The translations under genes were made by a program, and so were the position numbers. A stretch of 64,000 nt of DNA from Rhodoferax sp. (GTDB lineage Bacteria > Pseudomonadota > Gammaproteobacteria > Burkholderiales > Burkholderiaceae_C): NCBI RefSeq assembly GCF_028689295.1, contig NZ_JAQTWL010000010.1, forward strand, positions 1-64,000, read 5' to 3'. Below, in pieces: positions 1-64,000 of the stretch (position 1 is the first letter of the stretch; the number at the start of each line of letters is the position of its first letter). Under the pieces are notes generated by a model, which worked only from the letters and a program-made list of their open reading frames with translations, ran no database searches and was not told the DNA's origin.

Positions 1-472
1 CTTGTTGCCACGCTGGGTTGCGTACCTGTTGTCGAAACTGCTGGTAGTCCACATCGTCGAGGCACAGTTCTTCGCCATGGGACAGCAGCCAGCGCTGGCC
101 ATCGAAGTCCAGCACCGTCGGGTCAGTCAGCAGCGTCATGCCACAGCCCTTGGCAAAGTCGTTGCCCAGCAAAAAGTCGCGGTTGCCGTGCATGAAATAC
201 ACGGACATGCGCGCTGCCGTTGCGCTGATGACCTGCTGGCATTGCAGCGCGAAAGCCCCCTCAGGGTCGTCAGCCGCGCGGGTGATGTCATCGCCCACCC
301 AGACCTCGAACAAGTCGCCCAGAATGAACAGCGCATCAGCCGACGTGCTGGCCATGTAGCGCTGCCAGGCAGCAAAGGTGGCGGGCTCGCCGGCCTGCAG
401 GTGCAGATCGGAAATGAAGTCGATCATGCGCCAGTGGGGGCGGGCAATTTCCACTGGCGCAATGGGGAGCAT
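1..472 (-). CDS. lpxH: UDP-2,3-diacylglucosamine pyrophosphohydrolase, 5' part
   Basis: LpxH removes UMP from UDP-2,3-diacylglucosamine at the inner face of the cytoplasmic membrane in lipid A synthesis. Reading the minus strand from the ATG at 472 gives 157 codons without a stop before the window ends, so the C-terminal third is missing. The metallophosphoesterase motifs are all in place: SDLHL near residue 20, GDLFEVWVGDD near residue 50, GNRDFLLG near residue 100, and an SHGEELCLDD motif further on. The gene begins 16 nt after the ppiB stop and probably shares its transcript (ppiA-ppiB-lpxH). The family call is firm; only completeness is unknown. Confidence 0.93.
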   Translation of the reverse strand, partial: MLPIAPVEIARPHWRMIDFISDLHLQAGEPATFAAWQRYMASTSADALFILGDLFEVWVGDDITRAADDPEGAFALQCQQVISATAARMSVYFMHGNRDFLLGNDFAKGCGMTLLTDPTVLDFDGQRWLLSHGEELCLDDVDYQQFRQQVRNPAWQQ

Positions 473-488
473 CCGAATCCCCGGAGGT

Positions 489-995
489 TTACAGCGCGAC
501 GGCCTTTTCGATCACCACGTCTTCCAGTGGCACGTCATCATGGTAGCCCTTGCGGCCGGTTTTGACGGCCTTGATCTTGTCCACCACATCGGTGCCGCCC
601 ACCACTTTGCCAAACACCGCGTAGCCCCAGCCCTGGGCGCTGGGCGCGGTGTGGTTCAGAAAGCTGTTGTCGGCGACGTTGATGAAAAACTGGGCGGTGG
701 CCGAGTGCGGGTCGCCGGTGCGGGCCATGGCCACGGTGTAGTTCAGGTTTTTCAGGCCGTTGTTGGCCTCGTTTTCGATCGGCGCGTCGCAGGCCTTTTG
801 CCCCATGCCAGGTTCCATGCCGCCGCCTTGCACCATGAAGCCTGGTATCACGCGGTGAAAAATGGTGTTGTGGTAATGGCCCTTGTTGACGTAGCTGAGG
901 AAGTTGGCGGCGCATTTGGGCGCCTTGTCAGCATCGAGTTCAAGCGTGATGGTGCCGTAGTTTTTGATATGGAGTTCGACTTGGGGGTTGCTCAT
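489..995 (-). CDS. ppiB: peptidyl-prolyl cis-trans isomerase B (cyclophilin, cytoplasmic)
   Basis: A 168-residue cyclophilin with no signal peptide, so it should act in the cytoplasm as a prolyl isomerase. The conserved core is clear: the catalytic stretch [14 protein letters not shown] near residues 47-60, MART near residue 90, the AQFFINV strand near residue 100, and [11 protein letters not shown] near residue 125. It lies 3 nt downstream of ppiA, so the two isomerases look like a tandem duplication in one operon. Length and motifs match E. coli PpiB. Confidence 0.95.
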
Positions 996-998
996 GAT

Positions 999-1682
999 TT
1001 ATTTCACCAGGTTTGCAGAGTTGATAAGAATGGGGGTTTTGGGGACGTCAACACCAAACGGGCCACCGGGGCCGGTGGGCGTGGACTTGATGGCGTTGAC
1101 CACGTCCATGCCTGAAACGACTTTACCAAAAACCGTGTAGCCAAACAGGCGGTTGGAATTTAACAGATCAGCACGGGGCGTGTTGGTATAAACCTCACCC
1201 TGGAATTCAAAACGCGGCACCGGGTCGCCTGGGGGAATGGCGACGGGGTCGAGGCGGCGGTTGTCGGCCACATTGATGAAAAACTGGGCAGTGGCCGATT
1301 GCGGGTCACTCGTGCGCGCCATGGCCAGCGTGCCGACCACATTGCGCAAGCCCTTTTCATAGGCCAGGCGGCCTTCATGCACGACAGGTGCGCGGGTGGG
1401 CTTTTGCTGGTAACTGGCATCGAAGCCGCCGCCCTGGATCATGAAGTTGCCGATCACGCGGTGAAAAATGGTGCCGTCATAGTGCTTGTCCTTGACGTAC
1501 TGCAAGAAATTCTCGACCGTTTTGGGCGCCTTGTCGGGGTACAGCTCGACCACAAAATCGCCCGCCGAGGTGGCAAACTTGACCTGTGGCGCGGCTTGCG
1601 CCAGCGCCAGGTTGGCCGCAGTCGATAGCGCCGAGGCGGCTATAGAGGCACGAACCAGCATGCCAAATGTATTGAAAATCAT
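999..1682 (-). CDS. ppiA: periplasmic peptidyl-prolyl cis-trans isomerase A
   Basis: A 227-residue cyclophilin with an N-terminal export signal (hydrophobic run to about residue 28, ending ALAQA), so it probably folds proteins in the periplasm. Core motifs are FHRVIGNFMIQGGG near residues 75-88, the AQFFINV strand, and GYTVFGKVVSGMDVV near the C-terminus. A loop of roughly 25 residues around residues 150-175 (DPVAIPPGDPVPRFEF region) is absent from the neighbouring PpiB. First gene of the ppiA-ppiB-lpxH series. A start further inside is possible but would cut the signal. Confidence 0.93.
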   Translation of the reverse strand: MIFNTFGMLVRASIAASALSTAANLALAQAAPQVKFATSAGDFVVELYPDKAPKTVENFLQYVKDKHYDGTIFHRVIGNFMIQGGGFDASYQQKPTRAPVVHEGRLAYEKGLRNVVGTLAMARTSDPQSATAQFFINVADNRRLDPVAIPPGDPVPRFEFQGEVYTNTPRADLLNSNRLFGYTVFGKVVSGMDVVNAIKSTPTGPGGPFGVDVPKTPILINSANLVK

Positions 1683-1749
1683 CCAATTACTCCTTCATAA
1701 GTGGGCGTCAGTGCCGATCTGTGTGATCAGCCGCTGTGACTGCGGGCAA

Positions 1750-2319
1750 TCAAGGCTTGACTACCGGGGGTAGCGTTGTCTGGCGCGGGTTGGCCAAGCT
1801 GGGTTTGAAGACTTCGCGGATCAAGGCGAGCTTGGGCGGCACAAAGCTGTTGCCGCTGTCGAGTTGCAGGGCTTTGTTGTAGGCTTGGCCAGCCAGACGG
1901 GCATAGACGTCGCCCAGATTTTCATAGGCCGTGGCGTAACCGGGGTTGGTGCGGATCGCCATTTCGAGTGCCGCGCGCGCCTTTTCATAGTGGCCCTGCG
2001 CTGCATGTAGCACGGCCAGGTTGTTGTACGGTTCGGCCAGTTCGGGGTAGTCCTGGGTAAGGCTGACAAAGGTGGCAATCGCCTCGTCCTGCTTGCCCAG
2101 ATTGCGCTGGATTACACCCTTGAGAAAGCGCATTTGCGGATCGGCCGGTTTGGTGGCTAGGTAGCTGTCCACCTTGGCCAGGGCCTCGGCGAATTTGTTG
2201 GCGCGCACTAGCTGGCTGGTGTCAGCGTATTCGTCAGCCTGGCTCGACAGTGCCGTCAATGCCCCCAAAATGATGAACCAGCGCAAGGTTTTGTAAAGGA
2301 GTGAACGGGCTTGCTTCAT
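1750..2319 (-). CDS. tetratricopeptide-repeat protein, probably exported
   Basis: A 189-residue protein with an N-terminal hydrophobic segment (about residues 10-28, ending near SSQADEYADT) and then three or so TPR-like helix pairs between residues 35 and 150, for example ANKFAEALAKVDSYLATKPADP and YNNLAVLHAAQGHYEKA. TPRs mediate protein-protein contacts; no partner is evident. Similar short TPR proteins sit upstream of ppiA in related betaproteobacteria. It is transcribed in the same direction as ppiA with a 67-nt gap, so it could be cotranscribed or independent. Confidence 0.85.
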   Translation of the reverse strand: MKQARSLLYKTLRWFIILGALTALSSQADEYADTSQLVRANKFAEALAKVDSYLATKPADPQMRFLKGVIQRNLGKQDEAIATFVSLTQDYPELAEPYNNLAVLHAAQGHYEKARAALEMAIRTNPGYATAYENLGDVYARLAGQAYNKALQLDSGNSFVPPKLALIREVFKPSLANPRQTTLPPVVKP

Positions 2320-2513
2320 GGGTGGAAGTGTGGAAAGGAGTGGCTCGGCCTGCCCACAAGCATGTGTGGGTAGGGCCTTATACTGATGCGAATTGTAGCT
2401 GAGGGGTCCTTTTTTGGGCGTGTTTGCCGGTTGCCGGACACCATGCTCGAACGTATGGTTCGCGCCTCCCCGTTTGGCGCAATATTGGTTTTTTTAATGG
2501 ATTTAGACGACTC

Positions 2514-3890
2514 ATGAGTTTGCGCATTTACAACACGATGTCTCGTGTTCTTGAAGCTTTTTCGCCGCTACAGCCCGGCCATGTGCGCATGTACGTGTGT
2601 GGTATGACCGTGTATGATTTGTGCCATCTGGGCCACGCGCGGGCCATGGTGGCTTTTGATGTGGTGCAGCGCTGGTTTAAGTGCAGTGGCTATCAGGTCA
2701 CTTATGTCCGCAACGTGACTGATATCGACGACAAAATCATCAAGCGCGCCCTTGAAAACGGTGAAACCATCCGTGCCCTGACCGACCGCATGGTGGCAGC
2801 CTTGCACCAGGATGCCGATGCGCTGGGCATCGAGCGCCCCACGCTTGAGCCGCGCGCTACCGACTACGTCCCCTCCATGCTCAAGCTCATCGGCCAGTTG
2901 CAGGACAAAGGCCTGGCCTACCAGAGCGGCGACGGTGATGTGAACTTTGCGGTGCGCAAGTTCGACGGCTACGGCAAGCTCAGCGGCAAGTCGCTCGACG
3001 AGTTGCGCGCCGGCGAGCGTGTGGCTGTGGCCGATGGCAAGACCGATCCACTCGACTTCGTGCTTTGGAAATCTGCCAAACCTGCCGAGCCGGTCGATGC
3101 CAAATGGGACAGTGTTTATGGTCCCGGACGGCCGGGCTGGCATATCGAGTGCTCGGCCATGTGCGGCGAGTTGCTGGGTCAGACGGTCGATATTCATGGC
3201 GGCGGGGCCGACCTGCAGTTCCCCCACCACGAGAACGAAATCGCCCAAAGCGAAGGCGCCACCGGCCAGCCATTGGCGCGTTTCTGGATGCACAACGGTT
3301 TTGTCACGCGCGACAACGAGAAGATGTCCAAAAGCTTGGGCAATTTCTTCACCATACGCGAGATCCTGGCCCGCTTCGATGCCGAGACGCTGCGCTTTTT
3401 CATTGTGCGCGCGCACTACCGCAGCGCCCTGAACTACAGCGACGTGCATCTGGAAGACGCCCGCCAGTCGCTCAAGCGCTTGTACACCGCGATGGATTTG
3501 GTGCCCCCTGAATCAGTCGTCATCGATTGGACTGACCCCTTTGCGGCGCGCTTCAGGGCGGCGATGGACGAGGACTTTGGCACGCCCGAAGCGGTTGCAG
3601 TGCTGTTCGACTTGGCCAGCGAGGTCAATCGCACCCGTTCGGGTGCGCTGGCGGGTCTGCTCAAGGCCTTGGGTGGCTGCCTGGGCTTGCTGCAAGAAGA
3701 CCCCAAAGCCTATTTGCAGTCAGGCGCCGGTGTCAGCGAAGCTGACATCACCCAGCGCATTGCCGAGCGGGCCGCCGCCAAGGTTGCCAAAGATTTTGCC
3801 GAGGCTGACCGCATTCGCCGGGAGTTGCTGGCTCTGGGTATCGTGCTGAAAGACTCGGCCAGCGGCACCAGCTGGGAAGTTTCCAAATGA
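2514..3890 (+). CDS. cysS: cysteinyl-tRNA synthetase
   Basis: A 458-residue class I aminoacyl-tRNA synthetase that charges tRNA-Cys. The HIGH signature appears as HLGH at residues 38-41 and KMSKS at 270-274. The zinc ligands are suggested by the early YVCGMTVYD cysteine and by the HIECSAMC and FPHHENE segments. The reading frame stays open upstream to 2424, but alignment of the start (MSLRIYNTM) with known CysRS favours the ATG at 2514. Divergent from the TPR gene; the 194-nt gap between them must hold both promoters, though I see no clear consensus. Confidence 0.97.
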
Positions 3891-3903
3891 GGGCGATCAA
3901 GAG

Positions 3904-4542
3904 ATGAGTGCGACAGAGAGTTGTGCGACGCCCGCCTATTGGGAGGATGCCTGCAAGCATCTGGTCAAAAAAGACCGCGTCATGAAGCGGCTGATTCCGC
4001 AGTTTGGCCAGGCCTGCCTGCAAAGCCGGGGCGATGCCTTTGCCACCCTGGCGCGCAGCGTCGTCGGCCAGCAAATCTCGGTCAAGGCGGCGCAAACCGT
4101 GTGGGACCGCTTTGCCAAACTGGCGCCCAGGATGGCCCCCGCGCAGGTGCTCAAACTCAAGATCGACGACATGCGGGCGGCGGGTTTGAGCGCCCGCAAG
4201 GTGGAATACCTGGTGGATCTGGCGATTCACTTTGACAGCGGTCTGGTGCAAGTGGATGACTGGACGGCGATGGACGACGAGGCCATCATCGCCGAGTTGG
4301 TGGCCATCCGTGGCATCGGCCGCTGGACCGCCGAGATGTTTCTGATTTTTCACCTGATGCGCCCCAATGTGTTGCCGCTCGACGATGTCGGGCTGATCAA
4401 CGGCATCAGCAAAAGCTATTTCTCGGGCGATGCCGTCAGCCGCAGCGACGCGCGCGAGGTGGCGCTGGCCTGGGCGCCCTACCGCACCGTGGCAACTTGG
4501 TATATTTGGCGCTCGTTGGATCCGGTGCCGGTTGAATACTGA
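3904..4542 (+). CDS. DNA-3-methyladenine glycosylase (HhH-GPD family)
   Basis: A 212-residue base-excision repair glycosylase. It shows the helix-hairpin-helix and Gly/Pro-Asp signature: the hairpin AIRGIGRWTAEMF near residues 138-150 and LPLDDVGL near residues 165-172, whose second Asp is the expected catalytic residue. SVVGQQISVKAAQ near residues 55-67 is the conserved front helix. It is shorter than E. coli AlkA (282), lacking the N-terminal beta domain, as in yeast Mag-type and many bacterial homologues. It starts 13 nt after cysS and probably shares its transcript. Confidence 0.9.
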   Translation: MSATESCATPAYWEDACKHLVKKDRVMKRLIPQFGQACLQSRGDAFATLARSVVGQQISVKAAQTVWDRFAKLAPRMAPAQVLKLKIDDMRAAGLSARKVEYLVDLAIHFDSGLVQVDDWTAMDDEAIIAELVAIRGIGRWTAEMFLIFHLMRPNVLPLDDVGLINGISKSYFSGDAVSRSDAREVALAWAPYRTVATWYIWRSLDPVPVEY

Positions 4543-4557
4543 AACCAAAAACTTTGC

Positions 4558-4596
4558 GGGACAGACCAAGATTTGCGCAGCAAATTTGCTCTGTCC
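4558..4596. repeat. REP-like hairpin between the glycosylase gene and accA
   Basis: A near-perfect stem: GGACAG at the left pairs with CTGTCC at the right, and the interior AGATTTGC pairs with GCAAATTT around a GCA loop. The element covers the end of the intergenic space and stops about 25 nt before the accA ribosome-binding site. Hairpins of this general form, beginning GGGACAGA, occur as dispersed REP elements in betaproteobacteria. That family identity is from memory and was not checked by search. Confidence 0.6.
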
Positions 4597-4632
4597 TCAA
4601 CTGATCAAGAAGACCCTGAACAGGAGCCCGTT

Positions 4633-5610
4633 TTGGCTAAAAAAACTTTCCTCGATTTCGAGAACCCGATTGCCGAACTGGAAAACAAAATTGAAGAACT
4701 GCGCTACGTGCAGACCGAGTCGGCGGTCGATATTTCGGCTGAAATCACCCAACTGGCCAAGAAAAGCCAGCAGCTCACCAAAGACATCTACAGCGACTTG
4801 ACGCCCTGGCAAATCACCAAGATTGCGCGCCATGCCGAGCGTCCCTACACCATGGACTATGTGAACGAGCTGTTCACCCATTTTGTCGAGCTGCACGGCG
4901 ACCGCCACTTTGCCGACGACCTCAGCATCGTGGGCGGCCTGGCGCGTTTCAACGGCACGCCCTGCATGGTGATCGGCCAGCAAAAGGGCCGCGACACGCG
5001 CGAGCGCGCCAGCCGCAACTTCGGCATGAGCAAGCCCGAGGGCTACCGCAAGGCGCTGCGGCTGATGAAGACCGCTGAAAAGTTCAAGCTGCCGGTGTTC
5101 ACCTTTGTCGATACGCCCGGCGCCTACCCCGGCATCGACGCCGAGGAACGCGGTCAGGCCGAAGCCATTGGCCGCAACATTTTCGAGATGGCGCAGCTCC
5201 AAGTTCCGATCATCGTCACCATCATCGGCGAAGGCGGCTCGGGCGGCGCGCTGGCGATATCGGTGGGCGACCAGCTGCTGATGCTGCAGTATTCCATTTA
5301 CTCGGTGATCAGCCCCGAGGGCTGTGCCTCCATTCTTTGGAAAACCGCTGACAAGGCGCAGGAGGCCGCCGACGCGCTGGGCATCACCGCGCACCGCCTC
5401 AAGGCTCTGGGCGTGATCGACAAAATTGTCAATGAACCAGTGGGCGGCGCGCAGCGCGACCCCAAGCAAATGGCGGCATTCCTCAAGCGCGCGCTGACCG
5501 AAGCGTACCGCCAGGTCAGCGACCTCAAGGTGGAAGATTTGCTGGCCCGGCGCTACGAGCGGCTGCAGAGCTATGGCCGTTTCACTGACACCAAGACCAC
5601 GGGCAAATAA
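4633..5610 (+). CDS. accA: acetyl-CoA carboxylase carboxyltransferase subunit alpha
   Basis: A 325-residue subunit that, with AccD, transfers the carboxyl group from biotin carboxyl carrier protein to acetyl-CoA, the first committed step of fatty acid synthesis. The start is a TTG codon preceded by CAGGAG at 4621-4626; from there the protein reads [10 protein letters not shown], the usual beginning of betaproteobacterial AccA. An upstream ATG at 4573 lies in the REP hairpin and is unlikely. The crotonase-fold core [10 protein letters not shown] near residues 198-207 and the conserved segment [18 protein letters not shown] are intact. Confidence 0.96.
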
Positions 5611-5625
5611 CCCGCTTGCCACGCC

Positions 5626-6579
5626 ATGACGCGCTCCTTCGAGCAGGCCATGGCCGCTTTCGAGCCTGCCTTGCCGCTGGCCGTAGCCTACAGCGGTGGT
5701 GCCGATTCCACCGCGCTGCTGCTGGCATGTGCGCGCCAATGGCCCGGCCAGTTGGTCGCCGTGCATGTGCACCACGGCTTGCAGGCGGCGGGTGACGACT
5801 TCGAACGCCATTGCCGGGCCTTTTGTGACAATTTGCAGGTGCCGCTGATGGTGCAAAAAGTTGATGCCCGACATGCCCCGGGGCAAAGCCCCGAAGCCGC
5901 GGCGCGTCAAGCCCGTTACAACGCCATCGGGGCGCTGGCGCAGCGCGGGCCAGCCGCCTTCCAAACCATTGCCGTTGCCCAACATGCCGACGACCAGGTC
6001 GAAACCCTGCTGCTGGCTTTGAGCCGGGGTGCCGGCCTGCCCGGCATGAGCGCCATGGCCGCGCAGTGGCGGCGCGCTGGCCTGACTTGGTGCCGCCCCT
6101 TGCTGGAGGTCAGCAGCGCGGATATACGGGCCTGGCTGAAAGCGCAGGGCGCTGACTTCATCGAGGACCCCAGCAATGTCGATGAACGCTTTACCCGCAA
6201 CCGTATCCGGGCACGCCTGATGCCTGCGTTGCAAGCATGTTTTCCCCAGTTCCGTGACACCTTTGCCCGCAGCAGCCGCCATGCCGCGCAGGCTCAAGGC
6301 CTGTTGCAGGAGATGGCCGTTGAAGACCTTGCGCGCATCGGTGTCCCCCCAGCCATTAAATCCCTGCAAATCCTGAGCCCTCCGCGGCTGGCCAATTTGC
6401 TGCGCCACTGGCTGCTGCGCGTGCACCAGGTCACGCCGACCAGTGCTCAACTGGATGAACTGATGTTCCAGCTCGATGCATGCCGCACCCGGGGTCATCA
6501 GTTGCACCTGAAGGTGGGTCAGGGCTTTTGTGTCAGGCGCGGGGATGCCCTCGATTGGTACAATCCTCAGCTCTTGTAA
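5626..6579 (+). CDS. tilS: tRNA(Ile)-lysidine synthetase
   Basis: A 317-residue N-type ATP pyrophosphatase that converts C34 of the AUA-reading tRNA-Ile to lysidine, changing both decoding and charging. The PP-loop SGGADST is at residues 24-30, HHG near residue 49, the AQHADDQVET motif near residue 120, and the RNRIR segment near residue 190. It lacks the far C-terminal domain of the 432-residue E. coli enzyme, as is usual in Burkholderiales. It starts 15 nt after accA and ends 18 nt before lysC. Confidence 0.93.
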   Translation: MTRSFEQAMAAFEPALPLAVAYSGGADSTALLLACARQWPGQLVAVHVHHGLQAAGDDFERHCRAFCDNLQVPLMVQKVDARHAPGQSPEAAARQARYNAIGALAQRGPAAFQTIAVAQHADDQVETLLLALSRGAGLPGMSAMAAQWRRAGLTWCRPLLEVSSADIRAWLKAQGADFIEDPSNVDERFTRNRIRARLMPALQACFPQFRDTFARSSRHAAQAQGLLQEMAVEDLARIGVPPAIKSLQILSPPRLANLLRHWLLRVHQVTPTSAQLDELMFQLDACRTRGHQLHLKVGQGFCVRRGDALDWYNPQLL

Positions 6580-6597
6580 CCCACCTCAACCCCTTTC

Positions 6598-7866
6598 ATG
6601 TCCTTGATTGTTCATAAATACGGCGGCACCTCGATGGGCTCAACCGAGCGCATCAGAAATGTCGCAAAACGCGTCGCCAAATGGGCGCGCGCCGGTCACC
6701 AGATGGTGGTGGTACCCAGCGCCATGAGCGGTGAAACCAACCGCCTGCTGGCCCTGGCCAAAGAACTGGCGCCATCCACCCTGACCGACGCCTACAACCG
6801 CGAGCTCGACATGCTGGCCGCCACCGGCGAGCAGGCGTCAAGTGCCTTGCTGGCCATTGCGCTGCAGGCCGAGGGCTTGGAGTCGGTAAGTTACGCGGGC
6901 TGGCAGGTGCCCATTCGCACCAACAACGCCTACACCAAGGCCCGCATCGAGTCGATCGACGATCAAAAAGTACGCGCCGATCTGGACGCTGGCAAGGTGG
7001 TCATCGTGACCGGATTCCAGGGTCTGGACGAATCAGGCAACATTACCACGCTGGGCCGCGGCGGCTCGGACACCTCGGCGGTGGCCGTGGCAGCGGCCAT
7101 GAAAGCCGACGAATGCCTGATTTACACCGATGTTGATGGCGTTTACACCACCGACCCGCGCGTGGTGCCCGAAGCGCGCCGCCTGCAAACGGTGAGCTTT
7201 GAGGAAATGCTGGAGATGGCCTCCATGGGTTCCAAAGTGCTGCAGATTCGTTCGGTCGAATTTGCCGGCAAGTACAAAGTCAAACTGCGTGTGCTGTCGA
7301 GCTTTACGCCGTGGGACATCGATATCAATGAAGAAGCCAAATCTGGCACCCTGATCACTTTTGAGGAAGACGAAAACATGGAGCAAGCCATCGTTTCAGG
7401 CATCGCATTCACACGCGACGAGACCAAAATTTCTGTGCTGGGCGTGCCCGACAAGCCCGGCATTGCCTATCAGATCCTGGGCGCCGTGGCCGACGCCAAC
7501 ATCGAAGTGGACATGATCATTCAGAACATCAGCAAAGAAGGCAAAACCGACTTCAGCTTTACCGTGAACCACGGCGACTACGCCAAGACCATGGATTTGC
7601 TGAAAAACGTGGTGGTGCCCAAGCTCGGCGCCCAGGAAGTGTTGGGCGACACCAAGATCTGCAAGGTTTCCATCGTTGGCATCGGCATGCGCAGCCATGT
7701 GGGCGTGGCCAGCACCATGTTCCGCGTGCTCAGCGAAGAAGGCATCAACATCCAGATGATTTCCACCTCGGAGATCAAAACCTCGGTGGTAATCGACGAG
7801 AAATACATGGAACTCGCCGTGCGCGCGCTGCACAAGGCATTTGGCCTGGATCAGGCACCAGCCTGA
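6598..7866 (+). CDS. lysC: aspartate kinase, lysine/threonine-sensitive type
   Basis: A 422-residue monofunctional aspartokinase, first enzyme of the Asp-family amino-acid pathway. The kinase domain starts with the KYGGTSMG nucleotide motif at residues 7-14, and carries GRGGSDTSAVA near residue 154 and YTDVDGVYTTDPR near residue 180. Two ACT domains follow (about residues 265-340 and 345-420), the usual site of lysine and threonine feedback. The internal ATG at 7378, in the DENMEQAIVSGIAF segment, could serve as the separate beta-subunit start known in other aspartokinases; that is an inference. Confidence 0.96.
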   Translation: MSLIVHKYGGTSMGSTERIRNVAKRVAKWARAGHQMVVVPSAMSGETNRLLALAKELAPSTLTDAYNRELDMLAATGEQASSALLAIALQAEGLESVSYAGWQVPIRTNNAYTKARIESIDDQKVRADLDAGKVVIVTGFQGLDESGNITTLGRGGSDTSAVAVAAAMKADECLIYTDVDGVYTTDPRVVPEARRLQTVSFEEMLEMASMGSKVLQIRSVEFAGKYKVKLRVLSSFTPWDIDINEEAKSGTLITFEEDENMEQAIVSGIAFTRDETKISVLGVPDKPGIAYQILGAVADANIEVDMIIQNISKEGKTDFSFTVNHGDYAKTMDLLKNVVVPKLGAQEVLGDTKICKVSIVGIGMRSHVGVASTMFRVLSEEGINIQMISTSEIKTSVVIDEKYMELAVRALHKAFGLDQAPA

Positions 7867-7909
7867 TTAAAGTCGCCAAGTCGTGACATAATCGCGGCTC
7901 TGATTTTCA

Positions 7910-8002
7910 GGAAACGTGACCGAGTGGCCGAAGGTGCTCCCCTGCTAAGGGAGTATGGGGTGTAGAGCCTCATCGAGGGTTCGAATCCCTCCGTTTCCGC
8001 CA
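7910..8002 (+). tRNA. tRNA-Ser (GCT anticodon)
   Basis: A 93-nt tRNA with a perfect 7-bp acceptor stem (GGAAACG with CGTTTCC), anticodon stem CTCCC/GGGAG enclosing CTGCTAA (anticodon GCT, reading AGC/AGU), a long variable arm as expected for serine, a GGTTCGAATCC T-arm, and an encoded G plus CCA end. A CATAAT -10 element at 7887-7892 fits its promoter. The island integrase lies immediately downstream in the same orientation, so this gene is the likely attachment site. Confidence 0.97.
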
Positions 8003-8039
8003 AAATTAGGTTTTATGACATCCAATAAAGCCTTCAAGA

Positions 8040-8080
8040 AGCCCCGCAAACCTAGTGTTTACGGGGCTTTTTTGTTTTTT
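8040..8080 (+). terminator. intrinsic terminator after tRNA-Ser
   Basis: AGCCCCG at 8040-8046 pairs with CGGGGCT at 8062-8068; an inner AAAC/GTTT extends the stem, and TTTTTTGTTTTTT follows. It can stop the tRNA transcript before the integrase gene. Confidence 0.85.
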
Positions 8081-8091
8081 AACGTCCAGCT

Positions 8092-8160
8092 AGGGGTATT
8101 GCAAGCTAGTGGCTAATGGGGGTATCTTTGGGGGCATGGGGGTATTCCAGTGGGGGTATC
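8092..8160 (+). repeat. GGGGGTAT tandem motifs at the left island end (integrase arm-site candidates)
   Basis: GGGGTAT-type motifs recur at about 8092, 8118, 8138 and 8152, just upstream of the integrase start. The same motif appears twice at 31470-31490, at the other end of the island, in the same orientation. P4-type integrases bind short direct repeats (arm sites) at both attachment ends through their N-terminal domain, so this is the natural reading. It is inferred from position and repetition only. Confidence 0.55.
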
Positions 8161-8187
8161 GCCAAAAAACAACCCTTGGAGTGCCCT

Positions 8188-9402
8188 ATGTCACTGACTG
8201 ATACAGCCATCAAGAAGGCCAAGCCGGGCGACAAACCTGTGAAACTGAGCGACGGCAGGGGCTTGTACCTACTGCTCAATCCCGTTGGCTCGAAGCTATG
8301 GCGCTGGAAATACCGGTATCTTGGCAAAGAGAAGGTGATGTCGCTGGGAGCCTATCCTGATGTTTCCCTGGCGCAGGCGCGCGACGGTATGGGTGAAGCG
8401 CGCAAGTTGTTGGCCAGCGGCACGGACCCCATGGCGCAGCGGGCCACCGACAAGATCACCAAACAGGCATCTGCTGAAAACTCTTTCCAGTCCGTGGCGT
8501 TGCTGTGGTGGGACCACTGGCACGGTGCCAAGAGTGCTCGCCATGCTGATGATGTGATGCGCCGCCTCAAGGCTGATGTCTTCCCCGCCATTGGCGCACG
8601 CCCGGTATCGGAGATACAGGCGCATGAGCTGGTGGCGATGGTGCTGACGATTTCAAAGCGGGGGGCATTGGATATTGCCAAACGGGCCTTGCAGACCTCT
8701 GGACAGGTTTTTCGATACGCGGTGGCCCATGGCCTGGCCCAACGCAATCCGGCCGGCGACATTAAGCCCAGCGACGTGCTGGCGTCCCGCAAGGCTGGTA
8801 ATTACGCACGCATCAGCGCCAAAGAGCTGCCTGAGCTGCTGCGGCACATCGAGGGCTATGCAGGCGCTGCCGTGACACGCATGGCCATGAAGTTGATGGC
8901 GCTGACCTTTGTCCGCACCTCTGAACTGATCGGCGCGCGCTGGGCCGAGTTTGACTTGGAAACGCGGCGCTGGGACATCCCCGCTTCGCGCATGAAGATG
9001 AAAACCCCGCACATCGTGCCGCTGTCCACCCAGGCGGTGAACGTGCTGCAAACGCTGCAACTGGTGTCCGGGCGCGGCAGGCTGCTGTTTCCGGGCGAGC
9101 GTGACCACGAAAAGTCCATGAGCAACAACACCATTTTGGGTGCGCTGGACCGCATGGGCTACAAGGGGCGCATGACCGGCCACGGATTCCGTGGCGTGGC
9201 TTCCACGTTGCTGCATGAAATGGGTTTTGACCATGCCCACATCGAACTGCAACTAGCGCACCAGGAACGCAACGAAGTGAGCGCCGCCTACAACCATGCA
9301 ACCTATCTCAAGCAACGGACCAAAATGATGCAGGATTGGGCGGATTACCTGGACCGTTGCACCACAGGCAAGGTGCTGGCGTTCGAGCGTAAACAAGCCT
9401 GA
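8188..9402 (+). CDS. P4-type tyrosine integrase of the island
   Basis: A 404-residue integrase with the DUF4102-like arm-binding domain (residues 5-90, including LSDGRGLYLLL), a core-binding domain to about residue 190, and the catalytic domain. Catalytic residues are visible: Arg in FVRTSE, HGFR (H-x-x-R), the AHQERNE segment, and the nucleophile Tyr in AAYNHATY. The chosen ATG has TTGGAG upstream and gives MSLTDTAIKKAK, typical of the family; an ATG at 8116 would translate through the arm-site repeats. Position next to tRNA-Ser marks the left end of the island. Confidence 0.94.
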   Translation: MSLTDTAIKKAKPGDKPVKLSDGRGLYLLLNPVGSKLWRWKYRYLGKEKVMSLGAYPDVSLAQARDGMGEARKLLASGTDPMAQRATDKITKQASAENSFQSVALLWWDHWHGAKSARHADDVMRRLKADVFPAIGARPVSEIQAHELVAMVLTISKRGALDIAKRALQTSGQVFRYAVAHGLAQRNPAGDIKPSDVLASRKAGNYARISAKELPELLRHIEGYAGAAVTRMAMKLMALTFVRTSELIGARWAEFDLETRRWDIPASRMKMKTPHIVPLSTQAVNVLQTLQLVSGRGRLLFPGERDHEKSMSNNTILGALDRMGYKGRMTGHGFRGVASTLLHEMGFDHAHIELQLAHQERNEVSAAYNHATYLKQRTKMMQDWADYLDRCTTGKVLAFERKQA

Positions 9403-9464
9403 TCGTCAGTGTTTGGGCGATACGAACTGGGATCAAATTTGTGATCACTCGATGACCCGATATA

Positions 9465-9502
9465 TTAAGACACTTGTTTAAATACAGTAATAGTGTTTTA
9501 AT
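9465..9502 (+). promoter_or_regulatory. MerR gene promoter with inverted repeat
   Basis: TTAAGACACT at 9465-9474 and AGTGTTTTAA at 9492-9501 form a 10-bp inverted repeat with one mismatch. A -35-like TTGTTT (9474-9479) and a -10-like TTTAAT (9497-9502) with a 17-bp spacer overlap it. Transcription would begin near 9509, only about one base before the MerR ATG at 9510, implying a leaderless or nearly leaderless mRNA. No Shine-Dalgarno sequence precedes that ATG, which fits. MerR-family regulators bind dyads lying between -35 and -10. Confidence 0.55.
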
Positions 9503-9509
9503 ATGTCCC

Positions 9510-9980
9510 ATGCCATCCGAAACAACGCCATCAATCCAAAGCTACCCACTCTCAGACCTGTGCGTGCTTGCAGATTTGCCCCTGCGCACGGTTCGCTATT
9601 ACGTCCAGGTTGGCTTGGTTGATCGCCCCGAGGGTGAGACCCGTGCCGCACGCTACGGCGCCAAACATCTTGAGCAATTGCTGCTAATCAAAAAGTGGAC
9701 AACGGCCGGGGTTTCTCTTGACCGTATCCGCCAACTACTCCAGGGCGAACCAGCGCCGGTGCCGCCACGCCACAAAGGCATTGGCACAGTTGAAGTGTGC
9801 AGTCACCTGATGGTCACAGACGGTATTGAGGTGGTCATCGAACCAGGCCGTGCTGGCATGACCCCCGAGCAAGTGCGTCATTTCATCAACGGGGTGATGA
9901 CGGTGTTTGCACAGGTCACTGGCGACCAATCGGCCGATGCAGCAGGCGCCGCAAAAGCCCAGAGCAAAAAAGCATCTTAA
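9510..9980 (+). CDS. MerR-family transcriptional regulator
   Basis: A 156-residue protein. A winged helix-turn-helix of MerR type occupies about residues 10-80: YPLSDLCVLADLPLRTVRYYVQVGLV is followed by YGAKHLEQLLLIKKW and VSLDRIRQLLQG. There is no cysteine cluster for metal sensing at the C-terminus; instead residues 95-140 form an uncharacterised domain and an Ala/Lys-rich tail. It is the first gene of a rightward cassette and lies 15 nt before the VIT/vWA gene, which it probably controls together with its own promoter. A TTG at 9474 keeps the frame open but lies inside the promoter. Confidence 0.82.
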   Translation: MPSETTPSIQSYPLSDLCVLADLPLRTVRYYVQVGLVDRPEGETRAARYGAKHLEQLLLIKKWTTAGVSLDRIRQLLQGEPAPVPPRHKGIGTVEVCSHLMVTDGIEVVIEPGRAGMTPEQVRHFINGVMTVFAQVTGDQSADAAGAAKAQSKKAS

Positions 9981-9995
9981 AAAGGGAGTAAAAAA

Positions 9996-12314
9996 ATGAG
10001 TCAAAAAGAACATGCGCAATTGACCTGCCGTGATGGTGCGCCGGTCATGCTGCAGGGTATCAATGTCTCCGGTGATCTGAACGGCTTGATGTTTGAAGCC
10101 AACATTGAGCAGCGTTTTTGCAACCCTACGGACAAGAACATGGAGGTGGTTTACACATTCCCCTTGCCGTGGGGTGCAGTCCTATTGGGTATTGATGTGC
10201 AGTTGGGTGACAAGCATCTGACTGGTGCCGTAGTCGAGAAGAAGCTCGCGGAAGCGCGTTATGAAGAAGCGCTCTCACAAGGCGATGCGGCCATCATGCT
10301 GGAAAAGAACCATGACCTCAGTTACAGCCTGAATCTCGGTAATTTGGCAGCCAAGGAAACCTGCGTCATCACGCTGCGTTATGCCCAGACGCTTCAATTT
10401 GAGCAAGGCGGTCTGCGTTTGTTGATCCCAACTGTGCTGGCACCGCGCTTTGGCGATGCGGTCATCGACGGCGGACTGCAGCCGCATCAGGCGCCTGTTC
10501 ATAGCCTTACCGTGGACTATCCATTCAATATCGAATTGCGATTGCACGGTGATTTGGCGGCGGCCCGGGTCTTGTCGCCGAGCCATCCGGTTGGCATGAG
10601 CCATACGTCCAAGGATGGTGCCAACGTGCTAACGGTCAGCTTGGGCCGCAGTGCATCGCTGGACCGTGACTTTGTGTTGGTGATCGATCAGTTGGCCCAT
10701 GATTCGGTAGCCCTGCTGGCGCGTGACATGGATGACGCTGATGGGCTGGCGGTAATGGCCAGTTTTTGCCCTCGAATTGAAACGCAGGCGGACAGTTTCA
10801 TCGCAGTAAAAATTCTGGTGGACTGCTCGGGTTCTATGAATGGTGAGAGCATAGAGGCGGCGAAACGCTCCCTGCAAGCCATCGTCGGGCAGTTCGGACA
10901 GCTTGATCGATTTTCCCTGTCAAGGTTCGGTAGCAGCGTTGAACACCGGTCGCGCGGACTGTGGTCGGTGACTGATGCCACACGGCTGGCAGCACGGCGC
11001 TGGGTTGGCGCACTGGTTGCCGACCTTGGCGGCACTGAAATGGAATCGGCTCTGGAATCGACCTTTGAACTATCGCAATTGGTGTCCAGCGACGTTTTGC
11101 TGATCACGGATGGCGAGATCGAGTCGATTGATCAAACCATCGAGGCAGCTCAAGCATCGGGCCATCGGGTATTTGTGGTGGGCATCGGCAGCAGCCCCGC
11201 AGAGGCGCATTTGCGTCGCCTGGCCGAAACCACTGGCGGTGCCTGTGACTTTGTGGCACCGGGTGAAGCTGTGGAGCCAGCCATCTTGCGGATGTTCGCG
11301 CGCCTGCGTTCACCAAGGTTAAGTGACCTGACGTTGGTTTGGCCCGACGGCTTCAGCCCAACCTGGACCACCGCGGTCCCCAAATCCGTGTTTTGTGGCG
11401 ACACAGTGAACCTGTTTGCCATGGCCAGGCAAATCCCCACGGGTATGGTGCGCCTCATGGGGCGCCTTGCCGATGATGGCGAACTGATAGAAATCGCCTG
11501 CGCACAACTCAGTGCCGATGTGCTGCAAAGTGACACCCTGTCGCGCATGGCCGTGGCGGATCACTTGCAGCGCAAATTCATGGTCAGGCCAGTCGGCACC
11601 AAAGCCTTTACCAAGGACCTGGCACTTGCCTACCAGTTGGTGACGGATCAGACCAACTTTTTGCTGATTCATGAACGCGCAGAAGCAGACAAACCCAAGG
11701 ACATGCCCGATCTGCACAAAGTCAGCCAGATGCTGGCCGCTGGATGGGGTGGTGTGGGCGGTCACCGTGTTGACGAACAAAACCCTCACTATGGGGTTGT
11801 CAGCGCTTCAAGTGGCGATTTTGATATGCCCATGTTTAGCCGCGCGCAAGCAACCACCCCCGCCGTCTGGCGCACGGCAAGGAGCGAGTCTGTTGTGCAA
11901 AAAGAAGTCATGACACCCATGGCGCTATGCGTGTGGCTGCGGAAAATTCCCGAGATCAACTGGCCAACGGATTACCAGACACTGTGCCAGTTGGGCGTAA
12001 AACGTTGGGTGGTCGAATGGCTGGAGATTGCGATGGCAGCGAATCACGACAAGGCGTTGACCGAACAAACCGTTGTGCGAACTTTCCTGTTCGTCATGGC
12101 TCGGCGCGACACATTTGATCGACTGTCTTTGACCCAGGCTGCGGAAGTGCGCAGCAATGGATTTGTGCAAATCGTCAAAGGAATCTTTGCCACGGTTCAT
12201 GGCGGCAGTAAAACGGGCGTCGATATGCAGCTTGCAGATGAAATCGCTGCAGCATTGCAAGGCATGACCGCTGATGTGTGGCCGGATCAGATTTACGAAT
12301 TGACTGTTGTCTGA
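9996..12314 (+). CDS. VIT and von Willebrand factor A domain protein
   Basis: A 772-residue protein without signal peptide or membrane segment, so presumably cytoplasmic. Residues 1-130 resemble a VIT domain (VYTFPLPWGAVL, KKLAEARYEEAL). The vWA domain spans about 268-430 with a complete metal-ion-dependent adhesion site: D276-x-S278-x-S280, T347 in GGTEM and D372 in TDGE. Residues 440-770 have no recognised fold. Ribosome-binding site AAAAGGGAG precedes the ATG. vWA domains usually act as metal-dependent scaffolds. Coupled to the MerR gene upstream and the 554-residue gene downstream; its role is unknown. Confidence 0.85.
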   Translation: MSQKEHAQLTCRDGAPVMLQGINVSGDLNGLMFEANIEQRFCNPTDKNMEVVYTFPLPWGAVLLGIDVQLGDKHLTGAVVEKKLAEARYEEALSQGDAAIMLEKNHDLSYSLNLGNLAAKETCVITLRYAQTLQFEQGGLRLLIPTVLAPRFGDAVIDGGLQPHQAPVHSLTVDYPFNIELRLHGDLAAARVLSPSHPVGMSHTSKDGANVLTVSLGRSASLDRDFVLVIDQLAHDSVALLARDMDDADGLAVMASFCPRIETQADSFIAVKILVDCSGSMNGESIEAAKRSLQAIVGQFGQLDRFSLSRFGSSVEHRSRGLWSVTDATRLAARRWVGALVADLGGTEMESALESTFELSQLVSSDVLLITDGEIESIDQTIEAAQASGHRVFVVGIGSSPAEAHLRRLAETTGGACDFVAPGEAVEPAILRMFARLRSPRLSDLTLVWPDGFSPTWTTAVPKSVFCGDTVNLFAMARQIPTGMVRLMGRLADDGELIEIACAQLSADVLQSDTLSRMAVADHLQRKFMVRPVGTKAFTKDLALAYQLVTDQTNFLLIHERAEADKPKDMPDLHKVSQMLAAGWGGVGGHRVDEQNPHYGVVSASSGDFDMPMFSRAQATTPAVWRTARSESVVQKEVMTPMALCVWLRKIPEINWPTDYQTLCQLGVKRWVVEWLEIAMAANHDKALTEQTVVRTFLFVMARRDTFDRLSLTQAAEVRSNGFVQIVKGIFATVHGGSKTGVDMQLADEIAAALQGMTADVWPDQIYELTVV

Positions 12315-12351
12315 GCATGTGAGGCCAATATGCCCAACGTTCTAATTCGCC

Positions 12352-14016
12352 ATGGTCACCGCCACCAAAACTCTTGAACTGCGCTTTTCAGAGTGTGACT
12401 ATGGCCTGTCTGCTCGTCGCCTTTGGGAGCACACCGAGTTGGGGCAGATCAATGTATTCGGCCGTGCCATCAGTCAGCAGCCGGGTGCCAACATGGCAGC
12501 CGCGTTTATCGATGTTGTCCGTTTTGATGGGGAAACCTTTTCGCTGCTTGACATGACGCTAGCCGAACTACAGGCTGGTCAGTTTCAACCAAATACTTCG
12601 TTTCGCATCAATACCGAGTTGAGTCACCGAGTGAAGACGCAGCGAGGGCAGGCATTCGTCCGTGCGGTGGCAGCGCACCTTCAGCAATGTGCGACCAGGC
12701 AAGCCGTGCGCAATCTTCAACATGGCTTTCTGCCTGTTGCACGCACAGGTGATTCCTTTGGCGTGCCGTACATTTTTAGCACCTTGCAGCGTCGGCTAAG
12801 GGAAATGGGCAATTCAAAAGCTGCAGGCGTGCAGTGGATGAGAACCATCGAAAACTTTCAAAAGAAAGGCATGCGTGCCGAAGAGATGGAATTTGCAGAC
12901 TTGTTTCCTGACTTGAATGTGGCGGACGATGCAAATGCTCAGCTCACAGGCGCGGCATTGGCGCGCTTGTGTCATTTCAAAGACTTGCGAATTTCAGTGA
13001 TTCCGGTGATCAGCGACGCACAACGGCAGTTGCAATTTGCCAAGCCTACTGGCCGCAAGCTGACGCGCACCAAGAATTTGTCCAAGGCTTTGGTAGCATT
13101 ACCCAGGACGGTTTCCAGCTTCGAGCCTGCGCTGGGCTACCGTATCGAGGAGGTAGAGCATGAGTCACTTTGGGGTGCTGAAAAAAGCTGGCAGGCTGTC
13201 ACCTTTGGCGGCAAAGTTATCAGTACTCCCGTAGGGCAAACTGGCTTTCAGACGGCTGAAGCGGCAGCAGGGTTGGCCAATCAACACGCCAAAGAGCATT
13301 TCCCCAAACGCATGGCGCTCGGGCGCTTTGGTCACTGCGCCTGGACGGGTGGCCAGGATTACCGGGAATGGCTGATCACGTTGCCTTATTACCCAATGAC
13401 TTATTTGTCAGGTCACTTCAAGGTTCGAAACGTGCTGGCCCATGTTCGCTGTGACGTGCGACTCGGTGCGGATGACGAGCGGGTCCTGATGTTGCAGGAG
13501 GCGCAGAGCGACTGGGCACAGCGGGCGCGCAAGGCTTCCAGTACGGGCACCATGGAAGCGGATGATGAGGTGCCTCCACCGTTCATGAAAGAGTGGTCGG
13601 CGCTGGTGATGAAGCTGGTGATGCTGCACGCGGCGCACCAAGGGCTCGATGCTGTGGCCTGGACGCGCGGCGCGCATCAGGTGCACCGATGGAATGGATT
13701 AGGTGCGGCAGGGCTGATTGAGTTGTACGACCGCACACTGCCGCGCGAGGTCAATCGGATCATGAAACCATTCGGTGGAGCGTGCGAGACGCTGGGGGTG
13801 TTTGTGCCGACCAATTTCAGCATCAAGCAAACGGAGAACGGGTACGAGGTCCATTCACCAGAACATGGGCTGTTAGGGACTGCGTCGACGCTGGAAGACG
13901 CCAGGGAGTTTGTTCCTGACAAAGGACATGAATTGCTATATGACGTTCATGGGGTGCGATTGACCGCGGCGATGCGTAAAGCGATTCTCGGCAGTGGATT
14001 CCCGGCCTGGGGTTGA
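12352..14016 (+). CDS. unknown protein resembling a module of phage polyvalent proteins
   Basis: A 554-residue protein. Residues about 335-475 recall a segment found in large phage and plasmid polyvalent proteins: YREWLITLP, then NVLAHVR, then EAQSDW (EIQSDW in the phage proteins), then a Pro-rich stretch, GLDAVAWTRG and LYDRTLP. An upstream WMRTIENFQKKG segment near residue 162 also matches that pattern. The resemblance is from memory. The first 140 residues are unrecognised. No Shine-Dalgarno precedes the ATG; a 15-codon ORF (12330-12377) with GAGG before it overlaps the start and could couple translation. Biochemical role unknown. Confidence 0.7.
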   Translation: MVTATKTLELRFSECDYGLSARRLWEHTELGQINVFGRAISQQPGANMAAAFIDVVRFDGETFSLLDMTLAELQAGQFQPNTSFRINTELSHRVKTQRGQAFVRAVAAHLQQCATRQAVRNLQHGFLPVARTGDSFGVPYIFSTLQRRLREMGNSKAAGVQWMRTIENFQKKGMRAEEMEFADLFPDLNVADDANAQLTGAALARLCHFKDLRISVIPVISDAQRQLQFAKPTGRKLTRTKNLSKALVALPRTVSSFEPALGYRIEEVEHESLWGAEKSWQAVTFGGKVISTPVGQTGFQTAEAAAGLANQHAKEHFPKRMALGRFGHCAWTGGQDYREWLITLPYYPMTYLSGHFKVRNVLAHVRCDVRLGADDERVLMLQEAQSDWAQRARKASSTGTMEADDEVPPPFMKEWSALVMKLVMLHAAHQGLDAVAWTRGAHQVHRWNGLGAAGLIELYDRTLPREVNRIMKPFGGACETLGVFVPTNFSIKQTENGYEVHSPEHGLLGTASTLEDAREFVPDKGHELLYDVHGVRLTAAMRKAILGSGFPAWG

Positions 14017-14128
14017 AAATGGGTCGATCAAAGTTGACAGTGTCGGTCACAAACTACCCACTCCCGCAGGAAAGAATCGGGCAGCCTGATCCGTTGGCAC
14101 CGGACTATGTGGGGACCTACAGTCCACC

Positions 14129-14323
14129 GTGTCCTTATATGACACACTGGCACCACTTGGTGACCCAGCCTCTTGGTCAACACATGAGGTCGCCATCCAG
14201 CAGTGGGTTGACTCCAACATTGTTTATCTGTCGCAGGTGGTTCTCTTGACAAACTTCAAATCGACCTCGCACTTGATAAACGCATTTTTTGAGGCTGCAC
14301 AAGGGGATAGCAATGCCGAATAG
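14129..14323 (+). CDS. small hypothetical protein (64 aa)
   Basis: A 64-residue ORF with a GTG start, reading MSLYDTLAPLGDPASW at its beginning. It overlaps the start of the next ORF by 11 nt, as in translationally coupled genes. A competing ORF starting at TTG 14013 overlaps it in another frame, so a frameshift joining the two frames is possible. No homology recognised. Expression is uncertain. Confidence 0.35.
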   Translation: MSLYDTLAPLGDPASWSTHEVAIQQWVDSNIVYLSQVVLLTNFKSTSHLINAFFEAAQGDSNAE

Positions 14324-14705
14324 ATCACACGAAATCATCAAGGCGTTCTGGGCACTTGGTGACTATTTCTCTCGATTGGGTGGCGCTGCCCGATATTTCA
14401 ATATGAGCGAGTCTGAGATACCGCTCTACATAGCCTGCCGGTTGTCGAAAAAGCTAACTTCGGCCTTTGAACCACGGGACTATGTAAGCGATCAATTTGT
14501 CAAGTCTGCTTCGCCCGTATTGGGGGTGGTTCACTCTCATCTCGAAATGGTAACGGCACAAGCGGATGAACTGGTTGGTCTCATTCAAGAGTTCATAGGT
14601 TACGTCAATTCAAAGTTAAAACCAGAGGACCGCTCGGCCAGATGGGACCGATTCGTTGAGTGGTTTACCCAGGCGTACGGCCAGTCGAATGTTGGCGGCT
14701 TGTAG
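14313..14705 (+). CDS. hypothetical protein, last gene of the MerR/vWA cassette
   Basis: A 130-residue, mostly helical protein without signal peptide or membrane segment. A good ribosome-binding site (AAGGGGAT) lies 5 nt before the ATG at 14313, which gives MPNRSHEIIKAF. Features: a helix around FWALGDYFSRLGGAARYF, and later VHSHLEMVTAQADEL. I do not recognise the family. It follows the 554-residue gene and the 64-residue ORF on the same strand and is therefore probably part of that operon. Confidence 0.6.
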   Translation: MPNRSHEIIKAFWALGDYFSRLGGAARYFNMSESEIPLYIACRLSKKLTSAFEPRDYVSDQFVKSASPVLGVVHSHLEMVTAQADELVGLIQEFIGYVNSKLKPEDRSARWDRFVEWFTQAYGQSNVGGL

Positions 14706-15718
14706 CTTCTAAATTGAGGATCGCAGCCGCCCAGTTATATCGACTTGGTCACGTTGCTGATGAATGAATGGCTTGTTGTGCTTAACCCTCGGCGCTACAG
14801 ACTCAGGATACGAATATCAGTGCTTCGCAAGTGTTAGTCAGCGCGCTGGAGCGCGGACATGGCCGATACGCCGTCAGCTTTGGCAAGCAGCGCAGTCGTG
14901 CCGGTTCCCCTGCCCATAGAAGGGCGCTTTGCGCCAACGGCTGGGCAACCGACGCCACTGCTTAGTGCTCGATCGACGTTCCGGGTCTTTCAGCCAGTTG
15001 GCACGGCGGTGCTCCGCCCTGCCAAAGCATTAGGCTACGGCTCGCTAGCGCATCGTGCTGACACCCCGTAGCCACCAGCGTGGTCATGCGCCCCTGCAAG
15101 TCGCTTTGCTTTGTTTCCGGGCCACATCACCACTTTCGCCGGTTCAACGGCCTGGGTTGCCAGTCAGTGCGCGCGGCGCTGCTGCACCCCGCGCAGTCGC
15201 CCGCAGAGGTACATGGCCAGTGCTTCGCAGTATGGCAGCCAGAGCGCCGTGGCGCTGGGTGTGGCCACGGCTCGCTGCGCATCGTGGCTGGGCGCCGGAT
15301 TTACGGCAGTGACGGTATCCACAGCTTCGGCCACACGCTTCGCTTTTACATAAGGCCCCACTGCGTGAAGTGCCCGCCAGTCAGTCGCGCAGCTCCTTTG
15401 GTGTCGTCCACCGCTTCGCGCCCTTGCGGGTTTACGCAGCAGGCATTATGCAAAGTGGCCTACGCTGGTCCGGGCTTGTCAGCCGTCTGCACTCCCCAGC
15501 CGCTGCGCGTCTGACGTGCCGCCGCCTGCCGCCCTCGTGTTGTGCTGGCGCTCTGGTATCAGTCAGGCGCTATGCGCATGGCTTTGGCCAGCGGCTTCGT
15601 CGTGCATCTTGTGTTTGCCCCCGCCCACCCCTGGGCTTGCTTGCTTCGCAGCTTTGCCCGCGCGTTCTGCCCGTCCGCCCCCCGTGGGGGCTCCCTCAAC
15701 CGCGCTGAAGCGGTGGCA
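14706..15718. other. 1-kb region without a convincing gene, dense in short hairpins
   Basis: All open frames here have atypical composition and none has a start with a ribosome-binding site. What is visible is secondary structure: GGCGC/GCGCC near 14922, GGCGG/CCGCC near 15005, GCGCT/AGCGC near 14843, GCCCCC/GGGGGC near 15676, CCGC/GCGG near 15700, and at least six CTTCGC or CTTCGG loops. There are also imperfect internal repeats: a 24-nt pair at 15037-15060 and 15267-15290, and a 12-nt identical pair at 14818-14829 and 15218-15229, exactly 400 nt apart. It may be a structured RNA, an attachment region of the second recombinase, or decayed DNA. Confidence 0.45.
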
Positions 15719-16816
15719 TCAAATCGCGATCCGCATCTCTCGCATCAACGCCCGCGCCAGCTCACCCACATCCGTCTGCCCAGCCGTGACATGCGGTGTC
15801 GCCAACGCCCGAATGATCTGCCCTTGGCGCGGGCTCTCCACCTGCCCGTAGCTCAGAAAGGTCGTCAGCACTTTCTCATGCCCCAGGTTTTGGCTCCACG
15901 CCTTGAACTCTTCCGGCGTTTTGCAGACCGCCTGACCCAGCCGCACCAGCGTGTTTCTGAAACTGTGCGGGTTGAAGTACGGCAGCCCCGCGCTGGTGAA
16001 CGCATCCCGAAAGATGGTGCGAATACGCGCCGCGCTGCTCCAGTGCGCCCGCTCCAGCCCAACCGCTTCAAATTTGCGTGCCGCACTGACGGCAATGCGC
16101 GTCGCCGGAAACAACGGGTCATCGTTGCCCCACAGCATCTCCTCGCGCAAATACGCCACCCAGTCCACCACCATCTGGTGAATCTCCTCGCCGACCGGGA
16201 AAAAGTAGGTGGTGAATGTCTTGCTGAACTTGGTTTTGACCTCGCGCGCATCCTGATCGACGCAGCCCGCAATCAAGTTGACGTGCTTGAGCTTCATCGA
16301 CGCAATGGCGCTGTCACGCGCGCCGGTCAGCAGAGTGAATGCGATCAGGGCGCGATCCCTGCGTTCTATCGCGGTGGCAGCCGGCATCAGGGCAATGACG
16401 TGCTTCGCCTGCTCCAGCGTCGGCCCCACCTGGTCCCGCCGGGCATTCGCAACCCGAACATCTTTTTCAGACAAGTTGAAGTAGTCGGCATCAGAATACT
16501 GAAGCCGCGACTTGTAGCCCGGCTGCCCGGCCAGCCAATGGAAGAAGGCTTTGACGTTGGCCAGCGTCGCGTGCAAGGTCGCCTTGCTCAGCTTCTCACC
16601 CGTCTGCTGGTTCTTTTGTTCTGTCAGGCGGCGCTTGAAGGCAATGGCCTGCTCGAAGTGAAACGACTTGAAATCACGGTGCTTGTTGTCCTCCTCAAAT
16701 CGGGCTAGTGCCTTGGCCACCGCGTCCACCGTTGGCTCGCTGTGGCGCTTGGCCTCCTTCAAATACGCAAAGTATTTACGCTTGATTCGTTCATTGTTGG
16801 GGTTGTGTGTTGTCAT
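15719..16816 (-). CDS. second tyrosine recombinase (phage-integrase family)
   Basis: A 365-residue site-specific recombinase unrelated in its N-terminus to the P4-type integrase. Residues 1-100 form a SAM-like core-binding domain; the catalytic domain has Arg in LLTGARDSAI, HSFR (H-x-x-R) near residue 300, GHE near residue 328 and a Tyr in LSYGQV. All expected catalytic residues are present. The ATG at 16816 has AGGGAG nine bases upstream; an ATG nine codons earlier lacks a ribosome-binding site. Last gene of a leftward block with the HTH/zinc protein, primase and AlpA. Confidence 0.88.
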   Translation of the reverse strand: MTTHNPNNERIKRKYFAYLKEAKRHSEPTVDAVAKALARFEEDNKHRDFKSFHFEQAIAFKRRLTEQKNQQTGEKLSKATLHATLANVKAFFHWLAGQPGYKSRLQYSDADYFNLSEKDVRVANARRDQVGPTLEQAKHVIALMPAATAIERRDRALIAFTLLTGARDSAIASMKLKHVNLIAGCVDQDAREVKTKFSKTFTTYFFPVGEEIHQMVVDWVAYLREEMLWGNDDPLFPATRIAVSAARKFEAVGLERAHWSSAARIRTIFRDAFTSAGLPYFNPHSFRNTLVRLGQAVCKTPEEFKAWSQNLGHEKVLTTFLSYGQVESPRQGQIIRALATPHVTAGQTDVGELARALMREMRIAI

Positions 16817-16829
16817 GGTCTGTTGCTCC

Positions 16830-17300
16830 CTAGTTGAAGTCACTGTTTACGCAGGGCTGGGTGCTCTCGTCTATGTGTGGCAGGGCTTGCACCAGTGTGA
16901 CGTCCAATCCCGTGCCAACCAGCGCCAGCATGGCCAAGTTGACCCGCCGGTACATCATCGATTCGCAACTGGGGCAGATGCCCACCAGGTTGCCTGACGT
17001 GCCAGTCAACGGCTGGTACTCGGCCATGGCACCGGCGGGCTTTTGTGTCGTACGGCAGCGCACACAATAGATTTCACCCGGCTGGCAGGGGCGCTTGTTC
17101 TTCACTCTTTTGGCCTGCAGGAAGGCAAACAGGTCGCGGCCCAAGATCAACATTGGCCGCCGGTCATCGTTGGTCGGCATTCCGTCCTTCACCCAATTCC
17201 GCACGGTATTCTTGTGGACCCCATACAGGGTGGCGATCTCCTCCACCGAGTAGTTGCGGTGGATTTTGGCCAATCGGGGGTTTGGGTGGCGCTTAGACAT
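16830..17300 (-). CDS. helix-turn-helix and zinc-ribbon protein of a mobile element
   Basis: A 156-residue protein. Residues 15-45 hold a helix-turn-helix (YSVEEIATLYGVHKNTVRNW), followed by a basic stretch (QAKRVKNKRP). Residues 75-115 contain CVRC and CPSC pairs spaced about 30 residues apart, as in a zinc ribbon. It lies 13 nt upstream of the tyrosine recombinase and is probably its excision or control partner. Similar HTH/zinc proteins accompany this recombinase family in proteobacterial islands; that association is from general knowledge. Confidence 0.72.
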   Translation of the reverse strand: MSKRHPNPRLAKIHRNYSVEEIATLYGVHKNTVRNWVKDGMPTNDDRRPMLILGRDLFAFLQAKRVKNKRPCQPGEIYCVRCRTTQKPAGAMAEYQPLTGTSGNLVGICPSCESMMYRRVNLAMLALVGTGLDVTLVQALPHIDESTQPCVNSDFN

Positions 17301-17321
17301 GGTGTTGCTCCGTCATGTCAG

Positions 17322-19907
17322 TCACTCACCGCGGCTTGCGCGGGCATAGGCACTGCTGTCGTCAGCAACGCCGCCACTTCTTGCGCCAGGCGGGACAGAA
17401 ACCGGTAAAACCGGCGAAACCGACAAAGTGGACTCCACCTGCCAGGCCTCCGCCGAGCCGTTGCCACTGCCACGCACAAAGCGCCGCCCATCCACAATGC
17501 GCCCGGCATGTCGCTTGATCCACCAACCCAGCTTGCGGCGGTTGATCTCACCGCGCTCGTCGGCAATGTCACGCAGCACTTCCCGCAGTTCCACTCGTTT
17601 GGCAGCGATATTCTCTGCCTGTTTGACGGCCTCGCGCACCATCGCCGCCGTCTTGCCGAAAACGTCTTGCCAGGCGGTCAGAAGGCGGCCCAGCGTTTCA
17701 CGATCCGGGTCATCGGCCATGGCCTTGAATACCGACGCCGTTGGGTCTGCCATCCCGAGCCACAGCAGCGGCTGTCGGCAAAGGTCTGACCAGTCGCCAA
17801 AACCCGCCAGTGACTTGCACTCTGCCTTGGGCCTACCGGCCACGATCCAGGCGCGCACGATGGTCAAGGCCGCTGACACATAGCGCCCACGCTCGCGCAG
17901 CACATCGCGCACCAAATCCGGCCGGGTGAAGCTGCGCGCCGCTGGCACTTCACAGCCGGGGTCCAAATGGATGCTGATGCAGCGCCGGGTCATGTCCTGC
18001 ACCGGCCCCACGTTATTGCCGCTGGACAAAAACAAGGCGCGCGTATTGACAGTGGCTGTTTTGGACACACCCAGAATGCGCCCACTCATGTGCTCAGAGG
18101 TCAGCACCGTGCACAGGCTCTTGTGCGCCACCAGATCACCCGTCAAATTGTCAAACTCAATCACTGCTGGCGCCCGCAACAACTCGGCCAGCAGCAGTTT
18201 TCTGCATTCCTCGTCGTCGCCAGGGAAGGTGGTGGGCGTGCCGCGCTGGGGCGTGGCCAGTGCCGTGATCAATTCACACAAGTACGACTTGCCCGAGCCC
18301 ACCATGTGCGCCCGCACATGAATCATCGGCGCATGGGGCAGGCTGGGGCGCACCGTGGCGGTCTGCATGGCGACCAATGCGGCAGACAAGTCGGTATCGC
18401 TCGCGAAGCTGAACTCTGCCAAAAGGTCTTTCAGCACCGCCAGCGCAGCCAGCGCATCGTTTCGGGTCGGATTCTTCGGAACAGAAAACTCACGCGCATC
18501 AAACACGCCAAACATGCCGGTGGCCGAGTCATACCCCGCAGCCATCATCAAGCTGCCATCCGGGCGCAAGTAGGGTTGGCGCGTCAGGCCACTGAGCACA
18601 GGCAGGTGGTGGTAGCTGGTGGAGTCAAACAGCACGGCGGCATGGCGCGCCGGCGGGTCGGTGCGGCACCAGTCTTCGGCACGGGCATCAAAGCGTTCCC
18701 AGGTGGCTGCGCCGGCCAGGGCGCGCACCAAGGCGGGTGGGCTGATGTCTTGCACACGGGTTTCGCGGGTGCCGGGGTCGGTCACGATGGTGACGATCAG
18801 ACCACCGCGCTGGTAGTGGCGGTGCGACTGCGCCAGTTCACGTTCAGCAGCATCCACCACCCGGTGAATTTCCCCGGCCATGATGCGGATGGTGGGCTTC
18901 ATGCGGGCCGCATTGACTTCGATGCCGACAAATTGCAGCAGGTCGCGCACATGGCGCTCAGCGCAGTGACCGTGCAGGCATTTGAAGCCACCAATGGGCC
19001 AGTTGTCATCAGGCTCAAAGTAAGCGGTGCCGCCATCGGCTGCAACCGTGTGCTCCTGCACCCAGGGGCAGGTGATGTCGTGCTTGCCATCCCCAAGCGG
19101 CGCCTTGTACAGGCCGCGATCATGCAAGGCGACCAGCACGCTGTTTTCATCAGGGCGCGGTATCCACACGGGGTCGCCATCGCTGGGGCGCTGTTGCACA
19201 CTGCGCGTGCTTTGCCGCTTGGGGCGTGAATTTGGTGTCAGCTCCAGCTCTAGTCCGTCCGCCAGTTCGTCCAATGAGTAGCGCAACTCGGGTGACCACG
19301 CCACCATCCGGCAGGAGAAAGGCGGCGTGTGCTTGCCATTCATCGCCACCGGCAGCCGGGCCAGCCGTGCTCTGGGGCCGTTGGCACCGGGGTCGCACAG
19401 GCCAGCGGCAATGATGGCGTTCATCAACCGGTCCGCAGTGGGACCGTCCACCAGGGGTTCGCGCAGCAGATAGCCCGCCTGATGGTTGCCGGGCGAAGTT
19501 TCGATCAACCACGACGGCGTCAAAGTCAGCCGCTCCATCACCACCTTGGTGCCAACGTCGTCGAGCATCACCGCATACAGCGCAGCAAAACGTGCCTTCT
19601 GGCGCCGGTACTGGCCTGCTTCGTCGGGGCGGAACACGGCCAGGCTGAAGTAATTGTTGGCGCTGACGGGCAGGGCGGTGGCTAGGTCGGCATCCCGCAG
19701 CCACGGCCGGCCAGCCCATACCCTGGCGGGCACGTTGGCAGGGTTGCCATCAAAACTCACCAACACCGGTCGTGCATCGCCCAGCGCATCGGCCATGCCC
19801 CCGCCAAACACGGCCAGCATGAACTCATCATTGCTGACTTGGTAGGTTTTGCCGGTTGTGTCGGTTTCGATCGGGTCGGGCGCAAAAACTGTCAAAGGTG
19901 CGTTCAT
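17322..19907 (-). CDS. primase/helicase-like replication protein of an integrated element
   Basis: An 861-residue protein. The N-terminal part (to about residue 250) resembles RepB/AEP-type primase modules (VSFDGNPANVPAR, VMLDDVGTKVVMERL). Cys and His residues around residue 330 may bind zinc. A C-terminal ATPase domain has a Walker A GSGKSYL near residue 537, a Walker B-like VIEFDNLTGD and a sensor-like FLSSGNNV. The ATG at 19907 has AAGGTGG upstream; a GTG at 19916 is an alternative. It begins 10 nt after alpA. The AlpA-primase order recalls P4-like satellites. Confidence 0.78.
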   Translation of the reverse strand: MNAPLTVFAPDPIETDTTGKTYQVSNDEFMLAVFGGGMADALGDARPVLVSFDGNPANVPARVWAGRPWLRDADLATALPVSANNYFSLAVFRPDEAGQYRRQKARFAALYAVMLDDVGTKVVMERLTLTPSWLIETSPGNHQAGYLLREPLVDGPTADRLMNAIIAAGLCDPGANGPRARLARLPVAMNGKHTPPFSCRMVAWSPELRYSLDELADGLELELTPNSRPKRQSTRSVQQRPSDGDPVWIPRPDENSVLVALHDRGLYKAPLGDGKHDITCPWVQEHTVAADGGTAYFEPDDNWPIGGFKCLHGHCAERHVRDLLQFVGIEVNAARMKPTIRIMAGEIHRVVDAAERELAQSHRHYQRGGLIVTIVTDPGTRETRVQDISPPALVRALAGAATWERFDARAEDWCRTDPPARHAAVLFDSTSYHHLPVLSGLTRQPYLRPDGSLMMAAGYDSATGMFGVFDAREFSVPKNPTRNDALAALAVLKDLLAEFSFASDTDLSAALVAMQTATVRPSLPHAPMIHVRAHMVGSGKSYLCELITALATPQRGTPTTFPGDDEECRKLLLAELLRAPAVIEFDNLTGDLVAHKSLCTVLTSEHMSGRILGVSKTATVNTRALFLSSGNNVGPVQDMTRRCISIHLDPGCEVPAARSFTRPDLVRDVLRERGRYVSAALTIVRAWIVAGRPKAECKSLAGFGDWSDLCRQPLLWLGMADPTASVFKAMADDPDRETLGRLLTAWQDVFGKTAAMVREAVKQAENIAAKRVELREVLRDIADERGEINRRKLGWWIKRHAGRIVDGRRFVRGSGNGSAEAWQVESTLSVSPVLPVSVPPGARSGGVADDSSAYARASRGE

Positions 19908-19917
19908 TGCGGCCACC

Positions 19918-20160
19918 TTAGACCACGGCCTTGCGTGCCGCTTCCAGCTTCACCACCAGGTCACGGATTTCGGCATCGGTCTTGCCTGAGATGCGGGCCG
20001 CATTCAGCGCAGAGACCTCGTTTGCGGGCCAACCGATACAGCGCGGCCCCAAGCTGATTTGTTTGGTCCACAACCCTTGTGAAATTCGCAGGTAGATCGT
20101 GGAACGGGAATAACCGGATTCAGACTTGACGGCAGGAAGCCGAAAGATGGTTTGCAGCAT
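19918..20160 (-). CDS. alpA: AlpA-family regulator/excisionase
   Basis: An 80-residue DNA-binding protein with the AlpA pattern: LQTIFRLPAVKSESGYSRST is followed by IYLRISQG and WPANEVSALNAARISGK. AlpA proteins control integrase expression or act as excisionases in P4-like elements. The ATG at 20160 has AAGGTG six bases upstream; an ATG ten codons earlier is weaker. Directly upstream of the primase gene with almost no gap, so the two are one operon. Confidence 0.85.
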   Translation of the reverse strand: MLQTIFRLPAVKSESGYSRSTIYLRISQGLWTKQISLGPRCIGWPANEVSALNAARISGKTDAEIRDLVVKLEAARKAVV

Positions 20161-20247
20161 GTTGGCACCTTGTTGGGCGTTGTTAAACATGCCGTCATTG
20201 GGAAGTAGCTAGGGGGCTAGCCCGCAAGCTGACTCATGAAGCGGGCG

Positions 20248-21075
20248 TCATCGCTTGGGTTTAATCTTCTTCAAGCTATCCCCGTTCTTTTGTACTGTGC
20301 TTAATCCTGACCACATATTGGTGGAAGAAGGTTCTGCCGACGTGAGCTGCTTGAGGCGTGACACGGAGATTCCCTCTTCCTCAGCCACTCTTCGAAGAAA
20401 CGCCCTGGTGCCCGTCGCTCTCTCTTCACGAACGCGTGCCCGGAGCCTGTCGCGACGTTGTTCCGGGATTTCTGGTTCTACATCACTAGCCGGTTTGTCC
20501 ACCAAACGAATCAATTCGCCTTTATCCAGGGCGAGAGCTTCATTCTTGATGGCCAGCACCTCTACTATCGGAACCGTGTGGCCGGCAAACGCAAGGCTGA
20601 GGCCACCATCCGCCAGCAGCGTGACCCGGCTCTTGTGCTTTTTCCCCTTCAATACGCCGAGATGCCATTGTCTGGATATTGACGCCGTGGATGCCGACGC
20701 ACTGGCACCCAGTAAACGTGCCACTACATCGGCAATCAAGTCGCATGTTGTTTGCCACTGTCTCATACGGTCAAAGCTGACGCGAATGCGCCCCATACCA
20801 TCGCGCTCGTCACAGACAACAAATGCCCGTCCCGGCTTATCTTCCTGCGCTGGATAAACAACCACAGGCTTGTTGATGCATTTTTCTTCACACCCATCGC
20901 ATTCAATGGTGGTCATCGGTTGGGCTGGCCGTAAAAGGCCGCCTGTTACCAATACATCAAGTGCGCCAGCAGGCCAATCTTTCACTTCATCCCAGAAAAA
21001 GAAAGCACCCTTTGCGGGATCAGCGCAGCCTAATCTTTCAAGTAGGACTTCCAGCGGGTTGCTGCGATTTATCAC
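20248..21075 (-). CDS. unrecognised protein with a Cys cluster, second gene of a pair
   Basis: A 275-residue protein with a GTG start, 9 nt after the stop of the 388-residue gene, so the two are probably translationally coupled. Cys59, Cys62 and Cys66 (ECDGCEEKC) with Cys88 (VVCDE) look like a zinc site. The middle part (residues 105-190) is unrecognised; the C-terminus (about 210-250, FLRRVAEEEGISVSRLKQL) looks like a helix-turn-helix. Codon use resembles island neighbours. It precedes alpA by 87 nt on the same strand. I cannot name the family; a regulatory or DNA-binding role is only suggested. Confidence 0.7.
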   Translation of the reverse strand: MINRSNPLEVLLERLGCADPAKGAFFFWDEVKDWPAGALDVLVTGGLLRPAQPMTTIECDGCEEKCINKPVVVYPAQEDKPGRAFVVCDERDGMGRIRVSFDRMRQWQTTCDLIADVVARLLGASASASTASISRQWHLGVLKGKKHKSRVTLLADGGLSLAFAGHTVPIVEVLAIKNEALALDKGELIRLVDKPASDVEPEIPEQRRDRLRARVREERATGTRAFLRRVAEEEGISVSRLKQLTSAEPSSTNMWSGLSTVQKNGDSLKKIKPKR

Positions 21076-21084
21076 AATTAGCGG

Positions 21085-22251
21085 CTACCGTAATCGTGGC
21101 TCAATTCCTGATGCAATGAGCATTTTGCGAATAGCGGCATCTTTCCCGTCGTGCTTTAACGAACAGGAGTTTGGCCAATTTATATCGAAACTCCGTGAGC
21201 TATTTCTCCCTGTTTCTGGATCGGGTACATACGTAACCAAGATGCCCACCTGCGTAATGGTCATTTGAGAAAGCGGAATTGTCTGGCACAACTTATCTCG
21301 CAATTCATAGATCGCGTTCAGGTTCTGTGCTGGATTCGACTCAAGAGTGATGCGCTCTTTAGTGCCATTGATCGCCAGTCTAAATTTCTTGATAGCGACA
21401 CTCTGAATGCCTGATTCGGGTGAAAACTGAAAAGCTGGATTACTGCCTTGCAGTGGGGCAAGATCATAGACACGATCATCTTCAACAAATTCACCAAGCT
21501 CTAGACCAAGCACCGTATCCGCAAACAGCGCGCGAACTTCTTTTTTGGTGTCTCTGTTGCCCTTCATGTAGAGGCTGATTTTTCCTTCATCCTGCGAATA
21601 GACAAAGATGATTTCAAAGGCGGGGTGGCGGGCTGAACGCTTGAGTGTTGCTCCATCCCAATCAATGCTGGCGTGCGCATAATCTTCAGGGTAGGCAAAA
21701 AAATAGTCCAGCTTCCCGCGTCGATATGGCTCAACCGTGCAATTTTTGCCGCGCCCCTCTTTGTTGTGGAAATAATGGCTCAATATCTTCCCCAATTCCT
21801 GGACGCTTTTTTCATCAACCAATGCGGGGGCGTGATTTATGGTTCTGCACTCATTCCACTGACTTGTACTAATTGAGTCGGCACGACAGAATGCACTCGC
21901 GGCAGGCCAGTACTTGGGGCGTTCGAGAAAAACCCAAAAAGCCTTTTCGTGGAAGCTCTCATGCGTGCTGAGCATTTCGGCTAAGTTTTCATCGTGCCAG
22001 TCAGCCTCATCAATGATCGCCTTGACGCCGCCCTCACAAGCCAAGGTATCAATCTCCTTAAAATCCCGCTCCATTTCCCCGCGTTGGGTATCTGGCAATG
22101 ACAACCATGCTTGGTAGATCGGCTCAATTTTCGTCTCGGTTATTTCACTAAAGTCATACTCTGTCAGTACACCATGATTGGCAAAGTACTTCATCAGCAT
22201 GGCATTGGGTGCATGACGAAAAAACGATTTGGGGGAATAGTGCCCTGCCAT
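21085..22251 (-). CDS. unrecognised 388-residue protein, first gene of a pair
   Basis: Reads MAGHYSPKSFFRHAPN from an ATG with GAAGGGAG seven bases upstream; an in-frame start at 22335 lacks a ribosome-binding site. There is no signal peptide or membrane segment. The first 130 residues are helical and acidic (KEIDTLACEGGVKAI, DEADWHDENLAEML). The middle has an alternating beta-rich stretch (PAFEIIFVYSQDEGKISLYMKG), and the C-terminus ends in GIEPRLR. It is divergent from the RHH/type I R-M operon across about 90 nt. I do not recognise the family. Its location between a satellite replication block and an R-M system suggests a defence or stability function, but this is guilt by association. Confidence 0.72.
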   Translation of the reverse strand: MAGHYSPKSFFRHAPNAMLMKYFANHGVLTEYDFSEITETKIEPIYQAWLSLPDTQRGEMERDFKEIDTLACEGGVKAIIDEADWHDENLAEMLSTHESFHEKAFWVFLERPKYWPAASAFCRADSISTSQWNECRTINHAPALVDEKSVQELGKILSHYFHNKEGRGKNCTVEPYRRGKLDYFFAYPEDYAHASIDWDGATLKRSARHPAFEIIFVYSQDEGKISLYMKGNRDTKKEVRALFADTVLGLELGEFVEDDRVYDLAPLQGSNPAFQFSPESGIQSVAIKKFRLAINGTKERITLESNPAQNLNAIYELRDKLCQTIPLSQMTITQVGILVTYVPDPETGRNSSRSFDINWPNSCSLKHDGKDAAIRKMLIASGIEPRLR

Positions 22252-22304
22252 AGTTTTGCTCCCTTCTTCGACGTGGAGGCCACGCCATCGAACAACTCTG
22301 AACC

Positions 22305-22324
22305 TTGCTGTACATTGCAGTATA
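22305..22324 (+). promoter_or_regulatory. tandem 10-bp repeat, candidate operator of the RHH regulator
   Basis: TTGCTGTACA (22305-22314) is followed without gap by TTGCAGTATA (22315-22324): two direct repeats, two mismatches, 10-bp period. RHH dimers commonly bind tandem half-sites spaced one helical turn apart. The site lies in the 90-nt space between the divergent 388-residue gene and the RHH gene, so it could control both. Confidence 0.5.
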
Positions 22325-22341
22325 TCTACGGCCAAAACGTC

Positions 22342-22554
22342 ATTGCCAAGACCACCACGCTGACCTTGCGCATTGAGTCCAACTTGAAAGAAGCGTTATG
22401 TACTGTCACCGACCGCGTCCACCGATCCATCGCCAACATGATTGAAATGATGCTTCAGGATTATTGCGGGCGCGAAGGGGTTGAGATTCAGGAGCACGAG
22501 GTGCAGACACCGAAGGGCAAGCGCGGTTCCAAAATTAATTACGAATACCAATAA
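22342..22554 (+). CDS. ribbon-helix-helix regulator heading the type I R-M operon
   Basis: About 70 residues. The sequence TTTLTLRIESNLKEAL (beta strand then helix) followed by HRSIANMIEMMLQDY is a typical RHH fold of antitoxins and small repressors. The homologous start would be MAKTTT, but here the codon at 22342 is ATT, giving IAKTTT. In-frame alternatives are a TTG at 22315, which lies inside the candidate operator, and ATGs much further upstream that run into the divergent gene. Either an ATT start is used or the gene has lost its ATG. hsdM starts 34 nt downstream. Function as autoregulator is inferred. Confidence 0.6.
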   Translation: MAKTTTLTLRIESNLKEALCTVTDRVHRSIANMIEMMLQDYCGREGVEIQEHEVQTPKGKRGSKINYEYQ

Positions 22555-22588
22555 CCCCAAACACGCATGCAACCGGACCCCTACTACC

Positions 22589-24649
22589 ATGAACGACACC
22601 TCCAAATTCAACCCCGTCGTCAGCTTCCTTTGGGCGATTGCCGACCTCCTCAACGGTGCTTTCCAGAAAAGCGAGTTCCAGAAGATCATCCTGCCCTTCA
22701 CCGTGCTGCGCCGTCTGGACTACGCCCTGGAGAAAACCAAGGCCAAGGTGCTAGAGACCGAGCACACGCTGAAGGAGAAGGGCCTTGAGAACCGCCACGG
22801 GCAATTGTGCCGCGCTGCCGGTTACGCCTTCTACAACACCTCCAAGTTCAGCTACGAAAGCCTACTGCACGATGACGCCAATCTGGCGCTGAACCTGCGC
22901 CAGTATGTGATGGGTTTCTCGCCCAATGTCCGCGAGATATTCGCCGCCTTCAATTTCGATGACACTATCCGCGACCTCGGTCGGGTCAACCTGCTCTACC
23001 TGCTCATGGAGCGCTTCAATGAGAAGAGCAAGGTGGACCTGCGGCCCTCCTCCATGTCTAACCACGCGATGGGCTATGTCTTCGAGCACTTGCTGCGCAA
23101 GTTCAACGAATCCTTAAACGCAAACCCCGGCGAACACTTCACGCCCCGCGATGCCATCCACCTGATGGTGGATCTGGTGCTCATGCTCGACACCGAGCTG
23201 GCAGGCACCGAGGGCGTCACCCGCACGGTCTATGACTGCGGCTGCGGCACCGGCGGCATCCTCTCCATCACCAAGGAGCACGTTCTTCAGATCAACCCGC
23301 AGGCCAAGGTCTTTCTCTACGGGCAGGAGCTGAACCCGTTCACCTGGGCCATCGCCCGCGCCGACATGCTTATTCTGGAGCCCGAGGGCAAGGACGCGGA
23401 AAACATCAAGCTCGGCAGCACTCTCTCCAACGACCAGCTCTCGGACATGCGCTTCGACCTCCAGTTCGTGAATCCACCCTACGGCTACGAGTGGAGCAAG
23501 GACTACGACGCCGTCACCGCTGAGGCGGCACGAGGTTTCGATGGCCGCTTCGGAGCTGGTCTGCCGCGCAAGTCGGATGGCCAGATGCTCTTCTTGCAGC
23601 ACCTCATCGCCCGGATGAACGACCCGGAGGAATCCCAGAGCTACATCGGCATCATTCTTAACGGCTCGCCGCTCTTCACCGGCGGCGCGGGCTCGGGCGA
23701 ATCGGAAATCCGCCGCTGGATCATGGAAAACGACTGGCTGGAGGCCATCGTCGCCCTGCCGCAGCAGATCTTTTACAACACCGGCATCGGCACCTACATC
23801 TGGCTGCTCAGCAATCGCAAACCTGCCAAACACAAGGGCAAGGTTATGCTGGTGGATGCCTCGGGAGAGCAATTCTGGTCGGGCATGTCCAAGAGTCTCG
23901 GAAGCAAACGCCGCGAGATCACCGACACCCACAAGCAGGCCATCCTCAAGCTGGTCAAGGACCGCGAGCCTGGCCCGCATGTCAAGATGTTCGACACCAC
24001 CGATTTCGGCTACCGCGAGATCAAGGTGCTGCGCCCGCTCAAGCTGCACTTTGAGGTCAATGCCGAGTCGCTCGCCCGTCTCGATGCACAGGCGGCCTTC
24101 AAGAATCTGGCGGTGAGCAAGAAGAAAGACCCTGCCGAGCAGAAGCGGGAGGAGAGAGAGGGCCTCGCCCTGCAAGCGGAGGTCCGCGCCGCCTTGCAAA
24201 TCCTCGCGGGCAAGACCTTCATCTGCCGCGACAAGTTCACCGCCGAACTGGAGGCCACGCTCAAGAAGGCGGGCTTGAAGCTCAAAGCCCCCGTGCTCAA
24301 AGCCATTCTGGGTGGCATCGGCGAGCGCGATGACGCCGCCGAGATCTGCCGCGACAGCGACGGCAACCCCGAGCCCGACACCGACCTGAACGACACCGAG
24401 AATGTGCCGCTCAAGGAGTCGATTGAAACGTACTTTGCCCGCGAAGTGACACCGCATGTGCCTGATGCGTGGATTGATTCCGCCTACTGCGACGACAAGG
24501 ACGGCCAGGTGGGGCGCGTCGGCTACGAGATCCCGTTCAACCGGCACTTCTATGTGTTCCAGCCGCCCCGACCCCTGAGCGCGATCGATGCCGACCTGAA
24601 GGCTGTCACCGACCGCATCCTCACGATGATCGGAGGGCTGACCCAATGA
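22589..24649 (+). CDS. hsdM: type I restriction-modification system, adenine methyltransferase subunit
   Basis: A 686-residue HsdM. An N-terminal HsdM_N domain begins FNPVVSFLWAIADLLNGAF. The SAM-binding motif I is D216-CGCGTGG and the catalytic motif IV is NPPY at residues 295-298, so this is an N6-adenine methylase. The C-terminal 200 residues are charged and probably contact HsdS. The ATG at 22589 gives MNDTSKF; the open frame upstream to 22481 overlaps the RHH gene and is unlikely. It overlaps hsdS by 4 nt (ATGA), so the two are coupled. Confidence 0.95.
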   Translation: MNDTSKFNPVVSFLWAIADLLNGAFQKSEFQKIILPFTVLRRLDYALEKTKAKVLETEHTLKEKGLENRHGQLCRAAGYAFYNTSKFSYESLLHDDANLALNLRQYVMGFSPNVREIFAAFNFDDTIRDLGRVNLLYLLMERFNEKSKVDLRPSSMSNHAMGYVFEHLLRKFNESLNANPGEHFTPRDAIHLMVDLVLMLDTELAGTEGVTRTVYDCGCGTGGILSITKEHVLQINPQAKVFLYGQELNPFTWAIARADMLILEPEGKDAENIKLGSTLSNDQLSDMRFDLQFVNPPYGYEWSKDYDAVTAEAARGFDGRFGAGLPRKSDGQMLFLQHLIARMNDPEESQSYIGIILNGSPLFTGGAGSGESEIRRWIMENDWLEAIVALPQQIFYNTGIGTYIWLLSNRKPAKHKGKVMLVDASGEQFWSGMSKSLGSKRREITDTHKQAILKLVKDREPGPHVKMFDTTDFGYREIKVLRPLKLHFEVNAESLARLDAQAAFKNLAVSKKKDPAEQKREEREGLALQAEVRAALQILAGKTFICRDKFTAELEATLKKAGLKLKAPVLKAILGGIGERDDAAEICRDSDGNPEPDTDLNDTENVPLKESIETYFAREVTPHVPDAWIDSAYCDDKDGQVGRVGYEIPFNRHFYVFQPPRPLSAIDADLKAVTDRILTMIGGLTQ

Positions 24650-25980
24650 GCTTCCCGCGTTATCCGAAATACAAGGCCAGCGGGGTGGAATGGCTGGGGG
24701 ATGTGCCGGTGCATTGGGACGTAAAGCCCTTGAAATACTCAACTCTCATTTATACGGGGAACAGCCTAAACGAGTCTGAAAAGGTGTTGTATGAAAGCAC
24801 CGACCCTGAATCGTTCCCTTATATATCTTCAAAGGATATAGATTTGGAAACCCATGAGGTTCAGTATGAAAATGGACTCAAAATTCCCAAAGAAAAATGC
24901 AATCTGAAAGTAGCCGAAAGTGGCACCTTTCTTCTATGCATCGAGGGAGGAAGCGCGGGTAGGAAAGTGGCTTTGCTTAATCACGATGTTTGCTTTGTAA
25001 ATAAACTGTGCTGTTTCTCATCGAAGCAAAACAACAAATTTAGATTCTATTTTTCTCAAACTCAGAATTTCAAAGACAAATTTGGACTCTCATTAACAGG
25101 ATTGATAGGTGGTGTTTCAACTTCTCTTCTTAAAAATTTTCAGCTCCCCACTCCAGCAAACCATGATCAAACCGCCATTGCGCAGTTTCTGGACCGGGAG
25201 ACTGGGAAGATTGACAAGCTGGTGGCGGAGCAGCGGCGGTTGATGGAACTGCTGAAAGAAAAGCGCCAGGCCGTCATCTCCCACGCCGTCACCAAAGGCA
25301 TCAACCCCAACGCCCCAATGAAGCCTTCCGGCATCAAATGGCTCGGCGATGTGCCGGAGGGGTGGGAGATTGCCTCAATAAAGCACTACGCTGAAACCAT
25401 TACGGATGGCGCGCACATATCGCCGGATACGGTGAACGGCATCTATCCATTTGTCTCTACGAAGGATACATCAGATGATTTGATCGACTTCGACAACTGC
25501 TTACGAACTTCGGAGGAAAGCTTCGCGTATTTAGTTAGGACTGGCTGCAAGCCCTTGGTTGGGGACGTGCTTTTCAGCAAAGATGGAACAATTGGACGGA
25601 CCGTTGTTGTGAAAGAGGACCGCGACTTTGTTGTTGCATCGTCACTAATCATCATCCGTCCAAAAGCAAAGACTCTTGATCCCGATTACCTAAACTATCT
25701 TTGCCAATCGGGTATCGTCGCGGGTCAAGTCGAATCCTTTGTAAAAGGCGCCGGACTTCCAAGGCTTTCGATTCAGAATCTCGTTCGCGTGTTGGGTTGT
25801 TTCCCGCCACTCGCACGGCAGAAGGAAGTCGCTTCGTTTCTTGGTAAGGAGCTATCCAAATTCTACGCACTCACCGCCGAAGCCCAACGCGCCATCGTCC
25901 TCCTACAAGAACGCCGCACCGCGCTAATCTCTGCCGCCGTCACCGGTCAGATTGATGTGTGTCAGCCAACAGAAAACTAA
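24646..25980 (+). CDS. hsdS: type I restriction-modification system, specificity subunit
   Basis: A 444-residue HsdS with the expected two-fold repeat: GVEWLGDVP at residues 13-21 and GIKWLGDVP near residue 229 begin each target-recognition domain. Two helical spacers follow (AQFLDRETGKIDKLVAEQRR and VASFLGKELSKFYALTAEAQ), each ending in a conserved AVIS/ALIS-AVT turn. Each recognition domain reads one half of a bipartite DNA target. The first recognition domain (about 24730-25150) is strikingly AT-rich compared with hsdM and hsdR, as if it had been exchanged by recombination. The target sequence cannot be predicted from this. Confidence 0.93.
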   Translation: MSFPRYPKYKASGVEWLGDVPVHWDVKPLKYSTLIYTGNSLNESEKVLYESTDPESFPYISSKDIDLETHEVQYENGLKIPKEKCNLKVAESGTFLLCIEGGSAGRKVALLNHDVCFVNKLCCFSSKQNNKFRFYFSQTQNFKDKFGLSLTGLIGGVSTSLLKNFQLPTPANHDQTAIAQFLDRETGKIDKLVAEQRRLMELLKEKRQAVISHAVTKGINPNAPMKPSGIKWLGDVPEGWEIASIKHYAETITDGAHISPDTVNGIYPFVSTKDTSDDLIDFDNCLRTSEESFAYLVRTGCKPLVGDVLFSKDGTIGRTVVVKEDRDFVVASSLIIIRPKAKTLDPDYLNYLCQSGIVAGQVESFVKGAGLPRLSIQNLVRVLGCFPPLARQKEVASFLGKELSKFYALTAEAQRAIVLLQERRTALISAAVTGQIDVCQPTEN

Positions 25981-25982
25981 TC

Positions 25983-26504
25983 ATGACAAGTGCAGCAAAA
26001 TTGAAAAAGGTCCGCGCCGTAAATGCCGGCCCCAAGTCGGGTCCGGCCCAAGCCAGGAGAAGACTTTACGGTAATGCAATTACCCGAATTAACAATGCTA
26101 TTGAACATCGTTATCCGCTTGAGTCCATTGCGCTGCTCGAAAGCATGATGGCTGATCGGCTTGAAGCGCGTTTGGCTTGGCTTCACCAACAAGGAGTCAA
26201 TAAACGAGAGTTTTCCACGCTTGGGAAACTGACCCAGGAGCTATGCAGCGCCCTATCTAATGAGAGCGACGAGGCGAAGTCCGTTTACGAAGCCATTAAA
26301 GCATGGGCCAATCGTCGAAATGAAGCGCTTCATCAAATGGCCAAACTTGTTGAGGATGACCCCAAGGATTGGAAAGCACGGCTGCGAGAAGCACAAGCCA
26401 CCGCAGAAGCTGGGGTGCCACTCTTTAATAAAGTTACCGCGTTAGTCAGAAAACTAAACAGACCTCCAAAGCCGGTCGTCGCTGCGACGCAACCCCGGAA
26501 CTAA
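25983..26504 (+). CDS. HEPN-like protein embedded between hsdS and hsdR
   Basis: A 173-residue, helical protein starting 2 nt after hsdS and ending 2 nt before hsdR, hence part of the operon. Residues 30-70 form long helices (LESMMADRLEARLAWL). R112-N-E-A-L-H117 matches the R-N-x3-H signature of HEPN-fold ribonucleases. The N-terminal 25 residues are basic. PrrC, the anticodon nuclease guarding the E. coli prr type I system, also has a HEPN nuclease, so an RNA-targeting fallback is one reading. Without structure prediction the fold is a hypothesis; a structural accessory of HsdS is the alternative. Confidence 0.6.
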   Translation: MTSAAKLKKVRAVNAGPKSGPAQARRRLYGNAITRINNAIEHRYPLESIALLESMMADRLEARLAWLHQQGVNKREFSTLGKLTQELCSALSNESDEAKSVYEAIKAWANRRNEALHQMAKLVEDDPKDWKARLREAQATAEAGVPLFNKVTALVRKLNRPPKPVVAATQPRN

Positions 26505-26506
26505 CC

Positions 26507-29485
26507 ATGGCCAAAATCACTTCTGAATACACGTTTGAAGAACACATCGAAGATGTATTGCTGAAGTCGCATGGCTTCTTCGGCGCCAAGCAGGACGACT
26601 ACGACAAAGCACTGTGCCTGCGGCCTGCAACGGTCATCCAGTTCATCCGCGCCACACAAACAAAGAAGTGGGCCGACTACTGCGAGCTGATCGATGATCT
26701 GGATCAGGCCAAGCGCAACCTGCTCAAGCGCATTAAGGACGTGGTGGACAAGGAAGGCACGCTGCACGCCCTGCGCAAAGGCTTCGACATTCACGGCGGT
26801 GGGCATTTCGACCTTTGCTATTTCGAGCCAACCAACCCGGTGGCCGAGGAAAGCCGGCGGCTCTATAAAGAAAACCTCCTCCACCTGCAGCGGCAGGTGA
26901 AGTTCTCCGATCAAGACGAGAAGTCGCTCGACATGGGCATTTTTCTGAACGGCTTGCCCATCTTCACCATCGAGCTGAAGAACCAGATCTCTGGGCAAAA
27001 TGTGACTCACGCACTGAAGCAATACAAAGCCACACGGGACCCCAAGGAGCCGCTGTTCCGCTTCAAGCGCTGCCTCGCCCACTTTGCCGTGGACAATGAT
27101 TTGGTCTATGTGACTACCGAACTCGCCGGCGCCAAAACCCAGTTTCTGCCATTCAATCAAGGCGCGGACGGCGGTGCGGGCAATCCGCCCTGCAAGGTCG
27201 GCTATGCGACCAGTTACCTGTGGCAGGATGTCTGGCAGAAGCCGCGCATCCTCGACCTGATCCAGCGCTTCATCCGCGTGGTAGATGTGCTGGATGACAA
27301 GGGCCGGCCAACCGGCAAACAACGGCAAATCTTCCCGCGCTTTCACCAACTGACTTGCGTGCGCGAGCTGGGCGCCGACGCCCAGAAGCACGGGGCCGGT
27401 CGGCGTTACCTAAACCAGCACAGCGCCGGCAGCGGTAAAACCAACTGCATCGCCTGGCTGGCCAATAGCCTGGCCACCCTGCACACGCCGGACGGCAAAC
27501 CGGTGTTCAGCTCAGTGATCGTGATCTCGGATCGGCGGGTCATCGACCGCCAGTTGCAACGCACGTTGAAGCAAGTGATCGAGACCCCGGGCATGCTGGT
27601 CAACATCGCCGCCGATGACGGAATGACCGCGAAGGATCTCAAGACGGCGCTGGAAGACGGCAAGCGCATCATCGTCACCACGCTGCAAAAGTTCGGCGTC
27701 ATCATGGACAGCATGGGTGAGCTACCGGGTGAGCGCTTTGCGGTGATCGTGGATGAAGCGCACTCCTCGCAGGGTGGTGACAGTGCCAAGGCGGTGGAAA
27801 AAGTGTTGTCCTATGCTTCGGAAGACGAGCAGAACGACGAAGAGGAGAAGACTGTCGAGGATCGGATTCTGGAGGAGCTGAAGCATCGCGGCCCGCAAAA
27901 GAATGTGAGCCACTTCGCATTCACCGCCACACCCAAGCCCGAGACCTTGCGACAGTTCGGCACTAGGCAGGCGGATGGCACTTACAAGCCCTGCAGCCTC
28001 TACACCATGCGCCAAGCGATCGAGGAGGGCTTTATTCTCGATGTTCTAAAGAACTACGCCACCTATGACCAGTACTGGAAGCTGCTAAAGAAGGTGAAGG
28101 ACGATCCCAGGGTCGATGAGGTCAAGGCCAAGACCCTGCTCAGGCAGTTCGTCAGCCGCCACGAGCGCACCATCGCCAAGAAGGTGGCCATCATCGTGGA
28201 TCACTTTCAAACGTCGGTCAGCGCCAAGCTGGGCGGCAAAGCCAAGGCGATGATCGTCACTTCCTCGCGGCTGCACGCAGTGCGATACCGGCTGGCCGTG
28301 GATGCCTATTTGAAATCCATCGGCAGTCCATTCAAGGCGCTGGTGGCGTTCACCGACGTGGTAAAAGATTCCAAGGACGGCAAGGAATACACCGAAGCCA
28401 AGATGAACGGATTCCCCCAAGCGGCGACGGCGGATCGGTTCGAGGCGGACGACTGCCGCTTCCTGATCGTGGCAAGCAAGTTCCAAACCGGCTTCGATCA
28501 GCCCAAGCTGATGGCGATGTATGTGGACAAGAAGCTCAGCGGCGTGGCGTGCGTGCAGACGCTCTCGCGACTGAACCGCACCATGGCCGGCAAGGAAGAG
28601 ACCTTTGTGCTGGACTTTGAAAACAGCGCCGAGGACATAGAGAAGGGATTTCAGCCGTTTTACGACCGCATCACGCTTTCAAAGGAGACCGACCCGCACC
28701 AGCTCTACAACATCCGCACCGACCTCGATAAATTCGCCATTCATGAGGCGGCAGATGTGGAGGCGTTCGCCAAGCTTTGGTTTGTTGATAAGCCGAAGAT
28801 TGACAAGCTCCACGCCGCCGTCGATCTGGTGGCAGCGAAGTGGAAGAAGGAAGCCGAAGAAGAGCAAGTGGACTACAAGTCCAAGGCGCGGGATTTCGTG
28901 AAGCTCTACTCGTTCATCTCACACCTTGTTCCGCTCCGAGATGTTGGGCTGGAAAAACTCTACGTGTTCCTGCGGTTCCTGCTGCCGAAGCTGCCTGCCA
29001 AGAAGGGCGAGTTGCCGCTGGAGGTGCTTGGCATGGTGGACATGGAAAAGCTCGCCGTGCGCAAGAACGACAAAAAGGATATTGGACTGAAGCGCGGTGA
29101 AACGAAGGTTGATCCGCTCAACTACGGCGGTGGAGCCACCTTGACGGACGGAGAGTACGAGGCGCTCTCGAAGATCATTGGAGACCTAAACACGCGTTTC
29201 AATACCTCGTTCACCGAAGATGAGGTCATGGTGATCAAACACCTCGAAAAGAAGATCGGGGAAGACGAGGCATTACAGCAGCAGCTCAAGAACGGCTCGC
29301 GTCACGCTGTGGAAGCTACCTTCCAGCAGGTAGCTAAAGATGCATTTGAAGACCTGGTGAACGATAACTTCAAGTTCTACAAGAAAGTTAGCGAAGACGA
29401 CGAAGTGTCGAAGGAATTCTTTGCCCGCCTGTTTGAGTGGTATGTCGAGGGGCGCTCGAAAAGTCCACCAAAGAAGAAGGGCTGA
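26507..29485 (+). CDS. hsdR: type I restriction-modification system, endonuclease/translocase subunit
   Basis: A 992-residue HsdR. The N-terminal nuclease has the D142...E156-L-K158 catalytic pattern (DMGIFLNGLPIFTIELKN). The superfamily 2 motor follows: Walker A SAGSGKT at residues 306-312, DEAH at 416-419, FTATP near residue 475, and QTLSRLNR (motif VI) near residue 687. The C-terminal helical region (about 750-990) should bind the methylase core. All motifs are intact, so with hsdM and hsdS the system appears functional. Confidence 0.95.
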   Translation: MAKITSEYTFEEHIEDVLLKSHGFFGAKQDDYDKALCLRPATVIQFIRATQTKKWADYCELIDDLDQAKRNLLKRIKDVVDKEGTLHALRKGFDIHGGGHFDLCYFEPTNPVAEESRRLYKENLLHLQRQVKFSDQDEKSLDMGIFLNGLPIFTIELKNQISGQNVTHALKQYKATRDPKEPLFRFKRCLAHFAVDNDLVYVTTELAGAKTQFLPFNQGADGGAGNPPCKVGYATSYLWQDVWQKPRILDLIQRFIRVVDVLDDKGRPTGKQRQIFPRFHQLTCVRELGADAQKHGAGRRYLNQHSAGSGKTNCIAWLANSLATLHTPDGKPVFSSVIVISDRRVIDRQLQRTLKQVIETPGMLVNIAADDGMTAKDLKTALEDGKRIIVTTLQKFGVIMDSMGELPGERFAVIVDEAHSSQGGDSAKAVEKVLSYASEDEQNDEEEKTVEDRILEELKHRGPQKNVSHFAFTATPKPETLRQFGTRQADGTYKPCSLYTMRQAIEEGFILDVLKNYATYDQYWKLLKKVKDDPRVDEVKAKTLLRQFVSRHERTIAKKVAIIVDHFQTSVSAKLGGKAKAMIVTSSRLHAVRYRLAVDAYLKSIGSPFKALVAFTDVVKDSKDGKEYTEAKMNGFPQAATADRFEADDCRFLIVASKFQTGFDQPKLMAMYVDKKLSGVACVQTLSRLNRTMAGKEETFVLDFENSAEDIEKGFQPFYDRITLSKETDPHQLYNIRTDLDKFAIHEAADVEAFAKLWFVDKPKIDKLHAAVDLVAAKWKKEAEEEQVDYKSKARDFVKLYSFISHLVPLRDVGLEKLYVFLRFLLPKLPAKKGELPLEVLGMVDMEKLAVRKNDKKDIGLKRGETKVDPLNYGGGATLTDGEYEALSKIIGDLNTRFNTSFTEDEVMVIKHLEKKIGEDEALQQQLKNGSRHAVEATFQQVAKDAFEDLVNDNFKFYKKVSEDDEVSKEFFARLFEWYVEGRSKSPPKKKG

Positions 29486-29725
29486 TGGCTAACGAGCATC
29501 ATGCTGAAGTGCGCCGCCATCGTGCCGGCGCCGGCGATCCGGCGGAGTGTTGGCAGAAGACGCGGAGGCGCGCACCCGATTTGGGTAATGACGTTCAAAG
29601 GGGGGCGACAAATTGACCTCCCCTTACGGTGGCGTTTTCGACGGCAGACGGGCGGCAAAAGCTCTGGTGCTGATAAGTCATGAGCAGTAACGCCAAAACC
29701 ATCCATCATGATCTTGACTGACACC

Positions 29726-30061
29726 ATGACTACAAACCCTCAAGATACCGACAAACAGTTCAATGCAATCGAATCGACTGCAAGTCTGACGGCCTATTGC
29801 CGCGAGAACTCGCGCGTTTGCCCCATGCCACAGCGGTGGAGCGCGCTCTGGGAGTTGTTGCCAAATCGCAGCCGTGTTGGGTCTGGCTGGCAACCGCCGT
29901 TGCCGCTGATTCTTGGCGCATGGTATGACACACCTGCACTCCTAAAAATGCTTCGATTGGCGGAGCACATCAAGTGGGCCGCCGAGCATGGCGAACTGGA
30001 GGCGGTCGCGGTGTTTTTGCGCGGCTTGACCGAAGATGAATGGTTTCATCTTGGCGACTGA
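29726..30061 (+). CDS. small hypothetical protein, first gene of a defence-like pair
   Basis: A 111-residue protein rich in Trp and Leu: WSALWELLPNR, PPLPLILGAW, HIKWAAEHGELEAV and a C-terminal LTEDEWFHLGD. No membrane segment. The ATG at 29726 gives MTTNPQDTD; an ATG at 29708 is equally open and neither has a clear ribosome-binding site. It precedes the 427-residue gene by 26 nt on the same strand. I do not recognise a named family. The 240 nt between hsdR and this gene hold nothing I can identify. Confidence 0.6.
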   Translation: MTTNPQDTDKQFNAIESTASLTAYCRENSRVCPMPQRWSALWELLPNRSRVGSGWQPPLPLILGAWYDTPALLKMLRLAEHIKWAAEHGELEAVAVFLRGLTEDEWFHLGD

Positions 30062-30087
30062 ACGGTTCATTTATCCAAAGGTTACCC

Positions 30088-31371
30088 ATGAACGCCAATG
30101 CACTTTTTTGTTCTTTGTCGCCGGTTCGGATTGCCGACCAAGTTCGGCGTGCGCAGTATGCCGTGTGTTACGCCGCACCGGGTATCCAATTGGATTTGGC
30201 GCAGGCCATGGTGGAGACGGCTGGTCGGTTAGGCAAAGAAATGCTCACCGTGAGTCTGGATTTTGACGACCGCGTCATGCGCATGGGCTATGGCGACATT
30301 GGCGCGGTGACCCTGTTGCTTGACGCTGGTATTGCGGTGCAAAGTTCACCCGGCTTGCGCACCGCTTTGGTTGTGGTGGATAACGAGGGCTACATATTCA
30401 CACCCACGGCGTTGTATTTGGAAGCAGAGCCCTCCGATGGCGCTGCGTCCAACGCAATGCGCATGTCGGGCGAACAGGTGGCACAGGCGCTGGCGAGGCT
30501 GTCACCGGCAGCCAAAGCGATTGCCGTGGCCCAGGCCAAAACGCCAGAGGCAAAACAACACATCGAAGCCTTGACCGTGGATGTGGTGTCGGCACCCATT
30601 ACGGCGGCGCAGTTGACCGATGTAGCAACCAGCCTTAAAGAGGTGCCACCGGTGCGCTTTGACCTGGCGCGGCAGGTGCGCGTGTTTGAACCGTATTTGC
30701 AGTATGTGGAGCTGAGTCTGTCCGGCGCGGCCATCCAGCGCCACCGCATGGCGATTCCACTCAGCATCCAGAAGTTGGGAGGCAGCAAAGACCTGGAAAC
30801 CCGTTTGCGCACCACCTTTGAATTGATCGAGAAGGGTAGCAAGCTGTCGTCCAAACCGCTGGAAGATGCACTGAACGAGATTCGCAAGAATTTCACGCCC
30901 TCACTGGGCAAGGATCATGGGCGGGTCGTGTTGAAAGCAGCCAAGCCGCATTTGGTTGCCAGACTGACAGAATTCCGCACCAAGCTGGAGACGCACCAAA
31001 AGGCAGTTGCTGCCGGGCTCCAGACGCACCTCGATGAATCGCGCACACAGATAGTGGCTTACTACCAAGCGCGTGTCATTGAGGCTAAGCCTGATGCACT
31101 GCTCGGACAATCGGTCAGCGGGGAGATTTCCGTAGCAAATGCGCAAAAGTGGCTCAACGGTGAGTTGGATCGGGTCTTCCCCACTGCTGAGTCTTTGATT
31201 CAAGAAATGAAGCTTGACGAGCGTTACAAGGACGTGACTTTCGAGACCTTGAACCGTGATGACTTTCTGGAGTCAGTCAAAGACGCATTCCCCAACGTGG
31301 ATTGGGACAAGGCCTATGAAGAATTCAGGGCTGCTGGGCAGAGTGAAGCAAATCAGTCAGGTGCGAAGTAG
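30088..31371 (+). CDS. hypothetical protein with a PLD-like N-terminal fold candidate
   Basis: A 427-residue protein starting MNANALFCSL. The first 140 residues (SPVRIADQVRRAQYAVCYAAPG, then LLLDAGIAVQSSPGLRTALVVVDNEGYIFTP) follow the strand order of phospholipase D-like domains, but the catalytic HxK is not there: LRTALVVVD stands in its place. The remainder is helical and charged (residues 150-420), with a possible coiled coil around KPHLVARLTEFRTKLETHQK. It would act as a non-catalytic sensor or binding module if the fold is right. Last coding gene of the island. Confidence 0.6.
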   Translation: MNANALFCSLSPVRIADQVRRAQYAVCYAAPGIQLDLAQAMVETAGRLGKEMLTVSLDFDDRVMRMGYGDIGAVTLLLDAGIAVQSSPGLRTALVVVDNEGYIFTPTALYLEAEPSDGAASNAMRMSGEQVAQALARLSPAAKAIAVAQAKTPEAKQHIEALTVDVVSAPITAAQLTDVATSLKEVPPVRFDLARQVRVFEPYLQYVELSLSGAAIQRHRMAIPLSIQKLGGSKDLETRLRTTFELIEKGSKLSSKPLEDALNEIRKNFTPSLGKDHGRVVLKAAKPHLVARLTEFRTKLETHQKAVAAGLQTHLDESRTQIVAYYQARVIEAKPDALLGQSVSGEISVANAQKWLNGELDRVFPTAESLIQEMKLDERYKDVTFETLNRDDFLESVKDAFPNVDWDKAYEEFRAAGQSEANQSGAK

Positions 31372-31469
31372 TCAAGTTGGATTGACGCAACAAAGCAATA
31401 TTTTTTGTTGTCGATTGTTGGACGCTAAACTGCACTTAGGCTGACAGAAAGTGTGCCTCCAAATTCATT

Positions 31470-31490
31470 GGGGGTATTTATGGGGGTATT
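31470..31490 (+). repeat. GGGGGTAT repeats at the right island end
   Basis: Two GGGGGTAT motifs at 31470-31477 and 31482-31489 match those at 8092-8160 beside the integrase. They are in the same orientation. Together with the change from unknown genes to core genes (phaC), they mark the right island end between about 31490 and 31600. No long copy of the tRNA 3' end is present; only the 7-mer CTCCGTT at 31552-31558 is shared, too short to call an att site. Confidence 0.5.
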
Positions 31491-31562
31491 GGTAAACAAT
31501 CTAATCTTGAAACCTAGCATTCATGCGCGTTGCAGGGGATGATGTGAACGACTCCGTTGAAT

Positions 31563-31597
31563 AAACCCCATGTATTGATTTATGTGGGTTTTTTTTT
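31563..31597 (+). terminator. intrinsic terminator upstream of phaC
   Basis: AAACCC-CAT (31563-31571) pairs with ATG-T-GGGTTT (31582-31591, one bulge), followed by a run of nine T. It ends about 50 nt before phaC. It could be the original terminator of tRNA-Ser, displaced by island insertion, or belong to the island; position alone does not decide. Confidence 0.7.
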
Positions 31598-31645
31598 GGA
31601 CCTGCGGTGTAGCATGTTCGACCTGACAACTGGAGGTCATTCATC

Positions 31646-33394
31646 ATGTTCACTCGTCAAATTGCGCACATGGAAGGGGTTGAAGGCGCGAGCCTGGCAC
31701 CGCTCGAAGCGGCCATTCGCGCCGTCAACAAACAGGTCGATCCTTTCGGCATTGTGTCTTCCCAGATCAACGCACAGGTGGCCTTGATGTTGCACCCGCA
31801 GGATTTCATGCGGGCGGTTGACGATGTCGCTGCCGACGTGATTGCACTCTATGACCACGCCGCACGGCACATGCTCGGCATGCCTGCCCACGAGGTGTAT
31901 GAACAAAACCCCGCGGATGCCCGCTTTGCCGATCCGATCTGGACCGAGTCGGCTCCTTGGGACATCCTCAAGGAATGGTATCTGACGTTTTCCAACCGGC
32001 TGCAAAAGATCTGCCTGGAAACACCCGGCTTGTCCGGTCACGCGCGCCGCCAAGCCGCGTTCTGGCAGCGCAACTGGCTCAACAAGATGGCGCCCACCAA
32101 TTTTTTCTGGCTCAATCCGCAGGCCATGGCCCGCGCCATTGAAACCAACGGTGAGAGCCTGCAGGAAGGCTTCAAGAATTTCTTGCGTGACGTGGCCGCC
32201 AAAAACATCCAGATGGTCGAGCCCGATGCCTTTGTCGTGGGCGAGGACCTGGCCACCACGCCCGGCAAGGTGATATTTCGCAACCGGCTGGTGGAGCTGA
32301 TCCACTATGCGCCCACCACCAAACAGGTGCGCGCCATGCCCATTCTGATCGTCACGCCGTGGATCAACAAGTTCTACATTCTTGACTTGACCGAAAAGAA
32401 GAGCCTGGTCAAGCATTTAACCGACCAGGGTTTTTCGGTGTTCATCAGCAGCTGGAAAAACCCGACCGCCGACATGCGTGACGTTCGTTTTGACGACTAC
32501 CTGCAAGACGGCATCAACGCGCTGGTCAATGCCACCACCGAATTCTGCAAGGTGCCGCAGGTGCATCTGGTGGGTTATTGCATCGGTGGCACGCTGGCGG
32601 CCACCTACATGGCCTGGGCCAACAAGCGCTATGGCGCAGACCAGGTGCCGGTCGCGCACTGGACGCTGCTGACCTCGCTGACCGATTTTTCGCATCCCGG
32701 CGAGATCGAGGTGTTTATTGACGAAGCCTGCATCAGCGCGCTGGAGGACCTGATGGCCAAAAAGGGCTATCTGGATGGTGAGGAGATGGCGAGTGCGTTC
32801 CGCCTGCTGCGCTCCAACAGCCTGATCTGGCATTACTGGGTGAAGAGCTATTTGATGGGTGAGCAACTGCCGCCTTTCGACGTGCTGTTCTGGAACACCG
32901 ACACCACGCGCATGCCGCAAGCCATGCATTCTTACTACCTGCGCGAGATGTACCTGAACAACAACTTGGTCAAGCGTGATGCGCTCAGCATTGGCGGCGA
33001 GTCGATCGACCTGAACCGCATCGCCCAGCCACTCTATGCGGTGACCGCCGAAGAGGACCATATTGCGCCCTGGCAACAGTGTTATTTGATCCGCCGCGAC
33101 ATTCATCCCGAGACCCCGGTGCGCTTTGTTCGGTCCAGCTCAGGGCACATTCTGGGTATCGTCAACCCGCCGGTGAATCCGCCAAAACGGAATTACTGGG
33201 TGGCCGACCCCAAGGCCAATGATGACGCGCAACGGTGGCTCAGCCGGGCCGAGAAGAAGCAGGGTAGCTGGTGGCCCGACTGGACCGCCTGGCTGCATGC
33301 GCGCACCGGTGACATGGTGCTAGCCTATGCCACCACCAGCCGAAAATTCCCGGCGCTGGCGGATGCGCCGGGCACCTATGTGCTGGAAAAATAG
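31646..33394 (+). CDS. phaC: class I poly(3-hydroxyalkanoate) synthase
   Basis: A 582-residue synthase that polymerises (R)-3-hydroxyacyl-CoA into PHB storage granules. The lipase-like box GYCIGG starts at residue 310 with the nucleophile Cys312; Asp471 (AEEDHIAP) and His501 (SSGHILG) complete the triad. The N-terminal domain has NFFWLNP near residue 151. Length fits class I. An AACTGGAGGTC ribosome-binding site precedes the ATG. No phaA, phaB or phasin gene is next to it in this window. Confidence 0.96.
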   Translation: MFTRQIAHMEGVEGASLAPLEAAIRAVNKQVDPFGIVSSQINAQVALMLHPQDFMRAVDDVAADVIALYDHAARHMLGMPAHEVYEQNPADARFADPIWTESAPWDILKEWYLTFSNRLQKICLETPGLSGHARRQAAFWQRNWLNKMAPTNFFWLNPQAMARAIETNGESLQEGFKNFLRDVAAKNIQMVEPDAFVVGEDLATTPGKVIFRNRLVELIHYAPTTKQVRAMPILIVTPWINKFYILDLTEKKSLVKHLTDQGFSVFISSWKNPTADMRDVRFDDYLQDGINALVNATTEFCKVPQVHLVGYCIGGTLAATYMAWANKRYGADQVPVAHWTLLTSLTDFSHPGEIEVFIDEACISALEDLMAKKGYLDGEEMASAFRLLRSNSLIWHYWVKSYLMGEQLPPFDVLFWNTDTTRMPQAMHSYYLREMYLNNNLVKRDALSIGGESIDLNRIAQPLYAVTAEEDHIAPWQQCYLIRRDIHPETPVRFVRSSSGHILGIVNPPVNPPKRNYWVADPKANDDAQRWLSRAEKKQGSWWPDWTAWLHARTGDMVLAYATTSRKFPALADAPGTYVLEK

Positions 33395-33457
33395 CGATTG
33401 AGCTTAGCGGTGCCTCCGTGGGAGCGGTGCCCTCGCCGCGAGTGCCTTTGAATGGAC

Positions 33458-34771
33458 TCAGGCGGTGGCGCTGACAGCCCGCTTGGGCAGGCTGCGTATC
33501 GGGGTGGACGGGCTGTAGCGGTCCAGCGCCAGACCCTCGGTGCTGATGGCGGGTTGCCGGCCGGTGATCAGGTCGGCCAACAATTGCCCGGAGCCGCTCG
33601 CCATGGTCCAGCCCAAGGTGCCGTGGCCGGTGTTCAAGAACAGGTTGGGGTACTGCCGGGTGGCGCCGATGATGGGTGTGCCATCCGGCGTTTGCGGGCG
33701 CAAGCCGGTCCAGAATTCCGCCTTGGGCAGGTCGCCGCCGGGAAACAGGTCGGCGGTCACCATTTCCAGCGTGGCGCGGCGTTTGGGATTCAGGCTCAGG
33801 TCAAAACCGCACAACTCGGCCATGCCGCCGACACGGATGCGATGGTCAAAGCGGGTGATCGCCACCTTGTAGGTTTCGTCCAGCACAGTCGATTGCGGTG
33901 CCAGGCTGGCATCGAGCAAAGGTACGGTCAACGAATAACCCTTGACCGGGTACACCGGCAGGTTCAGACCCAGTGGAAGTAACAGTTGGCGTGTGTAACT
34001 GCCAAGTGCCAGCACATACTTGTCGGCCTTGAGGACTTCTGCTTCAGGTCCTGCCAGTTGCACACCTTGCAGGCTCTGGCCGTCGATGAGCAGCTGCTTG
34101 ACATCGACGCCGTAGCGGAACTGCACCCCCAACTGCCGTGCTTTCTCGGCCAGTTGCTGGGCAAACATGAAGCAGTCACCGGTTTCATCGTGGGGCAGCC
34201 ACAGGCCGCCCAGCAAGCGGTCCTGCGTGTGGGCCAGCGCGGGTTCCACCCGGGCCAGCCCGGCACGGTCCAGCACCTCATGCGCCACACCGCAGGCACG
34301 CAACACCTCAAGGTCGCGCGCCACGGCATCGAGTTGCGCCTGGGAGCGAAACACCTGCAGCGTCCCGCCGGTGCGTTGCTCGTACTCGATGCCGGTATCC
34401 AGGCGCAGTTGCTGTAGACAGGTGCGGCTGTATTCCGACACCCGCATCATGCGTTCCTTGTTCACGGCGTAGCGCGCCGGCGTGCAGTTGGCCAGCATGC
34501 CCGCCAGCCAACGCAACTGGAACAGCGAGCCGTCGGCGCGCAAGGCCAGCGGCGCATGTTTTTGGAACAGCCATTTGAGTGCCTTGAGTGGAATCCCGGG
34601 GGCGGCCCAGGGTGTCGAGTAGCCGGGCGAAACCTGGCCGGCATTGGCAAAGCTGGTTTCGAGCGCCGGACCGGGCTGACGCTCCAGCACGGTGACCTCG
34701 GCCCCGGCGCGTGCCAGGGCGTAAGCCGTTGAAATGCCGATCACCCCAGCACCCAAAACAACAACTTTCAT
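33458..34771 (-). CDS. dadA: D-amino acid dehydrogenase
   Basis: A 437-residue FAD enzyme oxidising D-alanine and other D-amino acids to 2-oxo acids, with electrons going to the respiratory chain at the inner membrane. The N-terminal [17 protein letters not shown] is the dinucleotide-binding Rossmann motif, ending with ERQ. The C-terminus has [14 protein letters not shown] and the [12 protein letters not shown] segment of the DadA family. Divergent from an Lrp-type regulator across 129 nt of AT-rich DNA, the classic arrangement for Lrp control of dadA. Confidence 0.95.
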
Positions 34772-34900
34772 GCGAACCTCACTGTTAACGATTGATTCGT
34801 GAAGTTTAGAGTGGTATCAGCAGCAAATTTTGTTGTATTAAATCGTAATTTCAGAAGAAAATACAAACTCCAACTGAAAAATCAGACTCAAACCAAAAAA

Positions 34901-35368
34901 ATGGCTGAAATCGACCGCATCGACAAAAAAATACTCGACATATTGCAGCGCCAAGGCCGCATCTCGATGACAGACCTGGGCGAGCAGATCGGGCTCTCCA
35001 CCTCGCCCTGCGCCGAGCGCGTGCGGCGCATGGAGCGCAATGGTGTCATCACCGGCTACCACGCCCAGGTTGATCCCAAATCGGTTGGCAAAACCTTGTT
35101 AGTGTTTGTCGAAATCACGCTCACCACCAAGTCGGGCGATGTGTTTGACCAGGTGCGCAAGGCGCTGTTGCACATGCCCGAGGTGATGTCGTGTTATCTG
35201 GTCTCAGGCAACTTTGACTACCTGGTGAAAGCGCGGCTCAATGCCATGCCTGATTACCGTGACCTGCTGAGCAGCATCCTGCAAAAAATCCCGGTGCCTT
35301 CGCAGTCGCACAGCTACGTGGTGATGGAGGAAGTCAAGGACACCGCCATCATGAACATTACGTTCTAA
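34901..35368 (+). CDS. lrp: Lrp/AsnC-family transcriptional regulator
   Basis: A 155-residue Lrp-type regulator: N-terminal helix-turn-helix (IDKKILDILQRQGRISMTDL, then STSPCAERVRRME) and C-terminal RAM effector-binding domain (TLLVFVEITL, SGNFDYLVKA). The close likeness to E. coli Lrp and divergence from dadA suggest it activates D- and L-alanine catabolism. The ATG at 34901 gives MAEIDRIDKK, matching the family; upstream codons (to 34799) are AT-rich leader. The space to dadA has A/T tracts suited to Lrp binding. Confidence 0.92.
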   Translation: MAEIDRIDKKILDILQRQGRISMTDLGEQIGLSTSPCAERVRRMERNGVITGYHAQVDPKSVGKTLLVFVEITLTTKSGDVFDQVRKALLHMPEVMSCYLVSGNFDYLVKARLNAMPDYRDLLSSILQKIPVPSQSHSYVVMEEVKDTAIMNITF

Positions 35369-35373
35369 TCAGT

Positions 35374-35413
35374 TGGGGTCAGAGCACGTCGCTGCGCGAG
35401 TGGTCTGACCCAC
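35374..35413. repeat. REP-like hairpin/bidirectional terminator candidate
   Basis: TGGGGTCAGA at the left pairs with TCTGACCCAC at the right; an inner CAC/GTG extends the stem around a CGCTGCGCGA-type loop. It sits between the convergent lrp and hslR genes, 6 nt from each stop. The sequence resembles REP elements mobilised by REP-associated transposases in betaproteobacteria (from memory). No transposase gene is in the window. Confidence 0.6.
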
Positions 35414-35418
35414 AAACA

Positions 35419-35835
35419 TCAGGATTTAAGGCTGGCGCTCCAGCGTTCGTCCCAGTCGTGCTGGCGCAGTTGCTCGGTGTCGCGGCGGTCGCGTTTGGTA
35501 GGGCGGCCTTGGCTCAGACTCAGGGCCGGTTCGGGCGCCAGCCGACGCTGTTCGGCCGCCTGCTGGCGCTGGCAGATGGAATCTTCAGTTTCTTGATATA
35601 ACAACGCGGCAACCGGCGCCGGGCTGCGATTGTCGCTGAGCGCCAGCACGGTCACGGTGCAGCTGATGGGCCCGTTGCGCAGCAGCACGTTGTCGCCCGC
35701 CTTGAGCTCACGTGCCGGCTTGACGGCCACGCCGTTGACCTGGACCCGACCCTTGTCGATTTCTTCGCTGGCCAGCGTGCGTGTTTTGTAGAAACGCGCC
35801 GCCCACAGCCACTTGTCAATGCGCAGGCGGTCCAT
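35419..35835 (-). CDS. hslR: S4-domain RNA-binding heat shock protein 15 homologue
   Basis: A 138-residue protein. Residues 3-65 are an S4 RNA-binding domain (RIDKWLWAARFYKTRTLASE, GRVQVNG, GDNVLLRNG), as in Hsp15, which binds stalled 50S subunits carrying nascent chains and recycles them. The C-terminal 70 residues are charged with RPTKRDRRDTEQL, as in E. coli HslR. Its ATG overlaps the stop of the DUF192 gene by one base (TAATG), implying translational coupling. Confidence 0.9.
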   Translation of the reverse strand: MDRLRIDKWLWAARFYKTRTLASEEIDKGRVQVNGVAVKPARELKAGDNVLLRNGPISCTVTVLALSDNRSPAPVAALLYQETEDSICQRQQAAEQRRLAPEPALSLSQGRPTKRDRRDTEQLRQHDWDERWSASLKS

Positions 35836-36287
35836 TAATGGGACTTGAACGGTGGGCCGCTGAGCTTGAAGCCCGCCTTGATGCCTTTTTGGGCAAACCA
35901 GCCCTGGTTCATTTCCAGCACAAAGCGCACCGGTTTGGCCGAGCAATGGGAGTCGGTGGTTTGCGGCGCCATGTCGGCCAGGTTGACGATGGTGCCGTCG
36001 TCGGCCACAAAGGCGGCAGTCAAGGGTAACAGGGTATTTTTCATCCAGAAACATTGTTCGCTGGGCTGCTCAAAGACAAAAAGCATGCCTTCAGCGGCTG
36101 CCATCTGCTTGCGAAACATGAGGCCGGTGGCGCGCTGCTCCGGCGTGCTCGCCACCTGAGTGTCCACCAGATACATGCCTGCCGTGAGTGTGACACGTGG
36201 CAAGTTCATTTGGGGCGTGCCTTGGGCATAACTGTTGCTGCAGCACAGCAGGGCGAAGATCAAAAGACGGGTCAATATAGGTGTCAT
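35835..36287 (-). CDS. DUF192 family exported protein
   Basis: A 150-residue protein. A hydrophobic signal (residues 1-25, ending NSYAQG) is followed by the DUF192 domain: ATGLMFRKQMAAAEGMLFVFEQP, then FWMKNTLLPLTAAFV and DGTIVNLADM. The family is widespread and functionally unassigned. A TTG start at 36305 is possible, but the ATG at 36287 gives a better signal peptide. Couples to hslR downstream. Confidence 0.85.
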   Translation of the reverse strand: MTPILTRLLIFALLCCSNSYAQGTPQMNLPRVTLTAGMYLVDTQVASTPEQRATGLMFRKQMAAAEGMLFVFEQPSEQCFWMKNTLLPLTAAFVADDGTIVNLADMAPQTTDSHCSAKPVRFVLEMNQGWFAQKGIKAGFKLSGPPFKSH

Positions 36288-36302
36288 GGCTTGATTTTGA
36301 CT

Positions 36303-36330
36303 CAAAAAAAATGCCCGCGCGAGCGGGCAT
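36303..36330 (-). terminator. intrinsic terminator of the Ala-rich protein gene
   Basis: On the minus strand ATGCCCGC and GCGGGCAT (36311-36330) form a perfect 8-bp stem with a 4-nt loop, followed by a run of eight T. It is 24 nt after the stop of the Ala-rich gene and just before the DUF192 start. Confidence 0.85.
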
Positions 36331-36354
36331 GTGCGTCAAACCTGCTTGGTCTGA

Positions 36355-36627
36355 TTACTGGGCAGCAGATGCCTTGACAGTAGCTTTTTTGGCTTTCTTG
36401 GCCTTTTTGGCTGGCTTGGCGGCAGCAGATGCCTTGGCAGCAGGAGCGGCTTCGGCTTTGGCTGCGGAGGCAGGTGCTGCGGGAGTTGCCTTGACAGCAG
36501 GGGTAGCAGGCGCAGCAGCGGGAGCAGCCTTGACAGCAGGAGTGGCAGGTGCAGCGGGAGCAGCTGCTTGAGCGAACGCGCCAGCAGCAAAAAGACCAGC
36601 AACCAGAGCAGCGAGAAGTTTGTTCAT
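36355..36627 (-). CDS. small exported Ala/Pro/Lys-rich protein
   Basis: A 90-residue protein with a clear signal peptide (MNKLLAALVAGLFAAGAFAQ) and low-complexity mature part: repeats of the type AAPATPAVKA in the first half and a Lys-rich end (KPAKKAKKAKKATVKASAAQ). It resembles the small histone H1-like or periplasmic Ala-rich proteins annotated near icd in related genomes; function is unknown. The ATG at 36627 has AAGGAA seven bases upstream; the longer frame upstream is AT-rich promoter DNA. Divergent from icd. Confidence 0.75.
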   Translation of the reverse strand: MNKLLAALVAGLFAAGAFAQAAAPAAPATPAVKAAPAAAPATPAVKATPAAPASAAKAEAAPAAKASAAAKPAKKAKKAKKATVKASAAQ

Positions 36628-36824
36628 TTCCAATTTCCTTGAGATAACGTTATTACAAAAAAACCTTCTAATTGATGAAGGTAGCACCACAACGCGTCGG
36701 TGGGCCAGTTGGTTGACAGCTTTCGGTAATTTATTGAGACTAGAATTAAAAAGTTTAAAAAACACGGGTCAGTTTGATCGCTGGCCTGCCTCGATCATCG
36801 ATCAACTACCGGAGACTCAAGTCC

Positions 36825-38078
<1,254 letters not shown>

Positions 38079-38111
38079 GAGGGATCCAGGCCGCCTGCGG
38101 CGGCTTGATGC

Positions 38112-38146
38112 AACCCCGATGCGCGCAGGCCGTCGAGGGTTTTTTT
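38112..38146 (+). terminator. intrinsic terminator after icd
   Basis: AACCCCGA (38112-38119) pairs imperfectly with TCGAGGGTT (38133-38141), followed by seven T. It lies 33 nt after the icd stop and only 10 nt from the converging hoxJ stop. Confidence 0.7.
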
Positions 38147-38155
38147 GCCTTTGGC

Positions 38156-39514
38156 TTATGCGCGGGGCAATATCAATGTGAACTCGGCGCCGCCTTGCGG
38201 CAAATTGGCGACGGCCAGACGGCCGCCATGTTGCTCGACCAGACCGTAGCTGATCGACAGCCCCAGTCCGGTGCCTTTGCCGACGCTCTTGGTGGTGAAA
38301 AATGGGTCAAAAATGTGCGACAAATGCGCCGGCGCGATGCCCGGGCCATTGTCGGAAAAGCGCAGCTGCACCTGTCCGTCCTGTTGCACCAAGCTGATCC
38401 ACAGTTGCGGTGCCGCCGCCCTGGCAGCGTCGGCAGCCGTGTTGGCGCTGGTGGCATCCGCAGCGTTCTGGATCAAATTCATCATCACTTGCAACAACTG
38501 CCCGGCGTTGCCGCTGACGAAGCAATCGGGGCCGCGCGTCCAGTGGATTTCAAAATGGGGTGCCGTGCCTTTTTGCACCCAGTGAATGGCGCGTTCCACT
38601 ACCGCGTTGAGCTCGACCTGGGTGACCTCCCCCTGGCTGGCGCTTGAAAAGCGTTTCAGTCCGTTGACGATGTCCGCCGTGCGCTGGGCGCCCTCGAGGG
38701 TGCCTTCCATCAGCGATGGCAGGTCTTTGAGCAGGGCGTCAATGCGCAATTCCTGGCGCAAGGCCTGCACCGGCGTGGGCAGGTCCAGCTGGTGCAAGGC
38801 CTCCAAGTAGCGGCCCAGGCGTGAGCCGTAGCGCTGCAGCACGTGCACATTGCCCAGCACAAAGCTGATCGGGTTGTTGAGCTCATGCGCCACACCAGCC
38901 ACCAGGCGGCCAAGCGAGGCCATTTTTTCGGAGTGCAGCAGTTGTTGCTGCGCCAGTTTCAGCGCGTCGTGCGCTTCGCGCAATTGGTGGTAGGCGCGCT
39001 TGATCTCACCCAGCGGGCGACCTACCAGCACCCTGCCAACCTGGCGCCCGGTGCTGTTGTGGCGCGGTGTGCAGCTCATGTCCACCGGTACCGGCAGACC
39101 ATGAGCGTCGCGCAAATTGAGCTCGACGACGGCCACTTCGTGCGCGGCCGCGTGGTACATGGCCAACTGCCAGCGTTGCACGCTTTGCGCATCGGCAAGC
39201 AGATCAGGCACCGGGGTGCCGCGCAGGTCTTGTTCGCTGCGGCCCACGAGCTCGCACAGGGCGGCGTTGGATTCCTCGATCAGGCCATCCTGGTTGCAGG
39301 CGATCAGCACGTCGCTCATGCTTGAGAGCAAGCTGAAGATGAACTGTTGCGACTGTTCCAGCTGGGCGTTTTTTTCTTCCAGCTCGACCTCGTCGCTGAC
39401 CAGCTTCGAGTACACCTCTTCCATCTTGTGGATCACGTCCAGCCAGGTGTCGTCGCCCACGCCTTCGAGGTCTGCGGGTGGCAATTGCAGGTTGGGTGGC
39501 GGGCGCTGAGGCAT
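38156..39514 (-). CDS. hoxJ: hydrogen-sensing histidine kinase
   Basis: A 452-residue soluble sensor kinase with no membrane segment. Residues 20-60 are a coiled coil, 58-165 a PAS domain, then a dimerisation domain with phospho-acceptor His210 (GVAHELNNP) and an ATPase domain (NLIQNAADA, DNGPGI, GKGTGLGLS). In Ralstonia the orthologue binds the H2-sensing hydrogenase HoxBC through its PAS domain and inhibits HoxA by phosphorylation when H2 is absent. Last gene of the hydrogenase locus, 18 nt after hoxC. Confidence 0.92.
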   Translation of the reverse strand: MPQRPPPNLQLPPADLEGVGDDTWLDVIHKMEEVYSKLVSDEVELEEKNAQLEQSQQFIFSLLSSMSDVLIACNQDGLIEESNAALCELVGRSEQDLRGTPVPDLLADAQSVQRWQLAMYHAAAHEVAVVELNLRDAHGLPVPVDMSCTPRHNSTGRQVGRVLVGRPLGEIKRAYHQLREAHDALKLAQQQLLHSEKMASLGRLVAGVAHELNNPISFVLGNVHVLQRYGSRLGRYLEALHQLDLPTPVQALRQELRIDALLKDLPSLMEGTLEGAQRTADIVNGLKRFSSASQGEVTQVELNAVVERAIHWVQKGTAPHFEIHWTRGPDCFVSGNAGQLLQVMMNLIQNAADATSANTAADAARAAAPQLWISLVQQDGQVQLRFSDNGPGIAPAHLSHIFDPFFTTKSVGKGTGLGLSISYGLVEQHGGRLAVANLPQGGAEFTLILPRA

Positions 39515-39532
39515 GGTTCGAGGCCTCTTGCG

Positions 39533-41029
39533 TCAATGCACGGTGCAAACCATGCAGGGGTCAAACGATCGCACAATGTGCTGCACCGCCACGCTGGTGT
39601 TGTTGTCAGCGTCGTCAACGGTGCTGTCCATGGGAGCGCCGACCAGTGCGGTTTCGAGCGCACCGGGCGTGCCAGCCGCATCGCGCGGCGAAAAGTTCCA
39701 GCTGGTGGGCGCTACGATCTGGTAGTGGCTGAGGCGACCTTTTTCAATACGCAGCCAGTGGCCCAGCGCACCGCGCGCGGCCTCGGTCAGGCCGGTGCCC
39801 CGGGCCTGGTCGGGCAGCGCATGGGATTGAAAAAACGGCGCGTGCGGTTGCAAGGCCAACAACCATTGTTCCATCAAGGGCACGATGCGCGCCATCTCCA
39901 GAAGCCGTGCCAGCACCCGGGTGCTGACGCAGCCGCCGTGCGCTGCAACGGCGGCGCGGATCAGCGACTGGCCGTCCACCAGCTGGCGCGCAATGGCGCC
40001 AGTCTCCAGTACCTGTCCGCCCAGACGCGGCGCCTTGTTCCAGCTGTAGGCACCAGCTTTGTCGGCTTGTGGCAGCGTGCTGCCAACCATCGGGTGCAAG
40101 GCGGCAGCGCTGGCGTCTTCGGCGTACCAGGCATGGCGCGGGTCTTCGGTGATGTCATGGGTATTGAGCGACAACACTTTTTGGTGGGAAGCATCCCATA
40201 CGCCGCGCGCAAAAGCGTGACCGCTGTCGGCAAGAGCATAGGCACCATAGCTCAGGTAGCGGCCCGGGCCGACGCCCAGTTGGTTCAGGCTGGTGTCATC
40301 GGCGATGTCCAGAAACAGGGCCAGGTCGCTGCCTGCGGCGCGGGTGCGCCAGCCCTGGAGTGCGGCCAGGCTGTCCAGCGCGGCCACTTCTTCGAGTGGC
40401 GTGCCGAACAGAGTTTGCTCCAGAAAGGCCCGCATCTCGCGCACACGCGCCAGCAGGCGCACGCGCTCGGCGGTTTCGATGGCGCGTGAACTCCCGCCCG
40501 GCAGAATGGCCCCGGTGTGCGGCCATTTGCCGCCCAATGTGCCGATCAGTTCGAACCAGCGCGCCCGCGCGGCCAGCGCTTGGCGGCTGTGCAGGCCGCC
40601 GCCGGTGGTGCTGCCCGCCAAGGCAGCAAAGCGCTGCTGCGCCTGCGCCAGCCAGGCGCGCCCGTGGTACGCCTGGCCGGTGAAGTCGGGCATGAAAAAC
40701 AGATAAAAATGCGTCAGGTGGTCGGCCAGATTTTCGCAGGCCAACATCAAATTGGTGGCTAGCACGCCGTTGGGCGGCATCACCACGCCACAGGCATCGG
40801 CCAGCGCCCGCGCTGCGGCTACCGACTGCGACACCGAGCAGATGCCGCAAATGCGCGGCACGATGGTGAGCGCGTCCATCGGATCGCGGCCCGCCAGCAT
40901 CAGTTCGAAACCACGAAACATCGGGGCGTTGACATGGGCTTCTCTGATCCGCCCATTGGCCACGTCAAGCTGTACCTCGAGGTCGCCCTCGACGCGGTTG
41001 AAAGGTCCCAGAACCAGGCGGCGGGTCAT
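39533..41029 (-). CDS. hoxC: regulatory (H2-sensing) [NiFe]-hydrogenase large subunit
   Basis: A 498-residue large subunit (HupV type). The active-site Cys pairs are RICGIC near residue 58 and DPCMVC at the end. The protein stops right after the final CTVH, with no C-terminal extension, so it needs no protease; this is a hallmark of sensory group 2b hydrogenases. The ATG at 41029 gives MTRRLVLGPFNRVEGD. It pairs with HoxB upstream and signals to HoxJ downstream. Confidence 0.95.
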   Translation of the reverse strand: MTRRLVLGPFNRVEGDLEVQLDVANGRIREAHVNAPMFRGFELMLAGRDPMDALTIVPRICGICSVSQSVAAARALADACGVVMPPNGVLATNLMLACENLADHLTHFYLFFMPDFTGQAYHGRAWLAQAQQRFAALAGSTTGGGLHSRQALAARARWFELIGTLGGKWPHTGAILPGGSSRAIETAERVRLLARVREMRAFLEQTLFGTPLEEVAALDSLAALQGWRTRAAGSDLALFLDIADDTSLNQLGVGPGRYLSYGAYALADSGHAFARGVWDASHQKVLSLNTHDITEDPRHAWYAEDASAAALHPMVGSTLPQADKAGAYSWNKAPRLGGQVLETGAIARQLVDGQSLIRAAVAAHGGCVSTRVLARLLEMARIVPLMEQWLLALQPHAPFFQSHALPDQARGTGLTEAARGALGHWLRIEKGRLSHYQIVAPTSWNFSPRDAAGTPGALETALVGAPMDSTVDDADNNTSVAVQHIVRSFDPCMVCTVH

Positions 41030-41043
41030 GCTGAAGCCTTCAT

Positions 41044-42045
41044 TTAGCGCTGCCGCGTGTTGCGCGAGACGGGCGGTAGCACCACGTGGTCGCTGCGCGA
41101 ATTGATCTTGACGCGTTTGGGCGTGGCACTTTTGGACAGCGATGCCAGCGCCACAAACCAGGCTTTGGGCATGTCGGTGGGCAGCCCCACCGGAATGCCT
41201 GCCAGTTTGGGTGTGAGGTGAAAGGCGTGCCCCGGGCTCTGAAAACCCGGTGCGGTGCAGTTGATGCAGGCAAAGCCACCGCGCAGGCAACTGCCGTCGC
41301 CGTTCCAGAGACGGGTGTTGCAGTCGGCGTGCGCCTGGGTGCCCTTGCAGCCCATGTTTTCCATCAGGCAGCCCAGGTCGGTGGGCTGGGCGGCGCTGGC
41401 CTTGTACTCGTAATACTCATTGCGCGGGCAGCCGTGGTGCACCAACTGGTCAGCATAAAAGCGTGGCCGCCCCAGCGGGTCGAGGTCGTTCGCGTCGAAC
41501 TGATCCGCAGCCAGCAGCATCAGCGTGTCGATGACCCAGCCGGGGTGGGTCGGGCAGCCAGCCACATTGATCACTGACAGGCCACCCTGGGCGCAAAAAT
41601 TGGCACCGAGCTGGCCGCCGATTTGTTCGTCTTCATACTGCAAGCCGCAGGCATCGGTGGGGTTGCTGCCGCTGGCGCTGATGCCACCCCAAGCGGCGCA
41701 ACTGCCCACCGCCAGCACATGCTTGGCCACGCCTGCGAGCTGCTCGATCCAGTGCATCATGGGCACGTCGGTGCCGGCCAGCAGGTGAAATCGCCCACTG
41801 CGGTTGGGGCCGCGCAGCACGGCGCCCTCGATGCACAACGCGTCAATGCGGGTGCGCCCGCTCAAGGCATCTTGCAACAGGCCAAGCAGGTCTTGTTGGC
41901 TATCGAGTGACAGGCTGGGGTGCCACAGCAGGTGGATGCCGCTGCTTTTGAGCAGTGCCGGAAAATCTGCCGTGTCGGCGCATAGCAGCGACATGCTGCA
42001 ACCGCCGCAGCCGCCCGATTGAAGCCATAACACGTTAAACCCCAT
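41044..42045 (-). CDS. hoxB: regulatory (H2-sensing) [NiFe]-hydrogenase small subunit
   Basis: A 333-residue Fe-S subunit (HupU type) without a Tat signal, so cytoplasmic. Iron-sulfur ligands appear in SGGCGGCSMS near residue 12, GSCAAWGG, AGCPTHPGW, and the distal CNCxxP-like cysteines around GCKGTQAHADC and CLRGGFACINC. The ATG at 42045 has AAAGGGAT seven bases upstream. The absence of an export signal is diagnostic of sensory rather than energy-conserving hydrogenases. Confidence 0.95.
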   Translation of the reverse strand: MGFNVLWLQSGGCGGCSMSLLCADTADFPALLKSSGIHLLWHPSLSLDSQQDLLGLLQDALSGRTRIDALCIEGAVLRGPNRSGRFHLLAGTDVPMMHWIEQLAGVAKHVLAVGSCAAWGGISASGSNPTDACGLQYEDEQIGGQLGANFCAQGGLSVINVAGCPTHPGWVIDTLMLLAADQFDANDLDPLGRPRFYADQLVHHGCPRNEYYEYKASAAQPTDLGCLMENMGCKGTQAHADCNTRLWNGDGSCLRGGFACINCTAPGFQSPGHAFHLTPKLAGIPVGLPTDMPKAWFVALASLSKSATPKRVKINSRSDHVVLPPVSRNTRQR

Positions 42046-42059
42046 GATCTTGATCCCTT

Positions 42060-43253
42060 TCAGTTTGCCACTGTAGCGCCAAACACGGTGCAGTTCACGC
42101 AAGGATCAAAGGCGGCTGCCAGCATGGCGGCGGACGCTTGGTCGTCGGTGGCCAGCGCCGCTACCGCCTGAGCCAGCGCGCCTTGCGGATGAAAGTTCCA
42201 CTCGGTGGGTGCCAGCACGCGGTAATCCAGCACGCCGCCCTCGGCGTCCAGCAGCACCCAGTGCAGCAACAGGCCGCGCGCCATTTCACACCAGCCCAGC
42301 GCCTGGCCTTGGACCAGCCACAGGGCACCTGTTGACAGCATGCCCCCGGCGCCAGTGGCATCCGGGCCATCCGAAGCATCCGAAGCGGCCTGGGCCAGCG
42401 CCAACAATTCCTGCCAGCGCGCGCTCAGGCGCCACCAGGCACTGCGCAGCGCGCCCTCTGGCTGGGGGCCGTGGCGCAGCCGCGCCCAGGGGCCGTTCTC
42501 GGCGCATTGGCCGTGCCAGGTGGGCTGCTGCACAAAGCCGTTCTGGTGCACCATGGCCTGCGCCAGTTCGATCAATTGCCGGTTTTGCAGCGTGAGGTCC
42601 TGATGCAGAACCTGCAGACAGCGCGCCGGCAACTGCAGGCGGCTGGCGAGTGGCTGCCAAGCGCTTAAAAACCGGGCCGGCGGCAAACGGGTTGCCTGAC
42701 TTTGGCACCAGTCGGCAAAGGCTTCTGGTGTAGCGCAATCTCGCTGCCATTGGCCGATGGACTGTCCCAGAATGTGTTCTTCGAGCCAGCCGCGCAGTTG
42801 GCCCAATTGATTCAGCGCAGCCGCTGCATCGGTGGGCGCGTGCTTGGCGACCAGAGGCAGCGGACAGTCGCGCAGCCATTTCAGATCGGGACCTGCGACA
42901 CCCGTTTCAGGCAGGCGTTGTGGCCAGTCCAGCGCCATGCTGCGCAGGTGGTCGCGCGCGGTTTCCAGCCACAGCGCAACGGGGGGCTGGGCCGCATTGC
43001 CGCATGGTGTTTGCCTTTGCGCGGCAGCCAAGGCCAAAACCGCCGCCTGCCGATGGGCATGGGCGCACAGGGTAAAGACGCTGCCCAATCCGCGTACAAC
43101 ATCATCGCCGCGCTGGCCGCGCAACAACTGTCCGAGTCGGCCAGTGCCGAGCACCGGACGCTGACCCATCACGCCAGGCCTGGCGCCGGGACGGAGCTGG
43201 TACTCGCCAGCGAGCGCGTTGCTGCCGGGCAGGTTGGACGCAGCAGGTGCCAT
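42060..43253 (-). CDS. hupK: hydrogenase maturation protein HupK/HoxV
   Basis: A 397-residue relative of the hydrogenase large subunit. It keeps the C-terminal DPCVNC motif but lacks the N-terminal CxxC pair, as is typical of HupK/HoxV. In Ralstonia, HoxV is a scaffold for the Fe(CN)2CO centre before insertion into the large subunit. The N-terminal LGSVFTLCAHAHRQAA segment matches the family. Starts 16 nt after hoxA and overlaps nothing; its stop (42060) is 14 nt before the hoxB start. Confidence 0.82.
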   Translation of the reverse strand: MAPAASNLPGSNALAGEYQLRPGARPGVMGQRPVLGTGRLGQLLRGQRGDDVVRGLGSVFTLCAHAHRQAAVLALAAAQRQTPCGNAAQPPVALWLETARDHLRSMALDWPQRLPETGVAGPDLKWLRDCPLPLVAKHAPTDAAAALNQLGQLRGWLEEHILGQSIGQWQRDCATPEAFADWCQSQATRLPPARFLSAWQPLASRLQLPARCLQVLHQDLTLQNRQLIELAQAMVHQNGFVQQPTWHGQCAENGPWARLRHGPQPEGALRSAWWRLSARWQELLALAQAASDASDGPDATGAGGMLSTGALWLVQGQALGWCEMARGLLLHWVLLDAEGGVLDYRVLAPTEWNFHPQGALAQAVAALATDDQASAAMLAAAFDPCVNCTVFGATVAN

Positions 43254-43269
43254 GATCGGTGCCGTCGCC

Positions 43270-44724
43270 TTAATGGTTCAGGCCAAGCCGCATCAACTTC
43301 ATGCGCAAGCCAACCCGCGTCAGCCCCAACTCTTCAGCAACATGGGTCTTGTTGCCCTTGTGGCGCAGCATGGACTCCTTGACGATTTGCGCCTCGAAGC
43401 GCTCAAGGTGATGTTTGAGCTGGCCGGAGGTGTCGGCAATGGCCTCGTCGGCCACCTCATTGGCAGCACTTTCGACGGCCAGCGTTTGAGCCGCATGCTG
43501 GATACGCGGTGACAACAGCTCTGGCCCCAGAACGGCGCCATCACTGATTGCCATGGCGCGGCGAATCTCGTTTTGCAACTCGCGTACATTGCCGGGCCAG
43601 CTGTGGCGGTTGAGCAGGTCCAAGGCCTCGCTTGAGAGGCTGCGCCCGATCAAGGGGGATCTTTTCAGCAGGTCGGAGACGAGCAGCGGGATGTCCCGGG
43701 CGCGCTCGCGCAGCGCCGGCAAATACAGTGTGATGCCGGCCACGCGGTAGTACAAGTCTTCGCGAAAGCGGCCGCTGGCCACATCAAGCTCCAGGTTGCG
43801 GTTGGTGGCGGCGATCAGGCGCACATCGACGGCCACCGGGCGCGCACTGCCCACGGGGCGAATTTCGCCCTCTTGAAGCGCGCGCAGCAGCTTGACCTGA
43901 AAGGCGGGTGAGGTCTCGCCAATTTCATCCAGAAACAGCGTGCCGCCATCGGCCTGCTGAAACAGGCCGATGTGCGAGTCGGTGGCACCAGTAAACGCAC
44001 CACGCTTGTGGCCGAAGAGTTCACTCTCGAGCAGTGTGTCTGGCATGGCGCCGCAGTTTTCCACCACAAAAGGCTGTTCGGCACGGGCGCTGGCGTAGTG
44101 GATGGCGCGCGCCAGCAGTTCCTTGCCGGTGCCGGATTCGCCGGTGATCAGCACCGACAGATCGTGCCCCGCAATGCGCTGTGCCAGCGTGCAAACGGCA
44201 TTGAGCGGACTGTCAGGGGTGCGCAGCAGCTTGTCAAAACCGGCCAGCGCTCTGGCTTGTTGACGCAAGCCGGCCACGCGCAGCGCCAGACTGTCGGGGT
44301 GGGTGCGCAGCTCCAGCGTGAGGCGCTGATTTTCCTGCTGCAAGCGCCACAGTTCGCCAGCGCTTTGCAGCGTGAGCAGCAACTGGTCGGGGTGCCAGGG
44401 CTTTAGCAGGTATTGCCAGATACCGGCTTCGTTGATGCCAGTGATGATGTCCTCGGCCTCGGTGTAGCCCGATAAAATCAGGCGCACGGTGTCGGGCCAC
44501 CGGTCGCGCACCGCGCGTAAAAACGCCACTCCCGAGGTGCCGGGCATGCGCTGGTCCGACACCACAATCTGCACCAACTCGTTGTGCATCACGGTCATGC
44601 CTTCATCCGCTGAATTGGCGGTGAAGACCGTGAAATATTCGTCCAGCGTGCGCTTGAGTGTTTCGAGCGAGCGCAACTCGTCATCGACCACCAGCACCGA
44701 CAGGGGCGCGCGGGCCGGGCTCAT
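43270..44724 (-). CDS. hoxA: NtrC-type response regulator, hydrogenase activator
   Basis: A 484-residue sigma-54-dependent activator. Receiver domain with acceptor Asp57 (VVSDQRMPG) at the N-terminus, AAA+ domain with GESGTGKE, the sigma-54-contacting GAFTGA loop and Walker [12 protein letters not shown], and a C-terminal Fis-type helix-turn-helix ending at [18 protein letters not shown]. The ATG at 44724 forms an ATGA overlap with the hoxX stop; an ATG four codons earlier is an alternative. It should activate the promoter found upstream of hybO. Confidence 0.94.
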
Positions 44725-46418
44725 GGCAGTTTCCATCCCAGTTCCCGGTGCCGGGCCAGGTGCCGTGGGGTCCAGGAGGCGAGTGACTTCTGCACAAAGT
44801 GGTGCCGCGCCACGTGGTAGCTGGGGTCAAAGCCATAAAAGTTGCGGTGCATGTGGGCCATCTCCTCGTTGCGGTAGGCCGCCAGCGGTTTGGCGGCTTC
44901 GTCCCGCGCGCGGGATTTGGTCTTGGCAGCCAGTTGCCCGGGCAGGTCGGGGGCGGCTGCCAGCCGGGCAGCCATGGCCGCAACGTCGGCGCGAAAGGCG
45001 CTCACGTCGCCGCTCAGACAGGCATCGGTCAGGCCAAGCTGCAGCGCGCCATGCGCCGTGAGCGGCTGGCGGTTGTGCATGATGGCTTGGGCAGCGTTCT
45101 GCCCGACCCGGCGCGGCAGCAGGTAGGTCCAGTATTCCGAGCCATACAGATTGCCCATGTTTTTGTAATGCGGGTTGAGCATGACCCCGTCGCGCACCCA
45201 GACCAGGTCGGCCGCGCGCGCCAGAAAACAGCCACCCGCACCCGCGTTGCCGCCGATGGCAGCCACCGTGATTTGCTGCGTGGTGGTGATGAGTTCGAGC
45301 GCCAGGTCGTTCATGGCGTTGATGTTGTGCCAGGATTCGTCAGCGGCCGAGCCGCCGCTCAGGCTGGCAGCTTCGATCACGTTCAGATGAATGCCGTTGG
45401 ACCAGAAGTCGAGCCCGCCTGGCAGCACCAGCACGCGCGTGGGGCGCTGTTTGGCCCAGACCAAGGCATCGCGAAGCCGCTCGCATTGCCGCGTTGACAT
45501 GGCGCCGTTGTAGAACTCGAAGTGCAAGAAGCCAATGCCGCCAGACTCTTCATAGGCAATGTCTTGCCAGGTGGGGGCCGCTGCGCGCCACCAATCGGGC
45601 AGGAGTGCGTGCGGCACAACCGCCGCTTCTTCGGCAAACGCCAAGGTGGCGGGCAGTTTGATGCTGCCTGGCCGCTTGACGTGGCCGATCCAGACGGCGC
45701 CATCAATGGTGGCGCGCAGCAAGGCGGTTTCGCGTTGGGCCAGCACCTCGCCGGGTGCGCCGCGCAAAGTCGATTCGGGCCATGCATCAAACACATGGCA
45801 GGGCTGGTCAAACAGTGTGTCAACCACGCCGGGGAATCCGTCTGCTGCGTCGATCTTGCGCAGCACCGTGGCGCTGTCGTCCTGCTGCCAGTCAATGGCA
45901 CGATGGGCTTGCTTCATCAGCGGCTGCCACTGACTGCTTGACGGGCGTTGTGGCACAAAGTTGCCGGCGGCAAAGCATTCCACCGCTTGCAACACCGCAG
46001 TTGTGGCTGCTTGTGTGACTTCGTGGCGGTACAGGCTGGCCTTGGTGGCGGGGCGCATGGCCAAACTGGCGCTGGCCCAGACCGGCCCGCCATCCATTTC
46101 AGCCTCGGCCTGCAACACGGTCACGCCCCAATCCCTTCGCCCCGCGTCAATGGCCCAGTCCAGCGCTGAAGGGCCACGGTCGCCCACCACGCCGGGGTGG
46201 ACGATCAGGCACACATGGCGCGACCAGACCGACTCCGGGATGGCCCGGCGCAGGTAAGGTGCCACGATCAGGTCAGGCGCAAACAGCGCAGCAGCCTCTT
46301 CGGTCACCGAGTCGCTGATGTCGAATTCAACCGACACCAGGTGACCGCGCTGGCGCAGTTCAGCCGCCAGGCGCTGAGTCAGGCTGTTAAAGGCGTGGGT
46401 GAGCAGCAGGATACGCAT
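44721..46418 (-). CDS. hoxX: HypX/HoxX, CO-ligand synthesis for [NiFe]-hydrogenase
   Basis: A 565-residue two-domain protein. Residues 1-250 are a formyl-THF-binding domain related to formyltransferases (HPGVVGDRGPSALDWA near residue 73); residues 280-560 are enoyl-CoA hydratase-like (GGIGFLHFEFYNGAMS, GGNAGAGGCF). HypX converts the formyl group of formyl-THF to CO, the active-site ligand, and is needed for aerobic maturation. The ATG at 46418 gives MRILLLTHAF. It lies 10 nt after hypE and overlaps hoxA by 4 nt. Confidence 0.93.
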   Translation of the reverse strand: MRILLLTHAFNSLTQRLAAELRQRGHLVSVEFDISDSVTEEAAALFAPDLIVAPYLRRAIPESVWSRHVCLIVHPGVVGDRGPSALDWAIDAGRRDWGVTVLQAEAEMDGGPVWASASLAMRPATKASLYRHEVTQAATTAVLQAVECFAAGNFVPQRPSSSQWQPLMKQAHRAIDWQQDDSATVLRKIDAADGFPGVVDTLFDQPCHVFDAWPESTLRGAPGEVLAQRETALLRATIDGAVWIGHVKRPGSIKLPATLAFAEEAAVVPHALLPDWWRAAAPTWQDIAYEESGGIGFLHFEFYNGAMSTRQCERLRDALVWAKQRPTRVLVLPGGLDFWSNGIHLNVIEAASLSGGSAADESWHNINAMNDLALELITTTQQITVAAIGGNAGAGGCFLARAADLVWVRDGVMLNPHYKNMGNLYGSEYWTYLLPRRVGQNAAQAIMHNRQPLTAHGALQLGLTDACLSGDVSAFRADVAAMAARLAAAPDLPGQLAAKTKSRARDEAAKPLAAYRNEEMAHMHRNFYGFDPSYHVARHHFVQKSLASWTPRHLARHRELGWKLP

Positions 46419-46428
46419 GACGTGGGTT

Positions 46429-47493
46429 TCAGCAAATGCGCGGCAATTGCTCGCCGGCCAGCCAATCGACGATGCGCCGGCCACCGAAGGCGGTGGTGAG
46501 TTGCACAAAATGGTGGTCGTCGGCCAGCACATCGCCGATTTGTGCGGCATTCGTTCCCAGTGGATGCGCGTGCATCACATCCAGCAACTGTTGCGCGTCG
46601 GCAGCGGCGCAAATCACGATCAGCTTGCCTTCGTTGGCCACATAGAGCGGGTCCAAACCCAGGAACTCGCAGGCGGCGGCCACCACCGGCTTGATCGGAA
46701 TGGCTTTCTCGTGCAGCATCATGCCCACGCCGGATTGCCCGGCAATTTCGTTCAGGGTGGAGGCCAGCCCGCCGCGGGTCGGGTCGCGCAGACAGCGGAT
46801 GTCGGCACCGGTGGCGAGCAGCCTGGCAATCAGGCCATGCAGCGCAGCGGTGTCCGATGCAATGGCCGCCTCAAACGTCAGGTTTTCGCGCTGGCTCATG
46901 ATGGCCACGCCGTGATCTCCCATGTCGCCAGACACCAGCACCACATCGCCCGGACGGGCACGGGCGCCGCCCAGTTCCAGTCCATCAGGCAACACGCCAA
47001 CGCCGGTGGTGGTGATGAAAATGCCGTCACCCTTGCCGCGCTCCACGACCTTGGTGTCACCGGTGACCACCGGCACACCGGCGTCGCTTGCGGCGCGCGC
47101 CATGGACTCGACGATACGGGCAAGGTCGCCCAGGGCAAAGCCTTCTTCCAGAATAAAACCGGCTGCCAGATAAAGCGGTGTGGCGCCCATCACGGCCACA
47201 TCGTTGAGTGTGCCGTGCACCGACAAACAACCGATGTCGCCGCCCGGGAAAAACAGCGGCGAGACCACATGGCAGTCGGTGGACATCACCAGCCGTGCCG
47301 GTTGGCCACCCAGCACGGGCGCGGGCAACACCGCGCCGTCATTGCCCTGGCCCAGATAGGCGTTGCCCAGGTGTTTGGCAAACAGCTCCGAGATCAGTTG
47401 AACCATGGCGCGACCGCCGGAGCCATGCGTCATGTCGACCCGGCCGTGTTTCAGGTCGAGCGGACGGATGTAGCCGCGTTTGACTTCACTCAT
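46429..47493 (-). CDS. hypE: hydrogenase maturation protein HypE
   Basis: A 354-residue protein of the PurM/ThiL ATPase fold that dehydrates a carbamoyl group on its C-terminal cysteine to thiocyanate, the source of CN ligands. The protein ends PRIC, with the essential Cys last. HGSGG near residue 24, GNDGAVL and LASTLNEIA support the family. Its ATG overlaps the hypD stop by one base (TGATG). Confidence 0.96.
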   Translation of the reverse strand: MSEVKRGYIRPLDLKHGRVDMTHGSGGRAMVQLISELFAKHLGNAYLGQGNDGAVLPAPVLGGQPARLVMSTDCHVVSPLFFPGGDIGCLSVHGTLNDVAVMGATPLYLAAGFILEEGFALGDLARIVESMARAASDAGVPVVTGDTKVVERGKGDGIFITTTGVGVLPDGLELGGARARPGDVVLVSGDMGDHGVAIMSQRENLTFEAAIASDTAALHGLIARLLATGADIRCLRDPTRGGLASTLNEIAGQSGVGMMLHEKAIPIKPVVAAACEFLGLDPLYVANEGKLIVICAAADAQQLLDVMHAHPLGTNAAQIGDVLADDHHFVQLTTAFGGRRIVDWLAGEQLPRIC

Positions 47494-48620
47494 CAGTTCA
47501 TATCCTTGTAACGGCCGTAACTGTAGTGCGCCGCGCAGGCGCCTTCGCTGCTGACCATGCACGAGCCCACCGGGTTCTCGGGGGTGCAGACGGTGCCAAA
47601 AATATTGCAGTCCTGCGGGCGCTTGACGCCACGCAAAATCGCGCCGCATTCGCAGGCCTTGTTGTCGGGCACCGAGGTGTAGTCCATGTTGAAGCGGCGC
47701 TCGGCGTCGAAGGCGCCATATTTTTCGCGGATTTTCAGGGCCGAATAGGGCACCACGGACAGGCCGCGCCATTCGAATTCACGGCGCAGCTCGAACACCT
47801 CGGCCACGCGGTCTTGCGCCTTGCGGTTGCCGTCGCGGCTCACGGCGCGGGCAAATTCGTTTTCGACCTCGGCTCGGCCGTCGTTGACCTGGGCGATCAG
47901 CATCAGGATGGCCTGCATCACGTCGAGTGGCTCAAAGCCGGCAATCACCACCGGCTTGCGGTATTCTTCGGCAAAAAATTCATAGGGCCGGCTGCCGATC
48001 ACGGTCGAGACGTGCGCCGGGCCGATGAAGCCGTCGATTGGCACCGTGCCCCACTGGCGCACCTCGGGCGACTCCAGAATCTGGGTGATGGCGGCAGGTG
48101 TGAGCACATGGCAACACAGCACGCTGAAGTTGGCGAGCTGCTCCTGAGCGGCCTGCAGGATGGCCAGTGCGGTCGGCGGTGTGGTGGTCTCGAAGCCGAT
48201 GGCAAAAAACACCACTTCGCGGCCCGGGTTGTCGCGCGCAATCTGCAAGGCATCGAGCGTGGAATACACCATGCGGATGTCGCCGCCGCGCGCTTTCGCC
48301 TTCATCAGAGACAAGCCCTCAGAGGCCGGCACACGCAAGATATCACCGTAGCTGCACAAAATCACGTTTTGCTTGAGCGCCAGGTTGATGGCCATGTCGA
48401 TGCGGCCAATCGGCAGCACACACACCGGGCAACCGGGGCCGTGCACCATGCGGACATTGGTTGGTAGCAGATCGCTCAGGCCGTAGCGCGAAATGGCATG
48501 GGTGTGGCCGCCGCAAAATTCCATGAAACTGTAGTTGCGCTCGGGCTGAGCCAAGCCCGCAATCTTCCCGGCCAGCGTTTGAGCCACCGCGCCATCGCGA
48601 AACTCGTCGATGTATTTCAT
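47493..48620 (-). CDS. hypD: hydrogenase maturation protein HypD
   Basis: A 375-residue [4Fe-4S] protein. With HypC it forms the scaffold where Fe(CN)2CO is assembled. Motifs: FCGGHTHAI near residue 38, GPGCPVCVLP near residue 65, and GFETTTPPTA near residue 150; cluster cysteines near the C-terminus (CECGAILRG, VGSCMVSSEG, GACAAHY). Overlaps hypC upstream by 4 nt and hypE by 1 nt. Confidence 0.97.
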   Translation of the reverse strand: MKYIDEFRDGAVAQTLAGKIAGLAQPERNYSFMEFCGGHTHAISRYGLSDLLPTNVRMVHGPGCPVCVLPIGRIDMAINLALKQNVILCSYGDILRVPASEGLSLMKAKARGGDIRMVYSTLDALQIARDNPGREVVFFAIGFETTTPPTALAILQAAQEQLANFSVLCCHVLTPAAITQILESPEVRQWGTVPIDGFIGPAHVSTVIGSRPYEFFAEEYRKPVVIAGFEPLDVMQAILMLIAQVNDGRAEVENEFARAVSRDGNRKAQDRVAEVFELRREFEWRGLSVVPYSALKIREKYGAFDAERRFNMDYTSVPDNKACECGAILRGVKRPQDCNIFGTVCTPENPVGSCMVSSEGACAAHYSYGRYKDMN

Positions 48621-48859
48621 GGCGTCGTCAGGGCTGACTCAGACATTTCCGAGAACAGCGCCAGCGTGCGCTCGGCCTCTTCGGGATCGAGCTTGGAAAG
48701 CGCGTAACCCACGTGCAAAATCACGTAGTCGCCCACCTGCACATCGTCGAGCAGCGCCAGCGAGATTTCTTTCTTGACCCCGCCCAGGTCCACCATGGCG
48801 TGCTCGCTTTTTTGGCCACAGCCCACTTCAATCACCTTGACCGGTAGTGCTAAACACAT
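48617..48859 (-). CDS. hypC: hydrogenase maturation chaperone HypC
   Basis: An 80-residue HypC starting MCLALPVKV; Cys2 is the iron ligand shared with HypD. The DYVILHVGYALSKLD segment is conserved. It overlaps hypF by 10 nt and hypD by 4 nt. A second HypC-type protein, HupF, is encoded at 53529-53795; that one probably serves the specific large subunit. Confidence 0.95.
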   Translation of the reverse strand: MCLALPVKVIEVGCGQKSEHAMVDLGGVKKEISLALLDDVQVGDYVILHVGYALSKLDPEEAERTLALFSEMSESALTTP

Positions 48860-51177
48860 CTGTTTGTCTCCAAAGATTGCAAGGCCACCCAGGCCTGCCC
48901 GAGCGCGATGCTGGCGTCGCCGGGCGAGGTGCGAAGCGGTGCCAGCACCGTGATGCCATTGTGTTGCAGATTTTGCCTCAGCTGAGACGTGAGCAGGGTG
49001 TTAAGAAAGCAGCCACCGCCCCAGGCCAGGGTATTCAAACCGGTGGTTTTGGCGGCTTGAAGCCCCCATTCAGTCAAGGCCATCACCAGGGTGGCATGGA
49101 ACACGGCGGCGGCGTGTTGCACGTTGCGTGTATCGATCAGCGCGCCCAGCACGGGCAGCAGATCAAGCTGGCCGTCGTCGCTGATTAAATAGCCACCCGG
49201 CATGGGGTTCGGCCAGCCGTGGGAATCGATGAATAGCGTGGCCGCCTGCTCCAGCAGGATGGCGGCTTGGGCCTCGTAAGCCATACTGTGGCTCAGGCCG
49301 AGCAGGCCCGCGCCAGCATCGAATACCCGGCCCATGCTCGACGTGCGCGGGCTATTGAGCTGGCGCACCAGCATGGCTGTCACGGTGCTGGCCGCCAGAT
49401 TCTGAAATCGTGGCGCAATCTCGGCGTTGCGGCCGAGCTCATGCAGCGCGGCGGCCGCCATTCGCCAAGGCTCGCGCGCCGCCCGGTCACCGCCCGGCAT
49501 GGGCAGAGGGCGCAGGTGACCCAGGCGCTCGCATTGTGCGCCATCGATGTGCAGCAGTTCGCCGCCCCAGGCTGTGCCGTCCGTGCCCAGGCCGACACCA
49601 TCGAGCGCCAGCCCCAGGAGCGGGCCGTGCCAGCCGTGTTCGGCACACACCGCAGCGATGTGGGCGTGGTGGTGTTGCACGGCCATGGTGGGCAGGCCAT
49701 GCTGTTGCGCATAGGCCATGGCGGCGCGCGTGCTGTAGTCGTCGGGGTGCAGATCGTGCGCCACACATTGCGGCTTGACATCCAGCAAATCGCACAAGCG
49801 CCGCACCGTTTCATCCTGAAAGTGGCAGCTGGCGGCGTTGTCCAGGCTGCCGATGTGGGGCGACAAAAAGGCCTCGTGGCCGCGCGTGACGCAGACCGTG
49901 TTTTTCAGGTGGCTGCCAAAAGCCAGCACCGACGCCCCGGACTGCGGCAGGGCAATGGCGGCCGGTGCGTAGCCACGGCTGCGGCGTATGAATTGCGCCG
50001 CGCCCGCCGCCACCTGCAGCACGCTGTCGTCGCAGCGCGCCACGATGTCGCGGTCATGGTCCAGAAAAGCATCGGCAATGCCCGCCAGCCGGGTCTGTGC
50101 CTCGGCCGTGTCGCGCACGACGGGCTCACCGCCCGGGTTGGCGCTGGTCATCACCAGAATCAGCGCTTGCGGCTGGTCAAGCCAGGCCGTGCCATCGGGC
50201 CGGCCAGCAGCTTCATGAAACAACAAAAAATGGATCGGCGTGGTGGGCAGCATCACTCCCAGACTCAGCAGGCCGGGAGCGACACCAGGCAGGGCCGCAT
50301 CGCAACCAGCCTGGGCGCGCAGCAGCACGATGGGGCGCTCGCGGCTTTCCAGCAGGGCGCGCTCGGCCGCTGGTACCTGCGCATAGGGCGCCACGCTGGC
50401 GGCGTTGGCCAGCATCACGGCCAAGGGTTTGGCTTCGCGGTTCTTGAGCAAGCGCAGCCGCGCCACCGCCTCCGGGTTGCGCGCATCGCAGACCAGGTGG
50501 AAACCGCCCAGGCCCTTGATGGCGACGATCTGGCCGTTTTGCAGAAGTTGCAGGGTGCGTGCGATGGGGTCGCCAGCGAGGGGCCGGCCCTGTGCATCGG
50601 ACAAACTTAAACGAGGCCCGCATTGCGGGCAACAGGTGGTCTCGGCATGAAAACGGCGGTTGGCCGGCGCGGTGTAGTCAAGGCTGCAGGCCGGGCACAG
50701 CGGGAACGCCGCCATGCTGGTCTGCGGCCGGTCGTAGGGCAGGGCGCGGGTCACGGTGTAGCGCGGCCCGCAATGGGTGCAGGTGATGAAGGCGTGGCGA
50801 TGGCGCCGATTGGTCGGGTCGAACAGTTCGCTGAGGCACTCGGCACAGACCGCCACGTCAGGGCCAATCGCGGTGGCGGCCTGACCCGACTGGCTGGCGA
50901 TGATGCTGAAAGCAGTGAACGGCTCTGCCGCCAGTTCCTGCGCCTGCACGCTGTCAACGCGTGCCAGCGGCGGCGCATCGGTGCGCAGGCGCTGTTGCAA
51001 CTCGGCCAAAGCTGGCGGGCCGCCCTGGGCCAGGATTTCGACCCCCTGGGAATCGTTGCGCACCCAGCCGCGCAGGCCGAGTTGCTCGGCCAGGCGCCAG
51101 ACAAAGGGCCTGAAACCAACCCCTTGCACAATGCCGGTGACGCGGATGTGCTGCGAAAGCAAGGCCGATAACGCCAT
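48850..51177 (-). CDS. hypF: carbamoyltransferase HypF
   Basis: A 775-residue enzyme that makes the carbamoyl group for CN from carbamoyl phosphate. Domains: acylphosphatase (residues 1-90, VTGIVQGVGFRPFVWRLAEQ), two zinc fingers (CAECLSELFDP, CTHCGPRYT, CPACSLDY and CCPQCGP), a YrdC domain (KNREAKPLAVM), and a Kae1-like carbamoyltransferase domain with HHHAHIAAV. The ATG at 51177 gives [15 protein letters not shown] and overlaps the hypB stop by one base. Confidence 0.96.
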   Translation of the reverse strand: MALSALLSQHIRVTGIVQGVGFRPFVWRLAEQLGLRGWVRNDSQGVEILAQGGPPALAELQQRLRTDAPPLARVDSVQAQELAAEPFTAFSIIASQSGQAATAIGPDVAVCAECLSELFDPTNRRHRHAFITCTHCGPRYTVTRALPYDRPQTSMAAFPLCPACSLDYTAPANRRFHAETTCCPQCGPRLSLSDAQGRPLAGDPIARTLQLLQNGQIVAIKGLGGFHLVCDARNPEAVARLRLLKNREAKPLAVMLANAASVAPYAQVPAAERALLESRERPIVLLRAQAGCDAALPGVAPGLLSLGVMLPTTPIHFLLFHEAAGRPDGTAWLDQPQALILVMTSANPGGEPVVRDTAEAQTRLAGIADAFLDHDRDIVARCDDSVLQVAAGAAQFIRRSRGYAPAAIALPQSGASVLAFGSHLKNTVCVTRGHEAFLSPHIGSLDNAASCHFQDETVRRLCDLLDVKPQCVAHDLHPDDYSTRAAMAYAQQHGLPTMAVQHHHAHIAAVCAEHGWHGPLLGLALDGVGLGTDGTAWGGELLHIDGAQCERLGHLRPLPMPGGDRAAREPWRMAAAALHELGRNAEIAPRFQNLAASTVTAMLVRQLNSPRTSSMGRVFDAGAGLLGLSHSMAYEAQAAILLEQAATLFIDSHGWPNPMPGGYLISDDGQLDLLPVLGALIDTRNVQHAAAVFHATLVMALTEWGLQAAKTTGLNTLAWGGGCFLNTLLTSQLRQNLQHNGITVLAPLRTSPGDASIALGQAWVALQSLETNRCV

Positions 51178-52148
51178 CAGGCCGGTGCGTTTGATCTGGC
51201 TTGTTCTTGAGCTTCGAGTTGCGCCTTCAGGTGCGCGACTTGGGCCTGCAGGCTGGCCATGGTTTGTGATTTGACAGCATGGGCTTGGGCGATACCGTCG
51301 CGCAGATAGGCCAGCCACTCGCCCATGCCTTCTCCGCTGGTGGCGCTGAGCTGGATCACCTTGATCTGCGGATTAACACGGCGCGCGTAGGCTATTGCCG
51401 CATCCACATCGTAAGTCAGATGCGGCAGCAGGTCGATCTTGTTGAGCAGCATCAGGCCGGCGGCGCGGAACATGTCGGGGTATTTGATGGGTTTGTCCTC
51501 GCCCTCGGTCACCGACAGGATCACCACCTTGTGCGCCTCGCCCAAATCGAACGCAGCCGGGCACACCAGGTTGCCCACGTTTTCGATCAGCAGCAGCGCA
51601 TCGTCCGCCAGCTGGAGTTGGGCCATGGCGTGGCCCACCATGTGCGCGTCCAGGTGGCAACCCTTGCCGGTGTTGATCTGGATGGCTTGCGCGCCGCTGG
51701 CGCGAATGCGGTCGGCGTCCTGGCTGGTTTGCTGGTCGCCCTCGATCACGGCAACCGGGAACGAGCCCAGCAGCTCGATGGTTTTGCACAACAACGTGGT
51801 CTTGCCCGAACCCGGACTCGACACCAGATTGAGCGCAAAAATACCGCGCTCGCAAAGCTGCTGCCGGTTGCGCGCGGCATAGGCGTTGTTCTTGGCCAGG
51901 ATGTCCTGCTCGATCTGCACCATGCGGGTGGGTGGCAGGCCGGCTGCATGCGAATGCGCCGGCGTAGCGTCATGCGTGTGTTCATGCGCATGCCCGTGAT
52001 CGTGCGCCTGGTCATGCTGATGCTCGTGCGCATGGGGGTGCTCATGGGAATGACGAGTGCCATCGGCGTGCACATGCTCATGCGCGTGCGTCGCTGCCGC
52101 GCCTTCGATATTGACTTCGCCTTCACCACAACCACAGGTCACACACAT
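51177..52148 (-). CDS. hypB: nickel-binding GTPase HypB
   Basis: A 323-residue GTPase delivering nickel to the large subunit with HypA. N-terminal CVTCGCG is the high-affinity Ni site of the E. coli type. Residues about 21-68 carry roughly 19 histidines in HxH series, a nickel-storage stretch. P-loop SSPGSGKTT and NKIDLLP (G4) follow. The C-terminal 35 residues ([18 protein letters not shown]) look like a short coiled coil, an extension not usual in HypB. Separated from hypA by 97 nt containing a hairpin repeat. Confidence 0.95.
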
Positions 52149-52182
52149 CGTATTTCTCCTCGATTTAATCCGCTGGGGGCAG

Positions 52183-52237
52183 AGCTTGTGGGGCGGGTTT
52201 CAACCCGCCATGGCCGACTGAAGTCGGCCCCACAGCT
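52183..52237. repeat. cloverleaf-like REP element between hypA and hypB
   Basis: An outer stem TGTGGGG/CCCCACA (52187-52193 with 52228-52234) encloses two perfect hairpins: GGCGGGTT-tc-AACCCGCC (52193-52209 with a T interposed) and GGCCGACT-ga-AGTCGGCC (52212-52229). Each arm has a two-base loop. It is inside an otherwise tightly packed operon, and could act as an mRNA stability or attenuation element. I see no second copy in the window. Confidence 0.65.
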
Positions 52238-52245
52238 GCAATGCT

Positions 52246-52587
52246 TCATGATACTTCCAGCTCCTTCACCCGCATTTCGGTGCCGCCTGTCACTTGCAGT
52301 TGGAAGCCGCCACAGCTCGGGCATTCACCAAAAACTTCGGTCATGGGCACGGTTCTGGCGCAGACCATGCACCAGCCCCGGCCGGGTGTGGTAATGATCT
52401 CCAGTCTGGCACCATCGGCTACGCTGCCACGGGTGACGGCATCAAAACAAAAGGCCATGGCTTGCGGCTCCACGCCCGAGAGCAGGCCAATTTCCAGCCA
52501 GACGGCGGTCACCTTGTTGAATTGGTCCTTGCGCGCGGCGTCTTCAACGAGTTGCAGCACGCCTTCGGCCAGCGACATTTCATGCAT
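52246..52587 (-). CDS. hypA: nickel metallochaperone HypA
   Basis: A 113-residue protein. The N-terminal MHEMSLAEGV supplies the nickel ligand His2, and a zinc site is formed by CMVC near residue 73 and CPSC near residue 89. It works with HypB to insert Ni into the large subunit. Begins 12 nt after the bacteriohemerythrin gene. Confidence 0.96.
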   Translation of the reverse strand: MHEMSLAEGVLQLVEDAARKDQFNKVTAVWLEIGLLSGVEPQAMAFCFDAVTRGSVADGARLEIITTPGRGWCMVCARTVPMTEVFGECPSCGGFQLQVTGGTEMRVKELEVS

Positions 52588-52599
52588 GGAGCGGCCGCT

Positions 52600-52995
52600 T
52601 CACAGCCCCAGTCGCACATGGTCTGCCAGCCGCTTGTCGCGGGTGGCAATGTGCTGCGTGATAAAGCCAAGCATGTCACGGGCTTTGTGCTTTAACAGGG
52701 CGCCCTCTCCGGCGATATTCTGGGAAGCCATGTCGCGCAAGACTTCGAGGATATGAGTATGGTTGTCCTGGTGCTCTTCATAGTCGTCGTAGCTTTTCAT
52801 GCGCATCAGCAGTTCTTCGGACATGAAATGCGCTTCGCTGTAATCTATCAGATCACTGATGATCTGATGGACTGTGGTGGCCGTCGCCCCGGCTTCAAGC
52901 GCCAGGCAGAGCTTTTGCAGCAGCTCAAGCTGTACCTGATGCTCGCGGTCGGTGTCGTCGTTGGCCTTGACGTTGAATTCTTTAATGGGGGACAT
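52600..52995 (-). CDS. bacteriohemerythrin within the hydrogenase operon
   Basis: A 131-residue single-domain hemerythrin. The seven di-iron ligands are all visible: His19, His56 and Glu60 (HFMSE), His75 and His79 (HQDNH), His115 and Asp120 (HIATRD). Such proteins bind O2 reversibly and are known to deliver or scavenge O2, or sense NO. It lies between hupJ and hypA, same strand, with gaps of 33 and 12 nt, so it is cotranscribed. No hydrogenase-specific partner is known to me; protection of an O2-sensitive maturation step is a reasonable guess. Confidence 0.9.
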   Translation of the reverse strand: MSPIKEFNVKANDDTDREHQVQLELLQKLCLALEAGATATTVHQIISDLIDYSEAHFMSEELLMRMKSYDDYEEHQDNHTHILEVLRDMASQNIAGEGALLKHKARDMLGFITQHIATRDKRLADHVRLGL

Positions 52996-53028
52996 GTCTC
53001 GCCTCTCTGGTTTTCTGAAGCTTGAAGT

Positions 53029-53532
53029 TTACGATTTGTGAAAAGCCAAAAAGCCGCGCCGTGAAAGTTTCCTCGTTACCGGTTTTCGATCCACCTGTTC
53101 GACTGTGCTGTCTGCTTTGACGACAGGCGCTGTGAGCAGCCCGATCAGGGCTGCGCGCGCGGTCTGCACAGCCTCGAACTGGTTGCTGAATTTGTTCATG
53201 GGTGAAAACAGCGAGCAGCTTTGGTACTCGCCAAGTTCTTCCTCATGGCCGCCTAGAAAGGCAAAATCACCTGCCGGAAACTTGATGAAGCGGCGCTTGT
53301 TCACACCCACCGAAATCCAGCCTTGCGCGTTGCCGGGCAGCAGCGTCAGACTCATGCACCATGGTGTGACCACCATGCCCAGCCAGTTCCCCTGCCAGTG
53401 CCGGAAGTCGATGGCCTCTACCGATAGCGCCGGATTCAGGATGGGCACGTCGGCCATGCTGGTCTGCTGAACGCGAAAAAAAGCGGCAGCCACCGCTTCT
53501 TCGGGGTTGTTTGTGTGTACCCGTAGCGTCAT
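53029..53532 (-). CDS. hupJ: [NiFe]-hydrogenase assembly chaperone HybE/HupJ
   Basis: A 167-residue protein of the HybE/HupJ/HoxT family: FRHWQGNWLGMVVTPWCMSLTLLPG near residues 42-66, FPAGDFAFLGG and YQSCSLFSPM are the family signature. HybE is thought to keep immature hydrogenase subunits from premature export. The C-terminal 30 residues (DRKPVTRKLSRRGFLAFHK) are an extension with a twin-Arg-like SRRGFL, probably coincidental. Overlaps hupF by 4 nt. Confidence 0.88.
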   Translation of the reverse strand: MTLRVHTNNPEEAVAAAFFRVQQTSMADVPILNPALSVEAIDFRHWQGNWLGMVVTPWCMSLTLLPGNAQGWISVGVNKRRFIKFPAGDFAFLGGHEEELGEYQSCSLFSPMNKFSNQFEAVQTARAALIGLLTAPVVKADSTVEQVDRKPVTRKLSRRGFLAFHKS

Positions 53533-53795
53533 GCCGGCTCAATTCCGGCTGCGCCCCACAGCCGGGCATCGTGGGGCTGCGCCATGAGTTCCTGCATCAG
53601 CGCCAGTGACTCGCGGGCGCGCTCGGGCTCAATGCGTTCAAAGGCAAAACCGCCGGCCTGAATCAGCAGGTAGTCGCCCACCTGAACGTCTTCACTCAAC
53701 AGCAGCAGGCTGACGCGGCGGGTCTGGCCAAAACATTCGGTCACAGCCATGCCATCAGCCACTTCGAGCACCAATGATGGGGCGGCCAGGCACAT
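53529..53795 (-). CDS. hupF: HypC-family chaperone HupF/HoxL
   Basis: An 88-residue HypC paralogue starting MCLAAPSLV with Cys2; GDYLLIQAGGFAFERIE matches the family. Its position beside hupD and hupJ, and the separate hypC at 48617, identify it as HupF/HoxL, the chaperone carrying the Fe centre to the membrane-bound enzyme's large subunit. Its start lies inside the 3' end of hupD in another frame. Confidence 0.88.
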   Translation of the reverse strand: MCLAAPSLVLEVADGMAVTECFGQTRRVSLLLLSEDVQVGDYLLIQAGGFAFERIEPERARESLALMQELMAQPHDARLWGAAGIEPA

Positions 53796-53805
53796 ATTGA
53801 CGCTT

Positions 53806-54300
53806 TCAGACCTGCGCCGGGCTGAGCAGCGGCTCCAGCACATAGCCGCGCGCGCTCAGCTCGGCCACTGTCCTGTTCACCAGTTCGGGAATCGTGGCAG
53901 CCACGGTGGGCGTCATGTCCATGCCCAATTCGAGTGAGATTGGCTCCACGCCCAGCACCACAATTTCCTTGGGAATGGCATCGAGCAATTCCAGGCTGGC
54001 CAGCACGTCGGGCAGGCCGATCTGGTGCGGCGAGAGTTTGTCGCGAAAAAATACCGGAATCTCGTCGCCGGCAATTTTGACCAGGGTACCGGGCGCTGCA
54101 CCGGTCAAGACCACGTCAAGCACCAGCAAAAAATCGAGGTTGGAGAGGTCTTCGATCATCTCCATGCCCGAGGTACCGCCGTCGATCACCAGCACGTTGG
54201 CCGGCATCCGAAAGGCCTGCTCCAGCGCCTCGACGGCGCGCACACCGGCAGCCTCGTCGCTCAGGATGGTGTTGCCGATGCCCAGAACCACAGCGCGCAT
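53806..54300 (-). CDS. hupD: hydrogenase maturation protease HupD/HoxM
   Basis: A 164-residue endopeptidase of the HybD/HoxM family. VLGIGNTILSDEAAGV (with Glu16) and DGGTSGMEMIE near residue 41 are conserved; the Ni-recognising residues include Glu16, Asp63 and His93 by family comparison (VLDVVL and SPHQIGL segments). It should cleave the C-terminal extension of HybC after Ni insertion. It follows hybC directly with no intergenic base. Confidence 0.94.
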   Translation of the reverse strand: MRAVVLGIGNTILSDEAAGVRAVEALEQAFRMPANVLVIDGGTSGMEMIEDLSNLDFLLVLDVVLTGAAPGTLVKIAGDEIPVFFRDKLSPHQIGLPDVLASLELLDAIPKEIVVLGVEPISLELGMDMTPTVAATIPELVNRTVAELSARGYVLEPLLSPAQV

Positions 54301-56007
54301 CTATACCGCCTTGACCGAGAACGCCGCGCCGCTTTTCGGGTCGGTCAGGTGGATGGCGCAGGCAATGCAGGGGTCGAACGAGTGGATGGTGCGCAGCACT
54401 TCCAGCGGCTTCTCAGCGTCGGCAATCGGGGTGTCCACCAGCGAGGCTTCGTAAGGACCGGGCTCGTCCTTGTCGTTGCGCGGGCAGGCGTTCCAGGTGG
54501 AAGGCACCACGCACTGGTAGTTTTTGATCTTGCCGTTGTCGATGACCACCCAGTGCGACAGCGCGCCGCGCGGCGCTTCGTGAAAGCCCACGCCCATGAC
54601 TTCTCCTTTGGGGAACACCGGCTTGTTGAAAGTGGCCATGTCGCCCTTGCCCATGTTGGTCAGCAGCAAAGTCCACTGGTCAGCCAGCGTATCGACATTG
54701 ACGCAGCAGGTGATGGCGCGTGCGGCGTGACGGCCAATGGTCGAATGCATCGCATCCAGACCGATCTTGGTTTTGGCCAGCGCCGATACCGTGTCCAGCG
54801 CCGCCGTGGCGTATTGGGTGGTGGGCTTGTGACCGGCCGCCAGACCATTCAGGACGCGCGCCAAGGGGCCAACCTGCGCCACCTGACCGTAGAAGGTGGG
54901 TGACTTGAGCCACGAGTATTTGGCATCGTCCTTAAAGTCGGTGTAGTTGGGGGTGGTCTCGCCCTTGTACGGGTGCAGCGACTTGGCATCCGAGTAGTTG
55001 TACCAGGAGTGTTTGACTGATTCTTCCACGCCTTTTTGCCAGTATTCATCGTGGAAACTGCCGATGGCTTTGCGCTTGCTCAGGTCGCCGCCAGGGATGA
55101 AGCCACCGGGGAAGGCGAACTGCGTGCCCTTGGTATCCAGGGGAATGTCTGGCACCGACAGGTAGTTGGTGATGCCTTTGCCGATCTTCGTCCATTCGGG
55201 GTAGAAAGCACCCACCGCGGCCACATCGATTAAATAGACGTTTTTGACAAAATCGGCCAGATCGTCGATGTAGCCCTTGATGGCCATCAGCCGCTCGACC
55301 GTGAGCACGGCCTCGGAGTCGGTGGCCAGCGGGTTGGCCACGCCACCGACGGCCACATTCTGGATGTGCGGGGTCTTGGAGCCCAGGATCGACACAATCT
55401 TGTTGGCCTTGCGTTGCACTTCCAGCGCTTGCAGGTAGTGCGATACCGCCAGCAGGTTGACCTCGGGCGACAGCTTCATGGCTGGATGACCCCAGTAGCC
55501 GTTGGTAAAGATGCCAAGCTGGCCGCCATTGACAAAATGTTTCAGGCGTTCGTGCACGCGGCGCATCTCGTGCTTGCTGTTGAGGTGCCAGCTCGACAGG
55601 CTCTCACCCAGCACGGCGGTCTTGTCGGGGTCGGCCTTGAGGGCGGAGGTGACGTCCACCCAATCGAGCGCCGACAGATGGTAGAAGTGCACAATGGCAT
55701 CGTGCACTGCATGGGCGGTGATGATGATGTTGCGGATGTACTGCGCGTTGAGCGGGATCTCAAGGTTGAGCGCGTTTTCTACCGCACGCACCGAGCAGAT
55801 GGCGTGCACCGTGGTGCAAACGCCACAGATGCGTTGGGTGATGGTCCAGGCATCGCGTGGGTCACGTCCGAGCAAAATCAGTTCAACTCCGCGCCACATC
55901 TGGCCGGACGACCAGGCCTTGTTGACCTTGCCGTCATTGATGTCCACGTCAATTCGCAGATGCCCCTCGATGCGGGTGATGGGGTCGATGGTGATCCGTT
56001 GTGCCAT
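54301..56007 (-). CDS. hybC: uptake [NiFe]-hydrogenase large subunit
   Basis: A 568-residue subunit carrying the Ni-Fe(CN)2CO site. Cys ligands are in RICGVC near residue 60 and DPCIACAIH near the end; a 15-residue extension after the His is the expected cleavage product of HupD. The neighbouring hybO, hybA and hybB indicate group 1 of the Hyd-2 (HybOABC) architecture. It begins 22 nt after hybB. Confidence 0.96.
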   Translation of the reverse strand: MAQRITIDPITRIEGHLRIDVDINDGKVNKAWSSGQMWRGVELILLGRDPRDAWTITQRICGVCTTVHAICSVRAVENALNLEIPLNAQYIRNIIITAHAVHDAIVHFYHLSALDWVDVTSALKADPDKTAVLGESLSSWHLNSKHEMRRVHERLKHFVNGGQLGIFTNGYWGHPAMKLSPEVNLLAVSHYLQALEVQRKANKIVSILGSKTPHIQNVAVGGVANPLATDSEAVLTVERLMAIKGYIDDLADFVKNVYLIDVAAVGAFYPEWTKIGKGITNYLSVPDIPLDTKGTQFAFPGGFIPGGDLSKRKAIGSFHDEYWQKGVEESVKHSWYNYSDAKSLHPYKGETTPNYTDFKDDAKYSWLKSPTFYGQVAQVGPLARVLNGLAAGHKPTTQYATAALDTVSALAKTKIGLDAMHSTIGRHAARAITCCVNVDTLADQWTLLLTNMGKGDMATFNKPVFPKGEVMGVGFHEAPRGALSHWVVIDNGKIKNYQCVVPSTWNACPRNDKDEPGPYEASLVDTPIADAEKPLEVLRTIHSFDPCIACAIHLTDPKSGAAFSVKAV

Positions 56008-56029
56008 TTTTGTCTCCTAAAAATTTTAA

Positions 56030-57190
56030 TCAAGCCAGCTTGGGTTCGCGCGGCAAAACCGGGAAGCGGCGTGTGATGATGATGTAGCCCAGGACTTCGA
56101 TGGCGAACATGCCCGTGGTGACCATGATCTCGCCAAACGAGGGGAAATACGTCCAGCCGCTGCCGGTGTGGTGCCCGTAGCCAATCATGAAGCCATTAAG
56201 TCGCAGCAGCACGCCACCGACCATGATGGCGATACCAGCCAGGAACAAGCGTGCCGGGTTGCGCCGGGCTTGCACCGTGCCAATCAGAAAGAAGGGCGCA
56301 ATGAAGCCAATGTTTTCCACCCAGAACGACAACGTGACCCAGCTCGGCTCAAAGGCACCCGACCAGGCGCCGCGCACGGTCAGGTCTGCCACCCGTACCA
56401 CCAGATAAAGGGCCAGCACGCCCAGCATGATTTTGGCCAGCGGATCGAGCAAATGCGTTTCGATTTTGAGTCGGTAGGCGCTTGATGCCACACACGACTC
56501 AAACAGCACCACGCCATAGCCAATCACGATGGCGGTCAGCAGGTAGATGACGGGCTGCAGCGGGGTTTGCCACAATGGGTTGACCTGGCTGCCCATCACC
56601 ACCAGCATGGTGCCAAGCGACGACTGGTGCATCATCGGCAGCAACACACCCAGGGCGATGAAGAAGAACAGCAGCTTGTTGAGCTTCTGGCGCACGTCCT
56701 TCATACCCAGTTTTTCAAGAAACACCGGCGAGAACTCGATCCACATCACGACGATGTAGGCGGTCACACACACGGCCACTTCGAACATCACCGAGTTGGG
56801 GTTGGAATAGCTGGGCCAAAAGATGTGCCAAAAGTTCCACCAGCGCCCCAGGTCGACAAAGATGCCGGTACCGGCCAGGGTGTAGCCAAACAGGCTGCCC
56901 AACAAAGCGGGCCGCACCAGTGGATGGTATTGGCCCTTGTTGAAGATATAGACCAGTAGCGCCACTGAAAAGCCGCCACAGGCCAACGCCGAGCCGACCA
57001 TCACGTCGATCACCACCCAGATGCCCCAGGAGTAACCATCGTTGACATTGGTAACGCTGGCCAGGCCAAAGGCAAAGCGCACCAGCAAAAAGGTGACCAT
57101 GATGGCAATCAGGACACCGCAGACCAGCGTGGTGGCATTGAGCAAGCTGCCGCCCCGCGGTGCGGGGGTGGCGTGCGAATGTTGGCTCAT
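56030..57190 (-). CDS. hybB: hydrogenase integral membrane subunit HybB (NrfD-like)
   Basis: A 386-residue membrane protein with about ten hydrophobic segments. It belongs to the HybB/NrfD group that passes electrons from the HybA Fe-S protein to the quinone pool without heme, and in E. coli Hyd-2 couples to proton movement. Conserved segments: FGLASVTNVNDGYSWGIWV near residues 47-65 and PLWQTPLQPVIYLLTA near residue 215. It overlaps hybA by 4 nt. Confidence 0.93.
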   Translation of the reverse strand: MSQHSHATPAPRGGSLLNATTLVCGVLIAIMVTFLLVRFAFGLASVTNVNDGYSWGIWVVIDVMVGSALACGGFSVALLVYIFNKGQYHPLVRPALLGSLFGYTLAGTGIFVDLGRWWNFWHIFWPSYSNPNSVMFEVAVCVTAYIVVMWIEFSPVFLEKLGMKDVRQKLNKLLFFFIALGVLLPMMHQSSLGTMLVVMGSQVNPLWQTPLQPVIYLLTAIVIGYGVVLFESCVASSAYRLKIETHLLDPLAKIMLGVLALYLVVRVADLTVRGAWSGAFEPSWVTLSFWVENIGFIAPFFLIGTVQARRNPARLFLAGIAIMVGGVLLRLNGFMIGYGHHTGSGWTYFPSFGEIMVTTGMFAIEVLGYIIITRRFPVLPREPKLA

Positions 57191-58173
57191 GATGTGTGCT
57201 CCTCGGAGGCGTCGTCATCCTCTGGTTTGACATTCCGTTTGGCGATGAAGCTCAAGGCCCCCAGCGCCACCACCGGCAAAACCAGACCGCCATAGAGCGA
57301 GTGTTGAATCGTCTCAGACGTGGCCGCCGATGAGTTGGGCGGCAGATCGGGCAAGCCCATTTTCTGGAAATTGACGGCCGAGAGCTTCAGCACTTGCGTG
57401 CCGCCATATTCGGTTTCGCCGTACACATGCTGCAGGTAGTTGCCCACAGGTGCTTCGTAGCTTTGATCAGGGCCGCCGATCTTGCCGCGCGGGTATTGGG
57501 TCCGGCTGCCGGGCTTCAGCGCGATGCGGCGTTTGGCCTCGGCCAGCAGATCCGATGTTTTGCCGTAGAGTGTGGCGCCGGTAGGGCACACTTCGGCACA
57601 AGCCGAATAGTTGCCATCTTTGTAGCGATGACGGCACAGCTCGCACTTGCCAATCTTGCCGGTGGGCGAGTCGTACTGGTATTTTGGGATGCCAAACGGG
57701 CATGCCACCACGCAGTAGCGGCAACCCACGCAGATGTCGGCATCGTAAGCCACGATGCCCGTCACCGGGTCTTTGGTCATGGCCGACACCGGGCAGGCCG
57801 ACACGCACGAGGGGTCGGCGCAGTGCATGCAGGATGTCTTCATGAAGGCAAAACCGTTGTTTTCGGCATCCTTGGTTTCCATGGAGCCGTTGCGGTACAT
57901 CTTGATGATGTTGAAGGTGTAGCCCGAGGTGTCGAGCGGGGTGTCCCACAACTGGTCTTCGGTCGAAAACTCGGCCGGGTTGTTGTTGGCGGCCTTGCAG
58001 GCGGCCACGCAGGCCTTGCAACCGATGCAAAGCGTGGAATCGTAGAGCAGGCCCAGGCCATCCACCGGGCGGATGTGCGTTTCGCGGGCGCAGGCTTCGG
58101 GTGCAACTGCGGTACCTGCCAGCGCCGCGCCGCTGGCCAGCAGCCCTTTGAGAAAGTGGCGACGGGAGTCCAT
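57187..58173 (-). CDS. hybA: hydrogenase Fe-S subunit HybA, Tat-exported
   Basis: A 328-residue ferredoxin-type subunit. A twin-arginine signal (SRRHFLKG near residue 3) directs export. Four [4Fe-4S] clusters are predicted from CIGCKACVAAC, CMHCADPSCVSAC, CVGCRYCVVAC and CELCRHR with SACAEVC. A hydrophobic segment near residues 290-310 anchors it in the membrane. It connects HybO to HybB. Starts 2 nt after hybO. Confidence 0.94.
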   Translation of the reverse strand: MDSRRHFLKGLLASGAALAGTAVAPEACARETHIRPVDGLGLLYDSTLCIGCKACVAACKAANNNPAEFSTEDQLWDTPLDTSGYTFNIIKMYRNGSMETKDAENNGFAFMKTSCMHCADPSCVSACPVSAMTKDPVTGIVAYDADICVGCRYCVVACPFGIPKYQYDSPTGKIGKCELCRHRYKDGNYSACAEVCPTGATLYGKTSDLLAEAKRRIALKPGSRTQYPRGKIGGPDQSYEAPVGNYLQHVYGETEYGGTQVLKLSAVNFQKMGLPDLPPNSSAATSETIQHSLYGGLVLPVVALGALSFIAKRNVKPEDDDASEEHTS

Positions 58174-58175
58174 GA

Positions 58176-59357
58176 TCAGGCTCCGGCTTTGTCAACGTTC
58201 GTCGGCTTTGCACTGGCTTGGGCGGCTTCTTCGGCTGCATGCGAGCGTCCCAGGTTGCGCGCCAGCATGGCGGCCCCGCCGGCCGCCGCGCCCGCCAGCG
58301 CAGCCAGGGCTGCCGCAGCGGCAAAGCTGGCACCCTTGCCGTTTTCTTCGACGATGCGCGGGTATTGCTGCGGCGGCACGATGTTGATGACGGTGGCCAC
58401 CTGATGAATGGGTTTGGTAAAGCCCACACCTTTTTCGGTGCAGCCAATGCAGGGGTGGCCGCAGCCGACCGGCCAGTTGTTTTCGCCGGCATCGCCAAAG
58501 CCGATGGTGGAGCAGTTGGCATAGGTCTCTGGCCCCTTGCAGCCGAGCTTGTACAGGCAATAGCCCTGGCGGTGACCGGCATCGCCAAACTCCATCGCAA
58601 AGCGACCGGCATCGAAGTGCGCACGGCGTTCGCAGTGCTCGTGAATCAGGCGCGAATAAGCAAACTTGGGACGACCCAATTGGTCAACATCCGGCAGTTT
58701 TCCAAAGGTCAAAAAGTGCACCACGGTCGCCAGGAAGTTGTAGGGGTTGGGTGGGCATCCCGGAATGGTCACCACCGGCTTGCCCAGCACTTCACCGACG
58801 CTGGATGCACCAGTGGGGTTGCCGCCCGAGGAAGGCATGCCGCCCCAGGAAGCACATGAGCCGATGGCAATCACGGCGGCGGCATCGGCAGCGCACTCCT
58901 TGACCAGATCAATCGCCTTGGTGCCGCCAATCTTGCAGTAAATGCCGTTGTCCTTGACTGGAATCGCGCCTTCTACTACCAGCACGTATTTGCCTTTGTT
59001 GGCTTTCATGGCGGCTTTACGGGCGGCTTCGGCCTGGTGCCCGGCAGCGGCCATCAGCGTCTCGTGATAGTCGAGCGAGATCACATCCAGAATCAGTTTT
59101 TCAAGCGTGGGGTGTTCGGCGCGCAACAAGGATTCCGAGCAGCCGGTGCACTCCTGAAAATGCAGCCAGATCACCGACGGCCGCTGGGCCGACTCAATGG
59201 CTTTGGCCACCGCCGCATCAGCGCCTTTGGGCAAGCCCATGGTGACGGCCAGTGTGGCGCAAAACTGCAGGTAGTCGCGCCGCGACATGCCCAGACGGTT
59301 TTCAATGCCCTGCAAGGCATTGCGCCCAAGCTCAAAAATTTCGTTCATGTTGCCCAT
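58176..59357 (-). CDS. hybO: uptake [NiFe]-hydrogenase small subunit HybO
   Basis: A 393-residue Fe-S subunit with a Tat signal (SRRDYLQF near residue 25) and a C-terminal hydrophobic anchor (about residues 348-372). The proximal-cluster motif is ECTGCSES and the second region is CASWGGMP: neither of the two additional Cys found in O2-tolerant enzymes is present, so a standard 4Cys [4Fe-4S] cluster is expected. Distal clusters use GCPPNPY, GYCLYKLGCKGP and CGHPCIGC. Start ATG 59357 has GAGGAGA upstream. First gene of the locus, downstream of a sigma-54 promoter. Confidence 0.94.
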   Translation of the reverse strand: MGNMNEIFELGRNALQGIENRLGMSRRDYLQFCATLAVTMGLPKGADAAVAKAIESAQRPSVIWLHFQECTGCSESLLRAEHPTLEKLILDVISLDYHETLMAAAGHQAEAARKAAMKANKGKYVLVVEGAIPVKDNGIYCKIGGTKAIDLVKECAADAAAVIAIGSCASWGGMPSSGGNPTGASSVGEVLGKPVVTIPGCPPNPYNFLATVVHFLTFGKLPDVDQLGRPKFAYSRLIHEHCERRAHFDAGRFAMEFGDAGHRQGYCLYKLGCKGPETYANCSTIGFGDAGENNWPVGCGHPCIGCTEKGVGFTKPIHQVATVINIVPPQQYPRIVEENGKGASFAAAAALAALAGAAAGGAAMLARNLGRSHAAEEAAQASAKPTNVDKAGA

Positions 59358-59409
59358 GTTGTCTCCTCGTATAGTCAGGTGATGCATTGACCCGATCAAT
59401 CCAAGAACC

Positions 59410-59424
59410 GCAATTTACGGGCCA
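59410..59424 (-). promoter_or_regulatory. sigma-54 promoter of the hydrogenase locus
   Basis: Minus strand TGGCCC (59424-59419), five bases, TTGC (59413-59410) fits the -24/-12 consensus TGGCAC-N5-TTGC with one mismatch. Transcription would start near 59399, about 40 nt before the hybO ATG. HoxA in this locus carries the GAFTGA loop required for sigma-54 activation. Confidence 0.75.
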
Positions 59425-59562
59425 AGCTAAAAAAGCAGGGTTTGAGCTTGAATTCAAGGGTTAACCCGGATTTTTTGCATCGTGTGAATCCTTGAAGTGG
59501 TTAGTAGATAGTCGGTCAACTAACCAGAGAAAACTTCATTTTTTTGACATCTGGAGAGCAGC

Positions 59563-60069
59563 ATGGAACGCATCACCATTTCCATAGACAGCGCACTGGC
59601 GCTGGAATTTGACCGCCTGATTGCCGAGCGCGGCTACAAGAATCGCTCGGAGGCGGTGCGCGACCTGGTGCGTTCGCACCTGGAGGCCGCGCGCACGGTC
59701 CAGAGCCCGGCGGGGCATTGTGTGGCCAACCTGTCGTATGTCTATAACCACCACGAGCGCGACCTGGCCGAGCGCCTGACCGCCTTGCAGCATGAGCAGC
59801 ATGATTTGACCGTGGCTACTTTGCACGCGCACCTGGACCACGACAACTGCCTGGAGAGTGTGATTTTGCGCGGCGCCACATCCGCCGTGCGCGCTTTTTC
59901 TGACGCCCTGATGGCCGAGCGCGGCGTGCGCCACGGCCTGCTCAACGTGGTGGCGGTGGAGGTCGGTGCAGGCCATACACATGCGCACGAGCATCCGCAT
60001 GACCACCCGCACATGCATGGCCAGGACAAGCCCGCACACACGCATATTCACCTCAAGCCCAAGACCTGA
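59563..60069 (+). CDS. nikR: nickel-responsive regulator NikR with a His-rich tail
   Basis: A 168-residue NikR. RHH DNA-binding domain (residues 1-45) and ACT-like metal domain with the Ni ligands His80, His88, His90 and Cys96 (HEQH, LHAHLDHDNC). The E. coli protein has 133 residues; here the additional C-terminus contains 11 His in residues 138-163 (HTHAHEHPHDHPHMH and HTHIH), a nickel-buffering stretch not found in most NikR. It diverges from hybO and abuts the converging nikO. Candidate operator: direct GTATGA repeats at 62726-62751. Confidence 0.94.
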   Translation: MERITISIDSALALEFDRLIAERGYKNRSEAVRDLVRSHLEAARTVQSPAGHCVANLSYVYNHHERDLAERLTALQHEQHDLTVATLHAHLDHDNCLESVILRGATSAVRAFSDALMAERGVRHGLLNVVAVEVGAGHTHAHEHPHDHPHMHGQDKPAHTHIHLKPKT

Positions 60070-60807
60070 TTAAATCTGCCGCTGTCTGCCCAGTGGTAGC
60101 TCCAGATGGCAACGCGCCAGCAAGTTGGCATCGGCAAAAACAGCATCGGGAGTGCTGTCGGCTTCAATCATTCCTTCGCGCATCACCAGCACGCGGCTGC
60201 ACAGGTCCTGCACCAAGTCCAGATCATGGGTGGCGATAAGCTGGGTGTGCTCCAAACTTGCCAGAAGGTTGATCAGGCTCCGTCGCGCCGCCGGGTCCAG
60301 GCCGGCGCTGGGCTCATCCATTACCACCACACCAGGGTTCATGGCTAGCACACCGGCCAACGCCACGCTGCGCTTTTCGCCTCCAGACAGGCGATATGGC
60401 GCACGATCTGCCAGGTGAGCGGCCCCCACCGTGGCCAGAGCTTGGGCGACGCGGGCCTGCACTTGCGCAGCGGGCAATCCGATGTTGACGGGGCCAAAGG
60501 CCACGTCTTCTTGCACGGTGGGCATGAACAACTGGTCGTCCGGATCCTGAAACATCATGCCAACCTGGCGGCGCACTTCCACCAGATGCGCGCCATCCAC
60601 CGGCAACCCCTGCACCCGCACCTGTCCCGCACAGGGCAGCAACACGCCATTGAGGTGCAGCAACAAGGTCGATTTGCCAGCCCCATTGCTACCGATCAGA
60701 CCCACGGTCTCGCCGGGTTGAATGGAAAAACTCACGCCACGCAAAGCCGCCTGGCCATCGGGGTAGCGGTAATGCACGCCCTGCACCTCGACAGCGGGGT
60801 GACTCAC
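60070..60807 (-). CDS. nikO: ECF-type nickel transporter ATPase
   Basis: A 245-residue ABC ATPase of the CbiO/NikO class: Walker A GSNGAGKST near residue 40, Q-loop FQDPDDQLF, signature LSGGEKRSVA and Walker B VVVMDEPSAGLD. It energises the NikMN-NikQ transport unit. It overlaps nikQ by 4 nt. Its stop codon directly abuts the nikR stop (TGA at 60067, TAA reverse at 60070), so the two converge with no intergenic base. Confidence 0.94.
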   Translation of the reverse strand: MSHPAVEVQGVHYRYPDGQAALRGVSFSIQPGETVGLIGSNGAGKSTLLLHLNGVLLPCAGQVRVQGLPVDGAHLVEVRRQVGMMFQDPDDQLFMPTVQEDVAFGPVNIGLPAAQVQARVAQALATVGAAHLADRAPYRLSGGEKRSVALAGVLAMNPGVVVMDEPSAGLDPAARRSLINLLASLEHTQLIATHDLDLVQDLCSRVLVMREGMIEADSTPDAVFADANLLARCHLELPLGRQRQI

Positions 60808-61613
60808 CGGACCATTCCCAGCACCAGTGCGCCCAGCTCGTGCACCAGATCAAGCTGGCGTACCAGCACAAACCCCAGCAGGCAAACCCCAACGAACACG
60901 GTGTCGCGGCGTTGCCAATCCATCACGGCGCGGCGATGCAACTGGCCGTTAAAGCCGCGCGCCAGCATGGCCTGATGAATGCGCTGGGCGCGTTGCAGCG
61001 CGCGCAGCAGCAGGTGGCCCAGCAGCGGACCATATACCGCCAGCGCCAAGGACCGGCCATTGGCACGCAGCTCGCGCGCCAGGCTCATGCGCGCCGCCTC
61101 ATTGGCCAGCACCCAAGTAAAGCAGTGTAGCAGCAGCAATTGGGTGGTCATCACCTGCGGCAGGCCCAAGCGCCCCAAGCCAACACACAGGGGCGCAAAG
61201 CCGGTGCCCGCCACCAGGATCAGCCCGGCCGATACGGTCAGGGCAAAGCGAATCAGAATCGATGCAAAAGACAGCCAGCCACCGCCGATGCCGACACCAG
61301 CCACCCGCAGCTCCACTTGCGGGTCAAAGAGCGGGTTGAACGCCCCCAGCATCACGGCAAACGGCGAGGCCAGTAACACCGCTCGCCCGATCAAGCGCCC
61401 CGGGATATTGCCCAGAGCCGCCATCACCACCGGAAAAAATGCCAGCGGCAACAAGGCCGCCACAGCGTAGCGGTCAAACGACACCACGGTGACGATGAAG
61501 CCCAGCGTCACCAGAATCTTGGCTCTCGCGTCCAGCGCAGACAACGCAGAGTCTTTGGCCGCTAGCGACTCCAGCGACTGAAAGTCCTGCAACGCTTGCG
61601 CAATGGAGCTCAC
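60804..61613 (-). CDS. nikQ: ECF-type nickel transporter transmembrane subunit
   Basis: A 269-residue CbiQ/NikQ protein with five to six hydrophobic segments and the cytoplasmic coupling motif region around RALQRAQRIHQAMLARGFNG. The GTG start at 61613 forms a GTGA overlap with the nikMN stop; the frame continues upstream to 61841, but only inside nikMN in a shifted frame. T-component of the transporter, partner of NikO. Confidence 0.9.
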   Translation of the reverse strand: MSSIAQALQDFQSLESLAAKDSALSALDARAKILVTLGFIVTVVSFDRYAVAALLPLAFFPVVMAALGNIPGRLIGRAVLLASPFAVMLGAFNPLFDPQVELRVAGVGIGGGWLSFASILIRFALTVSAGLILVAGTGFAPLCVGLGRLGLPQVMTTQLLLLHCFTWVLANEAARMSLARELRANGRSLALAVYGPLLGHLLLRALQRAQRIHQAMLARGFNGQLHRRAVMDWQRRDTVFVGVCLLGFVLVRQLDLVHELGALVLGMVR

Positions 61614-62692
61614 AACGGACGGGGTTTGCGCCGTTTGAGCCAATAGCACACGCCCATGACCAGGCCCAGGGTCACCAGGCCGCCCACCACACCCGCCAGC
61701 GAGGTGCCGGCATCGACTGCTGGCCAAGCTGCATCTGCTTCTTTTTTGGTGGCGTCTTTGGCTTGTTCCACTTCGGCCAGAGCCGATTTTGATCCAGAAG
61801 GCCAGGCGTAATCCGGGAACCATGCGGTGGCAGCCTGCCAAGCCGACAGCGTGGCGTGCACCGGTGAGGATGTCGCCAGTTCGGTCTGGCCCGTGGTGCG
61901 TTCAATCGACCATTCCAGCCCGTCTGGCTGGCTGGATGCAAACCACGAGAACACCCCTGCGGTCAACAACGCTACAGCGCCCAGCGCCGTCATCAGGCCC
62001 ACCGGCCGTCGCGCCGACTGCGGTGCTGCCCGCGTGGTGGGCGCCAGCGGCGCAAACAGGTCGGGGCGTGCCTGGCGCACAAACAGCACCAGCGTGGCGG
62101 TCGCCAGCCCCTCCACCAGGCCGATGGCCAGATGAATCGGCTGCATCAACATCAGAAACGTCCCAAGGGGCAAACTGGTGATGCCAGAAAGCTGTGTCTC
62201 GGCAACGACTCCGAAGGCCCCCACCTGCAGCCCCAGCACCGCCGCCAGCAGCGCCGCCAACGTGAGGCGTTGGCGCGACGGCGACTGACCCCCGCGCTCC
62301 ACCAGTGGCCGGTAAATCAGCGGATACGCCAGATAACAGGTGCACACACCCAGATTGAAGATATTCGCCCCCAACGCCAGCAGGCCACCGTCGGCAAAAA
62401 ACAGCGCCTGCACCGTCAGTACCGAGGCCATCACGATCAGCGCCGCGTGCGGACCCAACAGAATCGACAGCAGCAGTCCGCCGCCCAGATGTCCGCTGGA
62501 GCCGGTGCCGGGGATGGTGAAGTTGATCATCATGGCGGCAAACACAAACGCCCCCAGCACCCCCATCAGTGGCACCAGATCGGGCCGGTCGTCGCGCTTG
62601 ACCTGACGCGCCGACCAGGCCAGCGCAGCCCCCGAAGCCACCCAAAACGTCGCCCCGACGGCGGGGGAAAGCAGAGCATCGGCCATGTGCAT
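61610..62692 (-). CDS. nikMN: nickel-specific ECF component, NikM-NikN fusion
   Basis: A 360-residue membrane protein. Residues 1-215 are CbiM/NikM: MHMADALLSP supplies the N-terminal metal ligands (Met1, His2, and the first His-x-x pattern), with GTGSSGHLGGG near residue 60. Residues 230-360 form the NikN part, with PDGLEWSIE and two membrane segments. The fusion determines Ni rather than Co specificity in known NikMN transporters. Start ATG 62692 has AAGGAA upstream and is preceded by the candidate NikR operator. Confidence 0.9.
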   Translation of the reverse strand: MHMADALLSPAVGATFWVASGAALAWSARQVKRDDRPDLVPLMGVLGAFVFAAMMINFTIPGTGSSGHLGGGLLLSILLGPHAALIVMASVLTVQALFFADGGLLALGANIFNLGVCTCYLAYPLIYRPLVERGGQSPSRQRLTLAALLAAVLGLQVGAFGVVAETQLSGITSLPLGTFLMLMQPIHLAIGLVEGLATATLVLFVRQARPDLFAPLAPTTRAAPQSARRPVGLMTALGAVALLTAGVFSWFASSQPDGLEWSIERTTGQTELATSSPVHATLSAWQAATAWFPDYAWPSGSKSALAEVEQAKDATKKEADAAWPAVDAGTSLAGVVGGLVTLGLVMGVCYWLKRRKPRPL

Positions 62693-62717
62693 GATGATTC
62701 CTTGTGGAATTAAAGGA

Positions 62718-62754
62718 AATTCATTGTATGACGAATTTATAAATTGTATGAATT
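62718..62754. promoter_or_regulatory. NikR operator candidate upstream of nikMN
   Basis: Two direct GTATGA half-sites at 62726-62731 and 62746-62751, 20 bp apart (two helical turns), lie inside a 7-bp inverted repeat AATTCAT (62718-62724) / ATGAATT (62748-62754). E. coli NikR binds an inverted GTATGA-N16-TCATAC; here one orientation is repeated instead. The site is 26-62 nt before the nikMN start. Confidence 0.55.
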
Positions 62755-62797
62755 GAGCGCAATCCAAGGCAAGGTGCGCGCCAAGCCGACGCGGTTT

Positions 62798-63325
62798 TCA
62801 GGCGCTGGCGCCCAGCACCAAACGGTTTTCCGACGCAAAGTGATACGCTGGAATGACCAGGTTGGCCGGTGCCGGCCCAACTTTGAAAACGCGCCCTGCC
62901 AGGTCGTAGTGCGAGGCATGGCACGGGCAGGTGAAGCCTTCAGCGCCGCGCAACTGGGGCGTGCAGCCAAGATGCGTGCACAGGCCCACGGCAACAAAAA
63001 TGTCCGGCCTGAGCGAGCGGTGCCGGTTGCGGCAGGCTGGCGGCTGCACCGATTGTCGCGAGTCGGCGTCAAGCAGCAGCTCTTCGTGATCGGCCAGCGC
63101 AGCGATCTCAGCAGGCGAGCGGCGCATCACCCAGACGGGCTTGTCTTGCCAATTCAGGGTCAGCAGTTTGCCTGCCGGCAAGTCTTGCAGATCGACGGCC
63201 AATGGCGAACCCTGCGGAGCGTTGTCGGCGTGCTTTGCCTTCCACCAGTAAGCCAGCCCGGCGGCTGCGGCGCCCGCACCGGCTCCCAGCAGCAGGCCCC
63301 GGCGTTTGACGCGAACGGGTGCCAC
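62798..63325 (-). CDS. Rieske iron-sulfur protein downstream of rpoD
   Basis: A 175-residue protein with GTG start (GGAGA upstream). A short basic N-terminus with RR and a hydrophobic run (residues 8-26) forms a signal anchor or Tat-type signal. The Rieske site is complete: Cys116 and His118 (CTHLGC), Cys133 and His136 (CPCHASH), with Cys121/Cys135 for the disulfide. Overall like the PetA subunit of the cytochrome bc1 complex, yet no petB or petC adjoins. The gene starts 14 nt after rpoD. It may be a bc1-type Rieske or a stand-alone electron carrier. Confidence 0.85.
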   Translation of the reverse strand: MAPVRVKRRGLLLGAGAGAAAAGLAYWWKAKHADNAPQGSPLAVDLQDLPAGKLLTLNWQDKPVWVMRRSPAEIAALADHEELLLDADSRQSVQPPACRNRHRSLRPDIFVAVGLCTHLGCTPQLRGAEGFTCPCHASHYDLAGRVFKVGPAPANLVIPAYHFASENRLVLGASA

Positions 63326-63339
63326 GTCGTCTCCGGTTT

Positions 63340-64000
63340 TTACAGGTTGTCGGTAAAGCTACGAAGCTTGTCGGAGCGGCTCGGGTGTTTGAGCTTGCGC
63401 AGCGCCTTGGCTTCTATCTGGCGGATGCGCTCACGCGTCACGTCAAACTGCTTGCCCACTTCTTCAAGCGTGTGGTCGTTGGTCATCTCGATGCCAAAAC
63501 GCATGCGCAGCACCTTGGCTTCGCGCGGGGTCAGGCTGTCCAGAATGTCTTTCACCACATCGCGCAGACCGGCCTGCATGGCGGCTTCCATCGGGGCGGT
63601 GTTGGCGCCGTCTTCGATAAAGTCACCCAGGTGGCTGTCGTCATCGTCGCCAATCGGGGTTTCCATGGAGATCGGCTCTTTGGCGATTTTCATGATCTTG
63701 CGGATCTTGTCCTCGGGGATCTCCATGCGCTCGGCGAGCACCGAGGCATCTGGTTCGTAGCCAAATTCCTGCAAATGCTGACGGCTGATGCGGTTCATCT
63801 TGTTGATGGTCTCGATCATGTGCACCGGGATGCGAATGGTGCGCGCCTGGTCGGCAATGCTGCGGGTGATGGCCTGGCGAATCCACCAAGTGGCGTAGGT
63901 ACTGAATTTGTAGCCGCGGCGGTACTCAAACTTGTCCACCGCCTTCATCAGGCCAATGTTGCCTTCCTGAATCAGATCGAGGAACTGCAGGCCGCGGTTG
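63340..64000 (-). CDS. rpoD: RNA polymerase primary sigma factor, C-terminal part
   Basis: The last 220 codons of sigma-70; the 5' part lies beyond the window. Region 2 sequences appear first ([24 protein letters not shown], then [19 protein letters not shown] for -10 recognition), then region 3 ([16 protein letters not shown]) and region 4 with the -35 helix-turn-helix ([27 protein letters not shown]). Ends SFTDNL. Confidence 0.97.

What the first reader, a model, noticed from the sequence alone, without database searches (positions are those of the whole stretch)
9465..14705. MerR - VIT/vWA - polyvalent-like cassette in a tRNA-Ser island
Directly behind the island integrase lie five ORFs in one direction: a MerR regulator with its own dyad promoter, a 772-residue VIT/vWA protein with an intact MIDAS, a 554-residue protein resembling a module of phage polyvalent proteins, and two small ORFs. 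I know no named system with this composition. vWA proteins often form scaffolds in conflict systems, and the third gene recalls proteins that phages inject or carry. The cassette could be a defence, anti-defence or regulatory module.
Basis: partly seen in the sequence, partly recalled or inferred. Interest (0 to 1): 0.7.

Follow-up and report, generated by a model that had tools for sequence, protein, structure and literature searches.

The report
Mobile regulator-scaffold gene pair with phage-type cargo
A bacterial genomic island carries a widespread but unstudied gene pair (a regulator and a protein-binding scaffold) that here runs into a third gene related to parts of proteins that phages inject into cells; it may belong to a defence against phages, which is untested.

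Summary
Behind the tRNA-Ser integrase lie MerR (9510-9980), a 772-aa VIT/vWA protein with an intact MIDAS and a 554-aa protein, with gaps of 15 and 37 bp; two weakly supported small ORFs follow. They sit in a roughly 23.5-kb island that also carries type I restriction genes.

The cassette is two things joined. (1) MerR plus VIT/vWA is a conserved mobile pair: 12 of 12 best order-level matches and 5 of 5 class-level matches have MerR directly upstream. 16 of 22 MerR upstream regions hold a dyad ACAGTnnnACTGT (at most 2 mismatches). No defence or effector gene recurs beside the pair. (2) The 554-aa protein is a stand-alone, cell-encoded relative of a module of phage polyvalent proteins. In 32 inspected loci its family lies near sirtuins (6), cpYpsA/SLOG genes (4), ADP-ribosylglycohydrolases (3), vWA genes (5, window included) and HmaABC (1).

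The two parts meet rarely: in the window and in one Piscinibacter locus. Best reading: a MerR-controlled scaffold that has captured an NAD/ADP-ribose-linked conflict effector.

The parts
7910..8002 (+). tRNA-Ser (GCT), insertion point of the island
   Evidence: ARAGORN, Rfam
8116..9402 (+). tyrosine integrase of the island
   Evidence: Arm-DNA-bind_3, Phage_int_M, Phage_integrase
9459..9507 (+). outer inverted repeat (16-nt arms, 17 nt apart) around the proposed MerR promoter
9474..9503 (+). proposed MerR promoter: -35 TTGTTT (9474-9479), 18-nt spacer, -10 TTAATA (9498-9503); the MerR ATG lies 6 nt further, so the transcript is probably leaderless
   Evidence: read from the sequence and from the aligned upstream regions; not found by the consensus scan
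9484..9496 (+). proposed MerR operator ACAGTAATAGTGT inside the spacer
   Evidence: at most 2 mismatches to ACAGTnnnACTGT in 16 of 22 loci; shuffles mean 2.0, maximum 7
9510..9980 (+). MerR-family regulator, 156 aa, with a conserved C-terminal segment and no cysteine conserved across the family
   Evidence: MerR_1; alignment by eye of 13 family members
9996..12314 (+). VIT/vWA protein, 772 aa; VIT 19-129, vWA 270-417, MIDAS D276 S278 S280 T347 D372; best solved relative PARP4
12352..14016 (+). 554-aa protein of the polyvalent module type (E-x-Q-S-D-W, here EAQSDW at 383-388); no Pfam family
14129..14323 (+). 64-aa ORF, uncertain gene
   Evidence: no family match above a cut-off
14313..14705 (+). 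130-aa ORF (138 aa from TTG 14289), uncertain gene
   Evidence: no family match above a cut-off; no plasmid match
8118..8159 (+). three GGGGGTAT repeats at the left island end (8118, 8138, 8152); possible integrase arm sites
   Evidence: read from the sequence
31470..31489 (+). two GGGGGTAT repeats near the right island end (31470, 31482); end placed at about 31.56 kb
   Evidence: read from the sequence; congener G961 matches from 31566 and has 3.6 kb where the window has 23.5 kb
22481..29485 (+). type I restriction-modification genes of the same island (context, not part of the cassette)
   Evidence: PADLOC MTase_I, Specificity_I, REase_I

Best explanation
The cassette is an island-borne operon made of a conserved two-gene module, MerR plus VIT/vWA, with a captured third gene. 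Shown: the pair is conserved and mobile, the dyad upstream of MerR is conserved, and the third protein belongs to a family that shares a module with phage polyvalent proteins and lies unusually often near NAD/ADP-ribose enzymes. Inferred: MerR represses its own leaderless operon through the dyad until a signal of infection or damage appears; the VIT/vWA protein binds an extended peptide through its metal site and acts as chaperone or scaffold; the 554-aa protein is an enzyme that acts on, or in response to, NAD+/ADP-ribose-modified targets during a conflict with a phage or plasmid.
For: Pair: 12 of 12 order-level vWA matches with E below 1e-60 have MerR directly upstream, as do 5 of 5 class-level matches. 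Dyad: 16 of 22. MIDAS kept. Gene gaps of 15 and 37 bp in the window. Second instance of MerR-vWA followed by the 554-aa family in L023, in the order MerR, vWA, 612-aa protein, 549-aa homologue at 29% identity. Family near SIR2 in 6 of 32 loci, directly adjacent on the same strand in 4, near ADP-ribosylglycohydrolase in 3 of 32, near cpYpsA in 4 of 32, one of them a weak fragment. Against genome-wide densities of 27 SIR2 and 18 ARG matches in 60 genomes, 0.06 and 0.04 loci would be expected in the 31 non-window loci. Closest relative 82 bp behind HmaABC. A published prediction of ARG-centred anti-ADP-ribosylation operons lists vWA chaperones, WYL regulators and HD phosphatases (PMC9503650, section 3.8 read).
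Against: The three genes are rarely together. If islands concentrate such genes 20-fold, the enrichments fall to P = 0.04 (SIR2), 0.05 (ARG) and 0.11 (MerR-vWA in L023). The window itself has no SIR2 or ARG gene, nor has the rest of its genome at E 1e-10. 0 of 17 Hma loci in the family sample carry a member of the 554-aa family within the fetched flank. In five related symbiont loci (L011-L015) the gene sits among ordinary chromosomal genes, which argues against a purely defensive role there. PMC9503650 defined its ARG systems by the absence of sirtuins. No structure, no catalytic assignment, no phage data.
Confidence: 0.42

Rival explanations
1. Chance neighbours: MerR-VIT/vWA is a self-contained stress or envelope regulator pair, and the 554-aa gene is unrelated mobile cargo that happens to sit behind it.
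For: No third gene recurs behind the pair: among 14 vWA loci the only other families shared by 2 or 3 loci lie in L205, L206 and L208, a LysR-like gene and two metabolic-looking genes by my reading. 0 of 14 pair loci have the 554-aa family.
Against: Same strand and gaps of 15 and 37 bp in the window; L023 repeats the order with a protein only 29% identical; three gammaproteobacterial loci (L016, L020, L031) carry another kind of vWA gene 441-702 bp upstream of the family member.
Confidence: 0.33
2. Anti-defence module of the island or of its past vehicle: the 554-aa protein is a solo polyvalent domain that protects incoming DNA, with MerR and vWA controlling or carrying it.
For: The module occurs in long phage ORFs (80 of 80 viral loci fetched with it; median 1482 aa for the 52 not cut by a locus end), beside ART-PolyVal, LPD38, LPD3 and PBECR5, and next to internal virion proteins in HTVC028P. 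Plasmid relatives exist in three records, one beside a DotH/IcmK gene. PMC5512222 says that solo LPDs occur outside polyvalent proteins (passages).
Against: The stand-alone family has its own N-terminal region and its own cellular neighbourhoods, some of them chromosomal.
Confidence: 0.15
3. Toxin-antitoxin-like pair: MerR doubles as antitoxin and keeps the VIT/vWA protein or the 554-aa protein in check.
For: Autoregulatory layout with a dyad in the promoter; conserved MerR C-terminal segment without the conserved cysteines of metal sensors.
Against: No toxin fold known in VIT/vWA; no PADLOC match for vWA or the 554-aa protein.
Confidence: 0.1

Closest known systems
Phage and plasmid polyvalent proteins (Iyer et al. 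2017, PMC5512222; passages seen)
   Same: Shares one conserved module (…YRE…LP…H…N.L.H.R…E.QSDW…) with phage proteins that also hold ART-PolyVal, LPD3, LPD38 or PBECR5
   Different: 554 aa, stand-alone, cell-encoded, with its own N-terminal region; which LPD, if any, it equals could not be tested because their alignments are not held and Pfam has no match
ARG-centred systems predicted to counter viral ADP-ribosylation (PMC9503650, section 3.8 read)
   Same: Relatives lie with ADP-ribosylglycohydrolase, WYL regulators, HD phosphatase or vWA proteins
   Different: The window has no ARG gene and is controlled by MerR; several relatives are coupled to sirtuins, which that definition excludes
Hma (helicase-methylase-ATPase; PMC8565338, passages seen)
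   Same: The closest relative of the 554-aa protein follows HmaABC in Polaromonas L008
   Different: The window genome has no HmaC match; 0 of 17 other Hma loci carry the gene
MoxR-vWA ternary conflict systems (PMC7159879, passages seen)
   Same: vWA with intact MIDAS next to variable partners
   Different: No MoxR ATPase in the cassette; VIT domain fused to vWA; the paper has no mention of MerR in a text search
Vault PARP4 and inter-alpha-trypsin inhibitor heavy chains
   Same: VIT-vWA arrangement (PARP4 E 7.1e-24, ITIH4 1.3e-5)
   Different: No PARP catalytic domain in P0002

Membership tests
MerR-VIT/vWA pair | MerR directly upstream on the same strand | tested here: met
   12 of 12 order matches below E 1e-60, 13 of 28 at E 1e-20; 5 of 5 class matches
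MerR-VIT/vWA pair | Dyad ACAGTnnnACTGT in the MerR promoter | tested here: met
   1 mismatch in the window; 16 of 22 loci at most 2 mismatches
Classical metal- or redox-sensing MerR (MerR, CueR, CadR, SoxR) | Score above the NCBIfam cut-off of such an equivalog | tested here: not met
   MerR 28.6 of 150.85 bits, CadR 28.0 of 151.45, CueR 27.0 of 147.4, SoxR 12.9 of 116.9
Polyvalent-protein module | Sequence homology to a domain of phage polyvalent proteins | tested here: met
   tblastn E 9e-6 and 1e-5 to two phages; family HMM finds the module in 80 of 80 viral loci fetched
Polyvalent-protein module | Several domains in one large polypeptide | tested here: not met
   554 aa, no other Pfam domain
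Polyvalent-protein module | Identity with a named LPD (LPD1-LPD40) | not testable with these tools
   No Pfam match; the LPD alignments are not held
ARG-centred anti-ADP-ribosylation system | ADP-ribosylglycohydrolase in the operon | tested here: not met
   Genome-wide search of the window's genome: no PF03747 match at E 1e-10
ARG-centred anti-ADP-ribosylation system | Peptide-binding chaperone such as vWA | tested here: met
   VIT/vWA with intact MIDAS
ARG-centred anti-ADP-ribosylation system | Nudix or WYL regulator | tested here: not met
   The regulator is MerR
Hma | HmaA, HmaB and HmaC | tested here: not met
   No HmaC match in G000
MoxR-vWA ternary system | MoxR AAA+ ATPase beside vWA | tested here: not met
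   None among the cassette ORFs
Any defence system in PADLOC-DB 2.0.0 | Profile match for the cassette proteins | tested here: not met
   Only P0001 to mad1 at E 0.014
Anti-phage defence | Reduced phage plating | not testable with these tools
   Needs an experiment

The most novel reading that the evidence does not exclude
Bacteria keep a stand-alone version of a phage-injected polyvalent module as an enzyme in NAD/ADP-ribose conflict systems, and in this island it is held by a PARP4-like VIT/vWA scaffold under a MerR switch: a new kind of defence operon against phage ADP-ribosylation or other injected effectors.
Probability: 0.18. Interest if true: 0.8.

Novelty: new variant of a known kind. 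Interest (0 to 1): 0.5.

Why it matters
VIT/vWA proteins are annotated in many bacteria, and four searches of the held library listed no paper whose title or abstract start describes the MerR-VIT/vWA pair; the papers listed there were not opened for this, apart from passages of two. A conserved operator and leaderless promoter make the regulator directly testable. The 554-aa family links phage polyvalent proteins with cellular sirtuin, ADP-ribosylglycohydrolase and SLOG neighbourhoods, which gives a first handle on an abundant phage domain without a Pfam family.

Tried and rejected
A profile search of solved structures with the 554-aa family gave one chance repeat match, a designed PPR, E 0.018. 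A viral-contig scan with the VIT/vWA protein found no relative, nor did the phage collection. No exact repeat of the tRNA 3' end was found at the right island end. Hma as a regular partner was tested and rejected: 0 of 17 loci. A three-gene conserved system was tested and rejected. A metal-sensor role of MerR was rejected on NCBIfam scores.

Rows dropped before counts: the 32-locus list leaves out L017 (my ORF picker chose the wrong strand there), L026 (copy of L027), L225 (copy of L024), L034, L035 and L066 (shorter or cut members, neighbours not inspected), L214 and L228 (fragments), the distant plasmid members L004, L005, L050 and L058, and the long polyvalent ORFs among L037-L086. L222 and L224 are two members on one contig. 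L229 and L199 are the same plasmid. In one search every viral locus was fetched because it has the module, so 80 of 80 is no frequency. SIR2, ARG and cpYpsA hits come from profiles seeded with some of the same loci, so they are presence calls, not independent discoveries; Pfam confirmed L030 (SIR2), L010 and L222 (ARG) and L027 (cpYpsA), and one search found the L222 sirtuin independently. Shuffles kept base composition only.
Full report
OBSERVATION. The island starts in tRNA-Ser (7910-8002), followed by a tyrosine integrase (8116-9402). A congener, G961, has the tRNA and the gene that begins right of the island only 3.6 kb apart (44804 and 48446 on its contig 11), where the window has 23.5 kb (8002 to 31566), so the island is an insertion of about that size. 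GC is 0.51-0.63 across the island, lowest at 20-22 kb, against about 0.59-0.62 to the left. The island also carries type I restriction genes at 22481-29485. Neither the 554-aa protein nor its relatives occur in any other of 299 genomes drawn from the family.

THE PAIR. The 772-aa protein matches VIT and vWA models; its best solved relative is the VIT-vWA part of PARP4 (residues 9-581, E 7.1e-24). In 300 genomes of the order 28 have a match at E 1e-20, the window's own included. Of the 28 non-window places 13 have MerR next to vWA; of the 12 below E 1e-60 all 12 do. In the class sample 5 of 5 non-window matches at E 1e-80 have MerR. More distant VIT/vWA proteins mostly lack it, so the pair is a subfamily. 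Two plasmids carry the pair, in Massilia sp. H6 and Aquabacterium olei; the latter lies near AbiEii and a DNA methyltransferase. In L196 the pair is beside spaced repeats that look like a CRISPR array (my reading). No further gene family recurs beside the pair apart from three families shared by L205, L206 and L208, which look metabolic or LysR-like by my reading.

CONTROL REGION. Comparing MerR upstream regions shows a shorter core, ACAGTnnnACTGT, with at most 2 mismatches in 16 of 22 loci; 200 composition shuffles gave a mean of 2.0 and a maximum of 7. L023 has the same half-sites with a 2-nt spacer, which the scan did not count. The core sits between a -35-like TTG and a -10-like element, and in many loci the MerR ATG follows the latter by 6-7 nt (by eye). 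I infer autoregulation and a leaderless MerR transcript. A plain sigma-70 scan did not find this site and found no more sites than shuffles did. MerR scores far below the cut-offs of metal and redox sensors. Its C-terminal segment (…EV.SHL.V.DG.E..IEP..AGL…) is conserved without a cysteine shared by the family, so its signal is unknown.

THE THIRD PROTEIN. It has no Pfam or NCBIfam match and a chance-level PHROG match. tblastn finds three plasmid records and two phage records. One of the phage proteins, 2387 aa from Dolichospermum phage Dfl-JY45, has four ART-PolyVal stretches and, by eye, two copies of the module; the other lies between genes for an internal protein and an internal virion protein. 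In the 80 viral loci fetched with the module it lies in ORFs with a median of 1482 aa (52 ORFs not cut by a locus end); of six such ORFs scanned, three had LPD38, PBECR5 or LPD3 and three had no Pfam match. So the polyvalent reading is right.

ITS FAMILY. A scan of 84,980 species genomes gave 86 relatives, of which 79 loci were kept. About thirty encode a stand-alone protein of roughly 435-590 aa, mostly in Beta- and Gammaproteobacteria. Invariant residues in 23 members include G333, Y337, E339, H355, N360, H364, R366, E383, Q385, S386, D387 and W388, which looks enzymatic (inference). The window protein forms a clade with L008 (61% identical), L009 and L010. Their neighbours are: MerR-vWA (window); HmaABC, 82 bp upstream on the same strand (L008); a divergent OLD/AAA-type ATPase (L009); and LPD1 and ADP-ribosylglycohydrolase genes within 4 kb on the same strand (L010).

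NAD AND ADP-RIBOSE LINK. Among 32 inspected loci a sirtuin lies near the gene in 6 (L030, L033, L036, L222, L226, L227), directly adjacent on the same strand in 4 (L030, L036, L226, L227). In L030 and L226 the sirtuin is fused to a domain related to a 515-aa protein that occupies the same place in L027 and L029. ARG genes lie in 3 loci (L010, L222, L226), cpYpsA in 4 (L027, L028, L029 and, as a weak fragment, L030). With 27 SIR2 and 18 ARG matches in 60 genomes one expects 0.06 and 0.04 in the DNA inspected; counting Methylotenera once, 4 and 3 independent cases give P = 6e-7 and 1e-5, or 0.04 and 0.05 if islands concentrate such genes 20-fold. A sirtuin of the same type also lies beside the MerR-vWA pair in L204, on the opposite strand, and an ARG fragment lies about 5.5 kb from the pair in L195. 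L195 and L224, from two genomes of one genus, share the same WYL regulator, beside MerR-vWA in one and beside the 554-aa family in the other. These ties make a loose, exchangeable network, not a fixed system.

vWA LINK. Besides the window and L023, three gammaproteobacterial loci (L016, L020, L031) have a vWA gene 460, 702 and 441 bp upstream of the family member; in L016 it follows a CbbQ-type ATPase by Pfam. That is 5 of 32 loci with a vWA neighbour of two different kinds. Against this, L011-L015 keep the gene between ordinary chromosomal genes.

CO-OCCURRENCE OF THE THREE. From 12 pairs in 299 genomes one expects 0.006 pairs in the non-window loci; one was seen, L023 (P = 0.006, or 0.11 with 20-fold island enrichment). 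None of 14 pair loci held with longer flanks has the third gene. The three-gene operon is therefore a rare assembly, though the gaps of 15 and 37 bp suggest that it is transcribed as one in this island (inference).

MECHANISM. The published prediction nearest to this is the ARG-centred operons thought to undo viral ADP-ribosylation, with WYL or Nudix repressors, phosphatases and vWA chaperones (PMC9503650, section 3.8 read). The window lacks the defining ARG gene, so it is not a member; it may work alongside that logic, with MerR as switch, VIT/vWA as peptide-binding scaffold and the 554-aa protein as effector. I hold this at 0.42, chance neighbours at 0.33, anti-defence at 0.15 and a toxin-antitoxin-like pair at 0.1.

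LITERATURE. Passages were seen of PMC5512222, PMC8565338, PMC7159879, PMC4245714 and PMC9503650, with section 3.8 of the last read whole; other papers were seen as search listings only. Searches for the pair listed no paper that describes it by title or abstract start. The held library lacks most subscription papers.

Noticed in passing
window 22481-29485: Type I restriction genes (HsdM, HsdS, HsdR types) in the same island.
   Followed up: partly
window 15719-16843 (-) and 16830-19916 (-): A second tyrosine recombinase, a small HTH-type ORF and an 864-aa ORF in the middle of the island suggest that two mobile elements are stacked behind the tRNA.
   Followed up: no
window 14710-15720: About 1 kb rich in imperfect repeats and inverted repeats between the cassette and the second recombinase, without a convincing gene.
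   Followed up: no
window 30040-31371: A 443-aa protein at the right end of the island, 26% identical over 227 aa to a protein some 6 kb from the 554-aa family member on the Caballeronia plasmid pSBC2-5 (L003); no PADLOC or NCBIfam match.
   Followed up: partly
L196 12357-15652: Spaced 28-bp-like repeats beside the MerR-vWA pair that look like a type I-F CRISPR array (by eye).
   Followed up: no
L023, L026, L027, L062: A 553-612-aa protein (FVWPEPRVSAG) recurs upstream of the 554-aa family; I took it for PLD-like by eye, but Pfam (L027) and PADLOC (L027, L062) have no match.
   Followed up: partly
L195 6308-7440 and L026/L027: Two unknown genes (178 aa and a 199-aa membrane-like protein) are shared between a MerR-vWA locus and loci of the 554-aa family.
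   Followed up: partly
L010 6881-7699: A solo LPD1 protein in a cellular locus, close to ADP-ribosylglycohydrolase and the 554-aa family.
   Followed up: partly
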